56,657 nucleotides of DNA from Planctomycetaceae bacterium (GCA_039680605.1 JBDKTA010000006.1:1-56657), one strand, 5' to 3'. Numbered from the stretch's first letter, positions 1 through 56,657 are shown. Numbers and translations: made by a program. The notes: generated from the letters alone by a model not told the origin.

Positions 1-49
1 CGCACATTGCCAACACACGCTTACGTAAATCCATTGAGTATGCTTTCAT
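1..49 (-). CDS. IS630-type transposase, N-terminal start only (truncated by window edge)
   Basis: Reading the minus strand from 49, an ATG opens a frame giving MKAYSMDLRKRVLAMC before the window ends. This matches the start of IS630-family transposases, where a 'YS.DLR.RVL' segment leads into the helix-turn-helix. A GGAGG ribosome-binding site lies at 56-60, seven bases upstream of the ATG. The catalytic domain is outside the window, so completeness cannot be judged. The call rests on 16 residues plus the good ribosome-binding site. Confidence 0.62.
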   Translation of the reverse strand, partial: MKAYSMDLRKRVLAMC

Positions 50-122
50 TTCAAGCCTCCATGCTTGACCCAAGCATACACAACTTCTTCAGAGGGCGCT
101 AGATGTGTTCGTGACTTGCTCT
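1..122 (-). mobile_element. Probable right end of an IS630-like insertion sequence
   Basis: The transposase start at 49 is preceded by about 70 bp of untranslated sequence that is less GC-rich than the rest of the window. It includes a perfect 7-bp stem with a 3-base loop at 61-77 (ATGCTTG / CAAGCAT), directly upstream of the ribosome-binding site. Such hairpins can limit read-through expression of a transposase; that role is inferred here. The outer boundary near the CTAG at about 119-122 is a guess, because the other end is not in the window to define terminal repeats. Confidence 0.4.
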
Positions 123-240
123 AGCCGCCATGCTTTGCGCCAGGATCATCAGGGACATGGCGCCTGGACAACGGCCGCCATGGCACCCGGCAACAAAGCT
201 CGGCATTGACTCCATTTCGCCGCTTCGTCAGAATGCGCCC

Positions 241-1614
241 ATGCGCAATCCCACAGATCGACCGAACATTATTCTGATCAACTGCGACGACCTGGGCTAT
301 GGCGACTTGAGTTGTTATGGGTCGCGCGTCAATCGCACGCCGGTGCTGGATTCGATGGCAGCCGCCGGCGTGCGGTTCACCGACTTCTACATGGCCAGCC
401 CCGTCTGCTCGCCCTCGCGCGGGGCGATGATGACGGGCTGCTACCCGCGGCGGATCGGGTTTGGCACGTTCGACGGGGCGTGGGTGCTGTTCCCCGGCCA
501 GGGCGTCGGGCTCAACCCGTCCGAGATCACGATGGCCACGCTGCTGCGGCGGCAGGGCTACGCGACGTACCACATCGGCAAGTGGCACTGCGGCGACCAG
601 AAAGAGTTCCTGCCCACGCGGCACGGGTTCGACTCGTACTTCGGCATCCCCTACAGCAACGACATGGGCTGGCAGAAAGGCTGGGACAACAAGTGGCCGC
701 CCCTGCCGCTGATGCGCGACGAAGAAGTCATCCAGGCCCAGCCCGATCAGCCCAACCTCATCGAGCGATACACCGAGCGGGCGGTCGGTTTCATCCGCGA
801 CAATCGCGAGAAGCCCTTCTTCCTGTACCTGGCGCACATGCAGGTTCACCTGCCGCTGTACGCCCCGCAGCGATTCGTCGACGCCTCGCAGAACGGACGC
901 TACGGCGCGTGCGTCGAGGCGGTCGACTGGAGCACGGCTGTGCTGCTCTACGAACTGCGCAAGCTCGGCCTCGAGAACAACACGCTGGTGATCTTCACCT
1001 CCGACAACGGCTCGCGCGGCAAGGACGGCGGCAGCAACGCCCCGCTGGCCGGGCACAAGGGCACGACGTACGACGGCGGTCTGCGCGTGCCGTGCATCAT
1101 GCGCTGGCCGGGCGTGATCCCCGCCGGCCGCACGTGCAGCGAGATGGCGCTGTCGATGGACTTCCTGCCGACCTTCGCGGGCCTTGCCGGCACGAAAGCG
1201 CCCGATGACCGGATCATCGACGGCTCGGACATCCGCCCGCTGATGCTGGGCCAAACCGGCGCCCGCAGCCCGCACGATGCGTTCTTCTACCACCACGTCG
1301 ACACGCTCTTCGCCGTCCGCAGCGGCCGATACAAACTGCACGTCCGCCGCCAGGACAAGGAAGTGCGCGAGCTTTTTGATATGGAAAAGGACGTGGGCGA
1401 GACTGTCAACCTGTATGACAGCAAGCCCGAGGTCGTGCGCGAGCTGATGAAGCACATCGACCACTGCCGCGACGACATCGGCGACGCGGCGTGCAAAGTC
1501 GAAGGCGCCAACCGCCGCCCCTGCGGCCGCGTGGCCAACCCCGTCCCCCTGACCGTCCACGACGCCGACTACCCCTACATGCAGGCCGAGTACGACCTTC
1601 CGGATAGAGGATAG
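241..1614 (+). CDS. Sulfatase (arylsulfatase family, formylglycine type)
   Basis: This is a 457-residue alkaline-phosphatase-superfamily sulfatase that hydrolyses sulfate esters, probably on polysaccharides. The N-terminal metal-site motif NCDDLGYGD (14-22) is followed by the maturation motif CSPSRG with the formylglycine cysteine at about residue 56. Later come HIGKWHCG and TSDNGS, both typical of the family. The frame is open upstream to 130, but the family block starts right after the ATG at 241, so I chose 241; there is no clear ribosome-binding site for either start. No signal peptide is evident from 241. No formylglycine-generating enzyme lies in the window. The gene stands alone and converges on the RND pump. 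The substrate is unknown. Confidence 0.88.
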   Translation: MRNPTDRPNIILINCDDLGYGDLSCYGSRVNRTPVLDSMAAAGVRFTDFYMASPVCSPSRGAMMTGCYPRRIGFGTFDGAWVLFPGQGVGLNPSEITMATLLRRQGYATYHIGKWHCGDQKEFLPTRHGFDSYFGIPYSNDMGWQKGWDNKWPPLPLMRDEEVIQAQPDQPNLIERYTERAVGFIRDNREKPFFLYLAHMQVHLPLYAPQRFVDASQNGRYGACVEAVDWSTAVLLYELRKLGLENNTLVIFTSDNGSRGKDGGSNAPLAGHKGTTYDGGLRVPCIMRWPGVIPAGRTCSEMALSMDFLPTFAGLAGTKAPDDRIIDGSDIRPLMLGQTGARSPHDAFFYHHVDTLFAVRSGRYKLHVRRQDKEVRELFDMEKDVGETVNLYDSKPEVVRELMKHIDHCRDDIGDAACKVEGANRRPCGRVANPVPLTVHDADYPYMQAEYDLPDRG

Positions 1615-1635
1615 TGGTGAGTGGTGAGTAATTGG

Positions 1636-1698
1636 TAGCGGCGGGGCTTGCCCCGGGCGGTTGTTTCCCCGGCGATCGCGGGGCAAGGTCCGCCGCTA
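1636..1698. repeat. Inverted repeat between convergent genes, possible bidirectional terminator
   Basis: The segment begins TAGCGGCGGGGCTTGCCCCG and ends with its near-complement (CGGGG-CAAGG-TCCGCCGCTA), with a GC-rich centre. It can form a long hairpin in the short gap between the sulfatase stop (1614) and the RND permease stop (1696), overlapping the latter by three bases. It resembles the REP-like palindromes elsewhere in the window. A termination role is inferred from position; no clear T-run follows on the plus strand. Confidence 0.5.
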
Positions 1699-4600
1699 AT
1701 TTTCATTCGTCTCGTTTTGCTCTGAGCCTCTGTGGTCAATTTCGTCCTTCCTGCGGCGAAAGTTTCGCAGGCGTTCGAAGAGCAGGTAGAATACCGGCGT
1801 GACGTAGAGGGTCAGCGTCTGGCTGAAGATCAGTCCGCCGACGACGGCGATACCCAGCGGGCGGCGGCTGTCAGCCCCGACGCCGGTGCCCAGAGCAACG
1901 GGGATGCCCGCCGCCAGCGTCGAGATGGTCGTCATCATGATCGGGCGAAAGCGGATCAGGCACGCGTCGTAGATCGCGTCGCGGGGGCTCTTGCCTTCGC
2001 TGCGCTGGGCCTCGACCGCGAAGTCGATCATCATGATCCCGTTCTTCTTGACCAGCCCGACCAGCATGATGATCCCCACGAAGGCGTACAGCGACAGCTC
2101 CGTCCCGGTCAGCATCAGGGCCGCCAAAGCGCCAAAGCCCGCAAACGGCAGGGCCGTCAGGATCGTGACGGGGTGGACGAAACTCTCATACAGCACGCCC
2201 AGGACGATGTAGATCACCAGCACCGCCATCAGCACCTGCAGCAGCATGCCCGACTGCGAGGCCTGGAACGCCTGGGCGGTGCCCTGGAAGCTGGTGGTCA
2301 CCGTGGCGGGAAGATCAGCCGAAAGCTCCTGCACCACTGCCACGGCCGGACCCAGGGCGGCCCCGGCGGGAAGGTTGAATGAGATCGTCACCGAAGGCAA
2401 CTGTCCCAGGTGGTTGATCGTCAGCGGCCCGGCCCCCTCGGTGACCGTCGTCACGGCCGTCAGGGGCACCAGTTGCCCGTTGTCAGAGCGGATGTAGATC
2501 CATCGCAGCGCGTCGGGGTTCTGCTGGAACGGGATCTGCGCCTCGATGACGACCTGGTACTGGTTGTTGGGAGCCAGGATGGTGGAGATCTGGCGCGAGG
2601 CGTAGGCGTTGAACAGGGCGGTTTCGATCTGCTGGGCGTTGACGCCGTAGACGCGCGCCTTGTCGCGGTCGATCTGCACGTTGACCTGGGGGTTCTTGAT
2701 CTGCAGGTCGCTGGTGACGTCGCGAAAACCCGGATGAACGCTCAGCCGCGCCTCGAGTTGCTGGGCGTAGCGGTACAGTTCACTGGTGTCGGGGCTCTGG
2801 AGGGTGTACTGGTACTGGCTCTTGGTGAGCTGGCCTCCGACGGAAATGATCGGCGGGTTCTGCGGAAACACTTCCACGCCCGGGATCGTCGACAGCGACC
2901 GGCGGAACACCTGCACGATCTCGTCGGCCGACTGCTCGCGCTGATCGATGGGCGTGAGGCGAATGAAGATGAAGCCCGTGTTGAGCGCCCCGAACCCGCC
3001 GCGCCCGCCCGCGCTGGACATGAACGACTCGACGTTGGGGTTGCGCAGGATCTCGGCGTTGACCGCCTGCTGGTGGGCGAACATGGACTGGTACGAAATA
3101 CCCTCGCCGGCCTGGACGTAGCAGAAGATCTGCGAGCGGTCTTCGCTGGGCAGGAACCCCTTGGGCAGCGCCGCGAACAGCCAGAATGTGCCGGCCAGCA
3201 CCGCCAGCGACACCAGCACCGTCGCAGCCTTGTGTCGCAGCACCGGGCGCAGCGTCCAGCCGTAGAACGCGGCCATCCGGTCGAAGACCCGCTCGATCCA
3301 CGCATAGAGGCGGTTCCTGCGCCCGCTTTGGGGCGGGCGCAGGAAACGGCTGCACAACATCGGCGTCAGCGTCAGCGAAACCATGCCCGAGATCAGCACC
3401 GCCACCGCGATGACGACTCCGAACTCGCGGAACAACCGCCCGACGATGCCGCCCATGAACAGCACCGGAAGGAACACCGCCGCCAGCGAGAGGGTCATCG
3501 AGATGATGGTGAACCCGATTTCGCGCGAGCCCTCCAGCGCCGCCTGCAGGCGCGGTTTGCCCATCTCCATGTGCCGGACGATGTTCTCCAGCACCACGAT
3601 GGCGTCGTCGACCACGAAACCCACCGACAGCGTGATGGCCATCAGCGAGAGGTTGTCCAGGCTGTAGTCCAGCAGATACATCGCCGCGAACGTGCCGATG
3701 ATCGAGGCCGGCAGGGCGGTGCTGGCCACGAGCGTCGCGGCGATGCTCCGCAGGAACAGGAAGATCACCAGCACCACCAGCACCAGCACCAGCACGAGGG
3801 TGACCTGGACCTCGTCGGCAGAGACGCGGATGCTCTCGGAGCGGTCGTAGAGCATGTGCAGAGAAACCGCCCGGGGCAGTTGCTTCTCGAAGGTCGGCAG
3901 CAGGTTGCGGACCGCGTCGGCCACCGCGACGGTATTGGTGCCCGGTTGGCGCTGGACGGCCAGGATGACCGACCGCTGCTGCCCGCTGGAGGGGCTGCAA
4001 TACCAGGCGGCGGTCTTGTCGTTCTCGACGCTGTCGAAAACGTCGGCGACGTCCTGCAGGCGAACCGGCGCACCGCCGCGATAGGCGACCACGAGGGGGC
4101 GGTACGCCTGGGCGTCGTTGAGCTGCCCGCTGGCCTCGATAGTAAAGGCCTTGTGCGGACCATACAGAACGCCGGTGGGCAAGGTCACGTTACCGCTCCG
4201 GACGGCCTGGACGACATCCTCGATCGCCAGGTCCATCGCCGCCAGCGCCGGCGGGTCAACCCGGACGCGAACGGCGTACTTCTGCGACCCGAACACCAGC
4301 ACCTGCGCGACCCCGGGAAGGGTGGAAATCTGCTGGCCCATCAGGGTTTGACCGTACTCGTCCAGCGCGTACATCGGCAGGGTCGGACTGGTCAAGGCCA
4401 GGTAGAGAATCGGCTGGTCGGCGGGGTTGACCTTGCGATACGCCGGCGGGTTGGGCAGATCGGGGGGAAGCTGGGCCGCCGCCTGCGAAATCGCCGCCTG
4501 CACGTCCTGGGCCGCGGCGTCGATATCGCGGTCGAGGTCGAATTGCAGCGTGATCTGCGTGCTGCCCAGTTGGCTGGACGACGACATGGACGACAGCCCC

Positions 4601-4824
4601 GCGATGGTGCTGAACTGGCGCTCCAGCGGCGTGGCCACCGCCGCGGCCATCGTGCTCGGGCTGGCGCCGGGAAAGGTAGCACTGACCAGGATCGTCGGGA
4701 TGTCCACGTTGGGCAGGTCGCTGACGGGCAGTTGGCGATAGCCCATCACGCCCACCATCAAAAGACCGCCCATCAGCAGCGTGGTCATCACCGGTCGGCG
4801 GATGCATAGCTCGGGAATCGTCAT
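1696..4824 (-). CDS. RND efflux transporter permease (AcrB/MdtC-like)
   Basis: At 1042 residues this is the usual length of an inner-membrane RND pump that exports drugs or other small molecules using the proton gradient. The N-terminus (PELCIRRPVMTTLLMGGLL) is the first membrane helix. The family pattern of helix, large periplasmic domain, helix bundle, then a second half with the same order is visible. The GFVVDDAIVVLENI segment in the first bundle carries the adjacent Asp pair of the proton relay. GGIVGRLFREFG and LTPMLCSRFL are further family blocks. The start overlaps the adaptor stop by ATGA (4821-4824), so adaptor and pump are translationally coupled. No TolC-like outer-membrane factor is encoded nearby. 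The substrate cannot be read from the sequence. Confidence 0.95.
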   Translation of the reverse strand: MTIPELCIRRPVMTTLLMGGLLMVGVMGYRQLPVSDLPNVDIPTILVSATFPGASPSTMAAAVATPLERQFSTIAGLSSMSSSSQLGSTQITLQFDLDRDIDAAAQDVQAAISQAAAQLPPDLPNPPAYRKVNPADQPILYLALTSPTLPMYALDEYGQTLMGQQISTLPGVAQVLVFGSQKYAVRVRVDPPALAAMDLAIEDVVQAVRSGNVTLPTGVLYGPHKAFTIEASGQLNDAQAYRPLVVAYRGGAPVRLQDVADVFDSVENDKTAAWYCSPSSGQQRSVILAVQRQPGTNTVAVADAVRNLLPTFEKQLPRAVSLHMLYDRSESIRVSADEVQVTLVLVLVLVVLVIFLFLRSIAATLVASTALPASIIGTFAAMYLLDYSLDNLSLMAITLSVGFVVDDAIVVLENIVRHMEMGKPRLQAALEGSREIGFTIISMTLSLAAVFLPVLFMGGIVGRLFREFGVVIAVAVLISGMVSLTLTPMLCSRFLRPPQSGRRNRLYAWIERVFDRMAAFYGWTLRPVLRHKAATVLVSLAVLAGTFWLFAALPKGFLPSEDRSQIFCYVQAGEGISYQSMFAHQQAVNAEILRNPNVESFMSSAGGRGGFGALNTGFIFIRLTPIDQREQSADEIVQVFRRSLSTIPGVEVFPQNPPIISVGGQLTKSQYQYTLQSPDTSELYRYAQQLEARLSVHPGFRDVTSDLQIKNPQVNVQIDRDKARVYGVNAQQIETALFNAYASRQISTILAPNNQYQVVIEAQIPFQQNPDALRWIYIRSDNGQLVPLTAVTTVTEGAGPLTINHLGQLPSVTISFNLPAGAALGPAVAVVQELSADLPATVTTSFQGTAQAFQASQSGMLLQVLMAVLVIYIVLGVLYESFVHPVTILTALPFAGFGALAALMLTGTELSLYAFVGIIMLVGLVKKNGIMMIDFAVEAQRSEGKSPRDAIYDACLIRFRPIMMTTISTLAAGIPVALGTGVGADSRRPLGIAVVGGLIFSQTLTLYVTPVFYLLFERLRNFRRRKDEIDHRGSEQNETNEN

Positions 4825-6020
4825 TGCGACGCTCCCGGGCCACTTGCCGCGGGCGCCGTCGCCGGTCGTGTGGCCGCTTCATCGGGCATTATCATGGGCC
4901 TGATCTGCACCGCAGCGCCCTCCTCCAGGCGCAGTTGCCCGTCAACGACAACGGTCTGGCCTCCGGAGAGGCCCCTGGCGATGACGCTTTGCTCCCCTTG
5001 GGTTCGGTCAACCTCGACGAGTTGCATGTGGGCCTTGAGATCGTTGTCGATGACGAAGACGAACGTGCCGCGCTGGGAGGTCTGGACCGCATGCGAGGGA
5101 ATCAGCACCGCGCCGGTCTGGGTCGTCAGCGTCAGCGCCACTTCGACAAACTGCCCCGGCCAGAGGCGGTTGTCGTCGTTGGCGAAGGTCCCCTTGAGCA
5201 GGATGGTTCCGGTGGCGACATCCACGGCGTTGTTGATGAAGGTCAGCGCCCCCCGCGATGGCACGTGGTCGCGCCCGCCCACGTACGCCTCCAGCGGCAG
5301 AGGCCCGCGCAGACGCTGAAAGCGACGCACGTCGTCGAGATAGCGCTGCGCCAGCGTGAAGTTCACGTAAATCGGGTGGATCTGATTGAGCGTCAGCAAT
5401 GCCGTCTCGTTGGCCCGCACGACATTGCCGGTCTTGGTCGTCAGCTCGCCAGCGACACCCTCGATGGGGGCGTGGATATAGCTGTAGGCCAGTTGAAGCT
5501 CCGCCGCTTCGACGGCGGCCTTGTCGACGGCCACCGTGGCGGCGGCGGTGCGCGCCAGCACTCTGGCGGTGTCGAGTTCGTTGGGGGAGGCGGCGCCGCC
5601 TTCGGCGGCATTTTCAACTCGCTGCAACTCTCGCCGGGCGAACTCGAGCCGACCGGTGTCTCTGGCCAACGCCGCCTTCGCCTGGGCCAGCGCCGCCTGC
5701 GCCGGGCGCGGGTCGATCACGAACAAAAGCTGCCCCTTGCCCACCAGCACCCCCTCGTCGACATCCACTTGCACGATCGGCCCGGCGATCTGCGAGCGGA
5801 TCACCACCGACGAGTACGCCGTGACCGTGCCAATATTGCGAGCCTCCACAGGCGTGTCGGCCACGACGACCTTGGCGACGCTGACCGGCACCGCCGGCGG
5901 GGCCTGGGGCGGTGCCTGGCGGCCGGAGCAACTCGCCGCTAAGGTCAAAGCCACCACGGCGGCGACAAGGGCCCGGCCCTGCGGTCTGGAGCCTCGGCGG
6001 CAGCGTTCTTTGGCATCCAT
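4821..6020 (-). CDS. RND efflux periplasmic adaptor (HlyD/AcrA family)
   Basis: This is the membrane-fusion subunit linking the pump encoded just downstream to an outer-membrane channel. The frame is open further upstream, but MDAKERCRR at 6020 is the sensible start: AAGAGG lies seven bases before it, and a basic segment plus hydrophobic stretch follow. That stretch ends in LAASCSG, a lipobox, so the protein is likely a lipoprotein. The family order follows: a beta-barrel/lipoyl half (SQIAGPIVQVDVDEGVLVGKG), a helical hairpin (AQAKAALARDTGRLEFARREL...), then the second lipoyl half (YIHAPIEGVAGELTTKTGN) and the barrel. The C-terminus ends in a Thr/Ala/Pro tail. It overlaps the permease gene by 4 bp. 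Confidence 0.93.
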   Translation of the reverse strand: MDAKERCRRGSRPQGRALVAAVVALTLAASCSGRQAPPQAPPAVPVSVAKVVVADTPVEARNIGTVTAYSSVVIRSQIAGPIVQVDVDEGVLVGKGQLLFVIDPRPAQAALAQAKAALARDTGRLEFARRELQRVENAAEGGAASPNELDTARVLARTAAATVAVDKAAVEAAELQLAYSYIHAPIEGVAGELTTKTGNVVRANETALLTLNQIHPIYVNFTLAQRYLDDVRRFQRLRGPLPLEAYVGGRDHVPSRGALTFINNAVDVATGTILLKGTFANDDNRLWPGQFVEVALTLTTQTGAVLIPSHAVQTSQRGTFVFVIDNDLKAHMQLVEVDRTQGEQSVIARGLSGGQTVVVDGQLRLEEGAAVQIRPMIMPDEAATRPATAPAASGPGASQ

Positions 6021-6186
6021 AGAAACCTCTTGGTATCTTAGGCGTTCCGGCGCCCGATGGAGTCGCCGCCGATGCTGCCGCGCGAATCGGAAAATAATAA
6101 AAAAACAAAATTCTTCTTCCCTCAGCAGCGTCTTCTTGAAAGCCTGTCTCATGGCACGACCCCATAGAGATGGGATGGAGAATGCA
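6021..6186. promoter_or_regulatory. Divergent promoter region between RND genes and the CsgG-like operon
   Basis: This 166-bp gap separates two divergent operons and is the only room for their promoters. It is markedly AT-rich around 6080-6120 (runs of A and T) against a GC-rich background. A small hairpin (CCCAT-AGAG-ATGGG, 6162-6175) sits just before the GGAG (6177-6180) used by the plus-strand gene at 6187. I could not assign -35/-10 boxes with confidence. A shared regulator is possible but not shown. Confidence 0.4.
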
Positions 6187-7071
6187 ATGAGAATATCGAT
6201 CTGCTTTGCTGTACTGGCCCTGGCCCCTTGTGCCTGGGGACAAGCCGCCGCGACCCGGCCTGCCGGCAATGCCGCCAGCGCCCCAGACCCCAAGGCGGCC
6301 CCGCGCCATACCGTCTTTGCCGCGCCGTTTACCAACGAAACCGCTCAGGAACAATATGACCCCGCCGCCGCAGGCCTGGCAGACCTGATCGGTGTGCTGC
6401 TGGCCCAGCAGGAGCATATCGTGGTCGTCGAGCGGCAGCGCCTCGATGTCCTGGCCAAGGAACAGGTCCTTATGTTGAGAGGCCTCAGCGGCAAGACTTA
6501 TGCCGTTGCGGCCGGCAAGCTGTTGGCCGCTGATTGCGTGCTGGTCGGACGCGTGTTCCTGGTCGACACGAAGCTCACAGTCAGCGCGCAGTTGATCCAT
6601 ATCGCCACAGACCGCGTGCTGGCGGCCGACCAGATCGCCTGCCGCCCCTCGGACCTGCCCGAGGCGAGCCTTCAGATGGCCTTGCGCCTGGCCAAGCAGC
6701 TTTCGCTGCCGCTGCCGGCGATCGATTTGTCCCACGTCGACAAGTCTCCCATCGCGTCGCTGCATTTCTGCAAGGCCTTGGGCGACTTCTACTCCGGCAA
6801 CCTCGACTCGGCGATCATGCAGCTCATGCGGACCATCGACCTGGACCCGGACTTCGTCGAGGCCTACTACTGGGCCGGCCTGAGCTACAGCCGCCTGCGC
6901 GAGGATGCCGCCGCAGTTATTGAGTGGCAGGAGTTCCTCAAGCGCTGGCCAGACGCCCCACAAGCCCCGGCCGTGCGCGAGCTGCTGGCGGCTGCCAACA
7001 AGCGCGCCGCCGCTTCCGGCGTCCCGCGCCTCGGGCCGACCACCCGTCCAGCCACCGGCGAGGGCAGGTAA
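6187..7071 (+). CDS. Secreted CsgG-like/TPR protein, first gene of the A/B operon
   Basis: The 294-residue product has a clear signal peptide (MRISICFAVLALAPCAWGQ). After an Ala/Pro linker comes a CsgG/TolB-N-like domain: FAAPFTNETAQEQYD, then GLADLIGVLLAQQEHIVVVERQ and a 'LL.ADCVLVGRVFLVDTKLTVSAQLIH' strand pair. The same fold recurs in the next genes. The C-terminal part (about 205-270) is TPR-like (FCKALGDFYSGNLDSAIMQL, DPDFVEAYYWAGLSYSRL). I chose ATG 6187 over the in-frame ATG at 6175 because GGAG lies at 6177-6180. The stop is immediately followed by the ATG of the next gene (TAAATG), indicating an operon. CsgG-like domains occur in outer-membrane curli secretion and in lipoproteins of unknown role; the exact function is not known. 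Confidence 0.75.
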   Translation: MRISICFAVLALAPCAWGQAAATRPAGNAASAPDPKAAPRHTVFAAPFTNETAQEQYDPAAAGLADLIGVLLAQQEHIVVVERQRLDVLAKEQVLMLRGLSGKTYAVAAGKLLAADCVLVGRVFLVDTKLTVSAQLIHIATDRVLAADQIACRPSDLPEASLQMALRLAKQLSLPLPAIDLSHVDKSPIASLHFCKALGDFYSGNLDSAIMQLMRTIDLDPDFVEAYYWAGLSYSRLREDAAAVIEWQEFLKRWPDAPQAPAVRELLAAANKRAAASGVPRLGPTTRPATGEGR

Positions 7072-9840
7072 ATGAAGACCGGGTGGCCTGGATTTGCAGG
7101 CATGATGGTGATGCTGCTGGCGTCTGTGGCGGCGCGAGGGGCTCCGCTCAACGTGGCGGTCTTCAACTTTCAAATGAAGGAAGGCCCCCAGCAGTGGCAG
7201 TGGCTGGCGAAAGGACTGGCGGATCAGATCACCACCGACTTCACCCGCAGCCGCCAACTGACCGTTATCGCGCGCGATGAGATGCAACTGGTCGCCGCCA
7301 AGGTCAAGTGGGCTCCGGAACTGGCCGGGCGGGACCAACATGCGATGGATGTCATCCGCAAGGCCCTCAAGATCGACCGCCTCGTCACCGGCGTCTACAG
7401 TGAACGGGGCGGACAGATCGAGATCATCGTGCAGGTGCTGGATGTCGGCGGCCGGCGCGAGCTGATGCGCAAGACCTTCTCCGGCCCGGCGAAGGACGTG
7501 CTCAGACTCCAGAAGGACATTTCCGCGGCTCTGCTGGGCTGGTTTTCAGGCGTGCCGGCTTCGGAAATTTTGCCGCACCTGCCCGTCTGGTGCCGCAGCG
7601 TCGAAGCGGGCAAACTGCTCTACGAGGGCCTGCACCTTTTTGATCAAGGACAGTACCCCGAGGCTTGGCTGATGTTTCGACAGGCTTTCCATAACGATCC
7701 CTCGTATATGGAAGCGCGGTACTGGGTAGCGAGAATGTATTACTTCATGGAGCGCTACGAGCACGCCCAGCGCGCCTACGAGGGCTTCGTCTATGAAGCC
7801 GCCGGCCATCCGCGCCTGGGCGACGCCATCAAGGAATACCTCCACGCCTGCGAGAAGAGCGCCGCGGTAACGCCGCAGGCGATGCTGGACCGCCACGCCT
7901 GGTTCATCGAGCGGTTCGGCAAGGTGGCCGTCTACAACGAATTGCTCATCGATGGCGCCGTCCCGCTGTCGGCGTGGCTCAAGACCCGCTCAGCGATGAT
8001 CCTCAGCAAGCGAGGTAATTTCGCCGCCGCCGTCGCGCTGGCCTCACAGGCCTGCGGCGAACTTCGCGGGGGAAATCGCTTTCGCTCCAGAGCCGACGCC
8101 ATGTCTTTCCTGATTGGCACCGACAGTGCCTACCGTCACAATCTTCAGACGGGTAAGGTCCTGGTGCCCCAAGGGCTGGAGGAACATTATAACTACCGGG
8201 GGACAACCTGTACGATCCGCTTTGAGCCCGGCCAGACTGAAACGACCCTGTACTACAAGCCCAAGAGAGAATCTCGCCTCGAATGCGCCGATGGCTACTA
8301 TTACGACGCGTATTTCTGGCACTTCCTGCTGGCGCCCGATGGCAAAGTCTTCACGAAGATCACGCTGCGGCCATTGCTGGAGGGTAGCGAAGGCCAGATG
8401 GGCGCATGCCTTCACAAGCATTATTTCGGCGACAGTGGCACCGTCCATACGAGGAAGCTCACATCGGCCATGCGGAGGGGCCTGGTCTTTGAGAATGTTC
8501 CCCGCAGCGGCATTTTTCACGTTCATTACTGGGTGCTTCCGGCGGATCGCCAGCGAGACCCGCACTGGACCTGCAGCGGCGTGCGGGTCGAGGCGGAATT
8601 TGAAGATGTCGGAGTACACGGAAGCATCGATATCCAGGCCGACACGGCTGAAGTTTTCCGCGTGCTGGTCGACGGGCTCGCCGGACGCAACGGGCCGGGG
8701 CTAATCGGGCTGGTGCCGCCGGGCCGGCATGAGCTGACCGTTCTGCCCAACGCAATGCATCAGCCGCTCAAGATACCAGTCGACGTGCAGGCCGGCAAGA
8801 CCACCACAGTACACGTCTCGCTGGACTGGGCCCCGGGCTCACCGTGGGCACAATGGAAATCCGGTACCCTGATCGGTCGGGATTATCCGCCCGTGGTGGC
8901 CACACCTATCGTGACCGACGACGCGCCGTCCATACAGGCGGACGCCCACGCGATTCGTGTTGTCTGGTCGTATCTGGGTGACCTCTGGATGTCTCAGAGC
9001 AGCGACGGCAAGAACTTCTCGCGGCCGGCAATGCTGCCCTTGCCGGTCTCCACGGGCTGGATGGAAATGCGCCCACAGTGCCTTCGCGACGAGACCGGTA
9101 GATTTGTGTTGATCTTCCTGTCCGACCGCCAAGGCCAGCACCAGCAGCGCCCGTATGCCTGCTGGTCTCGCGACGGCGTTCACTGGTCCCGGCCGTCCAT
9201 GGTTGTCGATCGGACGGTCCAGGTCTTCCACCTGATGCAGGACCACCGCGGAATGTTCATCTGGACCGACTGCGGACCCGACGAGATCACCATCATGGAG
9301 TCGCGCGACAGCTATCAATGGAACGTGCTCTGCCGTTTGCCCATCAAAGGCGAGCCGCAGGCGGTCAGCCTGGTCGAGCACGGCCCAAGTTATGAGTTGT
9401 ACGTTTCGCAGCTCTATAACCCTTCCGAAGCCAAGAACTGGGAGACGGGCCAGACGGAGATTATCTGCTATCGCAGCAAAAACCTCCGCGAGTGGACGGG
9501 GCCGGTGGAGTTGGCCAAACACTCCAAAACTGGCATGGCTTCGCTGACGGCCGTCACAACGGCTCAAGGGCCGTTGGTCCTGTTCAGCCGCACCACTACG
9601 ACGAAGGAACGCTCGTTCATCCAGCTTTTCCGTCACGGTGACACTGGTTGGGCTGCGTCGGCACCCCAGCACGGAATGGCGGGATGGGCTTCTGGAATGG
9701 GGTATCACCCGCGTTGGGGCCACCTCATCGCCTGGAAGTCCGAAAACGGGATTCAGTTCCCCGCCGAGCACTCGGGGGTGTATTTGATGATGGGAAAGAG
9801 CGTCGAGCCCTTGTTTGGCAAAAAGGAGAGTGGTAGATGA
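7072..9840 (+). CDS. Module gene A1: CsgG-like + TPR + PEGA-like + sialidase-like propeller protein
   Basis: This 922-residue exported protein has several domains. Residues 1-23 are a signal peptide. Residues 25-165 are CsgG-like (NVAVFNFQMKEGPQQWQWLA, QITTDFTRSRQLTVIARDEMQ). Residues about 180-265 are TPR-like helices (FDQGQYPEAWLMFRQAF, YWVARMYYFMERYEHAQRAY). Then comes a beta-rich stretch of unknown type, a PEGA-like domain at about 526-585 (VLVDGLAGRNGPG, VPPGRHELTVLP), and a C-terminal part at about 620-915 with Asp-box-like units (SSDGKNFSRP, SRDGVHWSRP) as in sialidase-type beta-propellers. It begins one base after the previous stop and overlaps the next gene by ATGA. The gene at 12201 is its paralogue with the same domain order. 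The function is unknown; I see no obvious catalytic sialidase arginine triad. Confidence 0.72.
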   Translation: MKTGWPGFAGMMVMLLASVAARGAPLNVAVFNFQMKEGPQQWQWLAKGLADQITTDFTRSRQLTVIARDEMQLVAAKVKWAPELAGRDQHAMDVIRKALKIDRLVTGVYSERGGQIEIIVQVLDVGGRRELMRKTFSGPAKDVLRLQKDISAALLGWFSGVPASEILPHLPVWCRSVEAGKLLYEGLHLFDQGQYPEAWLMFRQAFHNDPSYMEARYWVARMYYFMERYEHAQRAYEGFVYEAAGHPRLGDAIKEYLHACEKSAAVTPQAMLDRHAWFIERFGKVAVYNELLIDGAVPLSAWLKTRSAMILSKRGNFAAAVALASQACGELRGGNRFRSRADAMSFLIGTDSAYRHNLQTGKVLVPQGLEEHYNYRGTTCTIRFEPGQTETTLYYKPKRESRLECADGYYYDAYFWHFLLAPDGKVFTKITLRPLLEGSEGQMGACLHKHYFGDSGTVHTRKLTSAMRRGLVFENVPRSGIFHVHYWVLPADRQRDPHWTCSGVRVEAEFEDVGVHGSIDIQADTAEVFRVLVDGLAGRNGPGLIGLVPPGRHELTVLPNAMHQPLKIPVDVQAGKTTTVHVSLDWAPGSPWAQWKSGTLIGRDYPPVVATPIVTDDAPSIQADAHAIRVVWSYLGDLWMSQSSDGKNFSRPAMLPLPVSTGWMEMRPQCLRDETGRFVLIFLSDRQGQHQQRPYACWSRDGVHWSRPSMVVDRTVQVFHLMQDHRGMFIWTDCGPDEITIMESRDSYQWNVLCRLPIKGEPQAVSLVEHGPSYELYVSQLYNPSEAKNWETGQTEIICYRSKNLREWTGPVELAKHSKTGMASLTAVTTAQGPLVLFSRTTTTKERSFIQLFRHGDTGWAASAPQHGMAGWASGMGYHPRWGHLIAWKSENGIQFPAEHSGVYLMMGKSVEPLFGKKESGR

Positions 9841-12197
9841 ACCGTCTGATTTGTGCCGTTGCGGTGTCAATTTTCATCACCGGGATAATCCACGCTCAGC
9901 AACCTTTGCGATGGGGCAGTGAAAAAGAACTGGTCGGGATGCTCTGCCAAGGTCCCCCTGCGCAGCGGCATATGGCGTACGAAGCGTTACTGTTTACGCT
10001 TCCGTCTGCCCGGAGCGCCATCACACAAGCTCTTGAGAACAAGCAGTTGCCGCCTCAGGCAAGGCGTCGACTGACCTTTCTGGCAGATTTCGGCGAACTG
10101 CCGGCTACGGGCAGTGTGTACCGAAACGGCAAAAATCCTTCGCCCGAAGGCGAATTGCAGAATGGTGATATTATCACGAAGTTTGACGAAGACGGCACCC
10201 TGTCCGGCTGGCGCAAAGGCAAGGATATTGGGGTCCTGGCCAAGGTGGAGATTCCACAGGTGCTGCACCTGCTGAAGCCTTGGCCTGACCATCATTACTT
10301 CTACACCCGGTACGGTCATCAGGGATCATGGTCTGGCGATGTAGCCGCAGTTCTGGCCGGGGGGGCGAAGCCAGGCGCCCCGCGCATTGCTGTCTACCAG
10401 AAGGCATGGAAAGAAGGCTGCCGTGATCCCCTCGTGGCGGCGGCGTGGCTGGAAGAACTTTGGAACTGCTGGATGATGGACGAGGCAGCCAAGGTCATCG
10501 CCGCCCTGCCCGCCCAATTCCATGATAAATATCCGGGGGGATACGGAACGTTTCAGTTGCAGAAACAGATCCTGCTATGCCGAATGGACAGCCAGCCGAG
10601 GCAGCAGGTGCAGACGGCCCTGTCAGAACAGCTTAAAGCGGCATCGGAGGCCGACGCTTGGCTTGGCCGGGCGATACTGCTGCAGCTTCAATCCAACATG
10701 CTGCTTGGGGGACCGCCTCAGCAGATCCGTGAGTTCTGGCAGACAAATATCGGCGATCTGCTTGCGCTGCCTCGCCAGACTGAGGATGCCCTGGGTGCCG
10801 CGGTCCTCTGTCTGGCCGCGGGAGAAGGGCCTTTTACTGCCGCCAAGCCTTTTGCACCGTTAGGAGATATGTTTGCGGGACGGATTAATATACCGGTTGA
10901 TTACGACCGTCTGGAACCCGGTAGCGCCCCGCCGATGTATCCAATGATGGCAGTGGCCGATCCCCTCATCCATCGCTGCAACGCTATTGAAAAGCCCATC
11001 GATGGTTTCTTCCTTGAGTTTTTCGGCGTCCCCCGGCGCGTTGAATGGGAGTTCCGGCCCGAGATGTTTCCGGCTCCGGGGGAGCCCGACGCCAGCGCGC
11101 TGTGCATCAGGGCCAGCCAAGGCAGGAACGCAATCCTGCTGAGACTGCTCAGGTCCGGCGCGATGGAGATCTTAACCACCGCCAGCGGCGGCCGGTACAA
11201 CGCCACCATTCCACTGATTCGTAATCGCAAGGAATGGCTGAAAGTCAGCATCGACCTGATGCCCCGGCGCCTGCAGGTGAATCTTAACGGGCAACGGGTA
11301 TGGACTTGTCCGGCCGCAGATTGGCCCCAACAAGGGCAATTCCAACTTGTGCTTCAGGGCTCCTACTGTTCGGGCTCAGCGCGGAACCTTCGCTTCTACC
11401 GCTATATAGACCGGCCGGTCGACAATTCAGCTCTTGAGCGGCTGGCGCTGGCGCACGAGGAGGCCATTCGCAGAGGTGAGGTGGAGCAAGCCGAGGCGGC
11501 GCTGGCCAAACTGGACGCGATGATGCGCCCGTTCCCGGCCTTTGATCCAGTCCGTCAAGGATACGCTTCGGACATGGAGCTTTTCCGCAAGATCATGGGG
11601 GATGGGCTGAGCATCACTGGCGAGCGCACCCTGGAGTCAACGCACCGCCTGCTTACAGGCAAGTGGAAAGCTGATGGGATCTGGATCGTTCCACAGCCCG
11701 ACCCTCGGGACAAGCAACATTTCGCTTTGTTCAAAACGCCGGGGCCCGACGACATTGAAATAACAGGCGTTATTGACGCCCAAGACGCAGGCGCAGGGTC
11801 TTATCTATATCTCAGCCCCCAAAGCACATTCGCCGACAACAACCAGGCTCTGGCTTTTCATCCCGACGCGGGCAGTGTCATACTTCTGCCGGGCAAGAAT
11901 CGTCGCCTCGCGAAAGTGGATTTCTCAACCCCGCTGCCTTTCTGTATCCGGATCAAGGCAGACCAACTGGCGGCCTTCATCCGCTTTGGCAGCAAGCCTG
12001 ACCTGATCCTCCGGCGGCAGGTTCGCAGCGGCAGACATGTCCAAATCTATACCGCTAGTCCCGCAGGTAAACCCATCCGCATCGGCAATCTCAAGATCCG
12101 GGCGTTGCCCAAGGACACGCCGATCGATGCCCCGGTGAAAATGCCCACAGCAGAGCCCGACACTCCTTCGAGCCAGCCCCAACGGAAGGTATGGTAG
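9837..12197 (+). CDS. Module gene B1: exported HEAT-like/PDZ-like/concanavalin-like protein
   Basis: This 786-residue protein starts with a signal peptide (MNRLICAVAVSIFITGIIHAQ) and has AAAAGGAG upstream. Residues 25-85 are helical and HEAT-like. GELQNGDIITKFDEDGTL (about 102-120) resembles the ligand-loop part of a PDZ domain. A long helical region follows. Around 395-520 a beta-rich segment (VEWEFRPEMFP, LKVSIDLMPRRLQVNLNGQRV, ARNLRFYRY) looks like a LamG/concanavalin-fold domain, and a second such segment lies near 605-760 (LLTGKWKADGIWIVPQP). The gene overlaps A1 by 4 bp and ends 3 bp before A2. The paralogue at 15206 shares the order. I do not recognise a named family; the domains are inferred from motifs. 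Confidence 0.65.
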   Translation: MNRLICAVAVSIFITGIIHAQQPLRWGSEKELVGMLCQGPPAQRHMAYEALLFTLPSARSAITQALENKQLPPQARRRLTFLADFGELPATGSVYRNGKNPSPEGELQNGDIITKFDEDGTLSGWRKGKDIGVLAKVEIPQVLHLLKPWPDHHYFYTRYGHQGSWSGDVAAVLAGGAKPGAPRIAVYQKAWKEGCRDPLVAAAWLEELWNCWMMDEAAKVIAALPAQFHDKYPGGYGTFQLQKQILLCRMDSQPRQQVQTALSEQLKAASEADAWLGRAILLQLQSNMLLGGPPQQIREFWQTNIGDLLALPRQTEDALGAAVLCLAAGEGPFTAAKPFAPLGDMFAGRINIPVDYDRLEPGSAPPMYPMMAVADPLIHRCNAIEKPIDGFFLEFFGVPRRVEWEFRPEMFPAPGEPDASALCIRASQGRNAILLRLLRSGAMEILTTASGGRYNATIPLIRNRKEWLKVSIDLMPRRLQVNLNGQRVWTCPAADWPQQGQFQLVLQGSYCSGSARNLRFYRYIDRPVDNSALERLALAHEEAIRRGEVEQAEAALAKLDAMMRPFPAFDPVRQGYASDMELFRKIMGDGLSITGERTLESTHRLLTGKWKADGIWIVPQPDPRDKQHFALFKTPGPDDIEITGVIDAQDAGAGSYLYLSPQSTFADNNQALAFHPDAGSVILLPGKNRRLAKVDFSTPLPFCIRIKADQLAAFIRFGSKPDLILRRQVRSGRHVQIYTASPAGKPIRIGNLKIRALPKDTPIDAPVKMPTAEPDTPSSQPQRKVW

Positions 12198-12200
12198 ACG

Positions 12201-15200
12201 ATGCTCCGGCGCGTGACTGAACGATCTGTGCCCAGCGTCCTTGGCTGCATGATGCTGCTGTGGGCAGTATCGGCCGCCCAAGGGGCCCCGCAGAATGTGG
12301 CAGTGTTTAATTTCCAGATGAAACAGGGGCCCCAGCAGTGGCAGTGGCTGGAAAAGGGCCTGGCCGACCAGATCGCCACCGACTTTTGCCAGAGCCGCCG
12401 GATCAACGTCATCGCCCGCGACGAAATGCAGTTGGTGGCCAGCCGCCTCAAGTGGGCGCCGGAGATGGCCACGCGGGACAGGCAGGCAATGTCCGCCATC
12501 AACGCCCGGCTGAAGCTGGAGTGGCTGGTGACAGGAACCTACAGCATCGAAGGCCAGAAGATCGAGATCGTCGCGCAGGTCATTAATGTGGCCGACCGCC
12601 GGGAGATGGCCCGCAAGACCGTTTCGGGGCCGGCCAAGGAAGTGCTGGGCCTGCAGAAGAGCCTTTCGGCCGAGTTGTTGAGTTTCTTCTCCGGCGCGCC
12701 GGCGGAACAGATTCTGCCGCACCTGCCCCTCTGGTGCCGCAACCTCCAAGCCAGCGCCACCCTCTACGAGGGCGTGCATCTGTACGACCTGGGGCAATAC
12801 GCCGAGGCGTGGCTGAAGTTCCGCCAGGCGCTTCGCAACGACGGTTCGTACATCGAGGCGCGGTACTGGATCGCCCGGATGTACTACTTCATGGACCGCT
12901 ACGATCACGCTCGCCGGGCGTACGACGAGTTCTTTTACCACGGCCGCGGCCACCCGCGCGCCGGAGACGCGATGCGCGAGTATCTGCACACGTACGAGAA
13001 GCTCGGCACGCCCCCGCGCGAGATGATCGCCCTGTACGAAGACTTCCAGAAGCGATTCCCCAAGGTGCTGATCTTTAACGAACTCGATTCCGACGGCCCC
13101 ATCGAGGCCGACATCTGGCTGCGGGTGCGCATCGCCCAGGCCCGGTCGCTGACGGGAGACAGCGCGGCGGCCGCCCGTGGCGCGGCCGGCGCTATCCAGC
13201 AGCTCCGCCGGCTGCAGAACTGGGACGAGTACGACCACGGCGCCGACCGGACGGCGTACCGGCTGGCGCTGTCGGAGGCGAACCTGCACTACGGTCAGAC
13301 AGGGCGGAACGTGCTTTCCCCGCCGTTGATGCTGCTGGCGCCGCTCGTGCCGCCGCGGCGCCTGGAACAGCCCCAGTACCCGCGGAGACACATCGTCCAG
13401 TTCGACCCGGGCAAGGACGAGATGATCTGCCAGTGGCCGCGGAACATGAGCCTGGCCCCGATCAGGCGCGGCGAACAGGGTTCCTATCGATTTTTTAATG
13501 TGGGCAACCAATTGTGGGTCACGATGCTCCCCCAGAACGGCCAGCTTATCCGCAGCCTGACGGTGTACCCCATCGTGGACGAGCGCTATAGCCGTAAGCA
13601 GGCCCGCGTACACCTGGGCGTACACAGCGAGTATCCCTTCGATGCCGGTCAATCGTCGTACGTGCCACTGCAAGAGGCCATCGGCGCCGGCGTCACGGTC
13701 GACAATCTCCCCCGTCGCGGGATTCTGCACTTCAGCCTGGGAGTCTACCCGGAGAATATCCCCGGCCAATCCACGGCCGAGTTCCTCTTTCTGCAGAAGT
13801 ACCGGCTCAAGGCGCGAATCGAGAACATCGGCCCCCACGGGACGTTGGACGTGCAGTGCAGCACAACCGACCGATTCACAGTATATGTAGACGGCGAGGT
13901 CGGTCGGCGGGGCCCGGGGCGGGTCGACCTGCTCGCTTGCGGCCGGCACACGCTGACGTTTCGCCAAGATGGCGTGCTGGCGCCCCAGCAGATTCAAGCC
14001 GTCGTCACGCAAGGACAGGTGACGCCGGTAGCCGTGGCGCTGGACTGGGACAGGTCCGGGCCGTGGAAGAACTGGTCGCGCGGCGTGCGCGTCGGCGGCG
14101 ACTATCCTGCCGAAGTGGGCTCGCCGATCCGTGCCCAGGACGCACCGGCGATCCAGGCCGATGCCTCGGCGCTACGCATCGTTTGGCACTGCCAGGGCGA
14201 TCTGTGGATGTCCACCAGCGGCGACGGCGAACGCTTTTCGCCTCCGGCCCGGCTGCCCTTGCCCATCTCGACGGCCTGGACCGAGAGCGATCCACGTTGC
14301 TTCCGCGACGACAGCGGGCGGCTGATGTTGACGTTCCTGTCGGATCGCGAAGGGCAGCATCGCCCCAGGCCGTACGCCTGCTGGTCACGTGACGGGCTTC
14401 ACTGGTCGCGCCCGGCGATGATGGTGGACCAGACCATCGGCACATACGATGTATGCGCTGGCCATCGTGGCGGCATGGCGATGGCCTGGTTCGCGGCGCG
14501 CGGCCAGCAGCGCGGAGACGCAGGTCTGTGGAAGATCTGCATCGCCACGTCGCCAGAGGGGCTGGCCTGGCAGGAGAAGGCCCAACTGCCGCTGCCGGCG
14601 ATGGAGTCATTCTGGGTAAGCGACCTGCGCCTGATGCAGCGCCGCGGCGGCGGCTTTGAGCTGCTGGCGGCAATAATGTTCGGTCCGCTCACCAAGGTCT
14701 TGCGATGGGAGCTGGACGATCAATTCCATAGTCTTCGGCCCGTTCCCGACGTGCTGGCGTCATATCCCCAGCGCCTGGCGACGGCGCTGTCGCTGTCGGC
14801 GGATGAGGACGGGCTTGCGTTGGTGGCGGCGGCGCGCGGATCCGGTTGCCAATCCCGCATTCAATTGATGCGATGCGACGCCGAAGGCGTCTATCGGATA
14901 TCCCGCCCGCTCAAGAATGCCTGCTCGGGCCAGACCGCCTTATCATATCATCCCAGATGGGGATACATGCTGGCTTGGCAGGACACGGGGGACGATGACT
15001 TTTCACGCCGCGCGCAGGGCCCCTACTTCACCCGCAGCTCGAGCCTGGGCGATCTGATGGGGGCAGCGCCCCTCCGCTGCGACAGCCAATGGACGCACCC
15101 CCCGCGCGACGGGCTGTCCCACCAGATATGCTCGCCGCTGGAATACATCGATTTTACCGACTTGCTCCCCGAACCTCTGCAGCCTGCACGAACGAAAGCC

Positions 15201-15209
15201 AATCCATGA
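12201..15209 (+). CDS. Module gene A2: paralogue of A1 (CsgG-like + TPR + PEGA-like + propeller)
   Basis: The 1002-residue product is clearly related to A1 along its length. Shared blocks include NVAVFNFQMK.GPQQWQWL, the TPR block RYWIARMYYFMDRYDHARRAY, a PEGA-like domain at about 553-615 (VYVDGEVGRRGPG) and the C-terminal propeller-like part from about 650 (AIQADASALRIVW, SRDGLHWSRP). It is 80 residues longer than A1, with extra sequence in the middle beta-rich region and the propeller. The signal peptide is longer, MLRRVTERSVPSVLGC followed by a hydrophobic run. The stop overlaps the next start by ATGA. Base composition matches its neighbours, so the duplication looks old and local rather than recently acquired. 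Confidence 0.72.
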   Translation: MLRRVTERSVPSVLGCMMLLWAVSAAQGAPQNVAVFNFQMKQGPQQWQWLEKGLADQIATDFCQSRRINVIARDEMQLVASRLKWAPEMATRDRQAMSAINARLKLEWLVTGTYSIEGQKIEIVAQVINVADRREMARKTVSGPAKEVLGLQKSLSAELLSFFSGAPAEQILPHLPLWCRNLQASATLYEGVHLYDLGQYAEAWLKFRQALRNDGSYIEARYWIARMYYFMDRYDHARRAYDEFFYHGRGHPRAGDAMREYLHTYEKLGTPPREMIALYEDFQKRFPKVLIFNELDSDGPIEADIWLRVRIAQARSLTGDSAAAARGAAGAIQQLRRLQNWDEYDHGADRTAYRLALSEANLHYGQTGRNVLSPPLMLLAPLVPPRRLEQPQYPRRHIVQFDPGKDEMICQWPRNMSLAPIRRGEQGSYRFFNVGNQLWVTMLPQNGQLIRSLTVYPIVDERYSRKQARVHLGVHSEYPFDAGQSSYVPLQEAIGAGVTVDNLPRRGILHFSLGVYPENIPGQSTAEFLFLQKYRLKARIENIGPHGTLDVQCSTTDRFTVYVDGEVGRRGPGRVDLLACGRHTLTFRQDGVLAPQQIQAVVTQGQVTPVAVALDWDRSGPWKNWSRGVRVGGDYPAEVGSPIRAQDAPAIQADASALRIVWHCQGDLWMSTSGDGERFSPPARLPLPISTAWTESDPRCFRDDSGRLMLTFLSDREGQHRPRPYACWSRDGLHWSRPAMMVDQTIGTYDVCAGHRGGMAMAWFAARGQQRGDAGLWKICIATSPEGLAWQEKAQLPLPAMESFWVSDLRLMQRRGGGFELLAAIMFGPLTKVLRWELDDQFHSLRPVPDVLASYPQRLATALSLSADEDGLALVAAARGSGCQSRIQLMRCDAEGVYRISRPLKNACSGQTALSYHPRWGYMLAWQDTGDDDFSRRAQGPYFTRSSSLGDLMGAAPLRCDSQWTHPPRDGLSHQICSPLEYIDFTDLLPEPLQPARTKANP

Positions 15210-17806
15210 AGACCACGCCCGCATTTGCAGTACTGGCAATTCTTATTGCGGCGGTTTCCCCGGCAGCGGCCGGGCCGACCGCAGAGGAACTCGTGCAGCA
15301 ACTGCGCGCTCCCTCCTGGCGGGTGCGCCAAGCCGCACACGATCAGATTGCCGATTTAGGCGCAGCGGCAGAAGCATCGCTGAAAGCCTTTCTGGCGCAG
15401 AGCGCCTTACCTGTCGAGGCCCGCCAGCGGGCGACATGGCTTCTGGAGAGCCTGAAGGTTCCCCGCCGCGGGGCCGTCTGGAGGGTGCTGCTGGCGCCGG
15501 ATCAAGTCGTTACCACCGGCAAGGCCGCGCCGGACCCGCTGGGGCTGACGTGCGGAGACATCGCCATCGCTGTCGATGACAAGCCCATCACGTCCGCCGG
15601 CACGCTGGAACGTCTGATCTGCGACGGTGCTGCTGAGGCGACGCTTACCGTGTGGTCCCCCACGAAAGGAAAGCGACAGCTCCAGGGCGACTTCCGCCCG
15701 TACCTGCTAGGTTTCACGACGTGGCCCGACACGCTGGGCATGTTCGAACTTTACGCGAAAGAAGAGAAATGGCACGCGGCTGCGCTGCAGAGCCTGCAGG
15801 CGGTCGCAAAGAACGACCGGTCCAGTTTCCAGCAACTGCTCACCGACGGCTGCCGCGATCCGGTCGTCCTCTACCACTACCTGCTGACCAACCAGAATGC
15901 CGTGATCGAGGACATGGTCAAGGAGACGCTGTCACGGGTCAGCCGACCGGTGGGCGACTACCCGGGGGGACGGGTGCAATACGGGCTGCTTCCGGCCGAG
16001 GCGATCCTGTGGCGCATGAGGTTACGTATCTCCTCGGCCCAAGCCCCACAGGTGACCTCAGCAGGAGTGAATCCTCTGGCCAGGCGCGCGCCGGGCACAG
16101 ACCCTCGCGCGGCGGCTGTCATCGAAGCGCGGGCGTCGCTGTTCAAAGCCATTGCAGTAGCCCAGAACGCCAATGCCTGGCGGGCGATCGGCGTGCTGCG
16201 GGCACTGCAAGTCGACCTGGAGACGAACGTCAACGTCGCCCTGCAACTCTGGTCGCAATATGCGCCGGAGATCCTGAGCTATCCCGAAGTCGCGGACCTG
16301 ATGATGTACGATCTTGCGATGAAAGCCTATCTGAAGCTGGGGCCTGAAGCGGCCGCCCGCTTCGTGAACGCCCTGCCGGCAGGGCCCATCGGCGACCATC
16401 TCAAAAAGGTCTTCGCCACTACCGCCGCCCCCCCTGCCGCAAACCGACTCCAGCCGATGCTGATTGAAGACATCCTCTCCTCATATCCCGTAGCGTCGGC
16501 CGATTACGGTCAGGTCTGCAGCGAAGAGGTCCCGCTGCACTTGCAAACCCCCTGCCGCTATGAGGCGACTTTCGGGCCCGGGCCGCGGTGGCCCGCCGCT
16601 TGGGCAAACGCGTTCTTCGGCATTTTTGTCGCGACCGGAGAGGAACACGTCGAGCTTCGCCTGCGATGCAACGGCGCGGTGGACGTGTTCCAGAGCGACG
16701 GGGGCAAATCAAATCCCAAGGCCATGGCCGTCCTGCTGGTGGACGTCACACAGCCGCATACGCTGACGATCGATCTGTTGGACGATTCTGTGCGGGCAAT
16801 GATCGACGGGCTGGAGATCTGGTCGGGCCCGCGATCGAATCAGGCGGTCAATGCAGGAGCTGCCGCGCTGGGCGTGGAAACCTTACCCGCCAGCCATTCG
16901 GTCAAAGCCGGAACCGTTGCCATGGGCATCAGCCGGCAGATCACCCAGATGCGCACGTACCACTTTGCCGCCGGCGGCTTCGACAACCGGCAGATCGAGT
17001 CGCTTCACCAGGCCAGACGGCGGGCCCTGCTGGCAGGCGACATCGCCGGACTGACCACCGCCCAGCGCGAACTGGCTCAGCGCCTCAAAGCCGTTCCCTC
17101 TGCCGCCGCCCTGGTGGAACGAATGGAAGCGCAACTGCCGCTGTATCGCCAGGCGATGTCGCGCAAGGGGCTGGATCTGTATTCGGAAGAAGTCCTGTCA
17201 TTTGCGCGACGGTACGGCTCCGTCAGCGGCACCTGGCAGGTCAAGAACGGTTGGCTCCAAGTGCAAGGCCCTGGCGAGCAGAAACCGGGGCGAGCGCCCC
17301 GCGCTGCCGTTGTCATACCCCTGCCCATGCCCGCCGAGGTCGAAATCGTCGGCGTGCTCGACGCCCCAAACCCCGGAGGTCCCGCCTTTGTCGTGCGGTG
17401 GAACTGCGCCTGGGGTCAGGAAGGACCGAGCCTGCACATGAACTTCCCCGGCCGCAAACGCACTTTTGGCGGAATGGGCTTTGGCGGCATATCGAACTCG
17501 CAGATCGATTTCAAGACGCCGGTGCCTTTCTGCTTCCGTCACCACCAGCAGCATGGCCGTTTTTTCGCCCGAGACCGTCTGAACATCGCCGGGGGCGTGG
17601 ACGCGGGATTGATCCCCAACGGCGAATGGATGTCGATCGAGGCTTATGACCTGAGACAGGCGGGCCTGCGGGTGGCGAAACTGAACATCCGAAAGCGGGA
17701 CGGCGGGGAGTGCGACACGCCCTGCGTGCTTCCAGCGGTGGACGGCCAAAGCCCCGCCGACGACGGCACGCGCGGCGGAGGCAGTCCCAAGCGGCCGGAC
17801 TTCTGA
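15206..17806 (+). CDS. Module gene B2: paralogue of B1 (HEAT-like/PDZ/concanavalin-like)
   Basis: The 866-residue protein starts at the ATG (15206) overlapping the A2 stop and has a signal peptide (MKTTPAFAVLAILIAAVSPAAAG). Its HEAT-like repeat is clearer than in B1 (LRAPSWRVRQAAHDQIADLG, about 30-75). A PDZ-like domain follows (LGLTCGDIAIAVDDKPI, about 110-170), then a helical region including CRDPVVLYHYLL, which matches CRDPLVAAAWL in B1. Two beta-rich concanavalin-like segments come next (PHTLTIDLLDDSVRAMIDGL; VSGTWQVKNGWLQVQGPGE). The frame is open further upstream, but that part lies inside A2. It is the last gene of the operon; 17807-18014 downstream holds no recognisable gene or strong terminator. 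The function is unknown. Confidence 0.65.
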   Translation: MKTTPAFAVLAILIAAVSPAAAGPTAEELVQQLRAPSWRVRQAAHDQIADLGAAAEASLKAFLAQSALPVEARQRATWLLESLKVPRRGAVWRVLLAPDQVVTTGKAAPDPLGLTCGDIAIAVDDKPITSAGTLERLICDGAAEATLTVWSPTKGKRQLQGDFRPYLLGFTTWPDTLGMFELYAKEEKWHAAALQSLQAVAKNDRSSFQQLLTDGCRDPVVLYHYLLTNQNAVIEDMVKETLSRVSRPVGDYPGGRVQYGLLPAEAILWRMRLRISSAQAPQVTSAGVNPLARRAPGTDPRAAAVIEARASLFKAIAVAQNANAWRAIGVLRALQVDLETNVNVALQLWSQYAPEILSYPEVADLMMYDLAMKAYLKLGPEAAARFVNALPAGPIGDHLKKVFATTAAPPAANRLQPMLIEDILSSYPVASADYGQVCSEEVPLHLQTPCRYEATFGPGPRWPAAWANAFFGIFVATGEEHVELRLRCNGAVDVFQSDGGKSNPKAMAVLLVDVTQPHTLTIDLLDDSVRAMIDGLEIWSGPRSNQAVNAGAAALGVETLPASHSVKAGTVAMGISRQITQMRTYHFAAGGFDNRQIESLHQARRRALLAGDIAGLTTAQRELAQRLKAVPSAAALVERMEAQLPLYRQAMSRKGLDLYSEEVLSFARRYGSVSGTWQVKNGWLQVQGPGEQKPGRAPRAAVVIPLPMPAEVEIVGVLDAPNPGGPAFVVRWNCAWGQEGPSLHMNFPGRKRTFGGMGFGGISNSQIDFKTPVPFCFRHHQQHGRFFARDRLNIAGGVDAGLIPNGEWMSIEAYDLRQAGLRVAKLNIRKRDGGECDTPCVLPAVDGQSPADDGTRGGGSPKRPDF

Positions 17807-18014
17807 GACCACGACACCAGAAGATGGCGCGTGTATGTCTTCGCTGGCGGGTTGCGCTCTTTTGACGGATTTCGCGTGAACGAAATGTCCGATAAAAAGA
17901 CGATCTGCGTTGTCGCGCTGCTGGTGCCCGGGCGATTTTGGATTTCGCCTTGCCGGCGGGGCGGCTAGAATGACTCGGAATGTTTTCGGGACTGCAGTCA
18001 GCGAAAGGACGCTC

Positions 18015-18455
18015 ATGAATCTGCCGGAATACATCACGCACCAGGAAGTCCAGAGAGTCTGCAGGCAGTTGAAGATTCGCGACTGGACGGCCATCGCCGA
18101 CGGAAAGGTCGCTCTCGACGAAGCGCGGACCATCCTGGGCGAACTGCGCGTCGAAGAGCGGATCGACCCTGAGGACTTCCGCCGCGGGCTGGAAGTCGAG
18201 CTTGAACACGGAACGCGATTCCCCGACGCCAACGTCACCAACAACCACCCCATCCTGACGGGCAAGATCGTGCTGGCCCACCTCAAGGAAACGCTCGACT
18301 ATTACAGCCGCCTCGAGATCGCCGAACTCGAAGGCGACCTGATGAACTCGATCACGGCCGCCGGCGCCGCCAAGCTGCAGAACTACTACATGCGTCTTGC
18401 CCAGGCGCGTATCGAGCTGGCCCAGCGCGAAGCCCAGAAGCTTTCGAACGGTTGA
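18015..18455 (+). CDS. DUF5661-type protein
   Basis: This is a 146-residue soluble protein. The segment around GLEVELEHGTRFPDANVTNN and GKIVLAHLKETLDYYSRL matches what I know of the DUF5661 family, whose members share the 'ELEHG' and 'AHLKE..DYY' blocks. The start at 18015 has AAAGGA six bases upstream; the frame is open earlier without support. The C-terminal third is helical and charged (LQNYYMRLAQARIELAQREAQ). No biochemical function is known to me for this family. It sits between the A/B operon and the DHH gene, with a palindromic repeat behind it. Confidence 0.72.
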   Translation: MNLPEYITHQEVQRVCRQLKIRDWTAIADGKVALDEARTILGELRVEERIDPEDFRRGLEVELEHGTRFPDANVTNNHPILTGKIVLAHLKETLDYYSRLEIAELEGDLMNSITAAGAAKLQNYYMRLAQARIELAQREAQKLSNG

Positions 18456-18476
18456 CCCCTGTGGAGTGACCCCTGC

Positions 18477-18563
18477 GGAGTGCGGCGGCAGCAGCCGCTT
18501 TGGATGTTTTTGGCAACTCGATTCCCTTGCGCCTGCGAAAAACAACCAAAGCGGCAGCTACCA
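18477..18563. repeat. Imperfect copy of the palindromic element also at 53667
   Basis: The left end GGAGTGCGGCGGCAGCAGCC-GCTTTGG and right end CCAAAGCGGCAGCTACC are inverted repeats around a 40-base centre. Both ends match the arms of the element at 53667-53753, although the copy here is degraded. It fills the gap between the DUF5661 gene and the DHH gene, so any promoter of the latter must be in or next to it. Confidence 0.6.
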
Positions 18564-18588
18564 AAGGGCGATACTATTCCTTGATCCC

Positions 18589-19659
18589 ATGCGCCCAACC
18601 CAAACACTGCGGAAGCTGGCCGATCTGCGGAGCCTGCTGGCGGGCAAGTCCTCGCTGCTGATCGTCCTGCAGGACAACCCGGACCCTGACGCCCTGGCCG
18701 CGGCGATGGCGCTGCGCAAGCTCGCGCACCATCTGGGCGGCGTGCAATGCACGCTGGCCAGCGGCGGCAGCGTCGGACGCGCCGAGAACCGCGCCCTGGT
18801 GCGCTACCTCGACGCCAACGTCCGCCCCATCGAGCAGATCGAGACCTCCCGCTTCGACGTCATCGCCACCGTCGACACGCAACCGGGCCTGGGCAACAAC
18901 TCCCTGCCGGCGGGCATCGTGCCCCAGATCGTCATCGACCACCATCCCATCCACGACGAGACGCGCCGGGCACAGTTCTTCGACATTCGAAGCCGCTACG
19001 GCGCCTCCTCGACCATCCTGTGGGAATATATCCAGGCGGCCAACCTCACGCCCGAGCCGCCGCTGGCGACGGCGCTGCTGTACGGTATCCAGAGCGATAC
19101 GCAGGATTTCGGGCGCGAGGCGACGGCGGCCGACAAGCTGGCTTACGGCGACCTGTACCCCCTGGCCAACAAGCGCATCCTGGGCACCATCCAACGCGGC
19201 GAGGAACCGACGGAATACTATCGCGTGCTCGTGACCGCCCTGGCGGCGGCCAATCTGGCGGGCAACTGCATCTACAGCAATCTCGGGTCGGTAGACAATG
19301 TCGACATGATCGCCGAAGTGGCCGATCTGCTCCTTCGCCACGAGCGGGCGGACTGGTCACTGTGCTGGGGACATCACGATAATCGCATGCTGCTGAGTCT
19401 GCGCACGATTGCCCCCGACGGCCGTGCCGACGTCGTCATCCGCCACATCGTCCACCGCAAGGGCACCGGCGGCGGGCATCACAGCATGGCCGGGGGGCAG
19501 ATTTCCGTTGCGCCGCCGCAGACCTCGCAGGAGAAACTCGACCGCCTGATCGTGCGGCGTTTTCTGCATGCCACCGGCAACGAGAAGGCGCCCATCCAGA
19601 AACTGCTGCCGCAGACCGTCAGCCCGCTACGGGACGGGGCAGGCCCAGCAGGTCCATGA
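18589..19659 (+). CDS. DHH-family phosphoesterase (NrnA-like)
   Basis: This is a 356-residue DHH/DHHA1 protein. Expected activity is hydrolysis of short oligoribonucleotides or related phosphodiesters in the cytoplasm with Mn2+. Visible motifs are DNPDPDALAAA near the N-terminus, VDTQPG, VIDHHPI (the DHH signature) and, in the DHHA1 part, GGGHHSMAGG. The start chosen is ATG 18589, where homology begins; the upstream open frame lies in repeat DNA. It converges with the UDG gene, and the two 3' ends overlap by 41 bp. The exact substrate (nanoRNA, pAp or c-di-nucleotide) cannot be told. Confidence 0.85.
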   Translation: MRPTQTLRKLADLRSLLAGKSSLLIVLQDNPDPDALAAAMALRKLAHHLGGVQCTLASGGSVGRAENRALVRYLDANVRPIEQIETSRFDVIATVDTQPGLGNNSLPAGIVPQIVIDHHPIHDETRRAQFFDIRSRYGASSTILWEYIQAANLTPEPPLATALLYGIQSDTQDFGREATAADKLAYGDLYPLANKRILGTIQRGEEPTEYYRVLVTALAAANLAGNCIYSNLGSVDNVDMIAEVADLLLRHERADWSLCWGHHDNRMLLSLRTIAPDGRADVVIRHIVHRKGTGGGHHSMAGGQISVAPPQTSQEKLDRLIVRRFLHATGNEKAPIQKLLPQTVSPLRDGAGPAGP

Positions 19660-20398
19660 CGGCCTGAAGGTCCGACCAGACTTTTCGACGCGTGTCTTCG
19701 CTGTAGTTCCGCAGGACATAGGCGGGGTGGAAGGTCGGCATGACGGGCGTACCGGCCAGGGCGGGGATGGCGTCGCCGAGCGTCTGCCACTGCCCGCGCA
19801 GGCGGGTGATGCCCACGGTCGTCTGCAGCAGGTTCTGCGTGGCGGGGTTGCCCAGGGTGACGATCACGCGCGGGCGGATGATCTGCAACTGCGCGGCCAA
19901 GTGCCCCCAGCAGGCCTGTATTTCCTGCGGGGTCGGCGTGCGGTTCTCGGGCGGGCGGCACTTGACCATGTTGCAGATGTACACGTCCTGGCGCGTCAGA
20001 CCCATCGCCGCGATCATCTTCGTCAACAAGTCACCGGCACGTCCGACGAAGGGGTGGCCGGTGCGGTCTTCGTCGGCCCCGGGGGCCTCGCCGACGAATA
20101 CGAGTTGGGCGTCGGGGTTGCCTTCGCCGGGCACGGGGTTGGCGCGGTCCGCGGCCAATGAGCACTTGCGGCAGGCGGCGATCTGCTGGGAGAGGGCCTC
20201 GAGGGCAGCAGACTTTTCGTCTCGCGACATGGCCGGTCCGGTCGGCGCCGCCTGGGGGCGGGGCGTCTGGGCCACTTGCCGCGCCGCGGGGGCGGGCAGC
20301 GGGTTGGCCTTGGCGGGCAGGAACGCCCCGCCCAGAAAGTTCTCGATCGCCAGCAGTTGGGCGGCGGCTTTTTTCAACATTTCTTCAGAGTCGCTCAT
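19619..20398 (-). CDS. Uracil-DNA glycosylase, family 4 (iron-sulfur)
   Basis: The enzyme removes uracil from DNA in base-excision repair. The catalytic motif GEAPGADEDRTGHPFVGRAG and the C-terminal FHPAYVLRN are those of family 4 (UDGa). Four cysteines suited to a [4Fe-4S] cluster are present: CRKC before the first motif, and KC...QAC around the CRPPENRTPTP block. An N-terminal extension of about 70 residues, rich in Ala/Pro, precedes the domain, as in several bacterial members. The start MSDSEEMLKK is at 20398; MPPMSD at 20407 is equally possible, and neither has a good ribosome-binding site. The 3' end overlaps the DHH gene on the other strand. Confidence 0.9.
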   Translation of the reverse strand: MSDSEEMLKKAAAQLLAIENFLGGAFLPAKANPLPAPAARQVAQTPRPQAAPTGPAMSRDEKSAALEALSQQIAACRKCSLAADRANPVPGEGNPDAQLVFVGEAPGADEDRTGHPFVGRAGDLLTKMIAAMGLTRQDVYICNMVKCRPPENRTPTPQEIQACWGHLAAQLQIIRPRVIVTLGNPATQNLLQTTVGITRLRGQWQTLGDAIPALAGTPVMPTFHPAYVLRNYSEDTRRKVWSDLQAVMDLLGLPRPVAG

Positions 20399-20845
20399 CG
20401 GCGGCATTGTAGGGGCAAAGACCGCAAATCCGAAGCAGGAAAACACGCGACGAGAAACAAGACCCTGGGCGAGACGCGGTCGATCGCACGGCGGTACCGG
20501 CCGGGCGTATACTGGCGATGCATCCTTATAAGGATGCGGCCGGAGAGCGGCTGCAGGGCAGATGGAAGTGCGGACCACGCTGGGACAATCCTCCGCGACC
20601 GCCCGGCGCAGCAGTCCTGATTTTCCGTCTGTCCGGGATGGGTGCTTTGGGCCGATAGATAATCGATAAGGTCTTGATGGCGGCGCTATCGTATTGGTTT
20701 ACCTTGCATCCCAGCGATGTAATCGTAAACTGATACATTGAGCGGGGGGCGAAAAGCGCGCGGTTTGAGATACAACAGCGATTGCGGCTGCCGGAGCGGC
20801 AAGCTAAGATACAGACACTAGGTCCTTCGTAACCAGGAAACGCTC
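20399..20845. other. 447-bp intergenic region upstream of pilM
   Basis: This gap separates the divergent UDG and PilM genes. It contains an 18-bp perfect palindrome centred on CTTATAAG (20520-20537), the mtaB remnant at 20676-20738 and, presumably, the promoters of both flanking genes. The lower-GC stretch at 20640-20740 would suit a promoter, but I could not assign boxes. AGGAAA at 20835-20840 is the ribosome-binding site of PilM. Confidence 0.5.
20676..20738 (-). pseudogene. Remnant of the 5' end of an mtaB/miaB-family methylthiotransferase gene
   Basis: From an ATG at 20738 the minus strand reads MYQFTITSLGCKVNQYDSAA. This is the canonical N-terminus of MtaB, the radical-SAM enzyme that methylthiolates t6A37 in tRNA; 'LGCKVNQYDSAAI' holds the first cluster-binding cysteine. 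After about 21 codons similarity stops. The open frame continues only to 20526 with unrelated, Arg/Pro-rich sequence, and no radical-SAM CxxxCxxC motif follows. It is therefore a truncated leftover rather than a working gene. Confidence 0.65.
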
Positions 20846-22921
20846 ATGGCAAAAGTAAACAGCGTCTGGGGCATCGACATCGGCCAGTGTGCCCTCAAGG
20901 CCCTCAAGCTGACCAACCGCGAGGGCGAACTGACGATCGACGCGGTCGACATCATCGAGCATGAGACCGTTCTGTCGCACTCGGAAGGGCGCGAGCACGA
21001 GCTCATTCGCGCGGCGTTGGAGACCTTCGCCGCCCGCAACAAGCTCGTCGGCTGCAGCGTGGCCATCACCGTGCCCGGTCAGAGCAGCTTCACGCGGTTC
21101 GTCAAGCTGCCGCCGGTGGAAACCAAGCGCATCCCGGACATCGTGAAGTTCGAGGCCGAGCAGCAGATCCCCTTCCCGATGGACGAAGTGCTGTGGCGCT
21201 GGCAGCCGTTCCAGGACCCCGACTCGCCCGACGTCGAGGTGGGCATCTTCGCCATGAAGCGCGTCGACATCGAGCAGATCCTGGCGTACTTCAACGAGAC
21301 GGCAATTCCCGTCGATATCGTGCAGACCGTTCCGCTGGCGCTGTTCAACTTCATGACCTACGACAAGCAGGTCACCAGCGAGGGCGCCACGCTGTTGATG
21401 GACGTGGGAACGGCCAAGACCGACCTGGTCATCGCCGACGGCCCGCGTCTCTGGACGCGCACGATCCAGATCGGCGGCAGCAACTTCACCGAAGCGCTGG
21501 TCAAGGCCTTCAAGCTTTCCTTCGACAAGGCCCAGAAGCTCAAGCGCAGCGCCGCCACGAGCAAGTACGCGCGGCAGATCTTCCAGTCGATGCGCCCGGT
21601 GTTTTCGGACCTGGTGCAGGAAGTGCAGCGCAGCATCGGATACTACACCTCGCTGCACCGCGAGACGCGGTTCAAGCGGTTGGTGGGCCTGGGCAACGGG
21701 TTCCGCCTTCCGGGCCTGCAGCGGTTCCTCGAGCAGAACCTCAACGTTCCGGTGGTTCGGGTGGACGGGTTCAACGCCGCCACGCCCGGGCGGGGCGTCA
21801 GCGTTCCGATGCTCACCGAAAACGTCCTGTCCTTCGCCCCCGCCTACGGCGCGGCGCTGCAGGGCGTGGCGGCGGCGCCGATCCGCACCAACCTGCTTCC
21901 CCAGGAGATCGCCCGCAAACGCCTGTGGAACAAGAAGCGCCCGTGGTTCGCCGCCGCGGCGGCGCTGATCATCGCCGCGCTGGTATTTCCGCTGTATCGC
22001 AGCTACGCCGATCTTTCGGCCCTGGGTCCCAACGAGCATTTTGAACGCGCCAAGTCGATCACCCAGAGGCTCGACAGGCTCCGGGGGGAAGACGCCAAAG
22101 TCACCAAAGAGCTCGAGTCGGCCAGCAGCAATATCGACAAGTATTTTGACCTGTTCGCCCACCGCCAGTTCTGGCCGCGCGCGGAGGAACTGATCTCCCG
22201 CGCCATCGCCGCCGACAAGGCCGCCAGCGACCAGTTGAAGCTGAAGGATTTCGCCGCCCACGCCATGATCGTCGACCGCGAGAAGATCGCCCTGAACGAG
22301 ATGCCCGAGCCGGCCGGCGTAGACAAAAGCCTCAAGGAAGCCCTCAATGCCACCGACGTGCGGGCGCGTCTGGAAGCCGTCAAGGCGATTCAACCGGGCA
22401 ACGCGCGTGTGGCGCGGGCGCACGCGTCGCTGAAAAAGATGGTGGAGTTCCTCGACATCCCCCGCGCCAAGCGGCGGGTGATGGTGGTTTCGGAAATCTC
22501 GCCCTTGTACGTGGCCAACACCGCCTCGGCAAGCGGGGCCGTTCCGCCGCCTCCGCCGGCGCCCAAGAGCGGCGGACCCGCCGGCGCAGCCGCCCCCCCG
22601 GTCGACATCCCCCGCGGATTCGCCATCAAGATCGTGGCCTCGACGCCGCTGGACCGCAACGGGTCGATCGAGATGCTCAGCGCGTTTCGCCGGGCCATCA
22701 CTGACTTGTTGACCGAAAAAGGCTATTCCAGCATCGCCTTCGACAGCCTGACGTGGGAGTTCCTCGCTTCGCGCGGCGACGCCAAGGTAACCGACCCGCT
22801 GACGGGCGAACCCTCCAACCTCGATACCGACTTCACCCTGACGCTGGTGCTGGCGGTGGCCGGCGACGGACTCAAGGACGTCCGCCCCGCCGCCGATAGC
22901 GCCACGCCTCAGAAAAAATAG
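20846..22921 (+). CDS. PilM-PilN fusion, type IV pilus/type II secretion-like assembly protein
   Basis: Residues 1-345 are an actin-like PilM domain: WGIDIGQCALKALKL forms the phosphate-1 loop, with ITVPGQSSFTRFVKLPP, MDVGTAKTDLVI (phosphate-2) and GLGNGFRLPGL. PilM normally binds the cytoplasmic tail of PilN, which begins with a conserved NLLP motif. Here NLLPQE (349-354) follows the PilM domain directly, then a membrane helix (about 367-383), a coiled-coil region and a periplasmic C-terminal domain, so PilM and PilN appear fused. At 691 residues it is about twice the length of PilM alone. AGGAAA precedes the ATG. Two single-pass proteins and two secretins follow. No PilB/PilT ATPase or pilin is in the window. 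Confidence 0.85.
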   Translation: MAKVNSVWGIDIGQCALKALKLTNREGELTIDAVDIIEHETVLSHSEGREHELIRAALETFAARNKLVGCSVAITVPGQSSFTRFVKLPPVETKRIPDIVKFEAEQQIPFPMDEVLWRWQPFQDPDSPDVEVGIFAMKRVDIEQILAYFNETAIPVDIVQTVPLALFNFMTYDKQVTSEGATLLMDVGTAKTDLVIADGPRLWTRTIQIGGSNFTEALVKAFKLSFDKAQKLKRSAATSKYARQIFQSMRPVFSDLVQEVQRSIGYYTSLHRETRFKRLVGLGNGFRLPGLQRFLEQNLNVPVVRVDGFNAATPGRGVSVPMLTENVLSFAPAYGAALQGVAAAPIRTNLLPQEIARKRLWNKKRPWFAAAAALIIAALVFPLYRSYADLSALGPNEHFERAKSITQRLDRLRGEDAKVTKELESASSNIDKYFDLFAHRQFWPRAEELISRAIAADKAASDQLKLKDFAAHAMIVDREKIALNEMPEPAGVDKSLKEALNATDVRARLEAVKAIQPGNARVARAHASLKKMVEFLDIPRAKRRVMVVSEISPLYVANTASASGAVPPPPPAPKSGGPAGAAAPPVDIPRGFAIKIVASTPLDRNGSIEMLSAFRRAITDLLTEKGYSSIAFDSLTWEFLASRGDAKVTDPLTGEPSNLDTDFTLTLVLAVAGDGLKDVRPAADSATPQKK

Positions 22922-22934
22922 GGAAAGGTGACGC

Positions 22935-24578
22935 ATGCGATTTCTGCGCGAAAATCTCTTCCTGGCCTGCACGGTCGCAGCGGTGGTGTTGGCCGCCATA
23001 GCGCTGCCGCTGGTCAACAGCAGCCTCAATGACACGATCGAAACGCGAAAGCAAGAACGCCAGCGCCTCGCCCGCCAGATCGACCAGGCCAGCGGCAAGC
23101 CCGTCAACGACGCCATCATCGCCGCCAAGCGGCAACGCCTGCTGGAGCGGGCCGAAAGTCAGCAGAAAGCCGCCTCCCTGTGTACCCTCTGGAACGGGCG
23201 GAACTATCAGCCCTTCCTGCTCGACTTCAACAGCGCCAAGGGACTGCGCCGCATTCCGGTGGTGCCCATCGACGCCAGCACCGACAAATATGACGCCATG
23301 TGGTTCAAGTTCGCCGAGCTGTACCGCAGCAAGTTGCACGAGCTGCGCAAGGGCATGAACCCCGTGCGCCCCCTGGACGCGGCGGAACTGGATAAGCAAG
23401 CAGCCATCATCACCGCCCAGCGGGCCATAAGCGACAAGTTCGCCCCCCCCCCTGCCGCACAACCGGCAGTCCAGCCCGGCGCTAATGCGCCCGAGGCGCC
23501 GCAGGCGCGGGAAGACTCGCCCCAGGAACAGGCCCGAAAGACCCTCCTCAAGAAGCGCGCCATGGATGAGGGCAACATGATCTACTTCGACGAGGGCGCC
23601 ATGGATGTCGTGAACCTGCCCGACACCACCCGCCCCAAGAACGACCAGATCTATCAGGCCATGCTCAACTACTGGGTCACCTCCGATATCCTGGCGGCGA
23701 TCAAGGCCACCAACGAGCAGGCCGCCGCCGCGGCCCGCGCTCGGGGCATCGAAAAGCCCGGCGTCGTCGACGCCGGCGTCAAGGAGATCGTCAAGATCGA
23801 CATCTCCGAAGATTACACCAGCCACGGATCGGAAAACTTCACGCTGCGACGGACCTGCAGGGACTACACCATCCTGCCCTATAAGTTCCAGGTGATCATG
23901 CCGCTGTCGTGGCTCAACACCCTCCAGAGCAAGCTGATGGACCGCAACTACCACACGGTCCTGCGCATCCAGGCCAAGGCGCTGGCGACCGCGGATGGAA
24001 AAAGTCCGGACAAGTATTACGGAACCGACCCGGTCATGGACATCGTCGTCGAGGGGCAACTGCTCCTGCTGGCGGACTGGGAACGCGGCAACGCCGCCGA
24101 TTCCACGCTCAAGAAGTCCGATATCGTCCAGTGGCCCGCCTTCACCGCCAGCCTCGTCCGCCAAGGTCTCTCGGCGACGCCCTCCGCCGCCAGAAGGGTC
24201 TGGAACCTGCTCAGCGAAGGCATGAGGAAGAACCTCACCACCCGGCCTACTGTCACGCAGGACCCCGGCGTGCAGGAGTCGCTGGTGGCCGAGCTCAAGC
24301 AGATCCTTGTCCGCAAGGACTTCTACGCCCTCGACGAGTTCAAGGGCGTCACCCTGACCCCGCAGCAGCAGTTGCTGGCGGACAAACTCGACGAGGGACG
24401 CCTGGGCGACATGGAACTGCATTACTTCAACCGCTCCCTGTTCAACGACGCCTTGGGGGAGACGGTCTCGCCGCCGCAATACCTGCCGGCCCTGGTGCCC
24501 GTCGACGTGCTGGCAAAGATGCCCCAGGAAGCCCTGAGGCAGCAGGATCAGGACCGTCTGTCCAACAAGACCCCATGA
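22935..24578 (+). CDS. Single-pass membrane protein in the PilO position, family not recognised
   Basis: The 547-residue protein begins with a short basic cytoplasmic tail and one membrane helix (FLACTVAAVVLAAIALPLV, about 9-27). An alpha-helical, probably coiled-coil segment follows (ETRKQERQRLARQIDQAS). This is the topology of PilO/GspM. The rest is periplasmic with a Pro/Ala-rich linker near 175-190, and shows no family I recognise; it is far longer than PilO (about 200 residues). GGAAAGG lies before the ATG, 13 bp after PilM-N. The role as an inner-membrane alignment-complex subunit is inferred from position and topology. Confidence 0.6.
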   Translation: MRFLRENLFLACTVAAVVLAAIALPLVNSSLNDTIETRKQERQRLARQIDQASGKPVNDAIIAAKRQRLLERAESQQKAASLCTLWNGRNYQPFLLDFNSAKGLRRIPVVPIDASTDKYDAMWFKFAELYRSKLHELRKGMNPVRPLDAAELDKQAAIITAQRAISDKFAPPPAAQPAVQPGANAPEAPQAREDSPQEQARKTLLKKRAMDEGNMIYFDEGAMDVVNLPDTTRPKNDQIYQAMLNYWVTSDILAAIKATNEQAAAAARARGIEKPGVVDAGVKEIVKIDISEDYTSHGSENFTLRRTCRDYTILPYKFQVIMPLSWLNTLQSKLMDRNYHTVLRIQAKALATADGKSPDKYYGTDPVMDIVVEGQLLLLADWERGNAADSTLKKSDIVQWPAFTASLVRQGLSATPSAARRVWNLLSEGMRKNLTTRPTVTQDPGVQESLVAELKQILVRKDFYALDEFKGVTLTPQQQLLADKLDEGRLGDMELHYFNRSLFNDALGETVSPPQYLPALVPVDVLAKMPQEALRQQDQDRLSNKTP

Positions 24579-24587
24579 GGATTTCGC

Positions 24588-26099
24588 ATGGCTACCCTCG
24601 ATAATGCAAACACCCTCGAAGCTCATGTTGAGAAGATCGTGCTGGCGGTCTGCGCCCTGATCGCGATCTTTGCTTTTTCCTACTGGGTGATCTCCAGCCC
24701 CAGGAGCATCGAGAATCTGCCTCCCAGCAAGGTCGACCAGTCGCTGGCGGACAAGGCCGCCGCCGCCGAAAGGCACGTCAAGGACGCCAACATCAAGCTG
24801 CCCGCCCTGCCCAGGTACGACATCCTGCTGAGCAGTCTGCAGCAGGCTCCGGCCGCCGAGGCGATGGTCGACCTGGCCATTGGCAACCCGCCCCTGGAGG
24901 TCAACGCGAACATCGGTACCCCCCCGATCTATCCCGACCTGGCCGAGTTGATCAGCAAGATCCCGCCGATCCTCAAGACCGAGGCGGCCGGCGACTTCCG
25001 AATCCCCAAGAAAGACAAGACGCCCGTTGAGATCGTCGGCGCTGACCTGCAGGTGGCCTTCCCCATCGTCAAGTTGCAGCAGGACTGGGAAAACAGCCGC
25101 CTCAAGTACTCAGACCGCACGATCAAGAAGCCCGTGATCCTCAGCGTCGAGATGGAATACCAGGAGGCCGAGCCCGGAAAACCCTGGAGCAAGCCCCAGA
25201 CGTTCAAGAGCGACGGTCCAGCCATCGCCGGACCCGACGGCAAGGCCCTGGTGATTCCCGCCCTGCCCAAGTACGACGGCACCAACGACGCCGAAGTCGC
25301 CAAGGCCGTCGATGCCATCGCAAGCACCGACGTGCAGAACGCGATCATGCATCCGCCGTATTACGAGGTGCTCGGTCCCGGCGGGCAGGGCTGGCAGCCC
25401 CACCGGATCAAGCTGCCTCCCGCGGCGCAGGAGAGTGTGGCCGCCTGGGCGTTTCGTGACAACCTGTCCCCGGATAAGTTCTACCGCTACCGCATGCGGC
25501 TGCACCTGCTCAACCCGCTGTACGGGAACAAGAAGTTTCTCGACCCCAAGAAGTGCGAGGCGAACCCGCAATACGTGATGGCCAACGCCGGCGTGGCGTC
25601 GATCGCGACGGACTGGTCGGCGTGGTCGGGGCCGGTGGGCGTGCCGCGCACAACGCAGTTCTTCCTGGTCGGCAGCAACCCCATCCGCGGATGGGTTCGC
25701 GTGGCGGTGATGACTCGCCACATGGGCAATCAGGTGATTGAGAGCTTCAACGTCTCCCCCGGACAGATGATCGGCGGTCCGGTCCGAAGCACGGGCAAAC
25801 AGCCCACCACCATCGACTACAGCACCGGCGCGGTGATCATCAGCGTCGACTTCAACAAGACCGTCTATAAGAAGGGCGTCCCGACGCGCACGGCCGAGAT
25901 GATCTACCTCTCGCAGGACAACAAGCTCAAGTCGCGCCTGCTGGCGGTGGATGAACGCGAGTTCAAGGAACTCGCTCCTGAACCTAAGGTCGCCGCGCCC
26001 CCGGCAGGCCTTCCCGCCAGGCCCGCTCCCAAGGGCCCGCCGGCACCGGACGTACCACCGGCGCCGGCCGGAGGCGGCTGGAAACCCGCCGCCGGTTAG
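24588..26099 (+). CDS. Single-pass membrane protein in the PilP position, family not recognised
   Basis: The 503-residue protein has one N-terminal membrane helix (IVLAVCALIAIFAFSYWVI, about 17-35) and a large periplasmic part ending in a Pro-rich tail (APPAGLPARPAPKGPPAPD...). The conserved-looking WSAWSGPVGVPRTTQFFLVG stretch is beta-rich. GAGGA stands before the ATG, 9 bp after the previous gene, so the three genes form one transcription unit closed by a strong terminator. By order it would correspond to PilP, which links the inner-membrane complex to the secretin, but I see no PilP lipobox or clear sequence match. Function inferred only. Confidence 0.55.
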   Translation: MATLDNANTLEAHVEKIVLAVCALIAIFAFSYWVISSPRSIENLPPSKVDQSLADKAAAAERHVKDANIKLPALPRYDILLSSLQQAPAAEAMVDLAIGNPPLEVNANIGTPPIYPDLAELISKIPPILKTEAAGDFRIPKKDKTPVEIVGADLQVAFPIVKLQQDWENSRLKYSDRTIKKPVILSVEMEYQEAEPGKPWSKPQTFKSDGPAIAGPDGKALVIPALPKYDGTNDAEVAKAVDAIASTDVQNAIMHPPYYEVLGPGGQGWQPHRIKLPPAAQESVAAWAFRDNLSPDKFYRYRMRLHLLNPLYGNKKFLDPKKCEANPQYVMANAGVASIATDWSAWSGPVGVPRTTQFFLVGSNPIRGWVRVAVMTRHMGNQVIESFNVSPGQMIGGPVRSTGKQPTTIDYSTGAVIISVDFNKTVYKKGVPTRTAEMIYLSQDNKLKSRLLAVDEREFKELAPEPKVAAPPAGLPARPAPKGPPAPDVPPAPAGGGWKPAAG

Positions 26100-26123
26100 C
26101 GGCCCGATTAACCCACGACTCAT

Positions 26124-26155
26124 GAAGCGGCAGAGCGATCTGCCGCTTCTTTTTT
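26124..26155 (+). terminator. Rho-independent terminator after the PilM-N/O/P-like genes
   Basis: An 11-bp GC-rich stem (GAAGCGGCAG / CTGCCGCTTC) with a 6-base loop is followed by TTTTTT. It ends the unit 20846-26099 and separates it from the first secretin. Confidence 0.9.
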
Positions 26156-26416
26156 ACCTCTCTCGCTCCGGGCCGGCGCTGCTCGTCACCCGCGGCCGGT
26201 TCTGCCCGAGGAAAATTCTGATAATATTTTCCTTGCAGCCGGTTTTACGGTACTATCTTTTCGCTCAGACATGACGATGGATTGTGCCGAAAAAGAGTAA
26301 CAGTAATTTGAATGGAATCAGTCTCTTCCGGCGGCAGCCAGTCCGTACTTGAGCGCTAATGCGCCAAACCGCGGCTGACGCAGCCGGATGCTGGACGTGC
26401 ATAAAGGAGTTGCAAC
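26156..26416 (+). promoter_or_regulatory. Leader region of the first secretin gene
   Basis: This 261-bp stretch contains an AT-rich part at 26215-26310 (including GATAATATTTTCC near 26220), which probably holds the promoter, and ends in ATAAAGGAG, the ribosome-binding site for the GTG at 26417. No -35/-10 pair could be set with confidence, and I see no other element. Confidence 0.35.
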
Positions 26417-29332
26417 GTGTCTGACCGGTATGGATTCCGCGTAACGGTGACGATGGTTCTGCTGGCCGCTCTGGCCGCCCCCGCCCTGGGCAAGGACGCC
26501 CCCGCAAGTCCCGCGACCGTCCTGCTCAATCAAGGGCTCGAGCAGTATCGCAACCGCGAGTACGCCGCCGCAAAGGCCACGCTCTTGCGCGTGGACGCCG
26601 CGGCCCTGAGCGACAGCGACAAGAACATCCTCCACGAGCGCCTCGGTCTCGTCGACGCCTCCATTCGAGGCCAGGCCGCCGCCCTGGAGTCGCTTGTCGC
26701 CGCCGACGCCGCCGTCAAGTCCGCCAACCTGACCAAGGCCAGGGAACTGCTGACGCGCTGCGCCAACAGCCACTTCCTCAGCCCCGCTCAACGCCAAGGC
26801 GCCGCCGAAAAACTTGCGGGTCTGGACAAGACCTCCCAGGCCGCCCCCACCACCGCGCCGGCCGTGACGGTTCAGGACGCCCCGCTCCAGCGCAGCGCCG
26901 CGATGAAGATCGCCCGCGCCGCCAAGGCCCGCGAATTATTCACCGAGGCCAAGGCCTCCCTCGAAGCCAACAAACCCGACCAGGCCCGCAAGCTCCTCGT
27001 CCAGGCCCTGGAACTGGACCCTTCGATGACCGAAGCCAAGGCCCAGCTTCAGTTCACCCAGAACCTGACGGGACAGACTCCCCCCAGCGGGCCGGTGGGA
27101 AGCCTCGCCGACCGCATCCGCGTGGCGCGCCAGCTCAACGACGTCGAGATCGACGCCGCCCTGGGACGCAGCAATGAACTGCTGGCCCGCGCCAAGGATG
27201 CCGAAGACTTCAAGACCGCCCTCAACGAAGCCCAGGTCGCCATGGACCGCCTCACGAGCAACCGCGACCTGTACAGCCGCAAAGAGTTCAACGACAAGCG
27301 CACGGTGATCGAGAACCAGATTCGCTTCATCCAGATGCGCCAGAACGAGTGGGTGCAGAAACGACTGGCCCAGCAGAACCTCGAACTCCAGCAGATCGAG
27401 AAGCAGCGCGTCGCCACCGAACTGGCCGACCAGAGACGCAAGGTCGAGACCCTGATGGCCCGTGCCCGCGAGCTGCGCAATGCCGGCAAGTACCCCCAGG
27501 CCCTGGAAGAAGTTCGACGCGTCCTGGCGATCGAGCCCGACAATCGCTGGGCCTTCGAGCGACAGGAAGACCTGGCCCAGCTCATCCTGCTTCAGGACGA
27601 AAAGCTGGCGGTCAAGGATCGCGACTACGCCGTCGACAAGGTGCTCATCGACACCCAGCGGACGGAGATCCCCTGGTGGAAAGAGATCGCCTATCCCAGG
27701 GACTGGCGCGAGCTGAGCGAACGTCGCAAGGAATACCAGGTCACCTCCGGCGAGGAATCGGCGCGAGACCGCGCCATCCGCGAGAAGCTCAAGCAGCGCA
27801 TCAAAGAACTCCGCTTCGACGGCATCGAGCTCAAGGACGTCATCCAGTTCCTCCACGACGTCTCCGGCGTCAACATCGATCCGCGATGGAACGCCCTGGC
27901 CGCGGCGGGCATCAGCCGCAACACGCCCGTCAGCGACGTCCACCTGCAGGACGTGACGCTCTCCAAGGCCCTGGACACCATTCTCGGCCGCGTGGGCGCC
28001 TCGGTGCAGTTGTCGTGGGTGCTCGACGACGGCGTGGTCACCATCTCCACCTCCGACGACCTGGCCGGCGACCCCAAGTACCGCCAGACCCGCGTCTACG
28101 ACATCCGCGACATGATGATCCGCCCGCCGATGTTCGTCGGTCCGCGCCTGGGCACCACCTCCGGTAACCAGAACGCCAACACCGGAACGGGACTGGGCGG
28201 CGGCCTGGCCACCGACGCCGCGGGCGTCGGAGGGCAGGCGCTGGGGACCGGAGGCGAGGAAGTCTCGCAGGAAGAGATCGTCAACAGCATCACCAATCTC
28301 ATCACGACGACCATCGCCCCTGAGACCTGGCAGGACTCCCAGCGAGCCAGCATCCAGGCGATCAAGGGGCAACTGGTGGTCATGCAGACCCTCCAGAACC
28401 AGGACAAGATCGCCCAACTGCTCAGCCAGCTTCGCGAGGCCCAGGCGCTGCAGGTCTCGATCGAGACCCGCTTTATCCAGGTCCGCGACAGCTTCCTGCA
28501 GATGATCGGCGTCGAGTCCAGCATCACCCTCAGCAACACCAAGTTCTTCTCGACCTTGACCAATCCGCTGGTGATCGGACCGGCCACCGCCCCGCTGGGC
28601 GGGAACCTCGCCTGGGCGCTGAACCCCGGGTCCACGCAGATCGGTCTGGATATCTCGACCCTGGCGCCGCCGACAGCGTTTGAGATCAACAACGCCATCG
28701 TCGACGACATCACGGTGGCCTTCCTCATCCGCGCCACCCAGGCCAACGCCCACTCGCACCTGCTGACCGCCCCGCGAGTCACGCTGTTCAACGGGCAGCG
28801 TTCCTACATCATGGTCCAGCAGCAGGTGACTTACGTCCGGCAGTTTACCCTCACCCAGGCCTCCGTCAGCGCCGGGACGACCGCCACTCAGCAGCAGATC
28901 ACCGTCGAGACAGCCGTGCTGTCGACCGGAACCATGCTCGACGTCCAGGCCACCATCTCCGACGACCGGCGGTACGTCACGCTGACGGTGCGACCTCAGA
29001 TCAGCACCGGAAGCACCCGTACGCTCACCCTGGCCGGACTGGGCGATGCGCAGGGCAACCAGCTCCTCAACGCCATGGAACTGCCCGATCTGCTGACCAG
29101 CGAACTGGAGACGACCGTCTCGGTGCCCGACGGCGGAACGCTGCTGCTGGCCGGGCTCAAGCAGGCCGGACAACGCGAACGAGAACTGGGCGTTCCGATC
29201 CTGAGCAAGATCCCCATCATCAACCGCCTGACGAACAACCGCAGCAAGCTCCGTGACGACGATGTGCTGATCATCCTGATCAAGCCCAAGATCATCATCC
29301 CTCAGGAAGAAGAGCAGACCGCCTTCCCCTGA
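26417..29332 (+). CDS. Secretin (GspD/PilQ-type) with N-terminal TPR-like region, copy 1
   Basis: This 971-residue protein should form the outer-membrane channel. It starts at GTG 26417 after AAAGGAG and has a signal peptide (VTVTMVLLAALAAPALG). Residues about 35-400 are helical and TPR-like (AGKYPQALEEVRRVLAIEPDNRWAF), which is unusual for GspD. An N0/STN-like domain follows at about 465-560 (FDGIELKDVIQFLHDVSGV; LSKALDTILGRVG), then N-domains (QALQVSIETRFIQVRDSFLQ). The C-terminal secretin domain has LTAPRVTLFNGQRSYI, ISDDRRYVTLTVRPQI, VPDGGTLLLAGLK and the signature GVPILSKIPIINRLT. It ends ...EEEQTAFP. It is a close paralogue of the gene at 29838, with its own leader and terminator. Confidence 0.9.
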   Translation: MSDRYGFRVTVTMVLLAALAAPALGKDAPASPATVLLNQGLEQYRNREYAAAKATLLRVDAAALSDSDKNILHERLGLVDASIRGQAAALESLVAADAAVKSANLTKARELLTRCANSHFLSPAQRQGAAEKLAGLDKTSQAAPTTAPAVTVQDAPLQRSAAMKIARAAKARELFTEAKASLEANKPDQARKLLVQALELDPSMTEAKAQLQFTQNLTGQTPPSGPVGSLADRIRVARQLNDVEIDAALGRSNELLARAKDAEDFKTALNEAQVAMDRLTSNRDLYSRKEFNDKRTVIENQIRFIQMRQNEWVQKRLAQQNLELQQIEKQRVATELADQRRKVETLMARARELRNAGKYPQALEEVRRVLAIEPDNRWAFERQEDLAQLILLQDEKLAVKDRDYAVDKVLIDTQRTEIPWWKEIAYPRDWRELSERRKEYQVTSGEESARDRAIREKLKQRIKELRFDGIELKDVIQFLHDVSGVNIDPRWNALAAAGISRNTPVSDVHLQDVTLSKALDTILGRVGASVQLSWVLDDGVVTISTSDDLAGDPKYRQTRVYDIRDMMIRPPMFVGPRLGTTSGNQNANTGTGLGGGLATDAAGVGGQALGTGGEEVSQEEIVNSITNLITTTIAPETWQDSQRASIQAIKGQLVVMQTLQNQDKIAQLLSQLREAQALQVSIETRFIQVRDSFLQMIGVESSITLSNTKFFSTLTNPLVIGPATAPLGGNLAWALNPGSTQIGLDISTLAPPTAFEINNAIVDDITVAFLIRATQANAHSHLLTAPRVTLFNGQRSYIMVQQQVTYVRQFTLTQASVSAGTTATQQQITVETAVLSTGTMLDVQATISDDRRYVTLTVRPQISTGSTRTLTLAGLGDAQGNQLLNAMELPDLLTSELETTVSVPDGGTLLLAGLKQAGQRERELGVPILSKIPIINRLTNNRSKLRDDDVLIILIKPKIIIPQEEEQTAFP

Positions 29333-29350
29333 TCGATCCGACTGCACGCC

Positions 29351-29389
29351 AAGGCCGCAAGTCCCCCGGGACTTGCGGCCTTTTTTTTT
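29351..29389 (+). terminator. Rho-independent terminator after secretin copy 1
   Basis: A 14-bp stem (AAGGCCGCAAGTCC / GGACTTGCGGCCTT) with a short loop is followed by a run of nine T. It isolates the two secretin genes transcriptionally. Confidence 0.93.
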
Positions 29390-29837
29390 CGCCCGAAGAT
29401 AAATTGAGCGCACTGCGCCAACGATCGGAGATCGCCAGTGCGGGAAAGCTCGACCGGTAGCGGTCGAGCTTGCTCGACGCGGTTTCTTCTCAGACGCGGC
29501 GGCGGGGCACCCGCCCGGATGAAGATCGCTTACGTTCCCGCATCGCGACATGCTCCATCCTGGTCCTGATCCTGATCCTCTGAATTTGTTTCTAATCGCG
29601 TAAATTCTGCACTCTTCGAACGCGTCCCGTTCACGTCGTTGTCCTCCTGGCGTGTTCCTGCCTTTGTGGTTAATCCGGGTCTTCCCCGTCCGGGTTTTTT
29701 TTGAAATACTTTTCTCTCAGAAAGTTCTTGATTTACTGCCGAAAACATATGGTGTAGTGTATGTGCATTGAACTAGACGCACTGCGGCCGCCGGCCCTTG
29801 TATCGGCGTCTGCGCGCAAGAGAAAAGGAGTTTCCTT
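29390..29837 (+). promoter_or_regulatory. 448-bp leader region of the second secretin gene
   Basis: This gap contains a 25-bp sequence (29459-29483, TAGCGGTCGAGCTTGCTCGA...) that recurs inverted near 51008. It also has a CT-rich and AT-rich part at 29560-29760 that probably carries the promoter, and the AAAAGGAG ribosome-binding site at 29823-29830. The open frame at 29530-29748 (minus) has no support. No riboswitch-like structure was recognised. Confidence 0.4.
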
Positions 29838-32774
29838 GTGTCTATCCGGAACGGACTCCGCGTAGCCCTTTCGGCGGCATTGATCGCCTTGTCCAGCGTC
29901 GCCTGGGCTCAGGACAATCGGGCCGACCACGCCAAATCGCTGCTCGACAAAGGCCTGGGCGAGTTCAGGTCGCACAGCTATCGCCAGGCCAAGGCCACGC
30001 TGCTGCAGGTCAATGCCGAGGCGCTGAGCAAGACCGACCGCGCCGCCCTCAACGATCGCCTGAGCATCATCGACGGCGCGATCAAAGGCCAGGCCGCCGC
30101 AACCGAAGCCCTCGTCGCAGCCGAGGAGGCTCTCAAGAGCGGCAAGCTGGACGTGGCCGAGCGGAACTTCCAGACCGCCGCCGCCAGCGCCTTCCTGCCG
30201 CCCAGCCAGCGCCAGCACGCCTCGCAGCAGGCGGCGCTGATCGCTCGCAAGCAGGTCGCCTCTGCCGCCGCCAAGCCCGCTCCCGCCGCCGCGCCCGCGC
30301 AGGCGCCCACCACCGCCCCCGCCACGGCGCCGGCACAGAGCGAACAGTTGCTTGCCGCCGTGGCCGCGCGGCGAATGGAAGCCCGCCAGTTGTTCCGCCA
30401 GGGCCAGCAAGCCCTGGACGATAACAAGCCCGCCCAGGCCAAGAGCCTGTTCGAACGCGCCCTGCAGCTTGACCCCGACATGCCCGAGGCTCGGCGGCAA
30501 CTGCAGTTCGCCAACGGTCTGATGGACACCGAACAGGAATCGACCCCGATCACCGAACTCGAACGCCGGCGCCGCGTCGCCCGCCAGATGGTCGAGCTGG
30601 AAATCAACCGCCAACTGGGCCTGAGCAACGAAGCCCTCTCCCGCGCCGACAGCGTCGACGACTTCAAGGCCGCCACCAACGCCGCCCAGTTGGCGATGGA
30701 CGCCCTCAACAAGAGCAAGGAACTTTTCACCCTGGTGGAATATCGCCAGAAGTCCGCCCAGATCGACGGGCAGCTCAAGCACATCGAGAACCGCCAGGCG
30801 CAGTGGACTGCCCTGCGGGCCCAGAAGCAGATCACCGAGATGCGCAAGATCGAAGAGCAGCGCGTCGCCCGCGAGCGCACCCAGCGCCGCCAGCTCATCG
30901 CGACCCTGATGAACCAGGCCCGCACGCTCAAGTCCCAGCGGAAGTTCGAGCCCGCCCTGGACACCGTTCAGCGGATCCTGGCGCTGGACCCGGGCAACCG
31001 ATGGGCGGTCGAAGAGCAGGAATGGCTGGCCCAGGCGATGCTGTTGGCCGAGCACAAACAAGTCGCCAAAGATTTCGAGTACCAGCACAACAACCTCATG
31101 ATCGAACAGAAACGCGCCGAAACCCCGTGGTGGAACGAGTTGCAGTATCCCCGCGACTGGCGCGAGCTGACCGAACGCCGCAAGCAGTGGGGCGTCACGG
31201 CCATGACCGAATCCGAACGCGACCGCGCCGTCCGCAAACGCCTCAAGGAACGCATCAAGGAACTCAAGTTCGACGACATCGATTTCAAGGACGTCATTCA
31301 GTTCCTCCAGGACGTCTCGGGCGTCAGCATCGACCCGCGATGGAACGCGATGGCCGCGGTGGGCATCAGCAAGAACACCACCATCAACATTCAACTTCAG
31401 GACGTGACGCTGGAGAAGGCACTTCGCACGATCCTGAACAATCTGGCCGCCTCGGCCAGCCTGGACTGGGCGCTCGATGACGGGGTGATCACCATCTCCA
31501 CCAGCGACGATCTGGCGGCCGACCCCAAACACCGCAAGACGCAGGTGTACGACATCCGCGACCTGTTGATCAATGCTCCGATCTTCACCGGCCCGCGCCT
31601 GCAACTGGCGAGCAACACCGGAAACCAGACCTCCACCGACACCGGCGCCGGCGGGCTGGGCGGGCTGGGCACGACCGTCGGCGGTCAGCAGGCGCTGGGC
31701 ACCACCGTCGAGCAGACCACCGAGGAAATGACCAACGAGATCGTGGAACTGATCAAGAAGACCATCGACCCCAACTCGTGGCTGAACAACAACGAGACGG
31801 GCATCGCCCCGATGGCCGGACAACTGGTCATCACCCAGACCACCAAGAACCAGGATGCCATCGCCGCCCTGTTGAGCAAGCTTCGCGAAGCACGGGCGAT
31901 GCAGATCTCCATCGAGGCGCGGTTCATCCAGGTCCGGGCCAGCTTCCTCCAGCGCATCGGTTTCCAGGCCACCGTCAGCATCGACAACACCGACACGCTG
32001 CGCGACCTGCAGAATAACCTGACGTTCGGCGGGGCGCCGATCTCCTGGGCCCACAACGTCAGCACCGGCGTCGGGCTCGACATCGGCGCCGCCGGCGGCG
32101 TCCCGGTGGCCTTCCAGATCCAGAACACCTTCATCGACGACCTCACGGTGAACTTCCTGCTTCAGGCCACGCAGGCCGACGCCCACACCCGCACCCTGAC
32201 CGCTCCGCGCATCACGCTGTTCAACGGACAGCGGTCGTACATCGCCCTGGTCCGCACGCAGACCTACGTCGACAACTTCACCCTCACGCGGCAGATCATC
32301 ACCAACCCCGACGGCTCATCCGGGCTCAACCAGACCGCCACCGTCACCACCGCCGACCTCCAGACCGGAACCATGCTCGACGTTCAGGCGGTTATCTCCG
32401 ACGATCGTCGCTATGTCACCATGACGCTGCGGCCTCAGATTTCCACCGGGTCCACCCGCACCCTGACGCTGCAGAACTTCACCGACCCCGCCACCGGCAG
32501 CCAGACCATCAGCGCCATGGAACTGCCCACCACGCTCAACAGCGAAATCTCGTCCACCGTCACCTGCCCCGACGGCGGAACACTGATGCTCGGCAGCCTC
32601 AAACGCGCCGGCGAAGCCACCCGCGAAGAGGGCGTCCCGATCGCCAGCAAGATCCCGATCCTCAACCGCCTGACCAGCAACCGCTCGTTGACGCGCGATG
32701 ACGACGTGCTGCTGATCCTCGTCAAGCCCAAGATCATCATCCAGAAGGAACAGGAAGAGCTGGCCTTCCCCTGA
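29838..32774 (+). CDS. Secretin (GspD/PilQ-type) with N-terminal TPR-like region, copy 2
   Basis: The 978-residue product starts at GTG 29838, after AAAAGGAG with a 7-base gap, and has a signal peptide (VALSAALIALSSVAWAQ). Domain order equals copy 1: TPR-like helices with a long Ala/Pro/Thr linker near 150-170, N0/STN-like domain (FDDIDFKDVIQFLQDVSGV), N-domains (MQISIEARFIQVRASFLQ) and the secretin domain (LTAPRITLFNGQRSYIA, ISDDRRYVTMTLRPQI, GVPIASKIPILNRLTSNRS). It also ends in ...ELAFP. The duplication is clear but diverged throughout, more in the TPR/linker region than in the secretin core. The two could form a mixed ring or serve different substrates; the sequence does not decide. Confidence 0.9.
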   Translation: MSIRNGLRVALSAALIALSSVAWAQDNRADHAKSLLDKGLGEFRSHSYRQAKATLLQVNAEALSKTDRAALNDRLSIIDGAIKGQAAATEALVAAEEALKSGKLDVAERNFQTAAASAFLPPSQRQHASQQAALIARKQVASAAAKPAPAAAPAQAPTTAPATAPAQSEQLLAAVAARRMEARQLFRQGQQALDDNKPAQAKSLFERALQLDPDMPEARRQLQFANGLMDTEQESTPITELERRRRVARQMVELEINRQLGLSNEALSRADSVDDFKAATNAAQLAMDALNKSKELFTLVEYRQKSAQIDGQLKHIENRQAQWTALRAQKQITEMRKIEEQRVARERTQRRQLIATLMNQARTLKSQRKFEPALDTVQRILALDPGNRWAVEEQEWLAQAMLLAEHKQVAKDFEYQHNNLMIEQKRAETPWWNELQYPRDWRELTERRKQWGVTAMTESERDRAVRKRLKERIKELKFDDIDFKDVIQFLQDVSGVSIDPRWNAMAAVGISKNTTINIQLQDVTLEKALRTILNNLAASASLDWALDDGVITISTSDDLAADPKHRKTQVYDIRDLLINAPIFTGPRLQLASNTGNQTSTDTGAGGLGGLGTTVGGQQALGTTVEQTTEEMTNEIVELIKKTIDPNSWLNNNETGIAPMAGQLVITQTTKNQDAIAALLSKLREARAMQISIEARFIQVRASFLQRIGFQATVSIDNTDTLRDLQNNLTFGGAPISWAHNVSTGVGLDIGAAGGVPVAFQIQNTFIDDLTVNFLLQATQADAHTRTLTAPRITLFNGQRSYIALVRTQTYVDNFTLTRQIITNPDGSSGLNQTATVTTADLQTGTMLDVQAVISDDRRYVTMTLRPQISTGSTRTLTLQNFTDPATGSQTISAMELPTTLNSEISSTVTCPDGGTLMLGSLKRAGEATREEGVPIASKIPILNRLTSNRSLTRDDDVLLILVKPKIIIQKEQEELAFP

Positions 32775-32802
32775 TCCTGCTGGCGACATAGACGCCCCTC
32801 CA

Positions 32803-32837
32803 CCGGGCCGCGACCTCCGTCGCGGCCCGGTTTTTTT
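32803..32837 (+). terminator. Rho-independent terminator after secretin copy 2
   Basis: A 12-bp GC stem (CCGGGCCGCGAC / GTCGCGGCCCGG) with a 4-base loop is followed by seven T. Confidence 0.93.
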
Positions 32838-32976
32838 ATAGAGTCCGGCCGCCAACCGCTTTCGATGTTGTCCGCCTGGGTTGTGGGCAAGGGCGCGTCT
32901 GGGTGTTCTATTTGGCGGCAACCTGTTATGATAAACGCAGACATCGCCGCACAAGCTGCCCGGGAGACCTGACACC

Positions 32977-34182
32977 ATGACAGCACTCCACCACACCCTG
33001 ATCGCATCGCTGCTGTTGGCGCTGGCCGGCGCTGCGCCGGCCCAGACGACGACCCAGCCCGCCCCGCCCAAGGTCCTCAAGTTCCCCCACCTGCAGGTGG
33101 ACCTGACCGCCCGCCAGATCACGCTCGACGCCACAGTGGTCCTTCGCGAGGGGCAACTGGAACTGCTGGTCTGCAAAGCCAAAAGCAAAGAGCACGAGAG
33201 CCTGCTGGCCACCCAGGCCCAGGCGGCTCACCTTCACGCCGGCCTGCTGGCGTTGGGGCTGACTGCCGGAAAAGCGGCCAAGTACTACGAGTCCCCCGTC
33301 GACGGCAAAGGCATGATGCTGCCCCCGCGAGGCGCCCGCCTGAACGTCCAGTTGCGGTGGAAAGACGCCAATGGCGTTGTCCAGACCGCCGACCCGACCG
33401 CGTGGCTCTCGACGACGGGCAACCAGCAGAACGCGGCCATGCCCCGCCATTGGATCTTCGTCGGCTCCGACATGCTCTCGGACGGCACGTACTGGGCCGA
33501 CTCTGACGGCGACGTGATTTCGATCGCCAATTTTGCCGCGGCCGTGATCGATGTGCCCTTCGAGAGCTCCGACAAGAACGCGCAGTTGACCTACCAGGCC
33601 AACACCGCGGCGATTCCGCCGCTAACGACGCCGGTGCAGATCGTCATCACGGCGGTGGCAGGCGAGGAAAAAGCCGCCGACGCCCGCGCCACCGTTCACA
33701 TCAACCGCTTTGGCGCCGCGCAGGTGTCGGGGCGGGAAGTGCCGCTGGATTCCCTCGCCCAGTGGGCTCGCAAACTCGCAAACGATCATGCCCGCTGCCA
33801 GGTCGTTCTGCGATGCGACCCGTACACGACCGCCCACGACATCGCGATGGTCCGCCGCGAGATCGAAGTCGGTCGCATCTTCGACATCCTGGTCGAGCAC
33901 CCCATCCTCAACGCCGGCATGCTGCCGCGCACCACCGCCCAGGAGACTCAGACCCTCAAGAACTGGCAGGACAAGTTCGCCCAGGCCCAGCGGTCAGTCA
34001 TCGACCCCGTCGAGGAGTCCGGAAAGACCCTCGAGCAACTCGACCAGGAAATTCGTTTTACCCGCGCCCAACTCGACCTGCTCACCCGCTATGCCCACCA
34101 GTTGCGCCAGGCCAGGTCAGAATACATCGCCACGACGCAACCGGCCGGCGCGGCAGCCCCCGCGGGAGCCTCCGATAAATGA
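32977..34182 (+). CDS. Exported YdjY-like protein with ExbD-like C-terminal part
   Basis: The 401-residue protein has a signal peptide (IASLLLALAGAAPAQ) and a Thr/Pro linker. A YdjY-like domain follows (about 33-190), with 'LELLVCKAKSKEHESLL' and 'AQAAHLHAGLLALGL', the blocks that mark this family of unknown role. The C-terminal region (about 245-310) runs FGAAQVSGREVPLDSLAQWA then CQVVLRCDPYTTAHDIAMV, the pattern of the periplasmic ExbD/TolR domain. It ends with a helical segment and an Ala-rich tail. GGGAG precedes the ATG. The next gene overlaps by ATGA. Position after the secretins suggests an envelope role, but this is inference. Confidence 0.65.
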   Translation: MTALHHTLIASLLLALAGAAPAQTTTQPAPPKVLKFPHLQVDLTARQITLDATVVLREGQLELLVCKAKSKEHESLLATQAQAAHLHAGLLALGLTAGKAAKYYESPVDGKGMMLPPRGARLNVQLRWKDANGVVQTADPTAWLSTTGNQQNAAMPRHWIFVGSDMLSDGTYWADSDGDVISIANFAAAVIDVPFESSDKNAQLTYQANTAAIPPLTTPVQIVITAVAGEEKAADARATVHINRFGAAQVSGREVPLDSLAQWARKLANDHARCQVVLRCDPYTTAHDIAMVRREIEVGRIFDILVEHPILNAGMLPRTTAQETQTLKNWQDKFAQAQRSVIDPVEESGKTLEQLDQEIRFTRAQLDLLTRYAHQLRQARSEYIATTQPAGAAAPAGASDK

Positions 34183-34922
34183 TCTCCCCCGGACAGACCG
34201 GCGACTCCCCGCGCCCATCCGCCAGCCGGCGGTACTGGGACAGCGACGGCAGGGCCTGCCTCGCCGCCGCCACCGTGACCGCGACGCTGCTGGGGGGGCT
34301 TTACCTTGCGCTGCACTTGGCGGGGCTGCCCCAGCGGTCACTGCTGATTTCGATCCCTGCCGTGTCGGGCGTCTGGGTCGCCCTGGCGTGCGGCGCCATG
34401 GCCTGCGGCGCCCGTGACGGCATCGGCGCGCTGCTGCGTGGCGGGACCGTTATTGACACCGCCGGGGGGATTCTGATCGTGCTGTGCCTGTCTACGCCCC
34501 TGCCGCTGCTGTCGGGGGTGCAGATCTACTTGATCCTGGCGGCCATGGGCGTCTTTGCCGTCGCGATGGCCCGGTTGGCGCGGGGGCGCGGCGCCCGCCT
34601 GGCGCTGGCGGCTTTGAGCGGAGCAATCCTGATTGCGGCGATGGCGTCGCCGCTGTGGGCGCCGAGCCTTTTGCAGACGCCGGCCGTTCGCCAGGCGGCG
34701 CTGGCGGCGGCGATCTATCCCAACAGCCTCTACAGCATCTGGTCGGTGGAAGGGCTGCGGTACGTCTGGCACGAAAGCGGGCTGATGTATGACATTTCGG
34801 GCATCCGCGACTATGCTCCGCCCAGGCCTCAGTGGTGGGCGCCGGTGGCGATCTACGCGCTGGCGGCTGCGGTTATTGCAGTGACGAAACTGCTCCGCAA
34901 GAAACCCATCGTAACAGGCTGA
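34179..34922 (+). CDS. Multispan membrane protein, unknown
   Basis: The 247-residue protein has about six hydrophobic segments (for example AAATVTATLLGGLYLALHL, LLISIPAVSGVWVALACGAMA, GILIVLCLSTPLPLL, IYLILAAMGVFAVAMA, LALAALSGAILIAAMA, WWAPVAIYALAAAVIAV). It has a basic N-terminus and a KKPIVTG end. No family recognised. It starts within the stop of the YdjY-like gene (ATGA), so the two are coupled and may form a membrane/periplasm pair. It converges on rdgB with a 29-bp gap. Confidence 0.6.
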   Translation: MISPGQTGDSPRPSASRRYWDSDGRACLAAATVTATLLGGLYLALHLAGLPQRSLLISIPAVSGVWVALACGAMACGARDGIGALLRGGTVIDTAGGILIVLCLSTPLPLLSGVQIYLILAAMGVFAVAMARLARGRGARLALAALSGAILIAAMASPLWAPSLLQTPAVRQAALAAAIYPNSLYSIWSVEGLRYVWHESGLMYDISGIRDYAPPRPQWWAPVAIYALAAAVIAVTKLLRKKPIVTG

Positions 34923-34951
34923 GAAGCTGCCAGGCCGCCAGCGGCGGCGGC

Positions 34952-35584
34952 TCAGGTCATCTGTTCCAGCATCTGCGCGAGCTGCTTGAGGGCCTTTCCC
35001 CGGTGGCTGATCTGATTCTTGGTCTGCCCGTCGAGCTCGGCGACAGTGCGCCCCAGTTCGGGCACGAGAAAGATCGGGTCGTAGCCAAAGCCGTTCTCGC
35101 CCCGCCTTTGGCGGATGATGATGCCCTCGACGCTACCCTGTGCGGTCAGGACGATCCTGTCCCCATCGGCCAGCGCCAAGCTGCAGACGAAGCGGGCGGT
35201 GCGCCTCGCGTCGTCGACGGTCTCCAACTCGGCCAGCAGGCGGGCGTTGTTGGCTCGGTCGATCGCCTCGCGGGCAGACCCGGCGGGGCAATCGCCGGCC
35301 GCATAGCGAGCGCTGTGAACTCCCGGGCGTCCGTCCAGGGCGTCGACGACCAGCCCCGAGTCGTCGGCAAGGCACCATTGCCCCGTGGCGGCGGCGTAAT
35401 AGCGGGCCTTGAGGGCCGCGTTTTCCGCGAAGGTCGGGGCGTCTTCGACCGGTTCGCTCAGGTCCGGCCAGGCCTCCAGCGAAAGAATCTCCACCGGCGC
35501 CGCGGCCAAGGCGAGCTTGATCTCCCGCAGCTTTCCGCCGTTGCGCGTGGCGGCCACAATTCGTTGTTGCGCCGTGGCACTCAT
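34952..35584 (-). CDS. rdgB: XTP/dITP diphosphatase (RdgB/HAM1 family)
   Basis: This 210-residue enzyme hydrolyses non-canonical purine nucleoside triphosphates (ITP, dITP, XTP) to monophosphates, cleaning the nucleotide pool. Family motifs present are VAATRNGGKLREIK at the N-terminus, the LADDSGLVVDALDGRPGVHSAR block and GENGFGYDPIF; SHRGKALKQL near the end matches the conserved C-terminal motif. The start MSATAQQR at 35584 overlaps the upstream lipoprotein stop (ATGA). The order rph, lipoprotein, rdgB with overlaps means one transcript. Confidence 0.95.
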   Translation of the reverse strand: MSATAQQRIVAATRNGGKLREIKLALAAAPVEILSLEAWPDLSEPVEDAPTFAENAALKARYYAAATGQWCLADDSGLVVDALDGRPGVHSARYAAGDCPAGSAREAIDRANNARLLAELETVDDARRTARFVCSLALADGDRIVLTAQGSVEGIIIRQRRGENGFGYDPIFLVPELGRTVAELDGQTKNQISHRGKALKQLAQMLEQMT

Positions 35585-36498
35585 GGCAGCGTCATCAGGT
35601 CGTTGCGGTTGGCGGGCCCTGCCGGGGTCGCGGGCGCGGCGGGCGTCTTGGGCTTGCTGATCTGCAGGACCGTGCATGGACGGGCGACCTTGGTCGGTTG
35701 ACCGGTGTTGCGGTCCTTCGCCAGGACCAGTTCCTGTCTGCCGTTGACGCAGAGGTACTTGAACCGGTCGGTCGTCAGAATCTTCCTGATGCGCTCATCG
35801 ATGATCGTCAGCACCGGCGGGCGCTTCACGCCGTCGCCCTGGTCAACGGGCGTCTCCTGCATCGACGTTCGCGGGAACAGCCCGACCGTCACCGACGACT
35901 GGCTGGGACCGTGGAAGTAGTACGCCTCAAATCCGGCGTCGCGCAGCTCCTTGCAGAAATCGACGGCAAACTGCTTGCGTCCGACGTATTTCTGGTTGGT
36001 TCCTTCGATGGTCCTCTCGGGCATGTCGTAGAAGACGCCCACTTCGACCGTATAGACGTACAGGTCCTTCTGCTGGGTCAGGTCCCACTCCGGCGGACCG
36101 ACAGGCTTGCCCGGAAGCACTTGGATGGCCGCGCTGATAAACGGTTTCCACGTGTTCGTTCCATCGCTGCGGACATATTCCTTGGCCTTCTTGAGATCGC
36201 TGCGGGCTGCCTCGATGGAAGGGTACTTGCTCCAGCACATCTGGCTGAAGCCTTCCTGGTCGACGACAAAGACATTCTTCCACCCCGTCTCGCGCTCGAT
36301 TTCATCGCGCCACTGGGCCGCCTGCCGCGAATGCTCGGCCCCTCGCACCGCACCCAGGACGATGGTGACCTCGTCGGCATCCTTTGGCTTGGGCGCGAGC
36401 CGCTCCCCCTGCCAACTCATGCTGCGCGGTTCGCAACCGCATAGCGCAATGACGCCCCCGGCCAGCACGATCATCATCCTTGACAGTGGTGTCCTCAT
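35581..36498 (-). CDS. Putative lipoprotein of unknown function between rph and rdgB
   Basis: The 305-residue product has a signal sequence ending in ALCGC, a plausible lipobox with Cys at about residue 22. The mature part contains 'VTIVLGAVRGAEHSRQAAQW' and 'AVDFCKELRDAGFEAYYFHG', which look like a repeated SPOR-like alpha/beta unit (a peptide-binding fold). The similarity is weak and not certain. A Pro/Ala linker lies near the C-terminus. Both ends overlap neighbours by ATGA, so it is co-translated with rph and rdgB although its role seems unrelated. Confidence 0.6.
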   Translation of the reverse strand: MRTPLSRMMIVLAGGVIALCGCEPRSMSWQGERLAPKPKDADEVTIVLGAVRGAEHSRQAAQWRDEIERETGWKNVFVVDQEGFSQMCWSKYPSIEAARSDLKKAKEYVRSDGTNTWKPFISAAIQVLPGKPVGPPEWDLTQQKDLYVYTVEVGVFYDMPERTIEGTNQKYVGRKQFAVDFCKELRDAGFEAYYFHGPSQSSVTVGLFPRTSMQETPVDQGDGVKRPPVLTIIDERIRKILTTDRFKYLCVNGRQELVLAKDRNTGQPTKVARPCTVLQISKPKTPAAPATPAGPANRNDLMTLP

Positions 36499-37223
36499 CG
36501 CAGTCCCTCGTCAATAGCCCGCCGCTGGGCCGCCAGCAATTGTCGAATCCCAGCCCGCGCCAGCGACAGCAACCGCTCCAGCTCGCCCGCATCGAACGGG
36601 CGCTTCTCGCTGGAGCCCTGAATCTCCACAAACTTGCCCCCGCGCACCATCGCCACGTTCATGTCCACGTCCGCCCGCGAGTCTTCCTGGTAATCCAGGT
36701 CGAGCATCGCCTCGCCGTTCACCACCCCCACCGACACCGCCGCCACGGCCGTGTGGATCGCCCCACGCTGAAACTTCCCTGCCGCCACCGCCCGCTCCGC
36801 CAGCAGCGACAATGCCACGTACGCGCCGGTGATAGCCGCCGTGCGCGTCCCGCCGTCGGCCTCGAGCACGTCGCAGTCCAGCGTCAGCGTCACCGGTCCG
36901 ATCTTCTCCAGGCAAACCACGTTGCGCAGCGCCCGCCCGATCAGGCGCTGGATCTCGGTGGCGCGGCTGTCGCCTTTGGCGCCCGGGCGGCTCTTGCGCT
37001 GACCGGTCGACGCCGGAAGCATCCCGTACTCAGCCGTGACCCACCCTACCCCCAACTCGCGCCGCCACGGGGGCAGATTGCTCTCGCAACTGGCCGTGCA
37101 GATCACGCGCGTGCCGCCCATCTCGATCAGGCACGACCCGCCGGCCGTGCCGACAAAGTTGGGCGTGATCCGCACCGCTCGAAGCTGCCCCGCCCGCCGG
37201 CCATCATGTCGTAATCTGGGCAT
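36495..37223 (-). CDS. rph: Ribonuclease PH
   Basis: This 242-residue phosphorolytic 3'-5' exoribonuclease trims tRNA 3' ends. Recognised blocks are RHDGRRAGQLRAVRITPNF, GGTRVICTAS, GWVTAEYGMLPASTGQRKSR and the signature LDCDVLEADGGTRTAAITGA. Length and order are those of the family. ATG 37223 is placed just before the RHDGR motif; the frame continues upstream only through palindromic repeat DNA (encoding HATGSMGETPMPHD), so a start there is unlikely. No ribosome-binding site is visible at 37223, which is odd and may reflect the repeat insertion. Confidence 0.95.
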   Translation of the reverse strand: MPRLRHDGRRAGQLRAVRITPNFVGTAGGSCLIEMGGTRVICTASCESNLPPWRRELGVGWVTAEYGMLPASTGQRKSRPGAKGDSRATEIQRLIGRALRNVVCLEKIGPVTLTLDCDVLEADGGTRTAAITGAYVALSLLAERAVAAGKFQRGAIHTAVAAVSVGVVNGEAMLDLDYQEDSRADVDMNVAMVRGGKFVEIQGSSEKRPFDAGELERLLSLARAGIRQLLAAQRRAIDEGLR

Positions 37224-37224
37224 G

Positions 37225-37335
37225 TCGTGTGGCATGGGCGTCTCGCCCATGCTCCCTGTGGCATGGGCGTCTCGCCCATGCTCCCTGTCGCTGGCCCTCT
37301 TGCGCATCCCGCACAGGCTGGAAAGCCTGTGCCAC
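37225..37335. repeat. Cluster of GGGCGTCTCGCCC-type palindromes and a CACAGGCT hairpin
   Basis: Two tandem units GTGGCATGGGCGTCTCGCCC-ATGCTCCCT (each a hairpin) are followed by a separate hairpin CACAGGCT-GGAA-AGCCTGTG (37312-37331). The cluster fills the gap between argF and rph. The GGGCG-TCTC-CGCCC unit recurs at 42158-42292 and 42966-43072. Confidence 0.8.
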
Positions 37336-37340
37336 CAGCC

Positions 37341-38264
37341 TCACTCGATCCCGCCCTGCCCGATCAGCACATCCAGCAGGCTGCGCTGGAAATGCAGGCG
37401 GTTTTCCGCCTGGCGGAAAATCGTCTCGGCGTGAGCCTCGAACGTCTCGTCGGTAATCTCATATCCGCGGTACGCCGGCAGGCAGTGCAGCACGACCGCC
37501 TGCGGCCCAGCCGCGGCCATCAGTTTCGCATTGACCTGGAACGAGCGGAAGACCTCGACGCGCTGGGCCTTTTCCGCCTCCTGCCCCATCGAGACCCAGG
37601 TGTCGGTGTAGATCGCATCGGCGCCGGCCACTGCCGCCGTCGTGTCGTCGGTCACCGTGAGCTTGGCGCCGGGGTCGAGCTTTGAGGCGAAGTCTTTCTC
37701 GAACTCATACCCGCGCGGGCAGGCCAGCACGAATTCGATGCCAAGCCGCGAACAGACCATCGCCAGACTGCGGGCCACGTTGTTACCGTCGCCCACGAAG
37801 ACGAGCTTGCGCCCGGCGAGGTCGGCCCCCATCAGCTCCTGCAGCGTCATGATGTCGGCCATCGCCTGGCAGGGGTGCGAGTAGTCGGTCAGGGCATTGA
37901 TGACCGGCACGCGTGCGTGCTGGGCCAGCTGCACGACGTACTCGTGCTTGAACGTGCGGGCCATGATGCCGTCGCACATGCGATCCAGCGTCCGAGCGCC
38001 GTCGGCGATCGACTCGCGCTGCCCCAGGCCGATGTCGCTCTTGGTCAGGTAGATCGCATGCCCGCCCAGGTGCGTCATGGCCGTCTCGAAACTCACGCGC
38101 GTGCGCAGCGAAGGCTTCTCGAAAATCATCGCCAGCGTCTTGCGCTCGAGCGTGGCCGGCAGGCGCCCGGCCTGGAAGGCCTTCTTGTCGTCCAGGGCCT
38201 TTTGCAGCAGGCGCGAGAGCTGTTGCGAACTGAAGTCGGTCAGGCTGATGAAGTCTTTGATCAT
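37341..38264 (-). CDS. argF: Ornithine carbamoyltransferase
   Basis: This 307-residue enzyme condenses ornithine and carbamoyl phosphate to citrulline in arginine synthesis. The carbamoyl-phosphate site is KPSLRTRVSFE, the ornithine-side motif is YSHPCQAMAD, and the catalytic HCLPAYRG is present. VGDGNNVARSL and DTWVSMGQE match the anabolic form. ATG 38264 (MIKDFISLTD) is taken because the family begins there; argB ends 2 bp upstream, so the two are one operon. Confidence 0.96.
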   Translation of the reverse strand: MIKDFISLTDFSSQQLSRLLQKALDDKKAFQAGRLPATLERKTLAMIFEKPSLRTRVSFETAMTHLGGHAIYLTKSDIGLGQRESIADGARTLDRMCDGIMARTFKHEYVVQLAQHARVPVINALTDYSHPCQAMADIMTLQELMGADLAGRKLVFVGDGNNVARSLAMVCSRLGIEFVLACPRGYEFEKDFASKLDPGAKLTVTDDTTAAVAGADAIYTDTWVSMGQEAEKAQRVEVFRSFQVNAKLMAAAGPQAVVLHCLPAYRGYEITDETFEAHAETIFRQAENRLHFQRSLLDVLIGQGGIE

Positions 38265-38266
38265 GA

Positions 38267-39139
38267 TTATTTCTGAATGAGCGTGCCCACGCCGCGGTCG
38301 GAGAAGATCTCCAGCAGCAGCGAATGGCTGAACCGTCCGTCGATAATGTGTGTGCGGGCCACCCCCGCGTCCAGCGCCCGCAGGCACGATTCCACTTTGG
38401 GCAGCATCCCGCCGCTGATCGTCTTGTCAGCGATCATCTTCTGAATCTGCGCTTCGGTCACCAGCGAGGCGAAGCTGTCCGGGTCGGCCGCATCGGTGCG
38501 GATACCGTGCGTGTCCGACACCATCACCAGCTTCTCGGCCACCAGCGCCGCCGCCACTTCGCCTGCCGCCGTGTCGGCGTTGCAGTTGAGCTTGGCGCCG
38601 CTGGCGTCGCGCGCCAGCGGGGCGATCACTGGAATGGTCCCAGCCGCACACAGCATCGCCACCAGCGCGGCGTTGACCTGCGTGACCTTGCCCACCAAGC
38701 CCAGGTCGATTTTCTTGCCCTCGGTCTCCAGGTAAAGCCGCTGCCCCTGCAGCACGCAACTGCTCAGGGTGTGCAGCCCCATCGCGCTGGCGCCCAGGCG
38801 CTGCATCTCGTCGACCATCTGGCGGTTGATCTCGTTGCACAGCACGTGCTCGACGACGTTCAACGCCGCCGTGTCCGTATACCGCCGCCCCTGCACGAAC
38901 TCGACCTTGAGCCCCAGCGACTCCATCGCCGCCGAGATCGACTTGCCCCCGCCGTGGATAATCACCGGCCGCATGCCGACGGTACGCATGAAGACGACGT
39001 CGGTGAGCAGGCCCTTCATGGCCGAGGGGTCATCCATGATCGACCCGCCGACCTTGATGACGATGATCTTGTCGCGGAACCGCTGGATGTACGAAAGGGC
39101 TTCAATCAAAGCCCCGGCTTTGGTGATCGCTTCTTCCAT
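38267..39139 (-). CDS. argB: Acetylglutamate kinase
   Basis: This 290-residue amino-acid kinase phosphorylates N-acetylglutamate, the second step of arginine synthesis. Motifs are IVIKVGGSIMDD (nucleotide-binding loop), VIIHGGGKSISAAM (substrate loop), AAGTIPVIAPLA, NADTAAGEVAAALVAEKLV and ISGGMLPKVESC. An AAAGAG stretch precedes the ATG. The N-terminal helix (ALIEALSYIQRFRDK) is the one involved in hexamer formation in arginine-inhibited forms, but inhibition cannot be read from it alone. The promoter must lie in or next to the repeat array at 39244. Confidence 0.96.
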   Translation of the reverse strand: MEEAITKAGALIEALSYIQRFRDKIIVIKVGGSIMDDPSAMKGLLTDVVFMRTVGMRPVIIHGGGKSISAAMESLGLKVEFVQGRRYTDTAALNVVEHVLCNEINRQMVDEMQRLGASAMGLHTLSSCVLQGQRLYLETEGKKIDLGLVGKVTQVNAALVAMLCAAGTIPVIAPLARDASGAKLNCNADTAAGEVAAALVAEKLVMVSDTHGIRTDAADPDSFASLVTEAQIQKMIADKTISGGMLPKVESCLRALDAGVARTHIIDGRFSHSLLLEIFSDRGVGTLIQK

Positions 39140-39602
39140 CGCTCTCTCTTTCCCGAATGAAGAAGCAGTAAGAATACCGCGTTTCCGCCGTGTGCGTCAA
39201 CCTTTGCTTAGGCGGCCGAGCCTTTCCATGCCGTGACCGGGGCGGGGACGGGGAGTGCGGGATTACGCGGATTAGAAGGATTAAGAGGATTGGGACAAGA
39301 GGTTGACGGGTGGCATGGCGACACGCGCAGCGGGTCGCCATGGGCATTCGGGGACGGGGAGTGCCGGATTGCGCGGATTAGAAGGATTAAGAGGATTGGG
39401 ACAAGAGGTTGACGGGTGGCATGGCGACACACGGCAGCGGGTCGCCATGGGCATTCGGGGACGGGGAGTGCGGGATTACGCGGATTAGAAGGATTAAGAG
39501 GATTGGGACAAGAGGTTGACGGGTGGCATGGCGACACGCGGCAGCGGGTCGCCATGGGCATTCGGGGACGGGGAGTGCGGATCGGGATGGATGGCACGGC
39601 CT
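39140..39602. other. 463-bp intergenic region upstream of argB
   Basis: This gap is largely the tandem repeat array (39244-39580). The first 100 bp (39140-39243) are non-repetitive and should hold the argB promoter; I could not identify boxes. The open frames predicted across the array on both strands are products of the repeats and have no support. Confidence 0.5.
39244..39580. repeat. 106-107 bp direct tandem repeat, three copies plus partial fourth
   Basis: Each unit starts GGGGACGGGGAGTGCGG (39244, 39350, 39457, 39564). It goes on with GATTACGCGGATTAGAAGG, GGGACAAGAGGTTGACGG and a hairpin around CATGGCGACACGCGG...GTCGCCATG. Copies differ by only a few bases, so expansion is recent. The fourth stops after the first 15-20 bases. 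Confidence 0.92.
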
Positions 39603-41474
39603 CTACTGGCGATCAGAAACCGAAAACTTTATTCGTGATGATTTGACCCCGGCACGGCGGAGCACATCCAGCACCCGCGCAAAATGCATGTGCCGGGCTT
39701 CCGCGTCCACCCGCACGGTCACATCCAGATCCGGGCTGTCACGTACCATGCCCTCAACCTTCTGCTGCAACTGCTCCAGCGTGAGCTCGCGGCCGTCGAC
39801 GGCCAACGCCCCGTCCTTGCGGATGTTGACCAGCAGCGTCTGGCTCACCCCACTGGCCGGCTGCGACTGCGCCGCCCGCTCCTTCTCCAGCGCCGGCAAG
39901 GCGTAGCCGATCGAGGCCGTCACCACGCCATTCCTCCGCAGCACGTCGACCACCCGCTGCAACTGCTCAAGCTTGACGCCCTCGTCAGCATGAATCCCCG
40001 CCCCCGCCCCGGGGTTCTTCGCCAGAAACTCCGGAGCCATCTTCTCCCACTGCTCAAGCGTCACCGCCCTGCCATCGATTGTCATCGTCCCATCCGCCCT
40101 GACGCGCAGCGCCAGCGGCCGCGGGCGCGACGAAGCTTGCCCCGAAGGACTCGCGGTTTTGTGATTCGGCGACACTTCACCCGTCGTCGTCCTCACCCAC
40201 CAGCCGCTGGTTCCATCGCAGGGAGATGAACCAGGCCCGCCTTTAACCACCGTGGAAGCAGGGGCATTCACAAAGGGGTTGCCAGGCAGCGACACCAGAT
40301 ATGGCCCATATGGGTATTCGTGAGGCGAGGCGGAACCCAGGCCTAACTGCCCCGCTGCGTTCGTTCGTCTGGTCAACTGCAGCTTGAACCATTCGCCGTC
40401 AAAATTGCCGTCGCGAAGCCCGGGCAGCCGGTCGTTGTGCTGTATCTTGTATAGCTGCACTTGAGAGTTGATTGTCTGGAGATCTGAATCCAACGCGGAT
40501 CGTTTGACAAGGTACAGTTGATCTTCTTCCGCTGCCCGCATCCGATCCCGGAGGTAGACGCCGACGAAGCCCGCAGCGCCGGCTAAAACCGCCAGACTGC
40601 CCACGACCGCCAAAATGACAACCCAAGCGCGGCTTCTCACTTTTTGCGCGCGTAGAGCCGCGAAGGCTTCCATGACCTCGCGCTTGTTGAGCACCACCAG
40701 CGCCCAGATGCCAAAGGGCAGACCGATGATGCTGCCGGGAGCGGCGATCAGCGCCAGGATCGATCCGGCGATGGCCAGCCCGCGGCCGCGAAGGCGCAGC
40801 ATACGAATTGCCGCTATGAAGATGATGATCGATGGAATCGTCGCGGCGGCCACCAGCAGCACGCCCCGGGACATCCCGCGGCTGACGGAGACCTGCGCCA
40901 CGGGGCGGGGCTGGTCGGGCAGTTCCCTGTAGCTGCTGTCCCTCGCGGTTTCCTGCACCTGCACGCGAGGCAGGGCGTTGTTCCAACTAATCAGGCTGAA
41001 CGCCCCCACCGCCGCCAGCACCGCCAGGTTGATCGCCCCAGCGATGATCAGACCCACCGCCGGGGCTTTGACAACCTGCCGGGCGTAATCGAATGACGGT
41101 TGTGGCACGGCTGGAGACGCCGGCGCAGCGGAGGCAGGCGACGTGGCAACCGGCCGATTCGCCGCACGCCAGGCCCAGCGAGCAATCAGGAAGTCCGCCA
41201 CGATGCACACAAGGCAGGCGGACCAGGCCCAGATTGATTGCTCTTGCATCGTGCCGTGCCTCAGGCCAAACCCAAGCGCGGCGCTATAGAAGATGATCGC
41301 GTCCAGAAGCAGCAGCGGGAAGATCAGCACGTCGGCCACCGCCAGGGGCAGCCCGCACATCGCCCCGCCGGAGCGGCGGATTCTGGAAATCGCCACGGCC
41401 CCGCAGATGGTCGCCCCAATCGGGGCCGTCGCGGCTACCAGAATCAGCGGTGAAAGGACGAGTAGGATTTTCAT
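39603..41474 (-). CDS. Polytopic membrane protein with GspG-like and two ExbD-like domains
   Basis: The 623-residue protein starts at ATG 41474, overlapping the kinase stop (ATGA). The first 310 residues carry about seven to eight membrane helices; 225-275 resembles the DUF4190-type pair (GRGLAIAGSILALIA, FGIWALVVLNKREV). Residues about 326-435 look like a pseudopilin (GspG) globular domain (RSALDSDLQTINSQVQLYKI, YGPYLVSLPGNPFV, GTSGWWVRTTTGEV) without its own prepilin helix. Residues 454-525 and 547-618 are two ExbD/TolR-like domains (LRVRADGTMTIDGRAVTLEQ; LLVNIRKDGALAVDGRELTL). I know of no named protein with this set. It is coupled to the kinase and may be its target or sensor. Confidence 0.65.
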   Translation of the reverse strand: MKILLVLSPLILVAATAPIGATICGAVAISRIRRSGGAMCGLPLAVADVLIFPLLLLDAIIFYSAALGFGLRHGTMQEQSIWAWSACLVCIVADFLIARWAWRAANRPVATSPASAAPASPAVPQPSFDYARQVVKAPAVGLIIAGAINLAVLAAVGAFSLISWNNALPRVQVQETARDSSYRELPDQPRPVAQVSVSRGMSRGVLLVAAATIPSIIIFIAAIRMLRLRGRGLAIAGSILALIAAPGSIIGLPFGIWALVVLNKREVMEAFAALRAQKVRSRAWVVILAVVGSLAVLAGAAGFVGVYLRDRMRAAEEDQLYLVKRSALDSDLQTINSQVQLYKIQHNDRLPGLRDGNFDGEWFKLQLTRRTNAAGQLGLGSASPHEYPYGPYLVSLPGNPFVNAPASTVVKGGPGSSPCDGTSGWWVRTTTGEVSPNHKTASPSGQASSRPRPLALRVRADGTMTIDGRAVTLEQWEKMAPEFLAKNPGAGAGIHADEGVKLEQLQRVVDVLRRNGVVTASIGYALPALEKERAAQSQPASGVSQTLLVNIRKDGALAVDGRELTLEQLQQKVEGMVRDSPDLDVTVRVDAEARHMHFARVLDVLRRAGVKSSRIKFSVSDRQ

Positions 41475-42955
41475 GCCAGCCCCATCAGCAGCAGTCCAAC
41501 CAGTCCCAGCCCGGCCCACACCGCGCCGACAATCGCCAGTCGGGAGAACTTCGCATCCACGCGCGGCGGCAGCGTCGGCCGCTCAGATCTGGCAGCAGCC
41601 GAGGCATCAACCTTGGCTCCCTCGCCTTGTTCGATCACGTGGCACCGGATCCAGCGGCAGCGCGAGCACCAGCCGAGCGTCCAGTTGCGCCCCTTGCCGA
41701 GGAGACGCACGCCGTACTTGCCCCAAGGCTCAGTCAAACCACACGTCTTGCAGCGGATGACCCAGCCCGGCGCGCGGCGTTCGTACGTTTCCTGTTGCTG
41801 CTGTTTCGCATCCAGCGTCTGGGACCCTGGCCGTTGGCCGGGCGTGGGGGCTTGATCGGCTGGGGCGTCGGGCGCGGCGGAGGTCTGGACGATGGTTTCG
41901 ACATCCTGCTTGACCTGGCTGACCTGCTGATACCGCAGGGTCGGCTCGCGCTGCAGGGCGCGCAGGACGACTTCGTCCAGCCGCACATCGATGTGTACCT
42001 TGCGCGACGGCGGGGGGAACTTCTCGCTGCCCTTGGGCAACTCGCCGGTGAGCATCTGGTAGAAGACCACGCCCAGGGAGTAGATGTCGGCCCGATGGTC
42101 GACCTCGCCCGGGCGCTGCATCTGCTCGGGGGCCATGTACCGCGGCGTGCCCATGACGTGTCGTGTGGCATGGGCGTCTCGCCCATGCTCTTGCCGTGTG
42201 GCACGGGCGTCCCGCCCGTGCTCCCCGTCTTCTTGCCCCTCCACGGGCGGGACGCCCGTGGGACGCATGGGCGAGACGCCCATGCCACTGGAAACAAGCT
42301 TGGCCAGGCCGAAGTCGGCGATCTTCACCTGGCCGGTCCGGCTCATCAGGATGTTCTCGGGCTTGATGTCGCGATGCACGATCCCGCGGTCGTGGGCGTA
42401 CTGCAGGGCGTCGCAGATCTGCGGCACGATCGCCAGGGCCTCGCGCGGGCCGGTGGTGCCGGCGTCGAGAATCTGCCGCAGGCTCAGGCCGTCGACGTAC
42501 TCCATGATGAAGAAGTACAGATCTCCCGGCTGGCCGCCTGCGGTGAGGGGCCTCGAACCGAAGCTGTGGATCGTGACGATGTTGGGGTGGCTCAGGCGCG
42601 CCATCGCCTGGGCCTCACGGGCGAACCGCTGGGCGAAACTTTCCTGGCGGCCGATCTGCGGGGGCAAAATCTTCAGGGCCACCAGGCGGTCGAGGTCTTT
42701 CTGGCGGGCCTTGTAGACGGCCCCCATTCCGCCGCGCCCGATCAACTCGATGATGTCCAGTTCCGCAAACGCTTCAGCGAGTTCCTCCGGCTGCGGCGGC
42801 GACCAGCCGTTCTTCGCCCCCTGCTGATCATCGCCCGTAAACCCCTGCGTGTTGGTCTCGAGCCCGCGCTTGAGCAGGCACGCCGGGCACAGCCCGCCGG
42901 GCGTTTCACCCGTCAGAGCCTTGCCGCACTGCGGACATGTATTCGATTCAGCCAT
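41471..42955 (-). CDS. Ser/Thr protein kinase with N-terminal zinc ribbon and repeat insert in the activation loop
   Basis: The 494-residue protein starts with a zinc-ribbon motif (CPQC...CPAC, residues 7-26). The kinase domain has GRGGMGAVYKA (P-loop, 73-83), Lys at about 95 in VALKIL, HRDIKPEN (194-201), DFG (214-216) and APE (275-277), so the catalytic residues are intact. Between DFGLAK and GTPRYMAPEQ sit about 45 extra residues (222-266) containing GMGVSPM, GRDARAT and GRDAHAT, the translation of inserted palindromic repeats. A C-terminal zinc-binding module (CKTCGL..., CSRCRWIRCH) and one membrane helix near the end follow. It is coupled to the membrane protein downstream and lies after an ECF sigma gene, a common planctomycete pairing. 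Confidence 0.93.
   Translation of the reverse strand: MAESNTCPQCGKALTGETPGGLCPACLLKRGLETNTQGFTGDDQQGAKNGWSPPQPEELAEAFAELDIIELIGRGGMGAVYKARQKDLDRLVALKILPPQIGRQESFAQRFAREAQAMARLSHPNIVTIHSFGSRPLTAGGQPGDLYFFIMEYVDGLSLRQILDAGTTGPREALAIVPQICDALQYAHDRGIVHRDIKPENILMSRTGQVKIADFGLAKLVSSGMGVSPMRPTGVPPVEGQEDGEHGRDARATRQEHGRDAHATRHVMGTPRYMAPEQMQRPGEVDHRADIYSLGVVFYQMLTGELPKGSEKFPPPSRKVHIDVRLDEVVLRALQREPTLRYQQVSQVKQDVETIVQTSAAPDAPADQAPTPGQRPGSQTLDAKQQQQETYERRAPGWVIRCKTCGLTEPWGKYGVRLLGKGRNWTLGWCSRCRWIRCHVIEQGEGAKVDASAAARSERPTLPPRVDAKFSRLAIVGAVWAGLGLVGLLLMGLA
42158..42292. repeat. Palindromic repeat cluster inserted in frame in the kinase gene
   Basis: The segment holds alternating GGCATGGGCGTCTCGCCC-ATG and GGCACGGGCGTCCCGCCC-GTG hairpins and their inverted partners (CACGGGCGGGACGCCCGTGG; GGGCGAGACGCCC). 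Its length is a multiple of three and no stop is created. It replaces the normally short kinase activation loop. Confidence 0.9.
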
Positions 42956-42965
42956 AAGTCCGTAG

Positions 42966-43072
42966 CATGGGCATCTTGCCCATGAGTTGCACGGGCGTCT
43001 CGCCCGTGCTCCTTCTTCTTCCCCTCGGGCAGGATGCCCGTGGAACTCACGGGCGAGACGCCCGTGCTACTT
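42966..43072. repeat. Palindromic repeat cluster between kinase and sigma-factor genes
   Basis: The segment holds CATGGGCATCTTGCCCATG, CACGGGCGTCTCGCCCGTG, GGGCAGGATGCCC and CACGGGCGAGACGCCCGTG in series. It is the same family as in the kinase gene and near rph, and occupies most of the 144-bp gap. Confidence 0.88.
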
Positions 43073-43099
43073 AACAGAGACGCATCAGCGGCCGGAATG

Positions 43100-43894
43100 T
43101 TACAGACAATCCAGCAGATGGGAGATTTCCTCCTCCACCTGTTCGGGCGTCTCGACCGTCTGGGCGATCTGGGACCGCAGCAGGTCTCGGTAGCGCCGCC
43201 GCAGACGATGCACGGCCACTCGGACGGTGCCCTCGGGCCAGCCCAGCCGCCCCGCTGCCGCGGAGTAATCGGCCTTTTCCCGATCGGCAGTCAGGAACGA
43301 TTCAACTGTGGCGTACAGTTCGGCTTTGCCGGCGGCCGTGTATTCCTCCCGCAGGCGGGCAAGCGCCTGGTCGAGCACCGTCAGGGCCCATCGGCGGTCG
43401 AACAGGCGCTCGGGCGTCATGGATTCTACCGGCTCGAGCCGGTAGCGTGCCTCAGCGTCGCCGGAATCGAGGGGGATGATCTTCTTTCCGCCGCCGCGTT
43501 TGATCGCCCGCTGCATCGCGCGCTGGTTGGACATGTAGTGCCCTATGGCCGCCAGCAGGAACGAGCGGAACCTGCCCTTGGAACGATCCACCTGTGCCAG
43601 GAAGTCCTTCTCCAGCAGGCGGGCGAAGAAGCCCTGCACGAAATCCTCAGCCGAGTCGGCCGACTCGCCGCTGCGGCGGACGAAGGCGTAGAGCGGGAAC
43701 CAGTAGGCCTGGGCGAGTTCCTCCAGAGCGCGCCGGCGACTGGACAGCGAGGCGTCTCCTTGCGCCGCCACGACGACGCTCCAGCGCGTCGCGGCAAACC
43801 GCGCCCTGCCGGCCGCGGGCCTATCCGTCGAAGATGTCGTCCCATCGCAACGTGTCACGACAGGCGTTATATCGCCCCGGACAACCGCTTTCAA
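43100..43894 (-). CDS. ECF-type RNA polymerase sigma factor (planctomycete group)
   Basis: The 264-residue protein shows RFAATRWSVVVAAQG (region 2 start typical of planctomycete ECF factors), then AYWFPLYAFVRRSG, AEDFVQGFFARLLEK (region 2.4-like) and, at the end, region 4 (YSAAAGRLGWPEGTVRVAVHRLRRRYRDLL) with the helix-turn-helix. The start is uncertain: the frame opens with TTG at 43894, and a GTG at 43858 is closer to the usual length. No anti-sigma factor gene is adjacent. The downstream kinase suggests a phosphorylation-linked circuit, which is known in outline for such pairs but not shown here. Confidence 0.85.
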   Translation of the reverse strand: MKAVVRGDITPVVTRCDGTTSSTDRPAAGRARFAATRWSVVVAAQGDASLSSRRRALEELAQAYWFPLYAFVRRSGESADSAEDFVQGFFARLLEKDFLAQVDRSKGRFRSFLLAAIGHYMSNQRAMQRAIKRGGGKKIIPLDSGDAEARYRLEPVESMTPERLFDRRWALTVLDQALARLREEYTAAGKAELYATVESFLTADREKADYSAAAGRLGWPEGTVRVAVHRLRRRYRDLLRSQIAQTVETPEQVEEEISHLLDCL

Positions 43895-43939
43895 CCGGCG
43901 GTTCGCCGAAGAGCGGTGCTTGCCAGGCGGTTGGGCGCC

Positions 43940-45457
43940 TTATGCCCCGGCGATTCTTGGCATGGGCATATGTTCGTACTGCATCGTTGCCTGGAGGAAC
44001 CGCTGGAGGAGTTGTGACTTGACCGGCGCGGCGGCAGGGTCGGACCAGAGGTTGTTCAGTTCGGCGGGGTCTTCCTGCAGGTCAAAGAGTTCCCCTTCGT
44101 CGCCGCGGGCGTAGACCGTGATCTTGTAGCGATCTTCGACGTACGTGCGCATGTGGAAATGCCGCCGCCCGTGGTGGTTCTCCGTTATCGACCACGTGCG
44201 AACCGCCCCGGCGCCTTGCCAGGCGGGCAACTGGTTCACGCCGGTCATCGCTTCGGGCACATCCAGACCCGCGGCCGCCAGGAAGGTGGGGGAATAATCC
44301 ACCAGGTTCTGCAGGGCGGAACTGACGCGGGCGGCGGGGATTCGTCCCGGCCAGCGGGCAATCATCGGCACGCGGATCAGGTCTTCATAGTGATGAATGG
44401 CCTTGGCGGTCAGACCGTGCTGACCGAGAAAATGACCGTGGTCGGTGGTGAAAACCACCAGCGTATTTTCGGTCAGGCCCAGCGCATCCAGCGTGGCCAG
44501 CAGTTCGCCGATGCACGCGTCCATGAAGCTGACCATGCCGTAGTAGACGGCCATCTGCCGCTGGAGCGTTTGGCGGTCGACGAGATGGCTGTGGCCGCCA
44601 TGCACCCACGCGTCGCCGAAGGCCTGGAAGTCCGGATCGTGCTGTTGAGTCATCGCGAAGTGGCGGGGGTTTCGGTCGTGCTCGCCGGGCGTCAGCGCGC
44701 CGGGGGCCATGTCCTGCGGGCGATACATGCTCGCCCAGGGCTTGGGAACGACGTATGGCGGGTGGGGGTCGAAGTGGTTGACGGACAGGAAGAACGGCCG
44801 CCCCCGGTCCTGCGCGCGATGGATCGCCTCGACGGACCGCTGCGTAATCCAGCGATTGTAGTGGAACCGCTCCGGCAGGGTCCAATGTCCGTCGCGGTCG
44901 AAGCTGCCGCGCCGGGCGACGTTGACGGGATAGGAGTCGAAGTAGTCGGCCCAATTCTCCAGGCCTTGCTCCTGCATCCAGAGGGCGTAATGCCCGCCGA
45001 CGTGCGATTCGGTGCCGTGCATGCGGGCGGTTTCGAGGTGCTCGAAGCCGTACCAGGGCCCGTGAAAATTCCTCCAGAAATCCAGGTCGCGCAGGGTCGG
45101 CTGGCACTCGATCGACTCCCATGGCGGCCGGCTGGCCAGGGGCTGAAAATGCGCCTTGCCGATCAGGGCCGTGTCATAGTCCGCGCCTTTCAGCGCCTCG
45201 CCTACGGTTGGCACGCTTTGGGGCAGTTTCGTCCCCAGTGCCCATGCCCCGTGCTGCGAGGGGTAGAGCCCGGTAATGAGGCTGGCCCGCGTGGGTGTGC
45301 AGGTGGGATTGGGGCAATACGCCCGGTCGAACCGCGTGCCCTCGGCGCAGAGGCGGTCCAGCGCGGGTGTACGGATCCGCTCATTGACCGCGCCCAGCGT
45401 GCCAAAGTGCTGCTGGTCGGAAAGGATCAAAAGGATGTTCGGTGCGGTGGAACCCAT
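43940..45457 (-). CDS. Sulfatase (formylglycine type, choline-sulfatase/iduronate-sulfatase-like)
   Basis: This 505-residue enzyme belongs to the sulfatase superfamily. ILLILSDQQHFGTLG is the N-terminal metal-site block. NPTCTPTRASLITG is the maturation motif with the formylglycine Cys at about residue 53, here C-T-P-T-R. GKAHFQP and FTTDHGHFLGQHGL supply further catalytic residues. There is no signal peptide. It shares little with the sulfatase at 241 beyond the motifs, so it belongs to another subfamily. It lies 45 bp before the sigma gene on the same strand; whether they are co-regulated is unknown. Confidence 0.9.
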   Translation of the reverse strand: MGSTAPNILLILSDQQHFGTLGAVNERIRTPALDRLCAEGTRFDRAYCPNPTCTPTRASLITGLYPSQHGAWALGTKLPQSVPTVGEALKGADYDTALIGKAHFQPLASRPPWESIECQPTLRDLDFWRNFHGPWYGFEHLETARMHGTESHVGGHYALWMQEQGLENWADYFDSYPVNVARRGSFDRDGHWTLPERFHYNRWITQRSVEAIHRAQDRGRPFFLSVNHFDPHPPYVVPKPWASMYRPQDMAPGALTPGEHDRNPRHFAMTQQHDPDFQAFGDAWVHGGHSHLVDRQTLQRQMAVYYGMVSFMDACIGELLATLDALGLTENTLVVFTTDHGHFLGQHGLTAKAIHHYEDLIRVPMIARWPGRIPAARVSSALQNLVDYSPTFLAAAGLDVPEAMTGVNQLPAWQGAGAVRTWSITENHHGRRHFHMRTYVEDRYKITVYARGDEGELFDLQEDPAELNNLWSDPAAAPVKSQLLQRFLQATMQYEHMPMPRIAGA

Positions 45458-45731
45458 TTGCTCGCTAACTGGTCAACTGGTTGAAAGATGACATTCTATT
45501 ACCGCATCATCCCCCAGTCCAATCAACCCGCTAACGAGCCACAGCGCGGGGTGCGGGCTGCAATCGCAGAACGATGAGGCGGGCATGTAGAACAGAATCT
45601 CGACTATATGGGTCCGCGCATACCACAACCGGGGGCCAGATGCCGAAACCGCTGTGAAAAGTACAACAAAGTGCAAGGAAAGGTAATTATGGTACAGGCC
45701 GTACCGCTTTAATGGACAATTCGTTCCCTCG
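45458..45731. other. 274-bp intergenic region upstream of the second sulfatase
   Basis: No gene is seen. The stretch has a lower GC content than its surroundings and includes a small palindrome GGTAC-AGGCC-GTACC (45691-45705). The sulfatase promoter should lie here. The minus-strand open frame (45473-45676) has no recognisable product. Confidence 0.4.
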
Positions 45732-46166
45732 TCAGTGCGTCAGTAGAAACCGTCGACGTTCTGGGGCTGTGATTTCGATCTCGATTTGCCAGCGCCGCTG
45801 AGGCAGGTACTGTCCGGCTCGCTCGGCCCATTCGATGATGACTACGCCTTCGGCGAGCATTTCTTCGACGGCCAGATCGACGAACTCTTCCGGGCCGCCG
45901 AGGCGGTAGAGGTCGAGGTGATAGACCGGCAGGCGGCCGGAGTATTCGTGGACGATCACGTAGGTCGGGCTGCAGACGACGCGGGTGTCGGCCACGCCCA
46001 GGCCTGCGGCCAGGCCGCGCACCAGGGCGGTCTTGCCGGCGCCGAGGGGACCGATCAGGGCTACGCAGTCGCCTTTGGTGAATCGCGCGGCAAGCTCTGC
46101 GCCCAGGGCCTGCGTGGCCTCGACGCTATCAGTGGTGAAGACTTCTTCTCGCGCGCGGGCGTTCAT
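45732..46166 (-). CDS. tsaE: tRNA t6A biosynthesis ATPase TsaE
   Basis: This 144-residue P-loop protein supports threonylcarbamoylation of tRNA A37. The Walker A motif is GPLGAGKTALVRGLA; CSPTYVIVHEY and PVYHLDLYRL are family blocks, and VVIIEWAERAGQYLP contains the family's conserved EWxxR. It overlaps the thiL stop by ATGA. TsaB/TsaD are not in the window. Confidence 0.95.
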   Translation of the reverse strand: MNARAREEVFTTDSVEATQALGAELAARFTKGDCVALIGPLGAGKTALVRGLAAGLGVADTRVVCSPTYVIVHEYSGRLPVYHLDLYRLGGPEEFVDLAVEEMLAEGVVIIEWAERAGQYLPQRRWQIEIEITAPERRRFLLTH

Positions 46167-47056
46167 GTGCTGTGCTGCCAGCCTTTGGGTTGCAGAAGCG
46201 TGCGGCCGCCGTCGGGGGCGATCAACACCACCTCGGGAGCCATGGTGATCGTGCCGACCCGCGTGGCGCTCGTGCCGGCGGCGCCTTGAGCTACCAGGGC
46301 CGCGGCCTGACCTGCCGGCAGCGTGAAGAGCAGTTCGTAATCTTCGCCGTCAGACAGGGCGCCGTCGAGGGTGCTGTCGGAGGCCACGGGCATGTCGGCG
46401 GCCATGATCTCAGCGCCGAAATGCGAGGCCTTGCAGATGTGATGCAGATCGGCGGCCAAGCCGTCGGAGATGTCGATCATCGCGTGCAGGTCGCAGCGCC
46501 GGGCGATGTCGAGCCCCTCGGCGATGCGCGGAGTGAACGTCAGGTGCTTCTCGCCGCGCCACGAGCCGCCCAGGCTGCCGGTGACGCAGATGGCGTCGCC
46601 GGCCCGCGCTCCGCTGCGCAGCACGGCCCCGTGCGGACCTGGGCGGCCGATGATCGTCACGCTGATGGCCATCTTGTCCGCCCACGAACCGACGTCTCCG
46701 CCCACCAGCGGGCAGTTGAACGCGTCGCCCGCCTCGCGCAGGCCGGCGTAGATCGCCTGGCAGTCCAGTTCGCTCATCCCCCGCGGCAGGGCCACGGAGG
46801 CGACCGCGGCCGTGGGCACGCCCGCCATCGCCGCGATGTCCGAAAGGTTCCGCGCCATGGCCTTGCGACCTGCCGCCATAGGCCCGTCGCGGTCGAGCAT
46901 AAAATGCACGCCGTCGAGTACCTGATCGACGGTGATGAGCACATCATGCCCGCCGATCTTAACGACCGCGCAGTCGTCTCCCGGCCCGACGGGCACCACG
47001 CCGGAGTCAAACCGGCTGCGCCCATAAATCCACTCGATGAAATCCAGTTCTCGCAT
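46163..47056 (-). CDS. thiL: Thiamine-monophosphate kinase
   Basis: The 297-residue enzyme phosphorylates thiamine monophosphate to thiamine diphosphate. Motifs are GPGDDCAVVKIGG, the VDQVLDGVHF block with the Mg2+-binding aspartate, GRKAMARNLSDIAAMAG, PLVGGDVG, MIDISDGLAADLHHI and GEDYELLFTL. Length and order fit the PurM-like family. It starts 6 bp after the hicA stop, so it may share the transcript of the toxin-antitoxin pair. Confidence 0.95.
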   Translation of the reverse strand: MRELDFIEWIYGRSRFDSGVVPVGPGDDCAVVKIGGHDVLITVDQVLDGVHFMLDRDGPMAAGRKAMARNLSDIAAMAGVPTAAVASVALPRGMSELDCQAIYAGLREAGDAFNCPLVGGDVGSWADKMAISVTIIGRPGPHGAVLRSGARAGDAICVTGSLGGSWRGEKHLTFTPRIAEGLDIARRCDLHAMIDISDGLAADLHHICKASHFGAEIMAADMPVASDSTLDGALSDGEDYELLFTLPAGQAAALVAQGAAGTSATRVGTITMAPEVVLIAPDGGRTLLQPKGWQHST

Positions 47057-47062
47057 GCTCTA

Positions 47063-47293
47063 TTATCGGAAGAGCTTTTCGAATTCCGGCAATGTCAGCC
47101 CAGCCTGCTTGATTATCTTGCCCAAGGTCTTCTTCCGTGTCATTGGATGTCGCGGCACAGCCACGATACCCGGAAAGTTCGGATGAACAAGTATATGGTG
47201 CCCACCTCCGGGGCTTGTTGCCCGAAGAGACCATCCCGCTCGTTCGAGCGCCTTCAGGACACGATTAGTTGGACGGGGCACAAGCTTGGGCAC
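47063..47293 (-). CDS. hicA: HicA-like mRNA interferase toxin
   Basis: The 76-residue protein has the HicA layout. KALERAGWSLRATSPGGGHH carries the catalytic His next to the Gly cluster, followed by ILVHPNFPGIVAVPRHP and the C-terminal TRKKTLGKIIKQAGLTLPEF that is typical of the family. HicA cleaves mRNA and is held inactive by HicB. The partner lies 9 bp upstream on the same strand. The size is normal. Whether it is active cannot be told. Confidence 0.85.
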   Translation of the reverse strand: MPKLVPRPTNRVLKALERAGWSLRATSPGGGHHILVHPNFPGIVAVPRHPMTRKKTLGKIIKQAGLTLPEFEKLFR

Positions 47294-47302
47294 GGGTGTT
47301 CC

Positions 47303-48001
47303 TCATGCCCGTATGCGCTTGCGCTGCTGCGGTTTCATCGAGACGTGAATGCCTTGCCGCTTCAGATCCTCGTGCGCCTCAAGCCACCCTTCAATCGCAT
47401 CTTTGGCGTTGGCAAGCGTCTCCTGTAATGTATCGCCATCGGTAATACATCCTGGCAATCCGGCCACCGTGGCAACATAGCCTCCCTCATCAACGTCCGC
47501 TTCAACTTCCACCTGATAGGAAAAATCCCCCACAGCCACTTCTTCCACGCGGTGAACACTCATGGCAATGACTTTCCGACGCAGATCATGCTCAAGACCC
47601 GCAATGTCCACAAGATGAGAGAAGCGGTATTGGCCGGGACTCATGACTGTATCCATCAGATTGCTCTTGTCAGTTACCAAATGGATCGTGTCCGGGCTGC
47701 TGATCAGCCTGCAAAATCCCAACGGTTGGATAATTTCCGGCAGCTTCTTCCGGAGGAACTGGACGCACTTGCCAACACGCTGGAGAGTGAGGCCTTCGTC
47801 AAGAAATTGCTTAACCGTCTGGAGCGCCAGCAAGTCTTTGTATGAAAAAAGCCGCCGCGAACCTTTGCCCATCGCAGAGCGAATGGAAGGTTTCACCAAG
47901 CCTATCTTGTCCCAATACCTAATTTGCCTCGGCGTCGCCTCTATGATCTGGCTTGCCTGACTTGTATTGAATGCCTCTCTTGATACGTCAATTGTCTTCA
48001 T
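47303..48001 (-). CDS. MerR-type regulator fused to a HicB antitoxin domain
   Basis: This is a 232-residue protein. Residues about 12-85 are a MerR-type winged helix-turn-helix (TSQASQIIEATPRQIRYWDK, GSRRLFSYKDLLAL, FLDEGLTLQRVGKCVQFL). Residues about 90-146 resemble the C-terminal part of some MerR regulators (PGQYRFSHLVDIAGL). Residues 160-213 are a HicB domain (YVATVAGLPGCITDGDTLQE, AKDAIEGWLEAHEDL). HicB normally has its DNA-binding part at the C-terminus, so this N-terminal MerR arrangement is unusual. A candidate internal start (ATG at 47563, preceded by GGAAAG) would give a bare HicB. The reading frame is continuous, without a sign of frameshift. It lies directly upstream of hicA. Confidence 0.82.
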   Translation of the reverse strand: MKTIDVSREAFNTSQASQIIEATPRQIRYWDKIGLVKPSIRSAMGKGSRRLFSYKDLLALQTVKQFLDEGLTLQRVGKCVQFLRKKLPEIIQPLGFCRLISSPDTIHLVTDKSNLMDTVMSPGQYRFSHLVDIAGLEHDLRRKVIAMSVHRVEEVAVGDFSYQVEVEADVDEGGYVATVAGLPGCITDGDTLQETLANAKDAIEGWLEAHEDLKRQGIHVSMKPQQRKRIRA

Positions 48002-48073
48002 GAGCGTGTCCTTGTAATGACATTAATGTCATTATAAAGACAGGGTCAGTAGTGGCCAACACATTTCTGCAAA

Positions 48074-49477
48074 TTATCGCAGTCGCCCCTTCCAGAACTT
48101 GAGTTGCTGGCGTAGTTGCTTTGCGCCGGCGGCGCCGGTTGGGCTATAACGCGATACAACGTTGGCGGCGCCCAGATGGGCCTGCACGTCGGACGTCACC
48201 TGCGGGCAGGCTTCCTGCAGCGTTTCCAGCGGGAGCTGCGCGAGCGTCACGCCCTGCTGTTCAGCGCGGGCGACGAGGCGGCCGACGATGCCGTGGGCCT
48301 GGCGGAAGGGCACGCCCTTGCCGACGAGGTATTCGGCCAGCGACGTCGCGTCGAGGAATCCGGCTTCGAGATCGCGAGCGATTCGGTCGGCGTTGAAGGT
48401 CGTCGTCGAGACCACCCCTGCCGCGACGGCCAAGGCCTGCTTCATCGCCGCGACGCTGGCGAAGGCGAATCGCTTGTCATCCTGCAGGTCGCGGTTGTAC
48501 GCCAGGGGCAGGCCCTTGAGCAGCGTGAGCATGCCGGCGAGGTTGCCAATCGCCGTGGCGGCCTTGCCTCGGATGAGCTCGAGCGTGTCGGCGTTCTTCT
48601 TCTGGGGCATCATCGAGCTGCTGGTGCAGTACGCGTCGGCCAGCGTGATGAACCCGAACTCGGTGGTCGAGTAGACGATCCAGTCCTCGGCCCATCGCGA
48701 CAGGTGTACGGCCAGCAGCGCACAGTCGAAGCAGAGTTCCGCGAGAAAGTCGCGGTCGCTGGTGGCGTCGATGCTGTTGCGGCTGACGGCCGCGAAGCCC
48801 AGCAGCTCAGCCGTCCGCGCGCGGTTGAGCGGCAGGCTCGTGCCGGCCACCGCCCCGCTGCCCAGCGGGCAGACGTCGATCCGAACCCGCGCGTCGGCCA
48901 GGCGATCGGCGTCGCGCTGGAGCATCTCGACGTACGCCAGCAGCGCGTGGCCGGCCACGATCGGCTGGGCCCGCTGCAGGTGCGTGTAGGCGGGCATGAC
49001 GATATCACCCTGCTTGTCGGCCAGCGTCACCAGCGCCTTCTGCAATTTCGTGATGGCCGAGGCGATGTCGTCCACCGCGTCGCGCGCCCAGAGGCGCAGG
49101 TCCAGGGCGACCTGGTCGTTTCGGCTGCGTCCGGTGTGGAGCTTGGCCCCGGCGGCGCCGATGCGGTCGATCAGCGCCTTCTCGATGACCATGTGGATGT
49201 CTTCGAGCTCGATACTCATGGGCAGTTGCCGGCCGGCAATGGCCTTGGCGATGCTCTTGAGCCCGCGGCGAATCTGGCGGAACTCGCCCTCGCTGATGAG
49301 CCCGACCTCGCTGAGCATCTGAGCGTGGGCAATCGAGCCGACGATATCGTACGGCCACAGGTCGTGGTCGACGTCGAGACTGGCGACGAACTGCGCGGTC
49401 ACCGCGTCAGCCTGCGCCGTCAGCCGCGCCTGCCAGCTCTTGGAACCGTCCTGCGATTTGTCCTTTTTCGCGGCCAT
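48074..49477 (-). CDS. argH: Argininosuccinate lyase
   Basis: The 467-residue enzyme splits argininosuccinate to arginine and fumarate. Motifs are WPYDIVGSIAHAQML, IHMVIEKALIDRIG, TGRSRNDQVALDLRLWAR, YTHLQRAQPI and the fumarase/aspartase signature SSSMMPQKKNAD. I place the start at 49477 (MAAKKDKS), because AAAGGA lies eight bases upstream; the ORF could begin six codons earlier, but that would put the ribosome-binding site inside the gene. It stands apart from argB/argF. Confidence 0.96.
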   Translation of the reverse strand: MAAKKDKSQDGSKSWQARLTAQADAVTAQFVASLDVDHDLWPYDIVGSIAHAQMLSEVGLISEGEFRQIRRGLKSIAKAIAGRQLPMSIELEDIHMVIEKALIDRIGAAGAKLHTGRSRNDQVALDLRLWARDAVDDIASAITKLQKALVTLADKQGDIVMPAYTHLQRAQPIVAGHALLAYVEMLQRDADRLADARVRIDVCPLGSGAVAGTSLPLNRARTAELLGFAAVSRNSIDATSDRDFLAELCFDCALLAVHLSRWAEDWIVYSTTEFGFITLADAYCTSSSMMPQKKNADTLELIRGKAATAIGNLAGMLTLLKGLPLAYNRDLQDDKRFAFASVAAMKQALAVAAGVVSTTTFNADRIARDLEAGFLDATSLAEYLVGKGVPFRQAHGIVGRLVARAEQQGVTLAQLPLETLQEACPQVTSDVQAHLGAANVVSRYSPTGAAGAKQLRQQLKFWKGRLR

Positions 49478-49806
49478 AAGATCGTTCCTTTGCACGGATG
49501 GTAAGACCGCGCGCCGCGGGTGTCAATCGTGGCCCCCCCGCCATCGAAACTACCACAGAGACACAGAGACGGATGAGGTGAAAGAGCAGCGTGCAATCTG
49601 CCGGGTGCCGTGGCGCGCAGGGCCGCAGGCCCGGAGAGCCACGATCCCCGGGGGCTAGCGCCAGTCGTGGCTGTCGGCCTGAAGGCCTCCCGCCACGGCA
49701 CCCCTTAGCTTCTTTCTCCAATCTTTCCTCAGCGTCCTCAGCGACCTCTGCGGCTAGCACCCGGTTTCCGGTTGGAAATTCCCGCCTCGCTTCATACCAT
49801 GCAGGC
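49478..49806. other. 329-bp intergenic region between argH and pyrK
   Basis: This gap separates divergent argH and pyrK. It contains the first copy of the 100-124 bp element (49603-49703). A 75-bp part after the element (49704-49800) probably carries the pyrK promoter. No gene is seen in it. Confidence 0.5.
49603..49703 (+). repeat. Dispersed element copy 1 (GGGTGCCGTGGCG ends)
   Basis: The element begins GGGTGCCGTGGCGCGCAGGG and ends with the inverted CGCCACGGCACCC. Inside are the conserved CCCGGAGAGCCACGATCCC and GTCGTGGCTGTCGG blocks. Copies 2 and 3 share ends and blocks. Confidence 0.9.
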
Positions 49807-50766
49807 ATGTCGAAAGTTTCCGCATCACCGCGCGGCACGTTTACCGGCGAGGTGCTGGCCAACGAGCAGGTTTGCGACGGCCATTACCGCCTGATCCTCG
49901 ACGTGCCGCATTTTCCGCCCTCGCGGCCGGGGCAGTTCGTCCAGCTCCAGTGCCGATACCCCGGCGAGCGTGAAGGCGTCCACGTGGTCGAGTGGCCGCC
50001 GGGCCAAGCCCCCAAGTTCACGCAGGCGGAATTGACCGACCGCGAGCCTTTCTTGCGCCGCCCGCTGAGCCTGGCCGGCCGGCGCGACCACGCCCGCGGC
50101 GCCGTCGAGCTAGACATCCTGTACCGCATCAGCGGCACGGGCACGGCATGGCTGTCCGGCGTGACGCCGGGCAAGAGCCTCAGCGTGCTGGGCCCGCTGG
50201 GCAACGCGTTCCCGATCGACGCCGGCAAGCCCGCGGCCGCACTCATCGGCGGCGGCGTGGGGATTCCGCCGATGCTGTACCTGGCGGCCGCCCTGCAAGC
50301 GGCAGGCAAAAAGACCGTGGCCTTCAACGGCTCACGAAGTTCGTGCCTGCTGCCGCTGCGACTCTTGCCGGCAGGCAAAGTGCGGCCGGACGGTCTGCCG
50401 TCGCACTGCATTGCCGAGTTCGCGGCATGGGGCGTCGACGCGGGCGTGGCGACCGACGACGGATCCCTGGGCTTCGCCGGCCTGGTCAGCCGCCCGTTCG
50501 AGCAGTGGCTCGATCAACAGCCGCAGCCCGATCGCGACCTGGTCGTCTACACCTGCGGTCCCGAGCCGATGATGAAGGCCGTCGCTGAAATCTGCATCTC
50601 ACGCAACATCCAATGTTATCTGTCACTCGAGCGTCACATGGCCTGCGGCATGGGCACGTGCCAATCCTGCGTGTGCAAGATCAAAGCCGACACTCCCCAA
50701 GGCTGGAGCTTCAAACTCTGCTGCACGGATGGACCCGTTTTCGACGCTCGCGCGGTAGTCTGGTAA
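49807..50766 (+). CDS. Dihydroorotate dehydrogenase electron-transfer subunit-like (PyrK family)
   Basis: The 319-residue flavoprotein has the ferredoxin-reductase-like layout: an FAD-binding barrel (VQLQCR, PFLRRPLSLAG), the NAD-binding domain with GGGVGIPPMLYLA and CGPEPMMKAV, and a C-terminal [2Fe-2S] site with Cys residues in ACGMGTCQSCVCK and LCCTDGPVF. This is PyrK's cysteine pattern, which passes electrons from dihydroorotate dehydrogenase to NAD+. No pyrD is in the window, and an insertion of about 20 residues near residue 60 (GEREGVHVVEWPPGQAPK) lengthens it relative to the usual 230-260. ATG 49807 is chosen because homology starts there. Confidence 0.85.
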   Translation: MSKVSASPRGTFTGEVLANEQVCDGHYRLILDVPHFPPSRPGQFVQLQCRYPGEREGVHVVEWPPGQAPKFTQAELTDREPFLRRPLSLAGRRDHARGAVELDILYRISGTGTAWLSGVTPGKSLSVLGPLGNAFPIDAGKPAAALIGGGVGIPPMLYLAAALQAAGKKTVAFNGSRSSCLLPLRLLPAGKVRPDGLPSHCIAEFAAWGVDAGVATDDGSLGFAGLVSRPFEQWLDQQPQPDRDLVVYTCGPEPMMKAVAEICISRNIQCYLSLERHMACGMGTCQSCVCKIKADTPQGWSFKLCCTDGPVFDARAVVW

Positions 50767-50872
50767 TTAGCCGCTGAGGTCGCTGGCGGGGCAAAAACTG
50801 GAATGATGGAATATTGGAATAGTGGAATAACAACCACAGCCAGTCGCGCAATTCGATTATTCCCATCATCGC

Positions 50873-50996
50873 GGGTGCCGTGGCGCGCAGGGCCGAAGGC
50901 CCGGAGAGCCACGATCCCGGACTCCTGCCAGCGCGGGCGACGGTCCACTCGCTCACGGTCGTGGCTGTCGGGCTTCGCCCTCCCGCCACGGCACCC
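50873..50996 (+). repeat. Dispersed element copy 2
   Basis: Same ends as copy 1, with a 23-base longer centre. It lies in the 260-bp gap between pyrK and the metallophosphatase gene. Before it is an AT-rich stretch of short GGAAT-type direct repeats (50800-50830). Confidence 0.9.
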
Positions 50997-51026
50997 GCCG
51001 CAAAACCCGTCGAGCAAGCTCGACCG

Positions 51027-52118
51027 CTAACTACCCTTGAGCACTGGTCGCGTCACAGGCCCTGTGGGGCGGGATGCCGACCTCGTTGTGGGTTGCATGG
51101 CGGCGGGGTTGATTGGGGCGGGGGGTTTCCAGTCGGCGGCGCTGATGCGTTCGATGGCGGCCTTGATGGCGGGGTCTTCGGGAATCGTGTTGTCGATCTT
51201 GAAGAGCTGGGCCTTTGTCGAGGCGATTTGCCAGCGGCCCTGGTCGTCCTGGCGCATCTCCATATCCACGCGGCCGAGGCGCTGGACATAGTCGCCGGTC
51301 TGGACGACCAGCACGTCGCGCCCGTCGGGGCCTTTAGATCGGGTGCCGCGGTCCATGCGGTTGTGGTCGTGTCCGCCGATGATCAGGTCGATTCCGGCGA
51401 CCGAGCGGGCCAAGGCCAGGTCGCCCCAGGTGCCGATATGCGTGACAGCGACGACCACGTCGGCCTGCTTTCGCAGCAGCGGCACGATCTTGCGGGCCGT
51501 CTCGACGTCTCTTGCGACATCGATCTGCTTGCGGGTCTGCGCGTTCTCCTTAACCGTGCAGAGCCCAAAAAACGCCACGCGCAGCGGACCGGCCCGCTCG
51601 ATGATGTACGGGCGCAGGAGACATGGGCCGTCTTTGGTCGTGACGTTGCTGGTGAGCATCGTGAAGCGGGCGTGGCCGGCGAACTTGCGGAGCATGGGCA
51701 CGCCCATGTAGAAGTCGCCGTTGCCGGGGGTCATCACGTCGAATCCCATCTGGTCCAGCAGCAGAAAGTCGGCGATCCCCTGGCGGCGGGCGCTCAGGGC
51801 GTCGCCGCGGCTGGTGACGTCGCCGGCGTGGACTGCAAAGGTGCGCACGCTGTTGCCCGCGGCGCGCTGGCGGGAAATCAACGTGGCCAACCGCGCGTAG
51901 CCGCCGGTTTCTCCGTCGGCCCCATACGCCAGGATGCGCCCGTGCGTGTCGTTGATGTGCAGGAATGTCAGGGTGACGTTCTGCGTCGCGGGGCGGCTGG
52001 TAGCCGACAACGATGCATCCTGCCCGACGACCGGATGAAGATTGCAGGCAAGGCCCGCCGCCAGCGCCAGGCAGATCAGGGACAGCAGATATTTCTTGTC
52101 GTGCGTTCGCATAGGCAT
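51027..52118 (-). CDS. Exported 5'-nucleotidase-like metallophosphatase lacking the C-terminal domain
   Basis: The 363-residue protein has a signal peptide (LLSLICLALAAGLACNL, with a possible lipobox) followed by the metallophosphoesterase domain of the UshA/SoxB class: LHINDTHGRI, VHAGDVTSRGD, GNGDF, VTHIGTWGDL and IIGGHDHN. In UshA the third motif is GNHEFD, with the His being catalytic; here it is GNGDFYMG, so that His is replaced by Gly. The family's C-terminal substrate-specificity domain is missing; the protein ends after a short helical segment and a Pro/Thr-rich tail. Activity on nucleotides is therefore doubtful. Its stop codon lies inside a short dispersed repeat (51008-51029). Confidence 0.82.
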   Translation of the reverse strand: MPMRTHDKKYLLSLICLALAAGLACNLHPVVGQDASLSATSRPATQNVTLTFLHINDTHGRILAYGADGETGGYARLATLISRQRAAGNSVRTFAVHAGDVTSRGDALSARRQGIADFLLLDQMGFDVMTPGNGDFYMGVPMLRKFAGHARFTMLTSNVTTKDGPCLLRPYIIERAGPLRVAFFGLCTVKENAQTRKQIDVARDVETARKIVPLLRKQADVVVAVTHIGTWGDLALARSVAGIDLIIGGHDHNRMDRGTRSKGPDGRDVLVVQTGDYVQRLGRVDMEMRQDDQGRWQIASTKAQLFKIDNTIPEDPAIKAAIERISAADWKPPAPINPAAMQPTTRSASRPTGPVTRPVLKGS

Positions 52119-52173
52119 GATTTTATCAAACCCGCATGAAACCCCCTAATCCCTTGAAACGTTGTATAATAAC

Positions 52174-52280
52174 GTGGCGGGAGGACTAAGCCCGACCGCC
52201 ACGACCCCGGCGAAGAATGCGTGCCGGGAGTTCGGGGATCGTGGCTCTCCGGGCCTGTGGCCCTGCGCGCCACGGCACCC
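52174..52280 (-). repeat. Dispersed element copy 3, inverted and shortened at one end
   Basis: The copy reads GTGGCGGGAGGACTAAGCCC ... GGGATCGTGGCTCTCCGGG ... GCGCGCCACGGCACCC, the reverse complement of copies 1 and 2, lacking the last six bases at its left end. It lies directly before hflX. TATAAT (52165-52170) stands next to its left end, but without a matching -35 box. Confidence 0.88.
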
Positions 52281-52336
52281 TTGGTACCTGCGGCCCTGCG
52301 CCACAGGACCTTGCTTTACCTGAGGACTTACTGGAA

Positions 52337-53659
52337 TTGGTTGAACCTATTCGGAACGAACTATCCGTTCAGGCGGAGCGGGCGCTGCTGGTGGCGGTCA
52401 TCCTGCCTGGAAGCACCGTGGACCCACTGGACCCGCTTGGGGAACTGCGAGCGCTGACGCGCACGGCAGGCGGAATCATCGCCGACGAGATCGTCGCCAA
52501 GCGGCACGTGATCCATCCGGGCCTCTATCTGGGCTCGGGCAAGGCCCAGCAGATCGCCGACCGGGCGCACCAGAACGAGATCGACGTGGTGATCTTCGAC
52601 AACGATCTGTCCCCCGCGCAGATCCGCGACCTGGAGGAGATCATCGGCTGCAAGGTCATCGACCGAAGCGAGTTGATCCTGGACATCTTCGCCGCCCACG
52701 CTCGCACGAGCGAAAGCCGTCTGCAGGTCGAGCTCGCCCAGCTCGAATACACGTACCCCCGCCTGCGGCACATGTGGACGCACCTGGAGCGGACGGCCGG
52801 CGGGCAAGTCGCCAGCGGCGGCATCGGCACGCGAGGCCCCGGCGAAAAGCAGCTCGAGACCGACCGGCGCCTCGTGCAGAAACGCACGCAGCGGCTCAAG
52901 CAGGAACTCCAGCAGATCGACCGGCGCAAGGTGCGCGAGGTGCGCAGCCGCGGCGAGGCGTTCGGCATCTGCCTGGTCGGATACACCAACGCCGGAAAGA
53001 GCACGCTGATGAACGCCCTGACCGGCGCCGAGGTGCTGGTGGCCGACAAGCTCTTCGCCACGCTCGACACCCGCACGCGACAGTGGGACCTGGACCGCGG
53101 CCAGACCGCCCTGCTGTCGGACACCGTCGGTTTCGTGCGCGACCTGCCGCACCACCTGGTCGCCAGCTTCCGCGCGACGCTGGAAGAGGCCATCCACGCC
53201 AACCTGCTGCTGCACGTGGCCGACGCGTCCAACGAGCGGCTCGAGAACGAGATCGCGGCAGTCAACAAGGTGCTCGTCGATATCGGCTGCGCCGACAGCC
53301 GCCGCATCCTGGTCCTCAACAAGATCGACAAGATCATGGACCCGATCGTCCACATGGTGCTCAATCGCAAGTACCCCGAGGCGATCAAGATCTCGGCGGC
53401 CACGGGCAAAGGCGTCGAGCGGTTAATCGAAGAGGTGCGATACCGCGTCACCGGCGGCAACGTCAACGTGACGCTGCGAGCCAATTGCGGAAACGGAAAG
53501 CTGATGCACTACATCGGCCGCCACGCCGACGTTCAGTCGCAAACCTACGACGGTCAGACCGCCAGCATCACCGCCGTCATGCCGGCCGTGCGCCTGGAAG
53601 GCCTCGAAGAGTTCGGCGACGACGTCGAGATCGTCAACAGCAGCAATGGCGACCGATAG
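52337..53659 (+). CDS. hflX: GTPase HflX
   Basis: This ribosome-associated GTPase splits stalled 70S ribosomes. The N-terminal part has VILPGSTVDPLDPLGELRAL and IVAKRHVIHPGLYLGSGKAQQIAD, then the linker LTPRLRHMW-like block and GIGTRGPGEKQLETDRR. The G domain has VGYTNAGKSTLMNAL (G1), DTVGFVRDLPHHLVASFRATLEE (G3/switch) and NKIDK (G4). The C-terminal domain follows. The frame is open from 52217, but that part is repeat-derived. I propose TTG 52337 with GAGGA nine bases upstream; the start is uncertain. Confidence 0.9.
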   Translation: MVEPIRNELSVQAERALLVAVILPGSTVDPLDPLGELRALTRTAGGIIADEIVAKRHVIHPGLYLGSGKAQQIADRAHQNEIDVVIFDNDLSPAQIRDLEEIIGCKVIDRSELILDIFAAHARTSESRLQVELAQLEYTYPRLRHMWTHLERTAGGQVASGGIGTRGPGEKQLETDRRLVQKRTQRLKQELQQIDRRKVREVRSRGEAFGICLVGYTNAGKSTLMNALTGAEVLVADKLFATLDTRTRQWDLDRGQTALLSDTVGFVRDLPHHLVASFRATLEEAIHANLLLHVADASNERLENEIAAVNKVLVDIGCADSRRILVLNKIDKIMDPIVHMVLNRKYPEAIKISAATGKGVERLIEEVRYRVTGGNVNVTLRANCGNGKLMHYIGRHADVQSQTYDGQTASITAVMPAVRLEGLEEFGDDVEIVNSSNGDR

Positions 53660-53666
53660 CCCCCTA

Positions 53667-53753
53667 TGGAGTGCGGCAGCCTTAGCTGCCGCTTTGGTAG
53701 TTGTTAGGCCGCCGAAAAACTTCCAAAGCGGCAGCTAAGGCTGCCGCACTCCA
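53667..53753. repeat. Perfect 31-bp inverted repeat element
   Basis: Two arms of 31 bp (53667-53697 and 53723-53753) are exact reverse complements around a 25-base centre. Each arm is itself a small palindrome (GCGGCAGC-CTTA-GCTGCCGC). It lies between hflX and the UroD-like gene and matches the degraded copy at 18477. Confidence 0.95.
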
Positions 53754-53815
53754 AAGTCCCTTGCCTGAACGCTGCTTCTGTGCGAGCATGTTCCCTCTTA
53801 TAAGGACAAACCGCA

Positions 53816-54973
53816 ATGGCCACAGCAGACGGTGTTCATGCGATGGTGCCTCGCGAGAAGATGGATCTGGGCGCCCGGAAGCTGCGCGACGCGTACGCGA
53901 TGGTGCCCGGCGCGCCGCTGTATAAGAAGGAGTTCGGGTACTACTGCCTGGACCGCTGGTTCAAGGAAGGCCTGGCCCCCGACGCCGATTTCGCCAAGGA
54001 GTTCGACTACGACCCGCCGGGGCTGACCGGCTTTGGCGGCCTGGGCTGGTGCGAGCCGGGCTACCTGCCCAATTTCGAAGAGAAAACTGTTGAGCAGCTC
54101 GACGAGTACGACATCGTGCGCGACTGGGCGGGGCGCACCGTCAAGTTCTTCAAAGGCCGCCGCAACGGGTTCATGCCCGAGTACATGGACTTCCCCGTCC
54201 ACGACCGCAAGGACTGGGAAGAACTCTGCAAGCCACGCCTCGACCCGACGACCAGCGCCCGCTACGAAGGCCTGGGCGATCACATGCAGCGCATCACCCC
54301 GTGCATCGAGCGCGGGTGGATGGTCAATCAGAGCATCGCCGGGGCCGGCATGTACCTGCGGGCGATGTTTGGCGTGCAGAACATGATGCTGGCGTTCTAC
54401 GACATGCCAGACGTCGTGCATGACATGATGGCCACGTGGCTCAAGCTCGCCGACGCGGTGACGGCAGCGCACCAGAAGCTGGCGACGTTCGACCAGCTCT
54501 TCATCGCCGAGGACATCTGCTACAACCACGGCCCGCTGGTGGGTCCCGACATCTTCAAGGAGTTCTGGTGGCCGTACTACCAGCAGCTCATCACCAACAT
54601 CAAGTCGCGCCAGATCGACCAGACGCGCCACATGTACATCCAGATCGACACCGACGGCGACTGCCGCCCGACGATTCCGTGGTATATGGAAGAGATCGGC
54701 ATGGACGTGATGAGCCCGTTCGAAGTCGCCAGCGGCTGCGACGTAGTCGAGCAGTCCAGGCAATACCCGAACCTGGTGATGACCGGCGGCATTGACAAAC
54801 GCGTGATCGCCCTGGGCCCGCCGGCGATCGACAAGTACCTCGAGCGCGTGATCCCACCCATGCGCGAGAGAGGCGGATACATTCCCACCAGCGACCACGG
54901 CGTACCCGAGGAATGCTCGCTGGAGAATTATCGATACTATCGCAAACGCATTGTAGAGCTCGGCGGGAACTGA
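53816..54973 (+). CDS. Uroporphyrinogen decarboxylase-superfamily protein, role unknown
   Basis: The 385-residue protein has the C-terminal part of the UroD/MtaA-type barrel: IQIDTDGDCRPTIPWYME, GMDVMSPFEVASGCDVVEQS, NLVMTGGIDKRVIALG and GGYIPTSDHGVPEECSLENY. The N-terminal half is longer and different from the haem enzyme, and the arginines expected for porphyrin binding near the N-terminus are not seen. Planctomycetes hold many such UroD-like proteins, some linked to methyl transfer. AAGGA precedes the ATG. The last 37 bp overlap the 3' end of the GH16 gene. Confidence 0.85.
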   Translation: MATADGVHAMVPREKMDLGARKLRDAYAMVPGAPLYKKEFGYYCLDRWFKEGLAPDADFAKEFDYDPPGLTGFGGLGWCEPGYLPNFEEKTVEQLDEYDIVRDWAGRTVKFFKGRRNGFMPEYMDFPVHDRKDWEELCKPRLDPTTSARYEGLGDHMQRITPCIERGWMVNQSIAGAGMYLRAMFGVQNMMLAFYDMPDVVHDMMATWLKLADAVTAAHQKLATFDQLFIAEDICYNHGPLVGPDIFKEFWWPYYQQLITNIKSRQIDQTRHMYIQIDTDGDCRPTIPWYMEEIGMDVMSPFEVASGCDVVEQSRQYPNLVMTGGIDKRVIALGPPAIDKYLERVIPPMRERGGYIPTSDHGVPEECSLENYRYYRKRIVELGGN

Positions 54974-55842
54974 ACTCGGGAATGTCGCTGATATACCCGC
55001 ACGTAATCGATCTCGTACTTCTGCGGCAGGATGCTGTCGTCGATCTTGCCGCCCCAGGTTCCGCCTAACGCCAGGTTCAGGATCAGGTAGTGATCCTGGC
55101 GGAAAGCGTTGCCGGTTGGCAGGTCGGCTTGGGGGACTTTGTAGGTGAAGTACTTCGTGCCGTCGAAGTAGAAGTCGATCGTGTCGGCCGTCCACTCTAT
55201 GGCGTAGATGTGAAAATCCTTCCAGGGCTCGGCGGCCTTGAGGCTGTGGCCTAGGCTGGCGTGCTTGCCGTCGGTGTTGGCCCAGTGGACCGTGCCATGC
55301 ACTTTGTCCGGCGTGTGGCCGACAAATTCCATGATGTCGATCTCGCCGCAGCGCGGCCAACCGATCTTGCGGATGTTCGTGCCCAGGGTCCAGATCGCCG
55401 GCCAGACGCCTTTGCCCTGCGGCAGTTTGGCCCGCACTTCGATGCGGCCGTACGTCCACGAAACCTTGCCTTGCGTGGTGATGCTGGCCGAGGTGTAGTC
55501 CGCGGTCTTTCCGTCTTTCTGAAAACGTTCGTTGCGGCCTTCAATGATCAGCACGCCGCCTTCGACGCGGACGTTCTCTTTGCGGGCTCGCGTGTAATAC
55601 TGCTTCTCCTGGTTGCGGACGAAACCGGTCTCGTAGGTCCACTTCTTCGGGTCGGGCAAGCCCTCGTCGCCGAACTCGTCGGCCCAGACCAACTCCCATC
55701 CCGCGCGCTGGGCCGCCGGGGCGGTGGCAGAGGCGCCGGGCGGAGCCTTCTCTTGAGCGATGGAAGGGCTGTAAAACGCAAAGGCGCTGAACGCGATGGC
55801 GGCCGACAGTGTCGCGGCTGCAGCTATTATTGCCGGTTTCAT
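54937..55842 (-). CDS. Glycoside hydrolase family 16 (beta-glucanase/laminarinase-like), secreted
   Basis: The 301-residue enzyme has a signal peptide (IIAAAATLSAAIAFSAFAF) and the GH16 jelly roll. The catalytic motif EIDIMEFVGH gives the nucleophile Glu at about 167, Asp 169 and acid/base Glu at about 172. WELVWADEF, YGRIEVRAKLP, GVWPAIWTLG and LGGTWGG are conserved around it. The start at 55842 has GGGAG nearby; the longer open frame has none. The substrate is probably a beta-1,3- or 1,3/1,4-glucan. Confidence 0.93.
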   Translation of the reverse strand: MKPAIIAAAATLSAAIAFSAFAFYSPSIAQEKAPPGASATAPAAQRAGWELVWADEFGDEGLPDPKKWTYETGFVRNQEKQYYTRARKENVRVEGGVLIIEGRNERFQKDGKTADYTSASITTQGKVSWTYGRIEVRAKLPQGKGVWPAIWTLGTNIRKIGWPRCGEIDIMEFVGHTPDKVHGTVHWANTDGKHASLGHSLKAAEPWKDFHIYAIEWTADTIDFYFDGTKYFTYKVPQADLPTGNAFRQDHYLILNLALGGTWGGKIDDSILPQKYEIDYVRVYQRHSRVQFPPSSTMRLR

Positions 55843-55972
55843 AGGCACTCCCGGGTTCGCAGGAATCTTATCGCGCACCTCAGGCACATGAAAGGAGCTA
55901 ATAGGGCCTATAAAGAACGAACTAAGAAGAACGCCTGAAAATAACCTGGCAGGCCAAGGCCCTGGAGGTTTA

Positions 55973-56026
55973 TCATAAGTGTTATAAGTCCCATGGGTCC
56001 TATAAGTCCTATTCTTCGTCCTATTC
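55973..56026 (+). repeat. Short TATAAGTCC/GTCCTAT repeats upstream of the four-helix gene
   Basis: TATAAGTCC occurs at 55983 and 56001, and GTCCTAT occurs three times in 55998-56026, with a small palindrome CCCATGGG in between. Such short repeats occur upstream of the ATG at 56040, with AGGAG as ribosome-binding site. Their role is unknown. Confidence 0.6.
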
Positions 56027-56039
56027 CCAGGAGCCGCCC

Positions 56040-56657
56040 ATGAGCGATGAGGGTCTCATTCCGCCTCATGGAGGCTACCGCGACCTCAAATCTTACCAAG
56101 CTTCGGAAATCGCCTACGATGCCACGATGGTTTTCTGCGACCGGTTCATCGACCGCCGCAGCCGCACGCACGACCAGATGGTCCAGGCCGCACGCAGCGG
56201 CAAGCAGAACATCGCCGAAGGCAGTGCGGCGTCGGGCACCTCTCGCAAAACCGAACTGAAACTTACCGGCGTGGCCCGGGCGAGCCTGGAGGAACTCCTG
56301 CTGGACTACCAGGATTTTCTGCGTCAGAAGGGTCTGCAACTCTGGGACAAGAACCATCCCCAGGCCCAAGCCGTTCGCAAGCTGGCCTATGAACAACACA
56401 GGACCTTTGAGACATATCGGACCTATGTGGAGAAGGGCTCAGCCGAGGTGGCGGCCAACACGATCCTATGCGTGATCCACCAGGCCAACTACCTGCTCGA
56501 CCAGCAGCTCAAACAACTGGAGCAGCAATTCCTAGAGCATCTAGCGATCATCTGTAGCGTATCCGCAGCTACGGAAGTAGCCTTGGCACTCCTCCGCGCT
56601 CACGGCCCTGAGAGCTTGGCCGATCACACCAATGAGTTCCTCCAACGTACGCCCGGC
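56040..56657 (+). CDS. Four-helix-bundle family protein (S23-like), truncated by window edge
   Basis: The frame from ATG 56040 is open to the end (206 codons, no stop), so the gene is cut by the window. IPPHGGYRDLKSYQASEIAYD and GKQNIAEGSAASGTSRKTE match the four-helix 'suffix' protein family, related to the proteins encoded by intervening sequences of 23S rRNA genes, here free-standing. The middle contains ASLEELLLDYQDFLR and QANYLLDQQLKQLE helices. AGGAG lies 6-10 bases before the ATG. The function is unknown. Confidence 0.8.
   Translation, partial: MSDEGLIPPHGGYRDLKSYQASEIAYDATMVFCDRFIDRRSRTHDQMVQAARSGKQNIAEGSAASGTSRKTELKLTGVARASLEELLLDYQDFLRQKGLQLWDKNHPQAQAVRKLAYEQHRTFETYRTYVEKGSAEVAANTILCVIHQANYLLDQQLKQLEQQFLEHLAIICSVSAATEVALALLRAHGPESLADHTNEFLQRTPG

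Follow-up and report, generated by a model that had tools for sequence, protein, structure and literature searches.

A planctomycete operon of putatively exported CsgG-like, TPR, and sialidase-fold proteins as the predicted output half of a split ECF sigma-factor system

The described systems closest to the locus analyzed here are the regulons of ECF sigma factors with membrane anti-sigma factors, such as RpoE-RseA (PMC8103513), the TolB protein of Tol-Pal, the CsgG/LpoB/FlgO group, and glycoside hydrolases with propeller folds. As in ECF regulons, a two-domain sigma factor is encoded here with a putative membrane partner adjoining it, and a putative CGTC-type -10 element is found both before the sigma gene itself and before the target genes (for the latter, at rank 30 in a matrix scan). 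Unlike in those regulons, the targets are CsgG-like, TPR, and propeller proteins for which no published description was found. The largest of these proteins include a family herein referred to as A, which resembles TolB in that an N-terminal alpha/beta domain, broadly of one class with that of TolB, is followed further on by a beta-propeller. However, residues 24-154 of A1 match the TolB model TIGR02800 only weakly (19.8 bits against a cut-off of 343.15), the propeller is sialidase-like, and TPR and a beta-sandwich lie in between. Two other families, L and L0, show matches to CsgG in its N-terminal part, with L0 also weakly resembling LpoB and A weakly matching FlgO, but the C-terminal half of CsgG is unmatched and L is fused to TPR. 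The A propeller shares its fold and Asp-box-like SxDxxxW repeats with GH33 sialidases, GH93 arabinanases, and GH130/GH43 enzymes, but has neither the FRIP motif nor an active site conserved across several blades. The single parts are of known kinds (ECF regulon, CsgG-like domain, TPR, and sialidase fold), and their combination appears to be new: no publication with this gene set, and no paper on CsgG or curli together with ECF sigma factors and Planctomycetes, was found in the literature searched, outside which most subscription journals lie.

The analyzed DNA, herein referred to as the window, is a stretch of 56,657 nucleotides from a Planctomycetaceae bacterium (GCA_039680605.1 JBDKTA010000006.1:1-56657). 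Five genes, L-A1-B1-A2-B2, all on the plus strand, occupy positions 6187-17806 (Table 1). A first-pass annotation had described them as an operon with alternating A and B genes behind a small CsgG-like leader, all five encoding signal peptides. The ORF coordinates confirm this layout, with no spacing between L and A1 (0 bp), ATGA overlaps at A1/B1 and A2/B2, and 3 bp between B1 and A2. The leader likewise proved to be CsgG-like (Pfam CsgG, E = 1.4e-7, above the gathering score), and a hydrophobic, signal-peptide-like N-terminal stretch is visible by eye in each of the five proteins. Transcription of L-A1-B1-A2-B2 as one unit is plausible. Scans of the operon region for sigma-70 promoters and terminators gave no matches above chance (11 terminator-like sites in 5900-18700, with 10.0 in shuffled sequences).

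Table 1. Genes and the promoter-like site of the operon, and the genes of the predicted control half on contig C61
Feature	Position	Strand	Length	Description
ECF-type promoter-like site	6107..6133	+		AAAATT-N15-GCGTCT; 53 bp from site end to L start codon
L	6187..7071	+	294 aa	Predicted exported; CsgG/LpoB-like half-domain + TPR
A1	7072..9840	+	922 aa	CsgG/TolB-N-like + TPR/helical + beta-sandwich/PEGA-like + predicted six-bladed sialidase-fold propeller
B1	9837..12197	+	786 aa	Predicted HEAT-like + PDZ-like + helical repeats + two beta jelly-rolls
A2	12201..15209	+	1002 aa	A1 paralogue
B2	15206..17806	+	866 aa	B1 paralogue
C61 sigma			188 aa	51% identity to G005; Sigma70_r2 9.6e-15, Sigma70_r4_2 1.7e-12
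C61 AS			298 aa	Putative membrane anti-sigma; hydrophobic segment
C61 U			328 aa	
C61 L0			352 aa	56% identity to G005; Pfam CsgG 6.9e-14, above gathering score

Several neighboring features of the window were also recorded. A sulfatase gene is located at 130-1614. Genes that by eye resemble those for an RND-type efflux pump with its adaptor of the membrane-fusion kind occupy 1696-6013 on the minus strand; they are divergent from L and share with it one intergenic region, which contains the promoter-like site. A role in anti-phage defense was rejected, as PADLOC matched none of the five.

The CsgG match of L covers only positions ~4-104 of the 210 in the model, and the remainder of the protein is TPR (TPR_11, 4.8e-6). 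L is also a homologue of the first 270 residues of A (E = 7e-7), and both proteins contain a CsgG/FlgO/TolB-N-like half-domain followed by TPR; L is therefore no unrelated leader. Orthologues of L, with 49-61% identity, were found in G005, G028, G025, G032, G070, G036, and G046. No canonical lipobox was seen by eye in the CsgG-like L and L0 proteins, and neither a second L orthologue nor a third A gene was found elsewhere in the genome of the window.

In the relatives, L and A belong to a larger cluster. The genes sigma-AS-U-L0-L-A are contiguous in G005, G028, G025, and G046; in these four, L0 is a CsgG-like protein of ~360-390 aa, fused to L in G025. G032 and G036 share this order as far as L, at a contig end. 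The arrangement led to a search of the window's genome for sigma-AS-U-L0, and contig C61 proved to carry all four as one group (L044 8180-11718; Table 1). The sigma factor has regions 2 and 4 only, as does that of G005. AS, which adjoins sigma in the relatives, contains a hydrophobic segment and matches no Pfam family; it is a putative anti-sigma factor by its position and this segment. Both halves of the cluster lie inside long contigs, so the split is real rather than a contig-end artefact. Gene order thus indicates that an ECF sigma-factor cluster has been divided, with the operon as one half and the control half located elsewhere in the same genome.

Several side observations concern the genes at and around L0, L, and A. 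A 1125-aa protein with an N-terminal CsgG-like region (Pfam, 2e-5) is encoded on C61 ~3.5 kb downstream of sigma-AS-U-L0 (L044 15171-18548) and possibly replaces L/A there. In G020, a sigma-AS-L0 cluster is followed directly by a gene for an 1817-aa protein (L071 2102-7555) with two CsgG-like regions and then a long stretch rich in repeats, ending in a PDZ-like part; here another output takes the place of L-A. In UBA12270, L0 and L are fused in a 667-aa open frame (L061 5836-7839), which suggests that the two products work together. In the Verrucomicrobia MAG-85 (L063 4071-8499), A precedes an L that shows, at its C-terminus, a weak match to a right-handed beta-helix, with no sigma cluster in view.

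The upstream regions suggest a further link between the two halves. The site preceding L contains the CAAAATTCTTC block and GCGTCT, both identical to those of a C61 site with the same hexamers that precedes the sigma gene (L044 8142-8167); the spacer between the hexamers is 14/15 bases long. The pattern AAAATTN{14,17}GCGTCT occurs exactly twice in the 5.23 Mb genome, before sigma and before L, and not at all in the control; it was written after both of these sites were known, and about half a chance match is expected genome-wide from base composition by our own estimate. Upstream of sigma in G005, G028, G032, G046, G025, and G020, a [GC]ARTTT-like block is followed, after 14-15 bases, by a CGTCTAA-like one. 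A matrix built from these six genomes, with the window's own genome excluded, was run on the window, on positions 1-20000 of C61, and on the loci of the relatives. The C61 sigma site ranked first among 39,920 positions, and the window site ranked 30th among 113,234 positions, with a modest score. In the 22.7 kb locus of G005, the two best sites precede sigma and the cluster ending in B-A. The second of these promoter-like sites is located before genes for a BNR/PEP-CTERM protein and three FGE-sulfatase-like proteins, two of them with PEP-CTERM, and this series runs into B-A (L058 1266-7262). The letters of the -10 element agree with published ECF promoters, CGT being the usual ECF -10 (PMC8103513) and CGTCTAAH the sigmaE -10 of Neisseria meningitidis (PMC2893595). 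These similarities are suggestive of a sigma-dependent promoter in the window, and they support a probable sigma control common to both halves.

The AlphaFold2 model of A1 (pLDDT 83, pTM 0.83) contains an alpha/beta domain (26-160), helical repeats (to 360), a beta-sandwich (379-512), and a propeller (590-918) mostly at pLDDT >80. TPR was also found in A1 by Pfam, and the region ~515-585 is PEGA-like by eye only, with no match to Pfam PEGA. The propeller aligns with sialidases and GH93 arabinanases with Z ~25-26 and rmsd 3.2-3.8 over ~295-305 residues, and in the model it has the six blades of the GH33 sialidase fold. The fold-search lists were filled by this propeller and hence say nothing firm on the N-terminal domain. 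The B1 model is weak (pLDDT 59, pTM 0.48). Within it, residues 363-525 resemble ConA-like glucanases and galectins (Z 13-14), a second jelly roll is found at 615-756, and there are weak sequence matches to DegQ-PDZ and ARM; B would be a mosaic of a HEAT-like N-terminus and PDZ- and lectin-like parts. Both A and B are probably large exported sugar-binding proteins.

Full-length B was found in no genome other than the window's, G005, and G007, and scanning the other A loci with a profile in six frames revealed no B. BLAST did not relate B to the C-terminal extensions of the fused A proteins of G028, G025, and G046, which speaks against an origin of B as such an extension split off from A.

The first-pass annotation had proposed a tandem duplication of an A-B unit, with A2 resembling A1 over its whole length and B2 resembling B1 in domain order, and this proposal is well borne out. 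A1 aligns with A2 throughout, at 41% identity (687 bits). B1 and B2 align over their full length with 22% identity (105 bits, E = 3e-27) and, by this similarity, are true but very diverged paralogues. In a tree of 17 A proteins from nine genomes, A1 and A2 are sisters (98/98), and the B-adjoining A of G005 is next to this pair (100/99). In the B tree, B1 and B2 are sisters with respect to the B proteins of G005 and G007 (96/94). The two trees are concordant, and the simplest history would include one A-B pair in an ancestor common with G005 and a tandem duplication of that pair in the lineage of the window. The B tree has long branches and the minimum of four rows, so the evidence for the duplication is good rather than final.

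Proteins of the A family are sparsely distributed. Among 60 related genomes, strong matches were found in only five others (G005, G028, G025, G016, and G046), and in a phylum-wide sample in 2 of 392 genomes, including the window's own. A scan of genome contigs with A1 as a single sequence gave no match; an alignment-based profile was required, and it detected A in MAGs of Phycisphaerae/Planctomycetota and in one Verrucomicrobia MAG. Nine genomes have both L and A (the window's genome, G005, G028, G025, G046, G016, G070, ARS65, and the Verrucomicrobia MAG-85), and in each of them one or more A genes adjoin an L; L is the older, widely conserved partner of A. In a second group of G005, with the order L-A-X-A, X is a 605-aa exported protein with a PD40 propeller and TPR. 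In other relatives, the C-terminus of A is extended by TPR, by ankyrin-like repeats, or by a beta-rich stretch of 400 aa. Being found beside B, beside X, or in such fusions, A has several partners. In Phycisphaerae AS06rmzACSIP_597 (L064 9800-14044), the C-terminal array of A looks like ankyrin repeats, which are uncommon in exported proteins. In Phycisphaeraceae ARS65, A occupies two overlapping frames (L066 10686-13333, with frames 10686-11879 and 11876-13333), reflecting either a frameshift or a real split into N-terminal and propeller genes.

From gene order and upstream sites, we consider it highly probable that Phycisphaerae-type planctomycetes have an envelope system under an ECF sigma factor and that this operon forms its output half. 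The regulon taken together with a function of its products as non-catalytic, glycan-binding exported scaffolds is an evenly balanced call. In the proposed mechanism, an envelope or surface-polymer signal would release sigma from AS, and the freed sigma would transcribe both halves, i.e., the C61 genes and the window operon. L0, L, A, and B would be exported and docked together at the envelope through the TPRs and CsgG/LpoB/TolB-N-like domains that L0, L, and A contain. The A propeller, a fold assigned by modeling, and the lectin-like jelly rolls of B would then form a scaffold or surface coat that binds glycan without catalysis; the A-B pair, once present and then duplicated in this lineage, would provide two variants of the binding module.

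Other explanations give the same genes different roles. The first-pass annotation had suggested that each A works with its own B, and in the strict form of this idea A and B are obligate partners, each A-B being a two-protein complex and the duplication having produced two complexes. The concordant trees, the possible translational coupling through the ATGA overlaps, and the adjacency of B and A in G005, where their order is reversed and the pair is located just upstream of the sigma gene, all agree with it, as does the fact that all three A proteins of the window/G005 clade (A1, A2, and one of G005) adjoin B. These three are, however, the only ones among 17, G007 has B without any A, and B has diverged far more than A (22% against 41% identity), unlike in a tightly co-evolving pair. 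Duplication as a unit and adjacency within one clade therefore find support, whereas a paired system as a general rule does not, since A was largely found without B across the genomes, an outcome that the annotation itself had named as evidence against pairing. We regard obligate pairing as rather unlikely. A little less credible is a role of L, L0, and A as sensors of the sigma switch, monitoring the envelope through their CsgG/TolB-N-like and propeller domains and acting on AS. They are encoded with sigma and AS, and a tolB-annotated gene encodes, according to PMC3397946, the anti-sigma of an ECF sigma factor in Thermoanaerobacter tengcongensis; but A has been multiplied, fused to ankyrin, TPR, or other extensions, and moved away from sigma and AS in the window's genome, which fits an effector better than a single sensor.

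The A protein could also be a glycosidase that is active outside the cell and belongs to the sialidase/GH43/GH93/GH130 propeller class, in an operon degrading polysaccharide. The fold match (Z ~26), the sulfatase gene of the window, a weak sequence match to GH130 (7fip, E = 7e-4), and E665, which is invariant in 16 of 16 A proteins and lies near the GH130 VEDPR stretch in the 7fip alignment, are in line with such an activity. In contrast, the [FYW]RIP motif with the first active-site arginine is absent in 16 of 16 A proteins, and, judged by column conservation, the GH33 Arg triad and Tyr/Glu nucleophile are not conserved across the blades. The conserved polar residues (D637, D645, E665, D673, R677, R686, and Y695) cluster in blades 1-2, and blades 3-6 have no conserved acidic or arginine residue except at Asp-box-like positions. 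This pattern resembles one binding patch rather than the active site of a sialidase. The missing sialidase residues may leave another catalytic activity to A, with E665, R677, R686, and Y695 invariant, and yet we judge the glycosidase explanation unlikely. Least probable by far is that L and L0 form a CsgG-like outer-membrane secretion pore exporting A and B or fibers. Both have Pfam CsgG matches, but these cover the first half of the model only, and L continues into TPR; identity with the curli pore was rejected for the same half-match. No curli subunit was found among the genes scanned with Pfam, which covered the short neighboring genes in part. The non-catalytic output half of a sigma regulon remains our preferred reading.

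The analysis turns an anonymous operon of hypothetical proteins into a testable regulon. Sigma and its targets are contiguous in the relatives and apart here, which makes the prediction direct: the C61 sigma factor would drive the window operon. The A proteins form an exported family of Phycisphaerae and one Verrucomicrobia MAG that combines a predicted sialidase fold, lacking the sialidase signature, with rapidly changing partners. More speculatively, this could be an envelope machine of PVC bacteria, in which an ECF sigma factor controls a CsgG/TolB-N-TPR-pseudo-sialidase family A with exchangeable partners and add-ons (B, PD40 propeller, ankyrin, TPR, and beta extensions), as a diversifying system of surface recognition or coating with no described counterpart. 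The A family is relevant to how the envelope and surface of planctomycetes work, a poorly known field.
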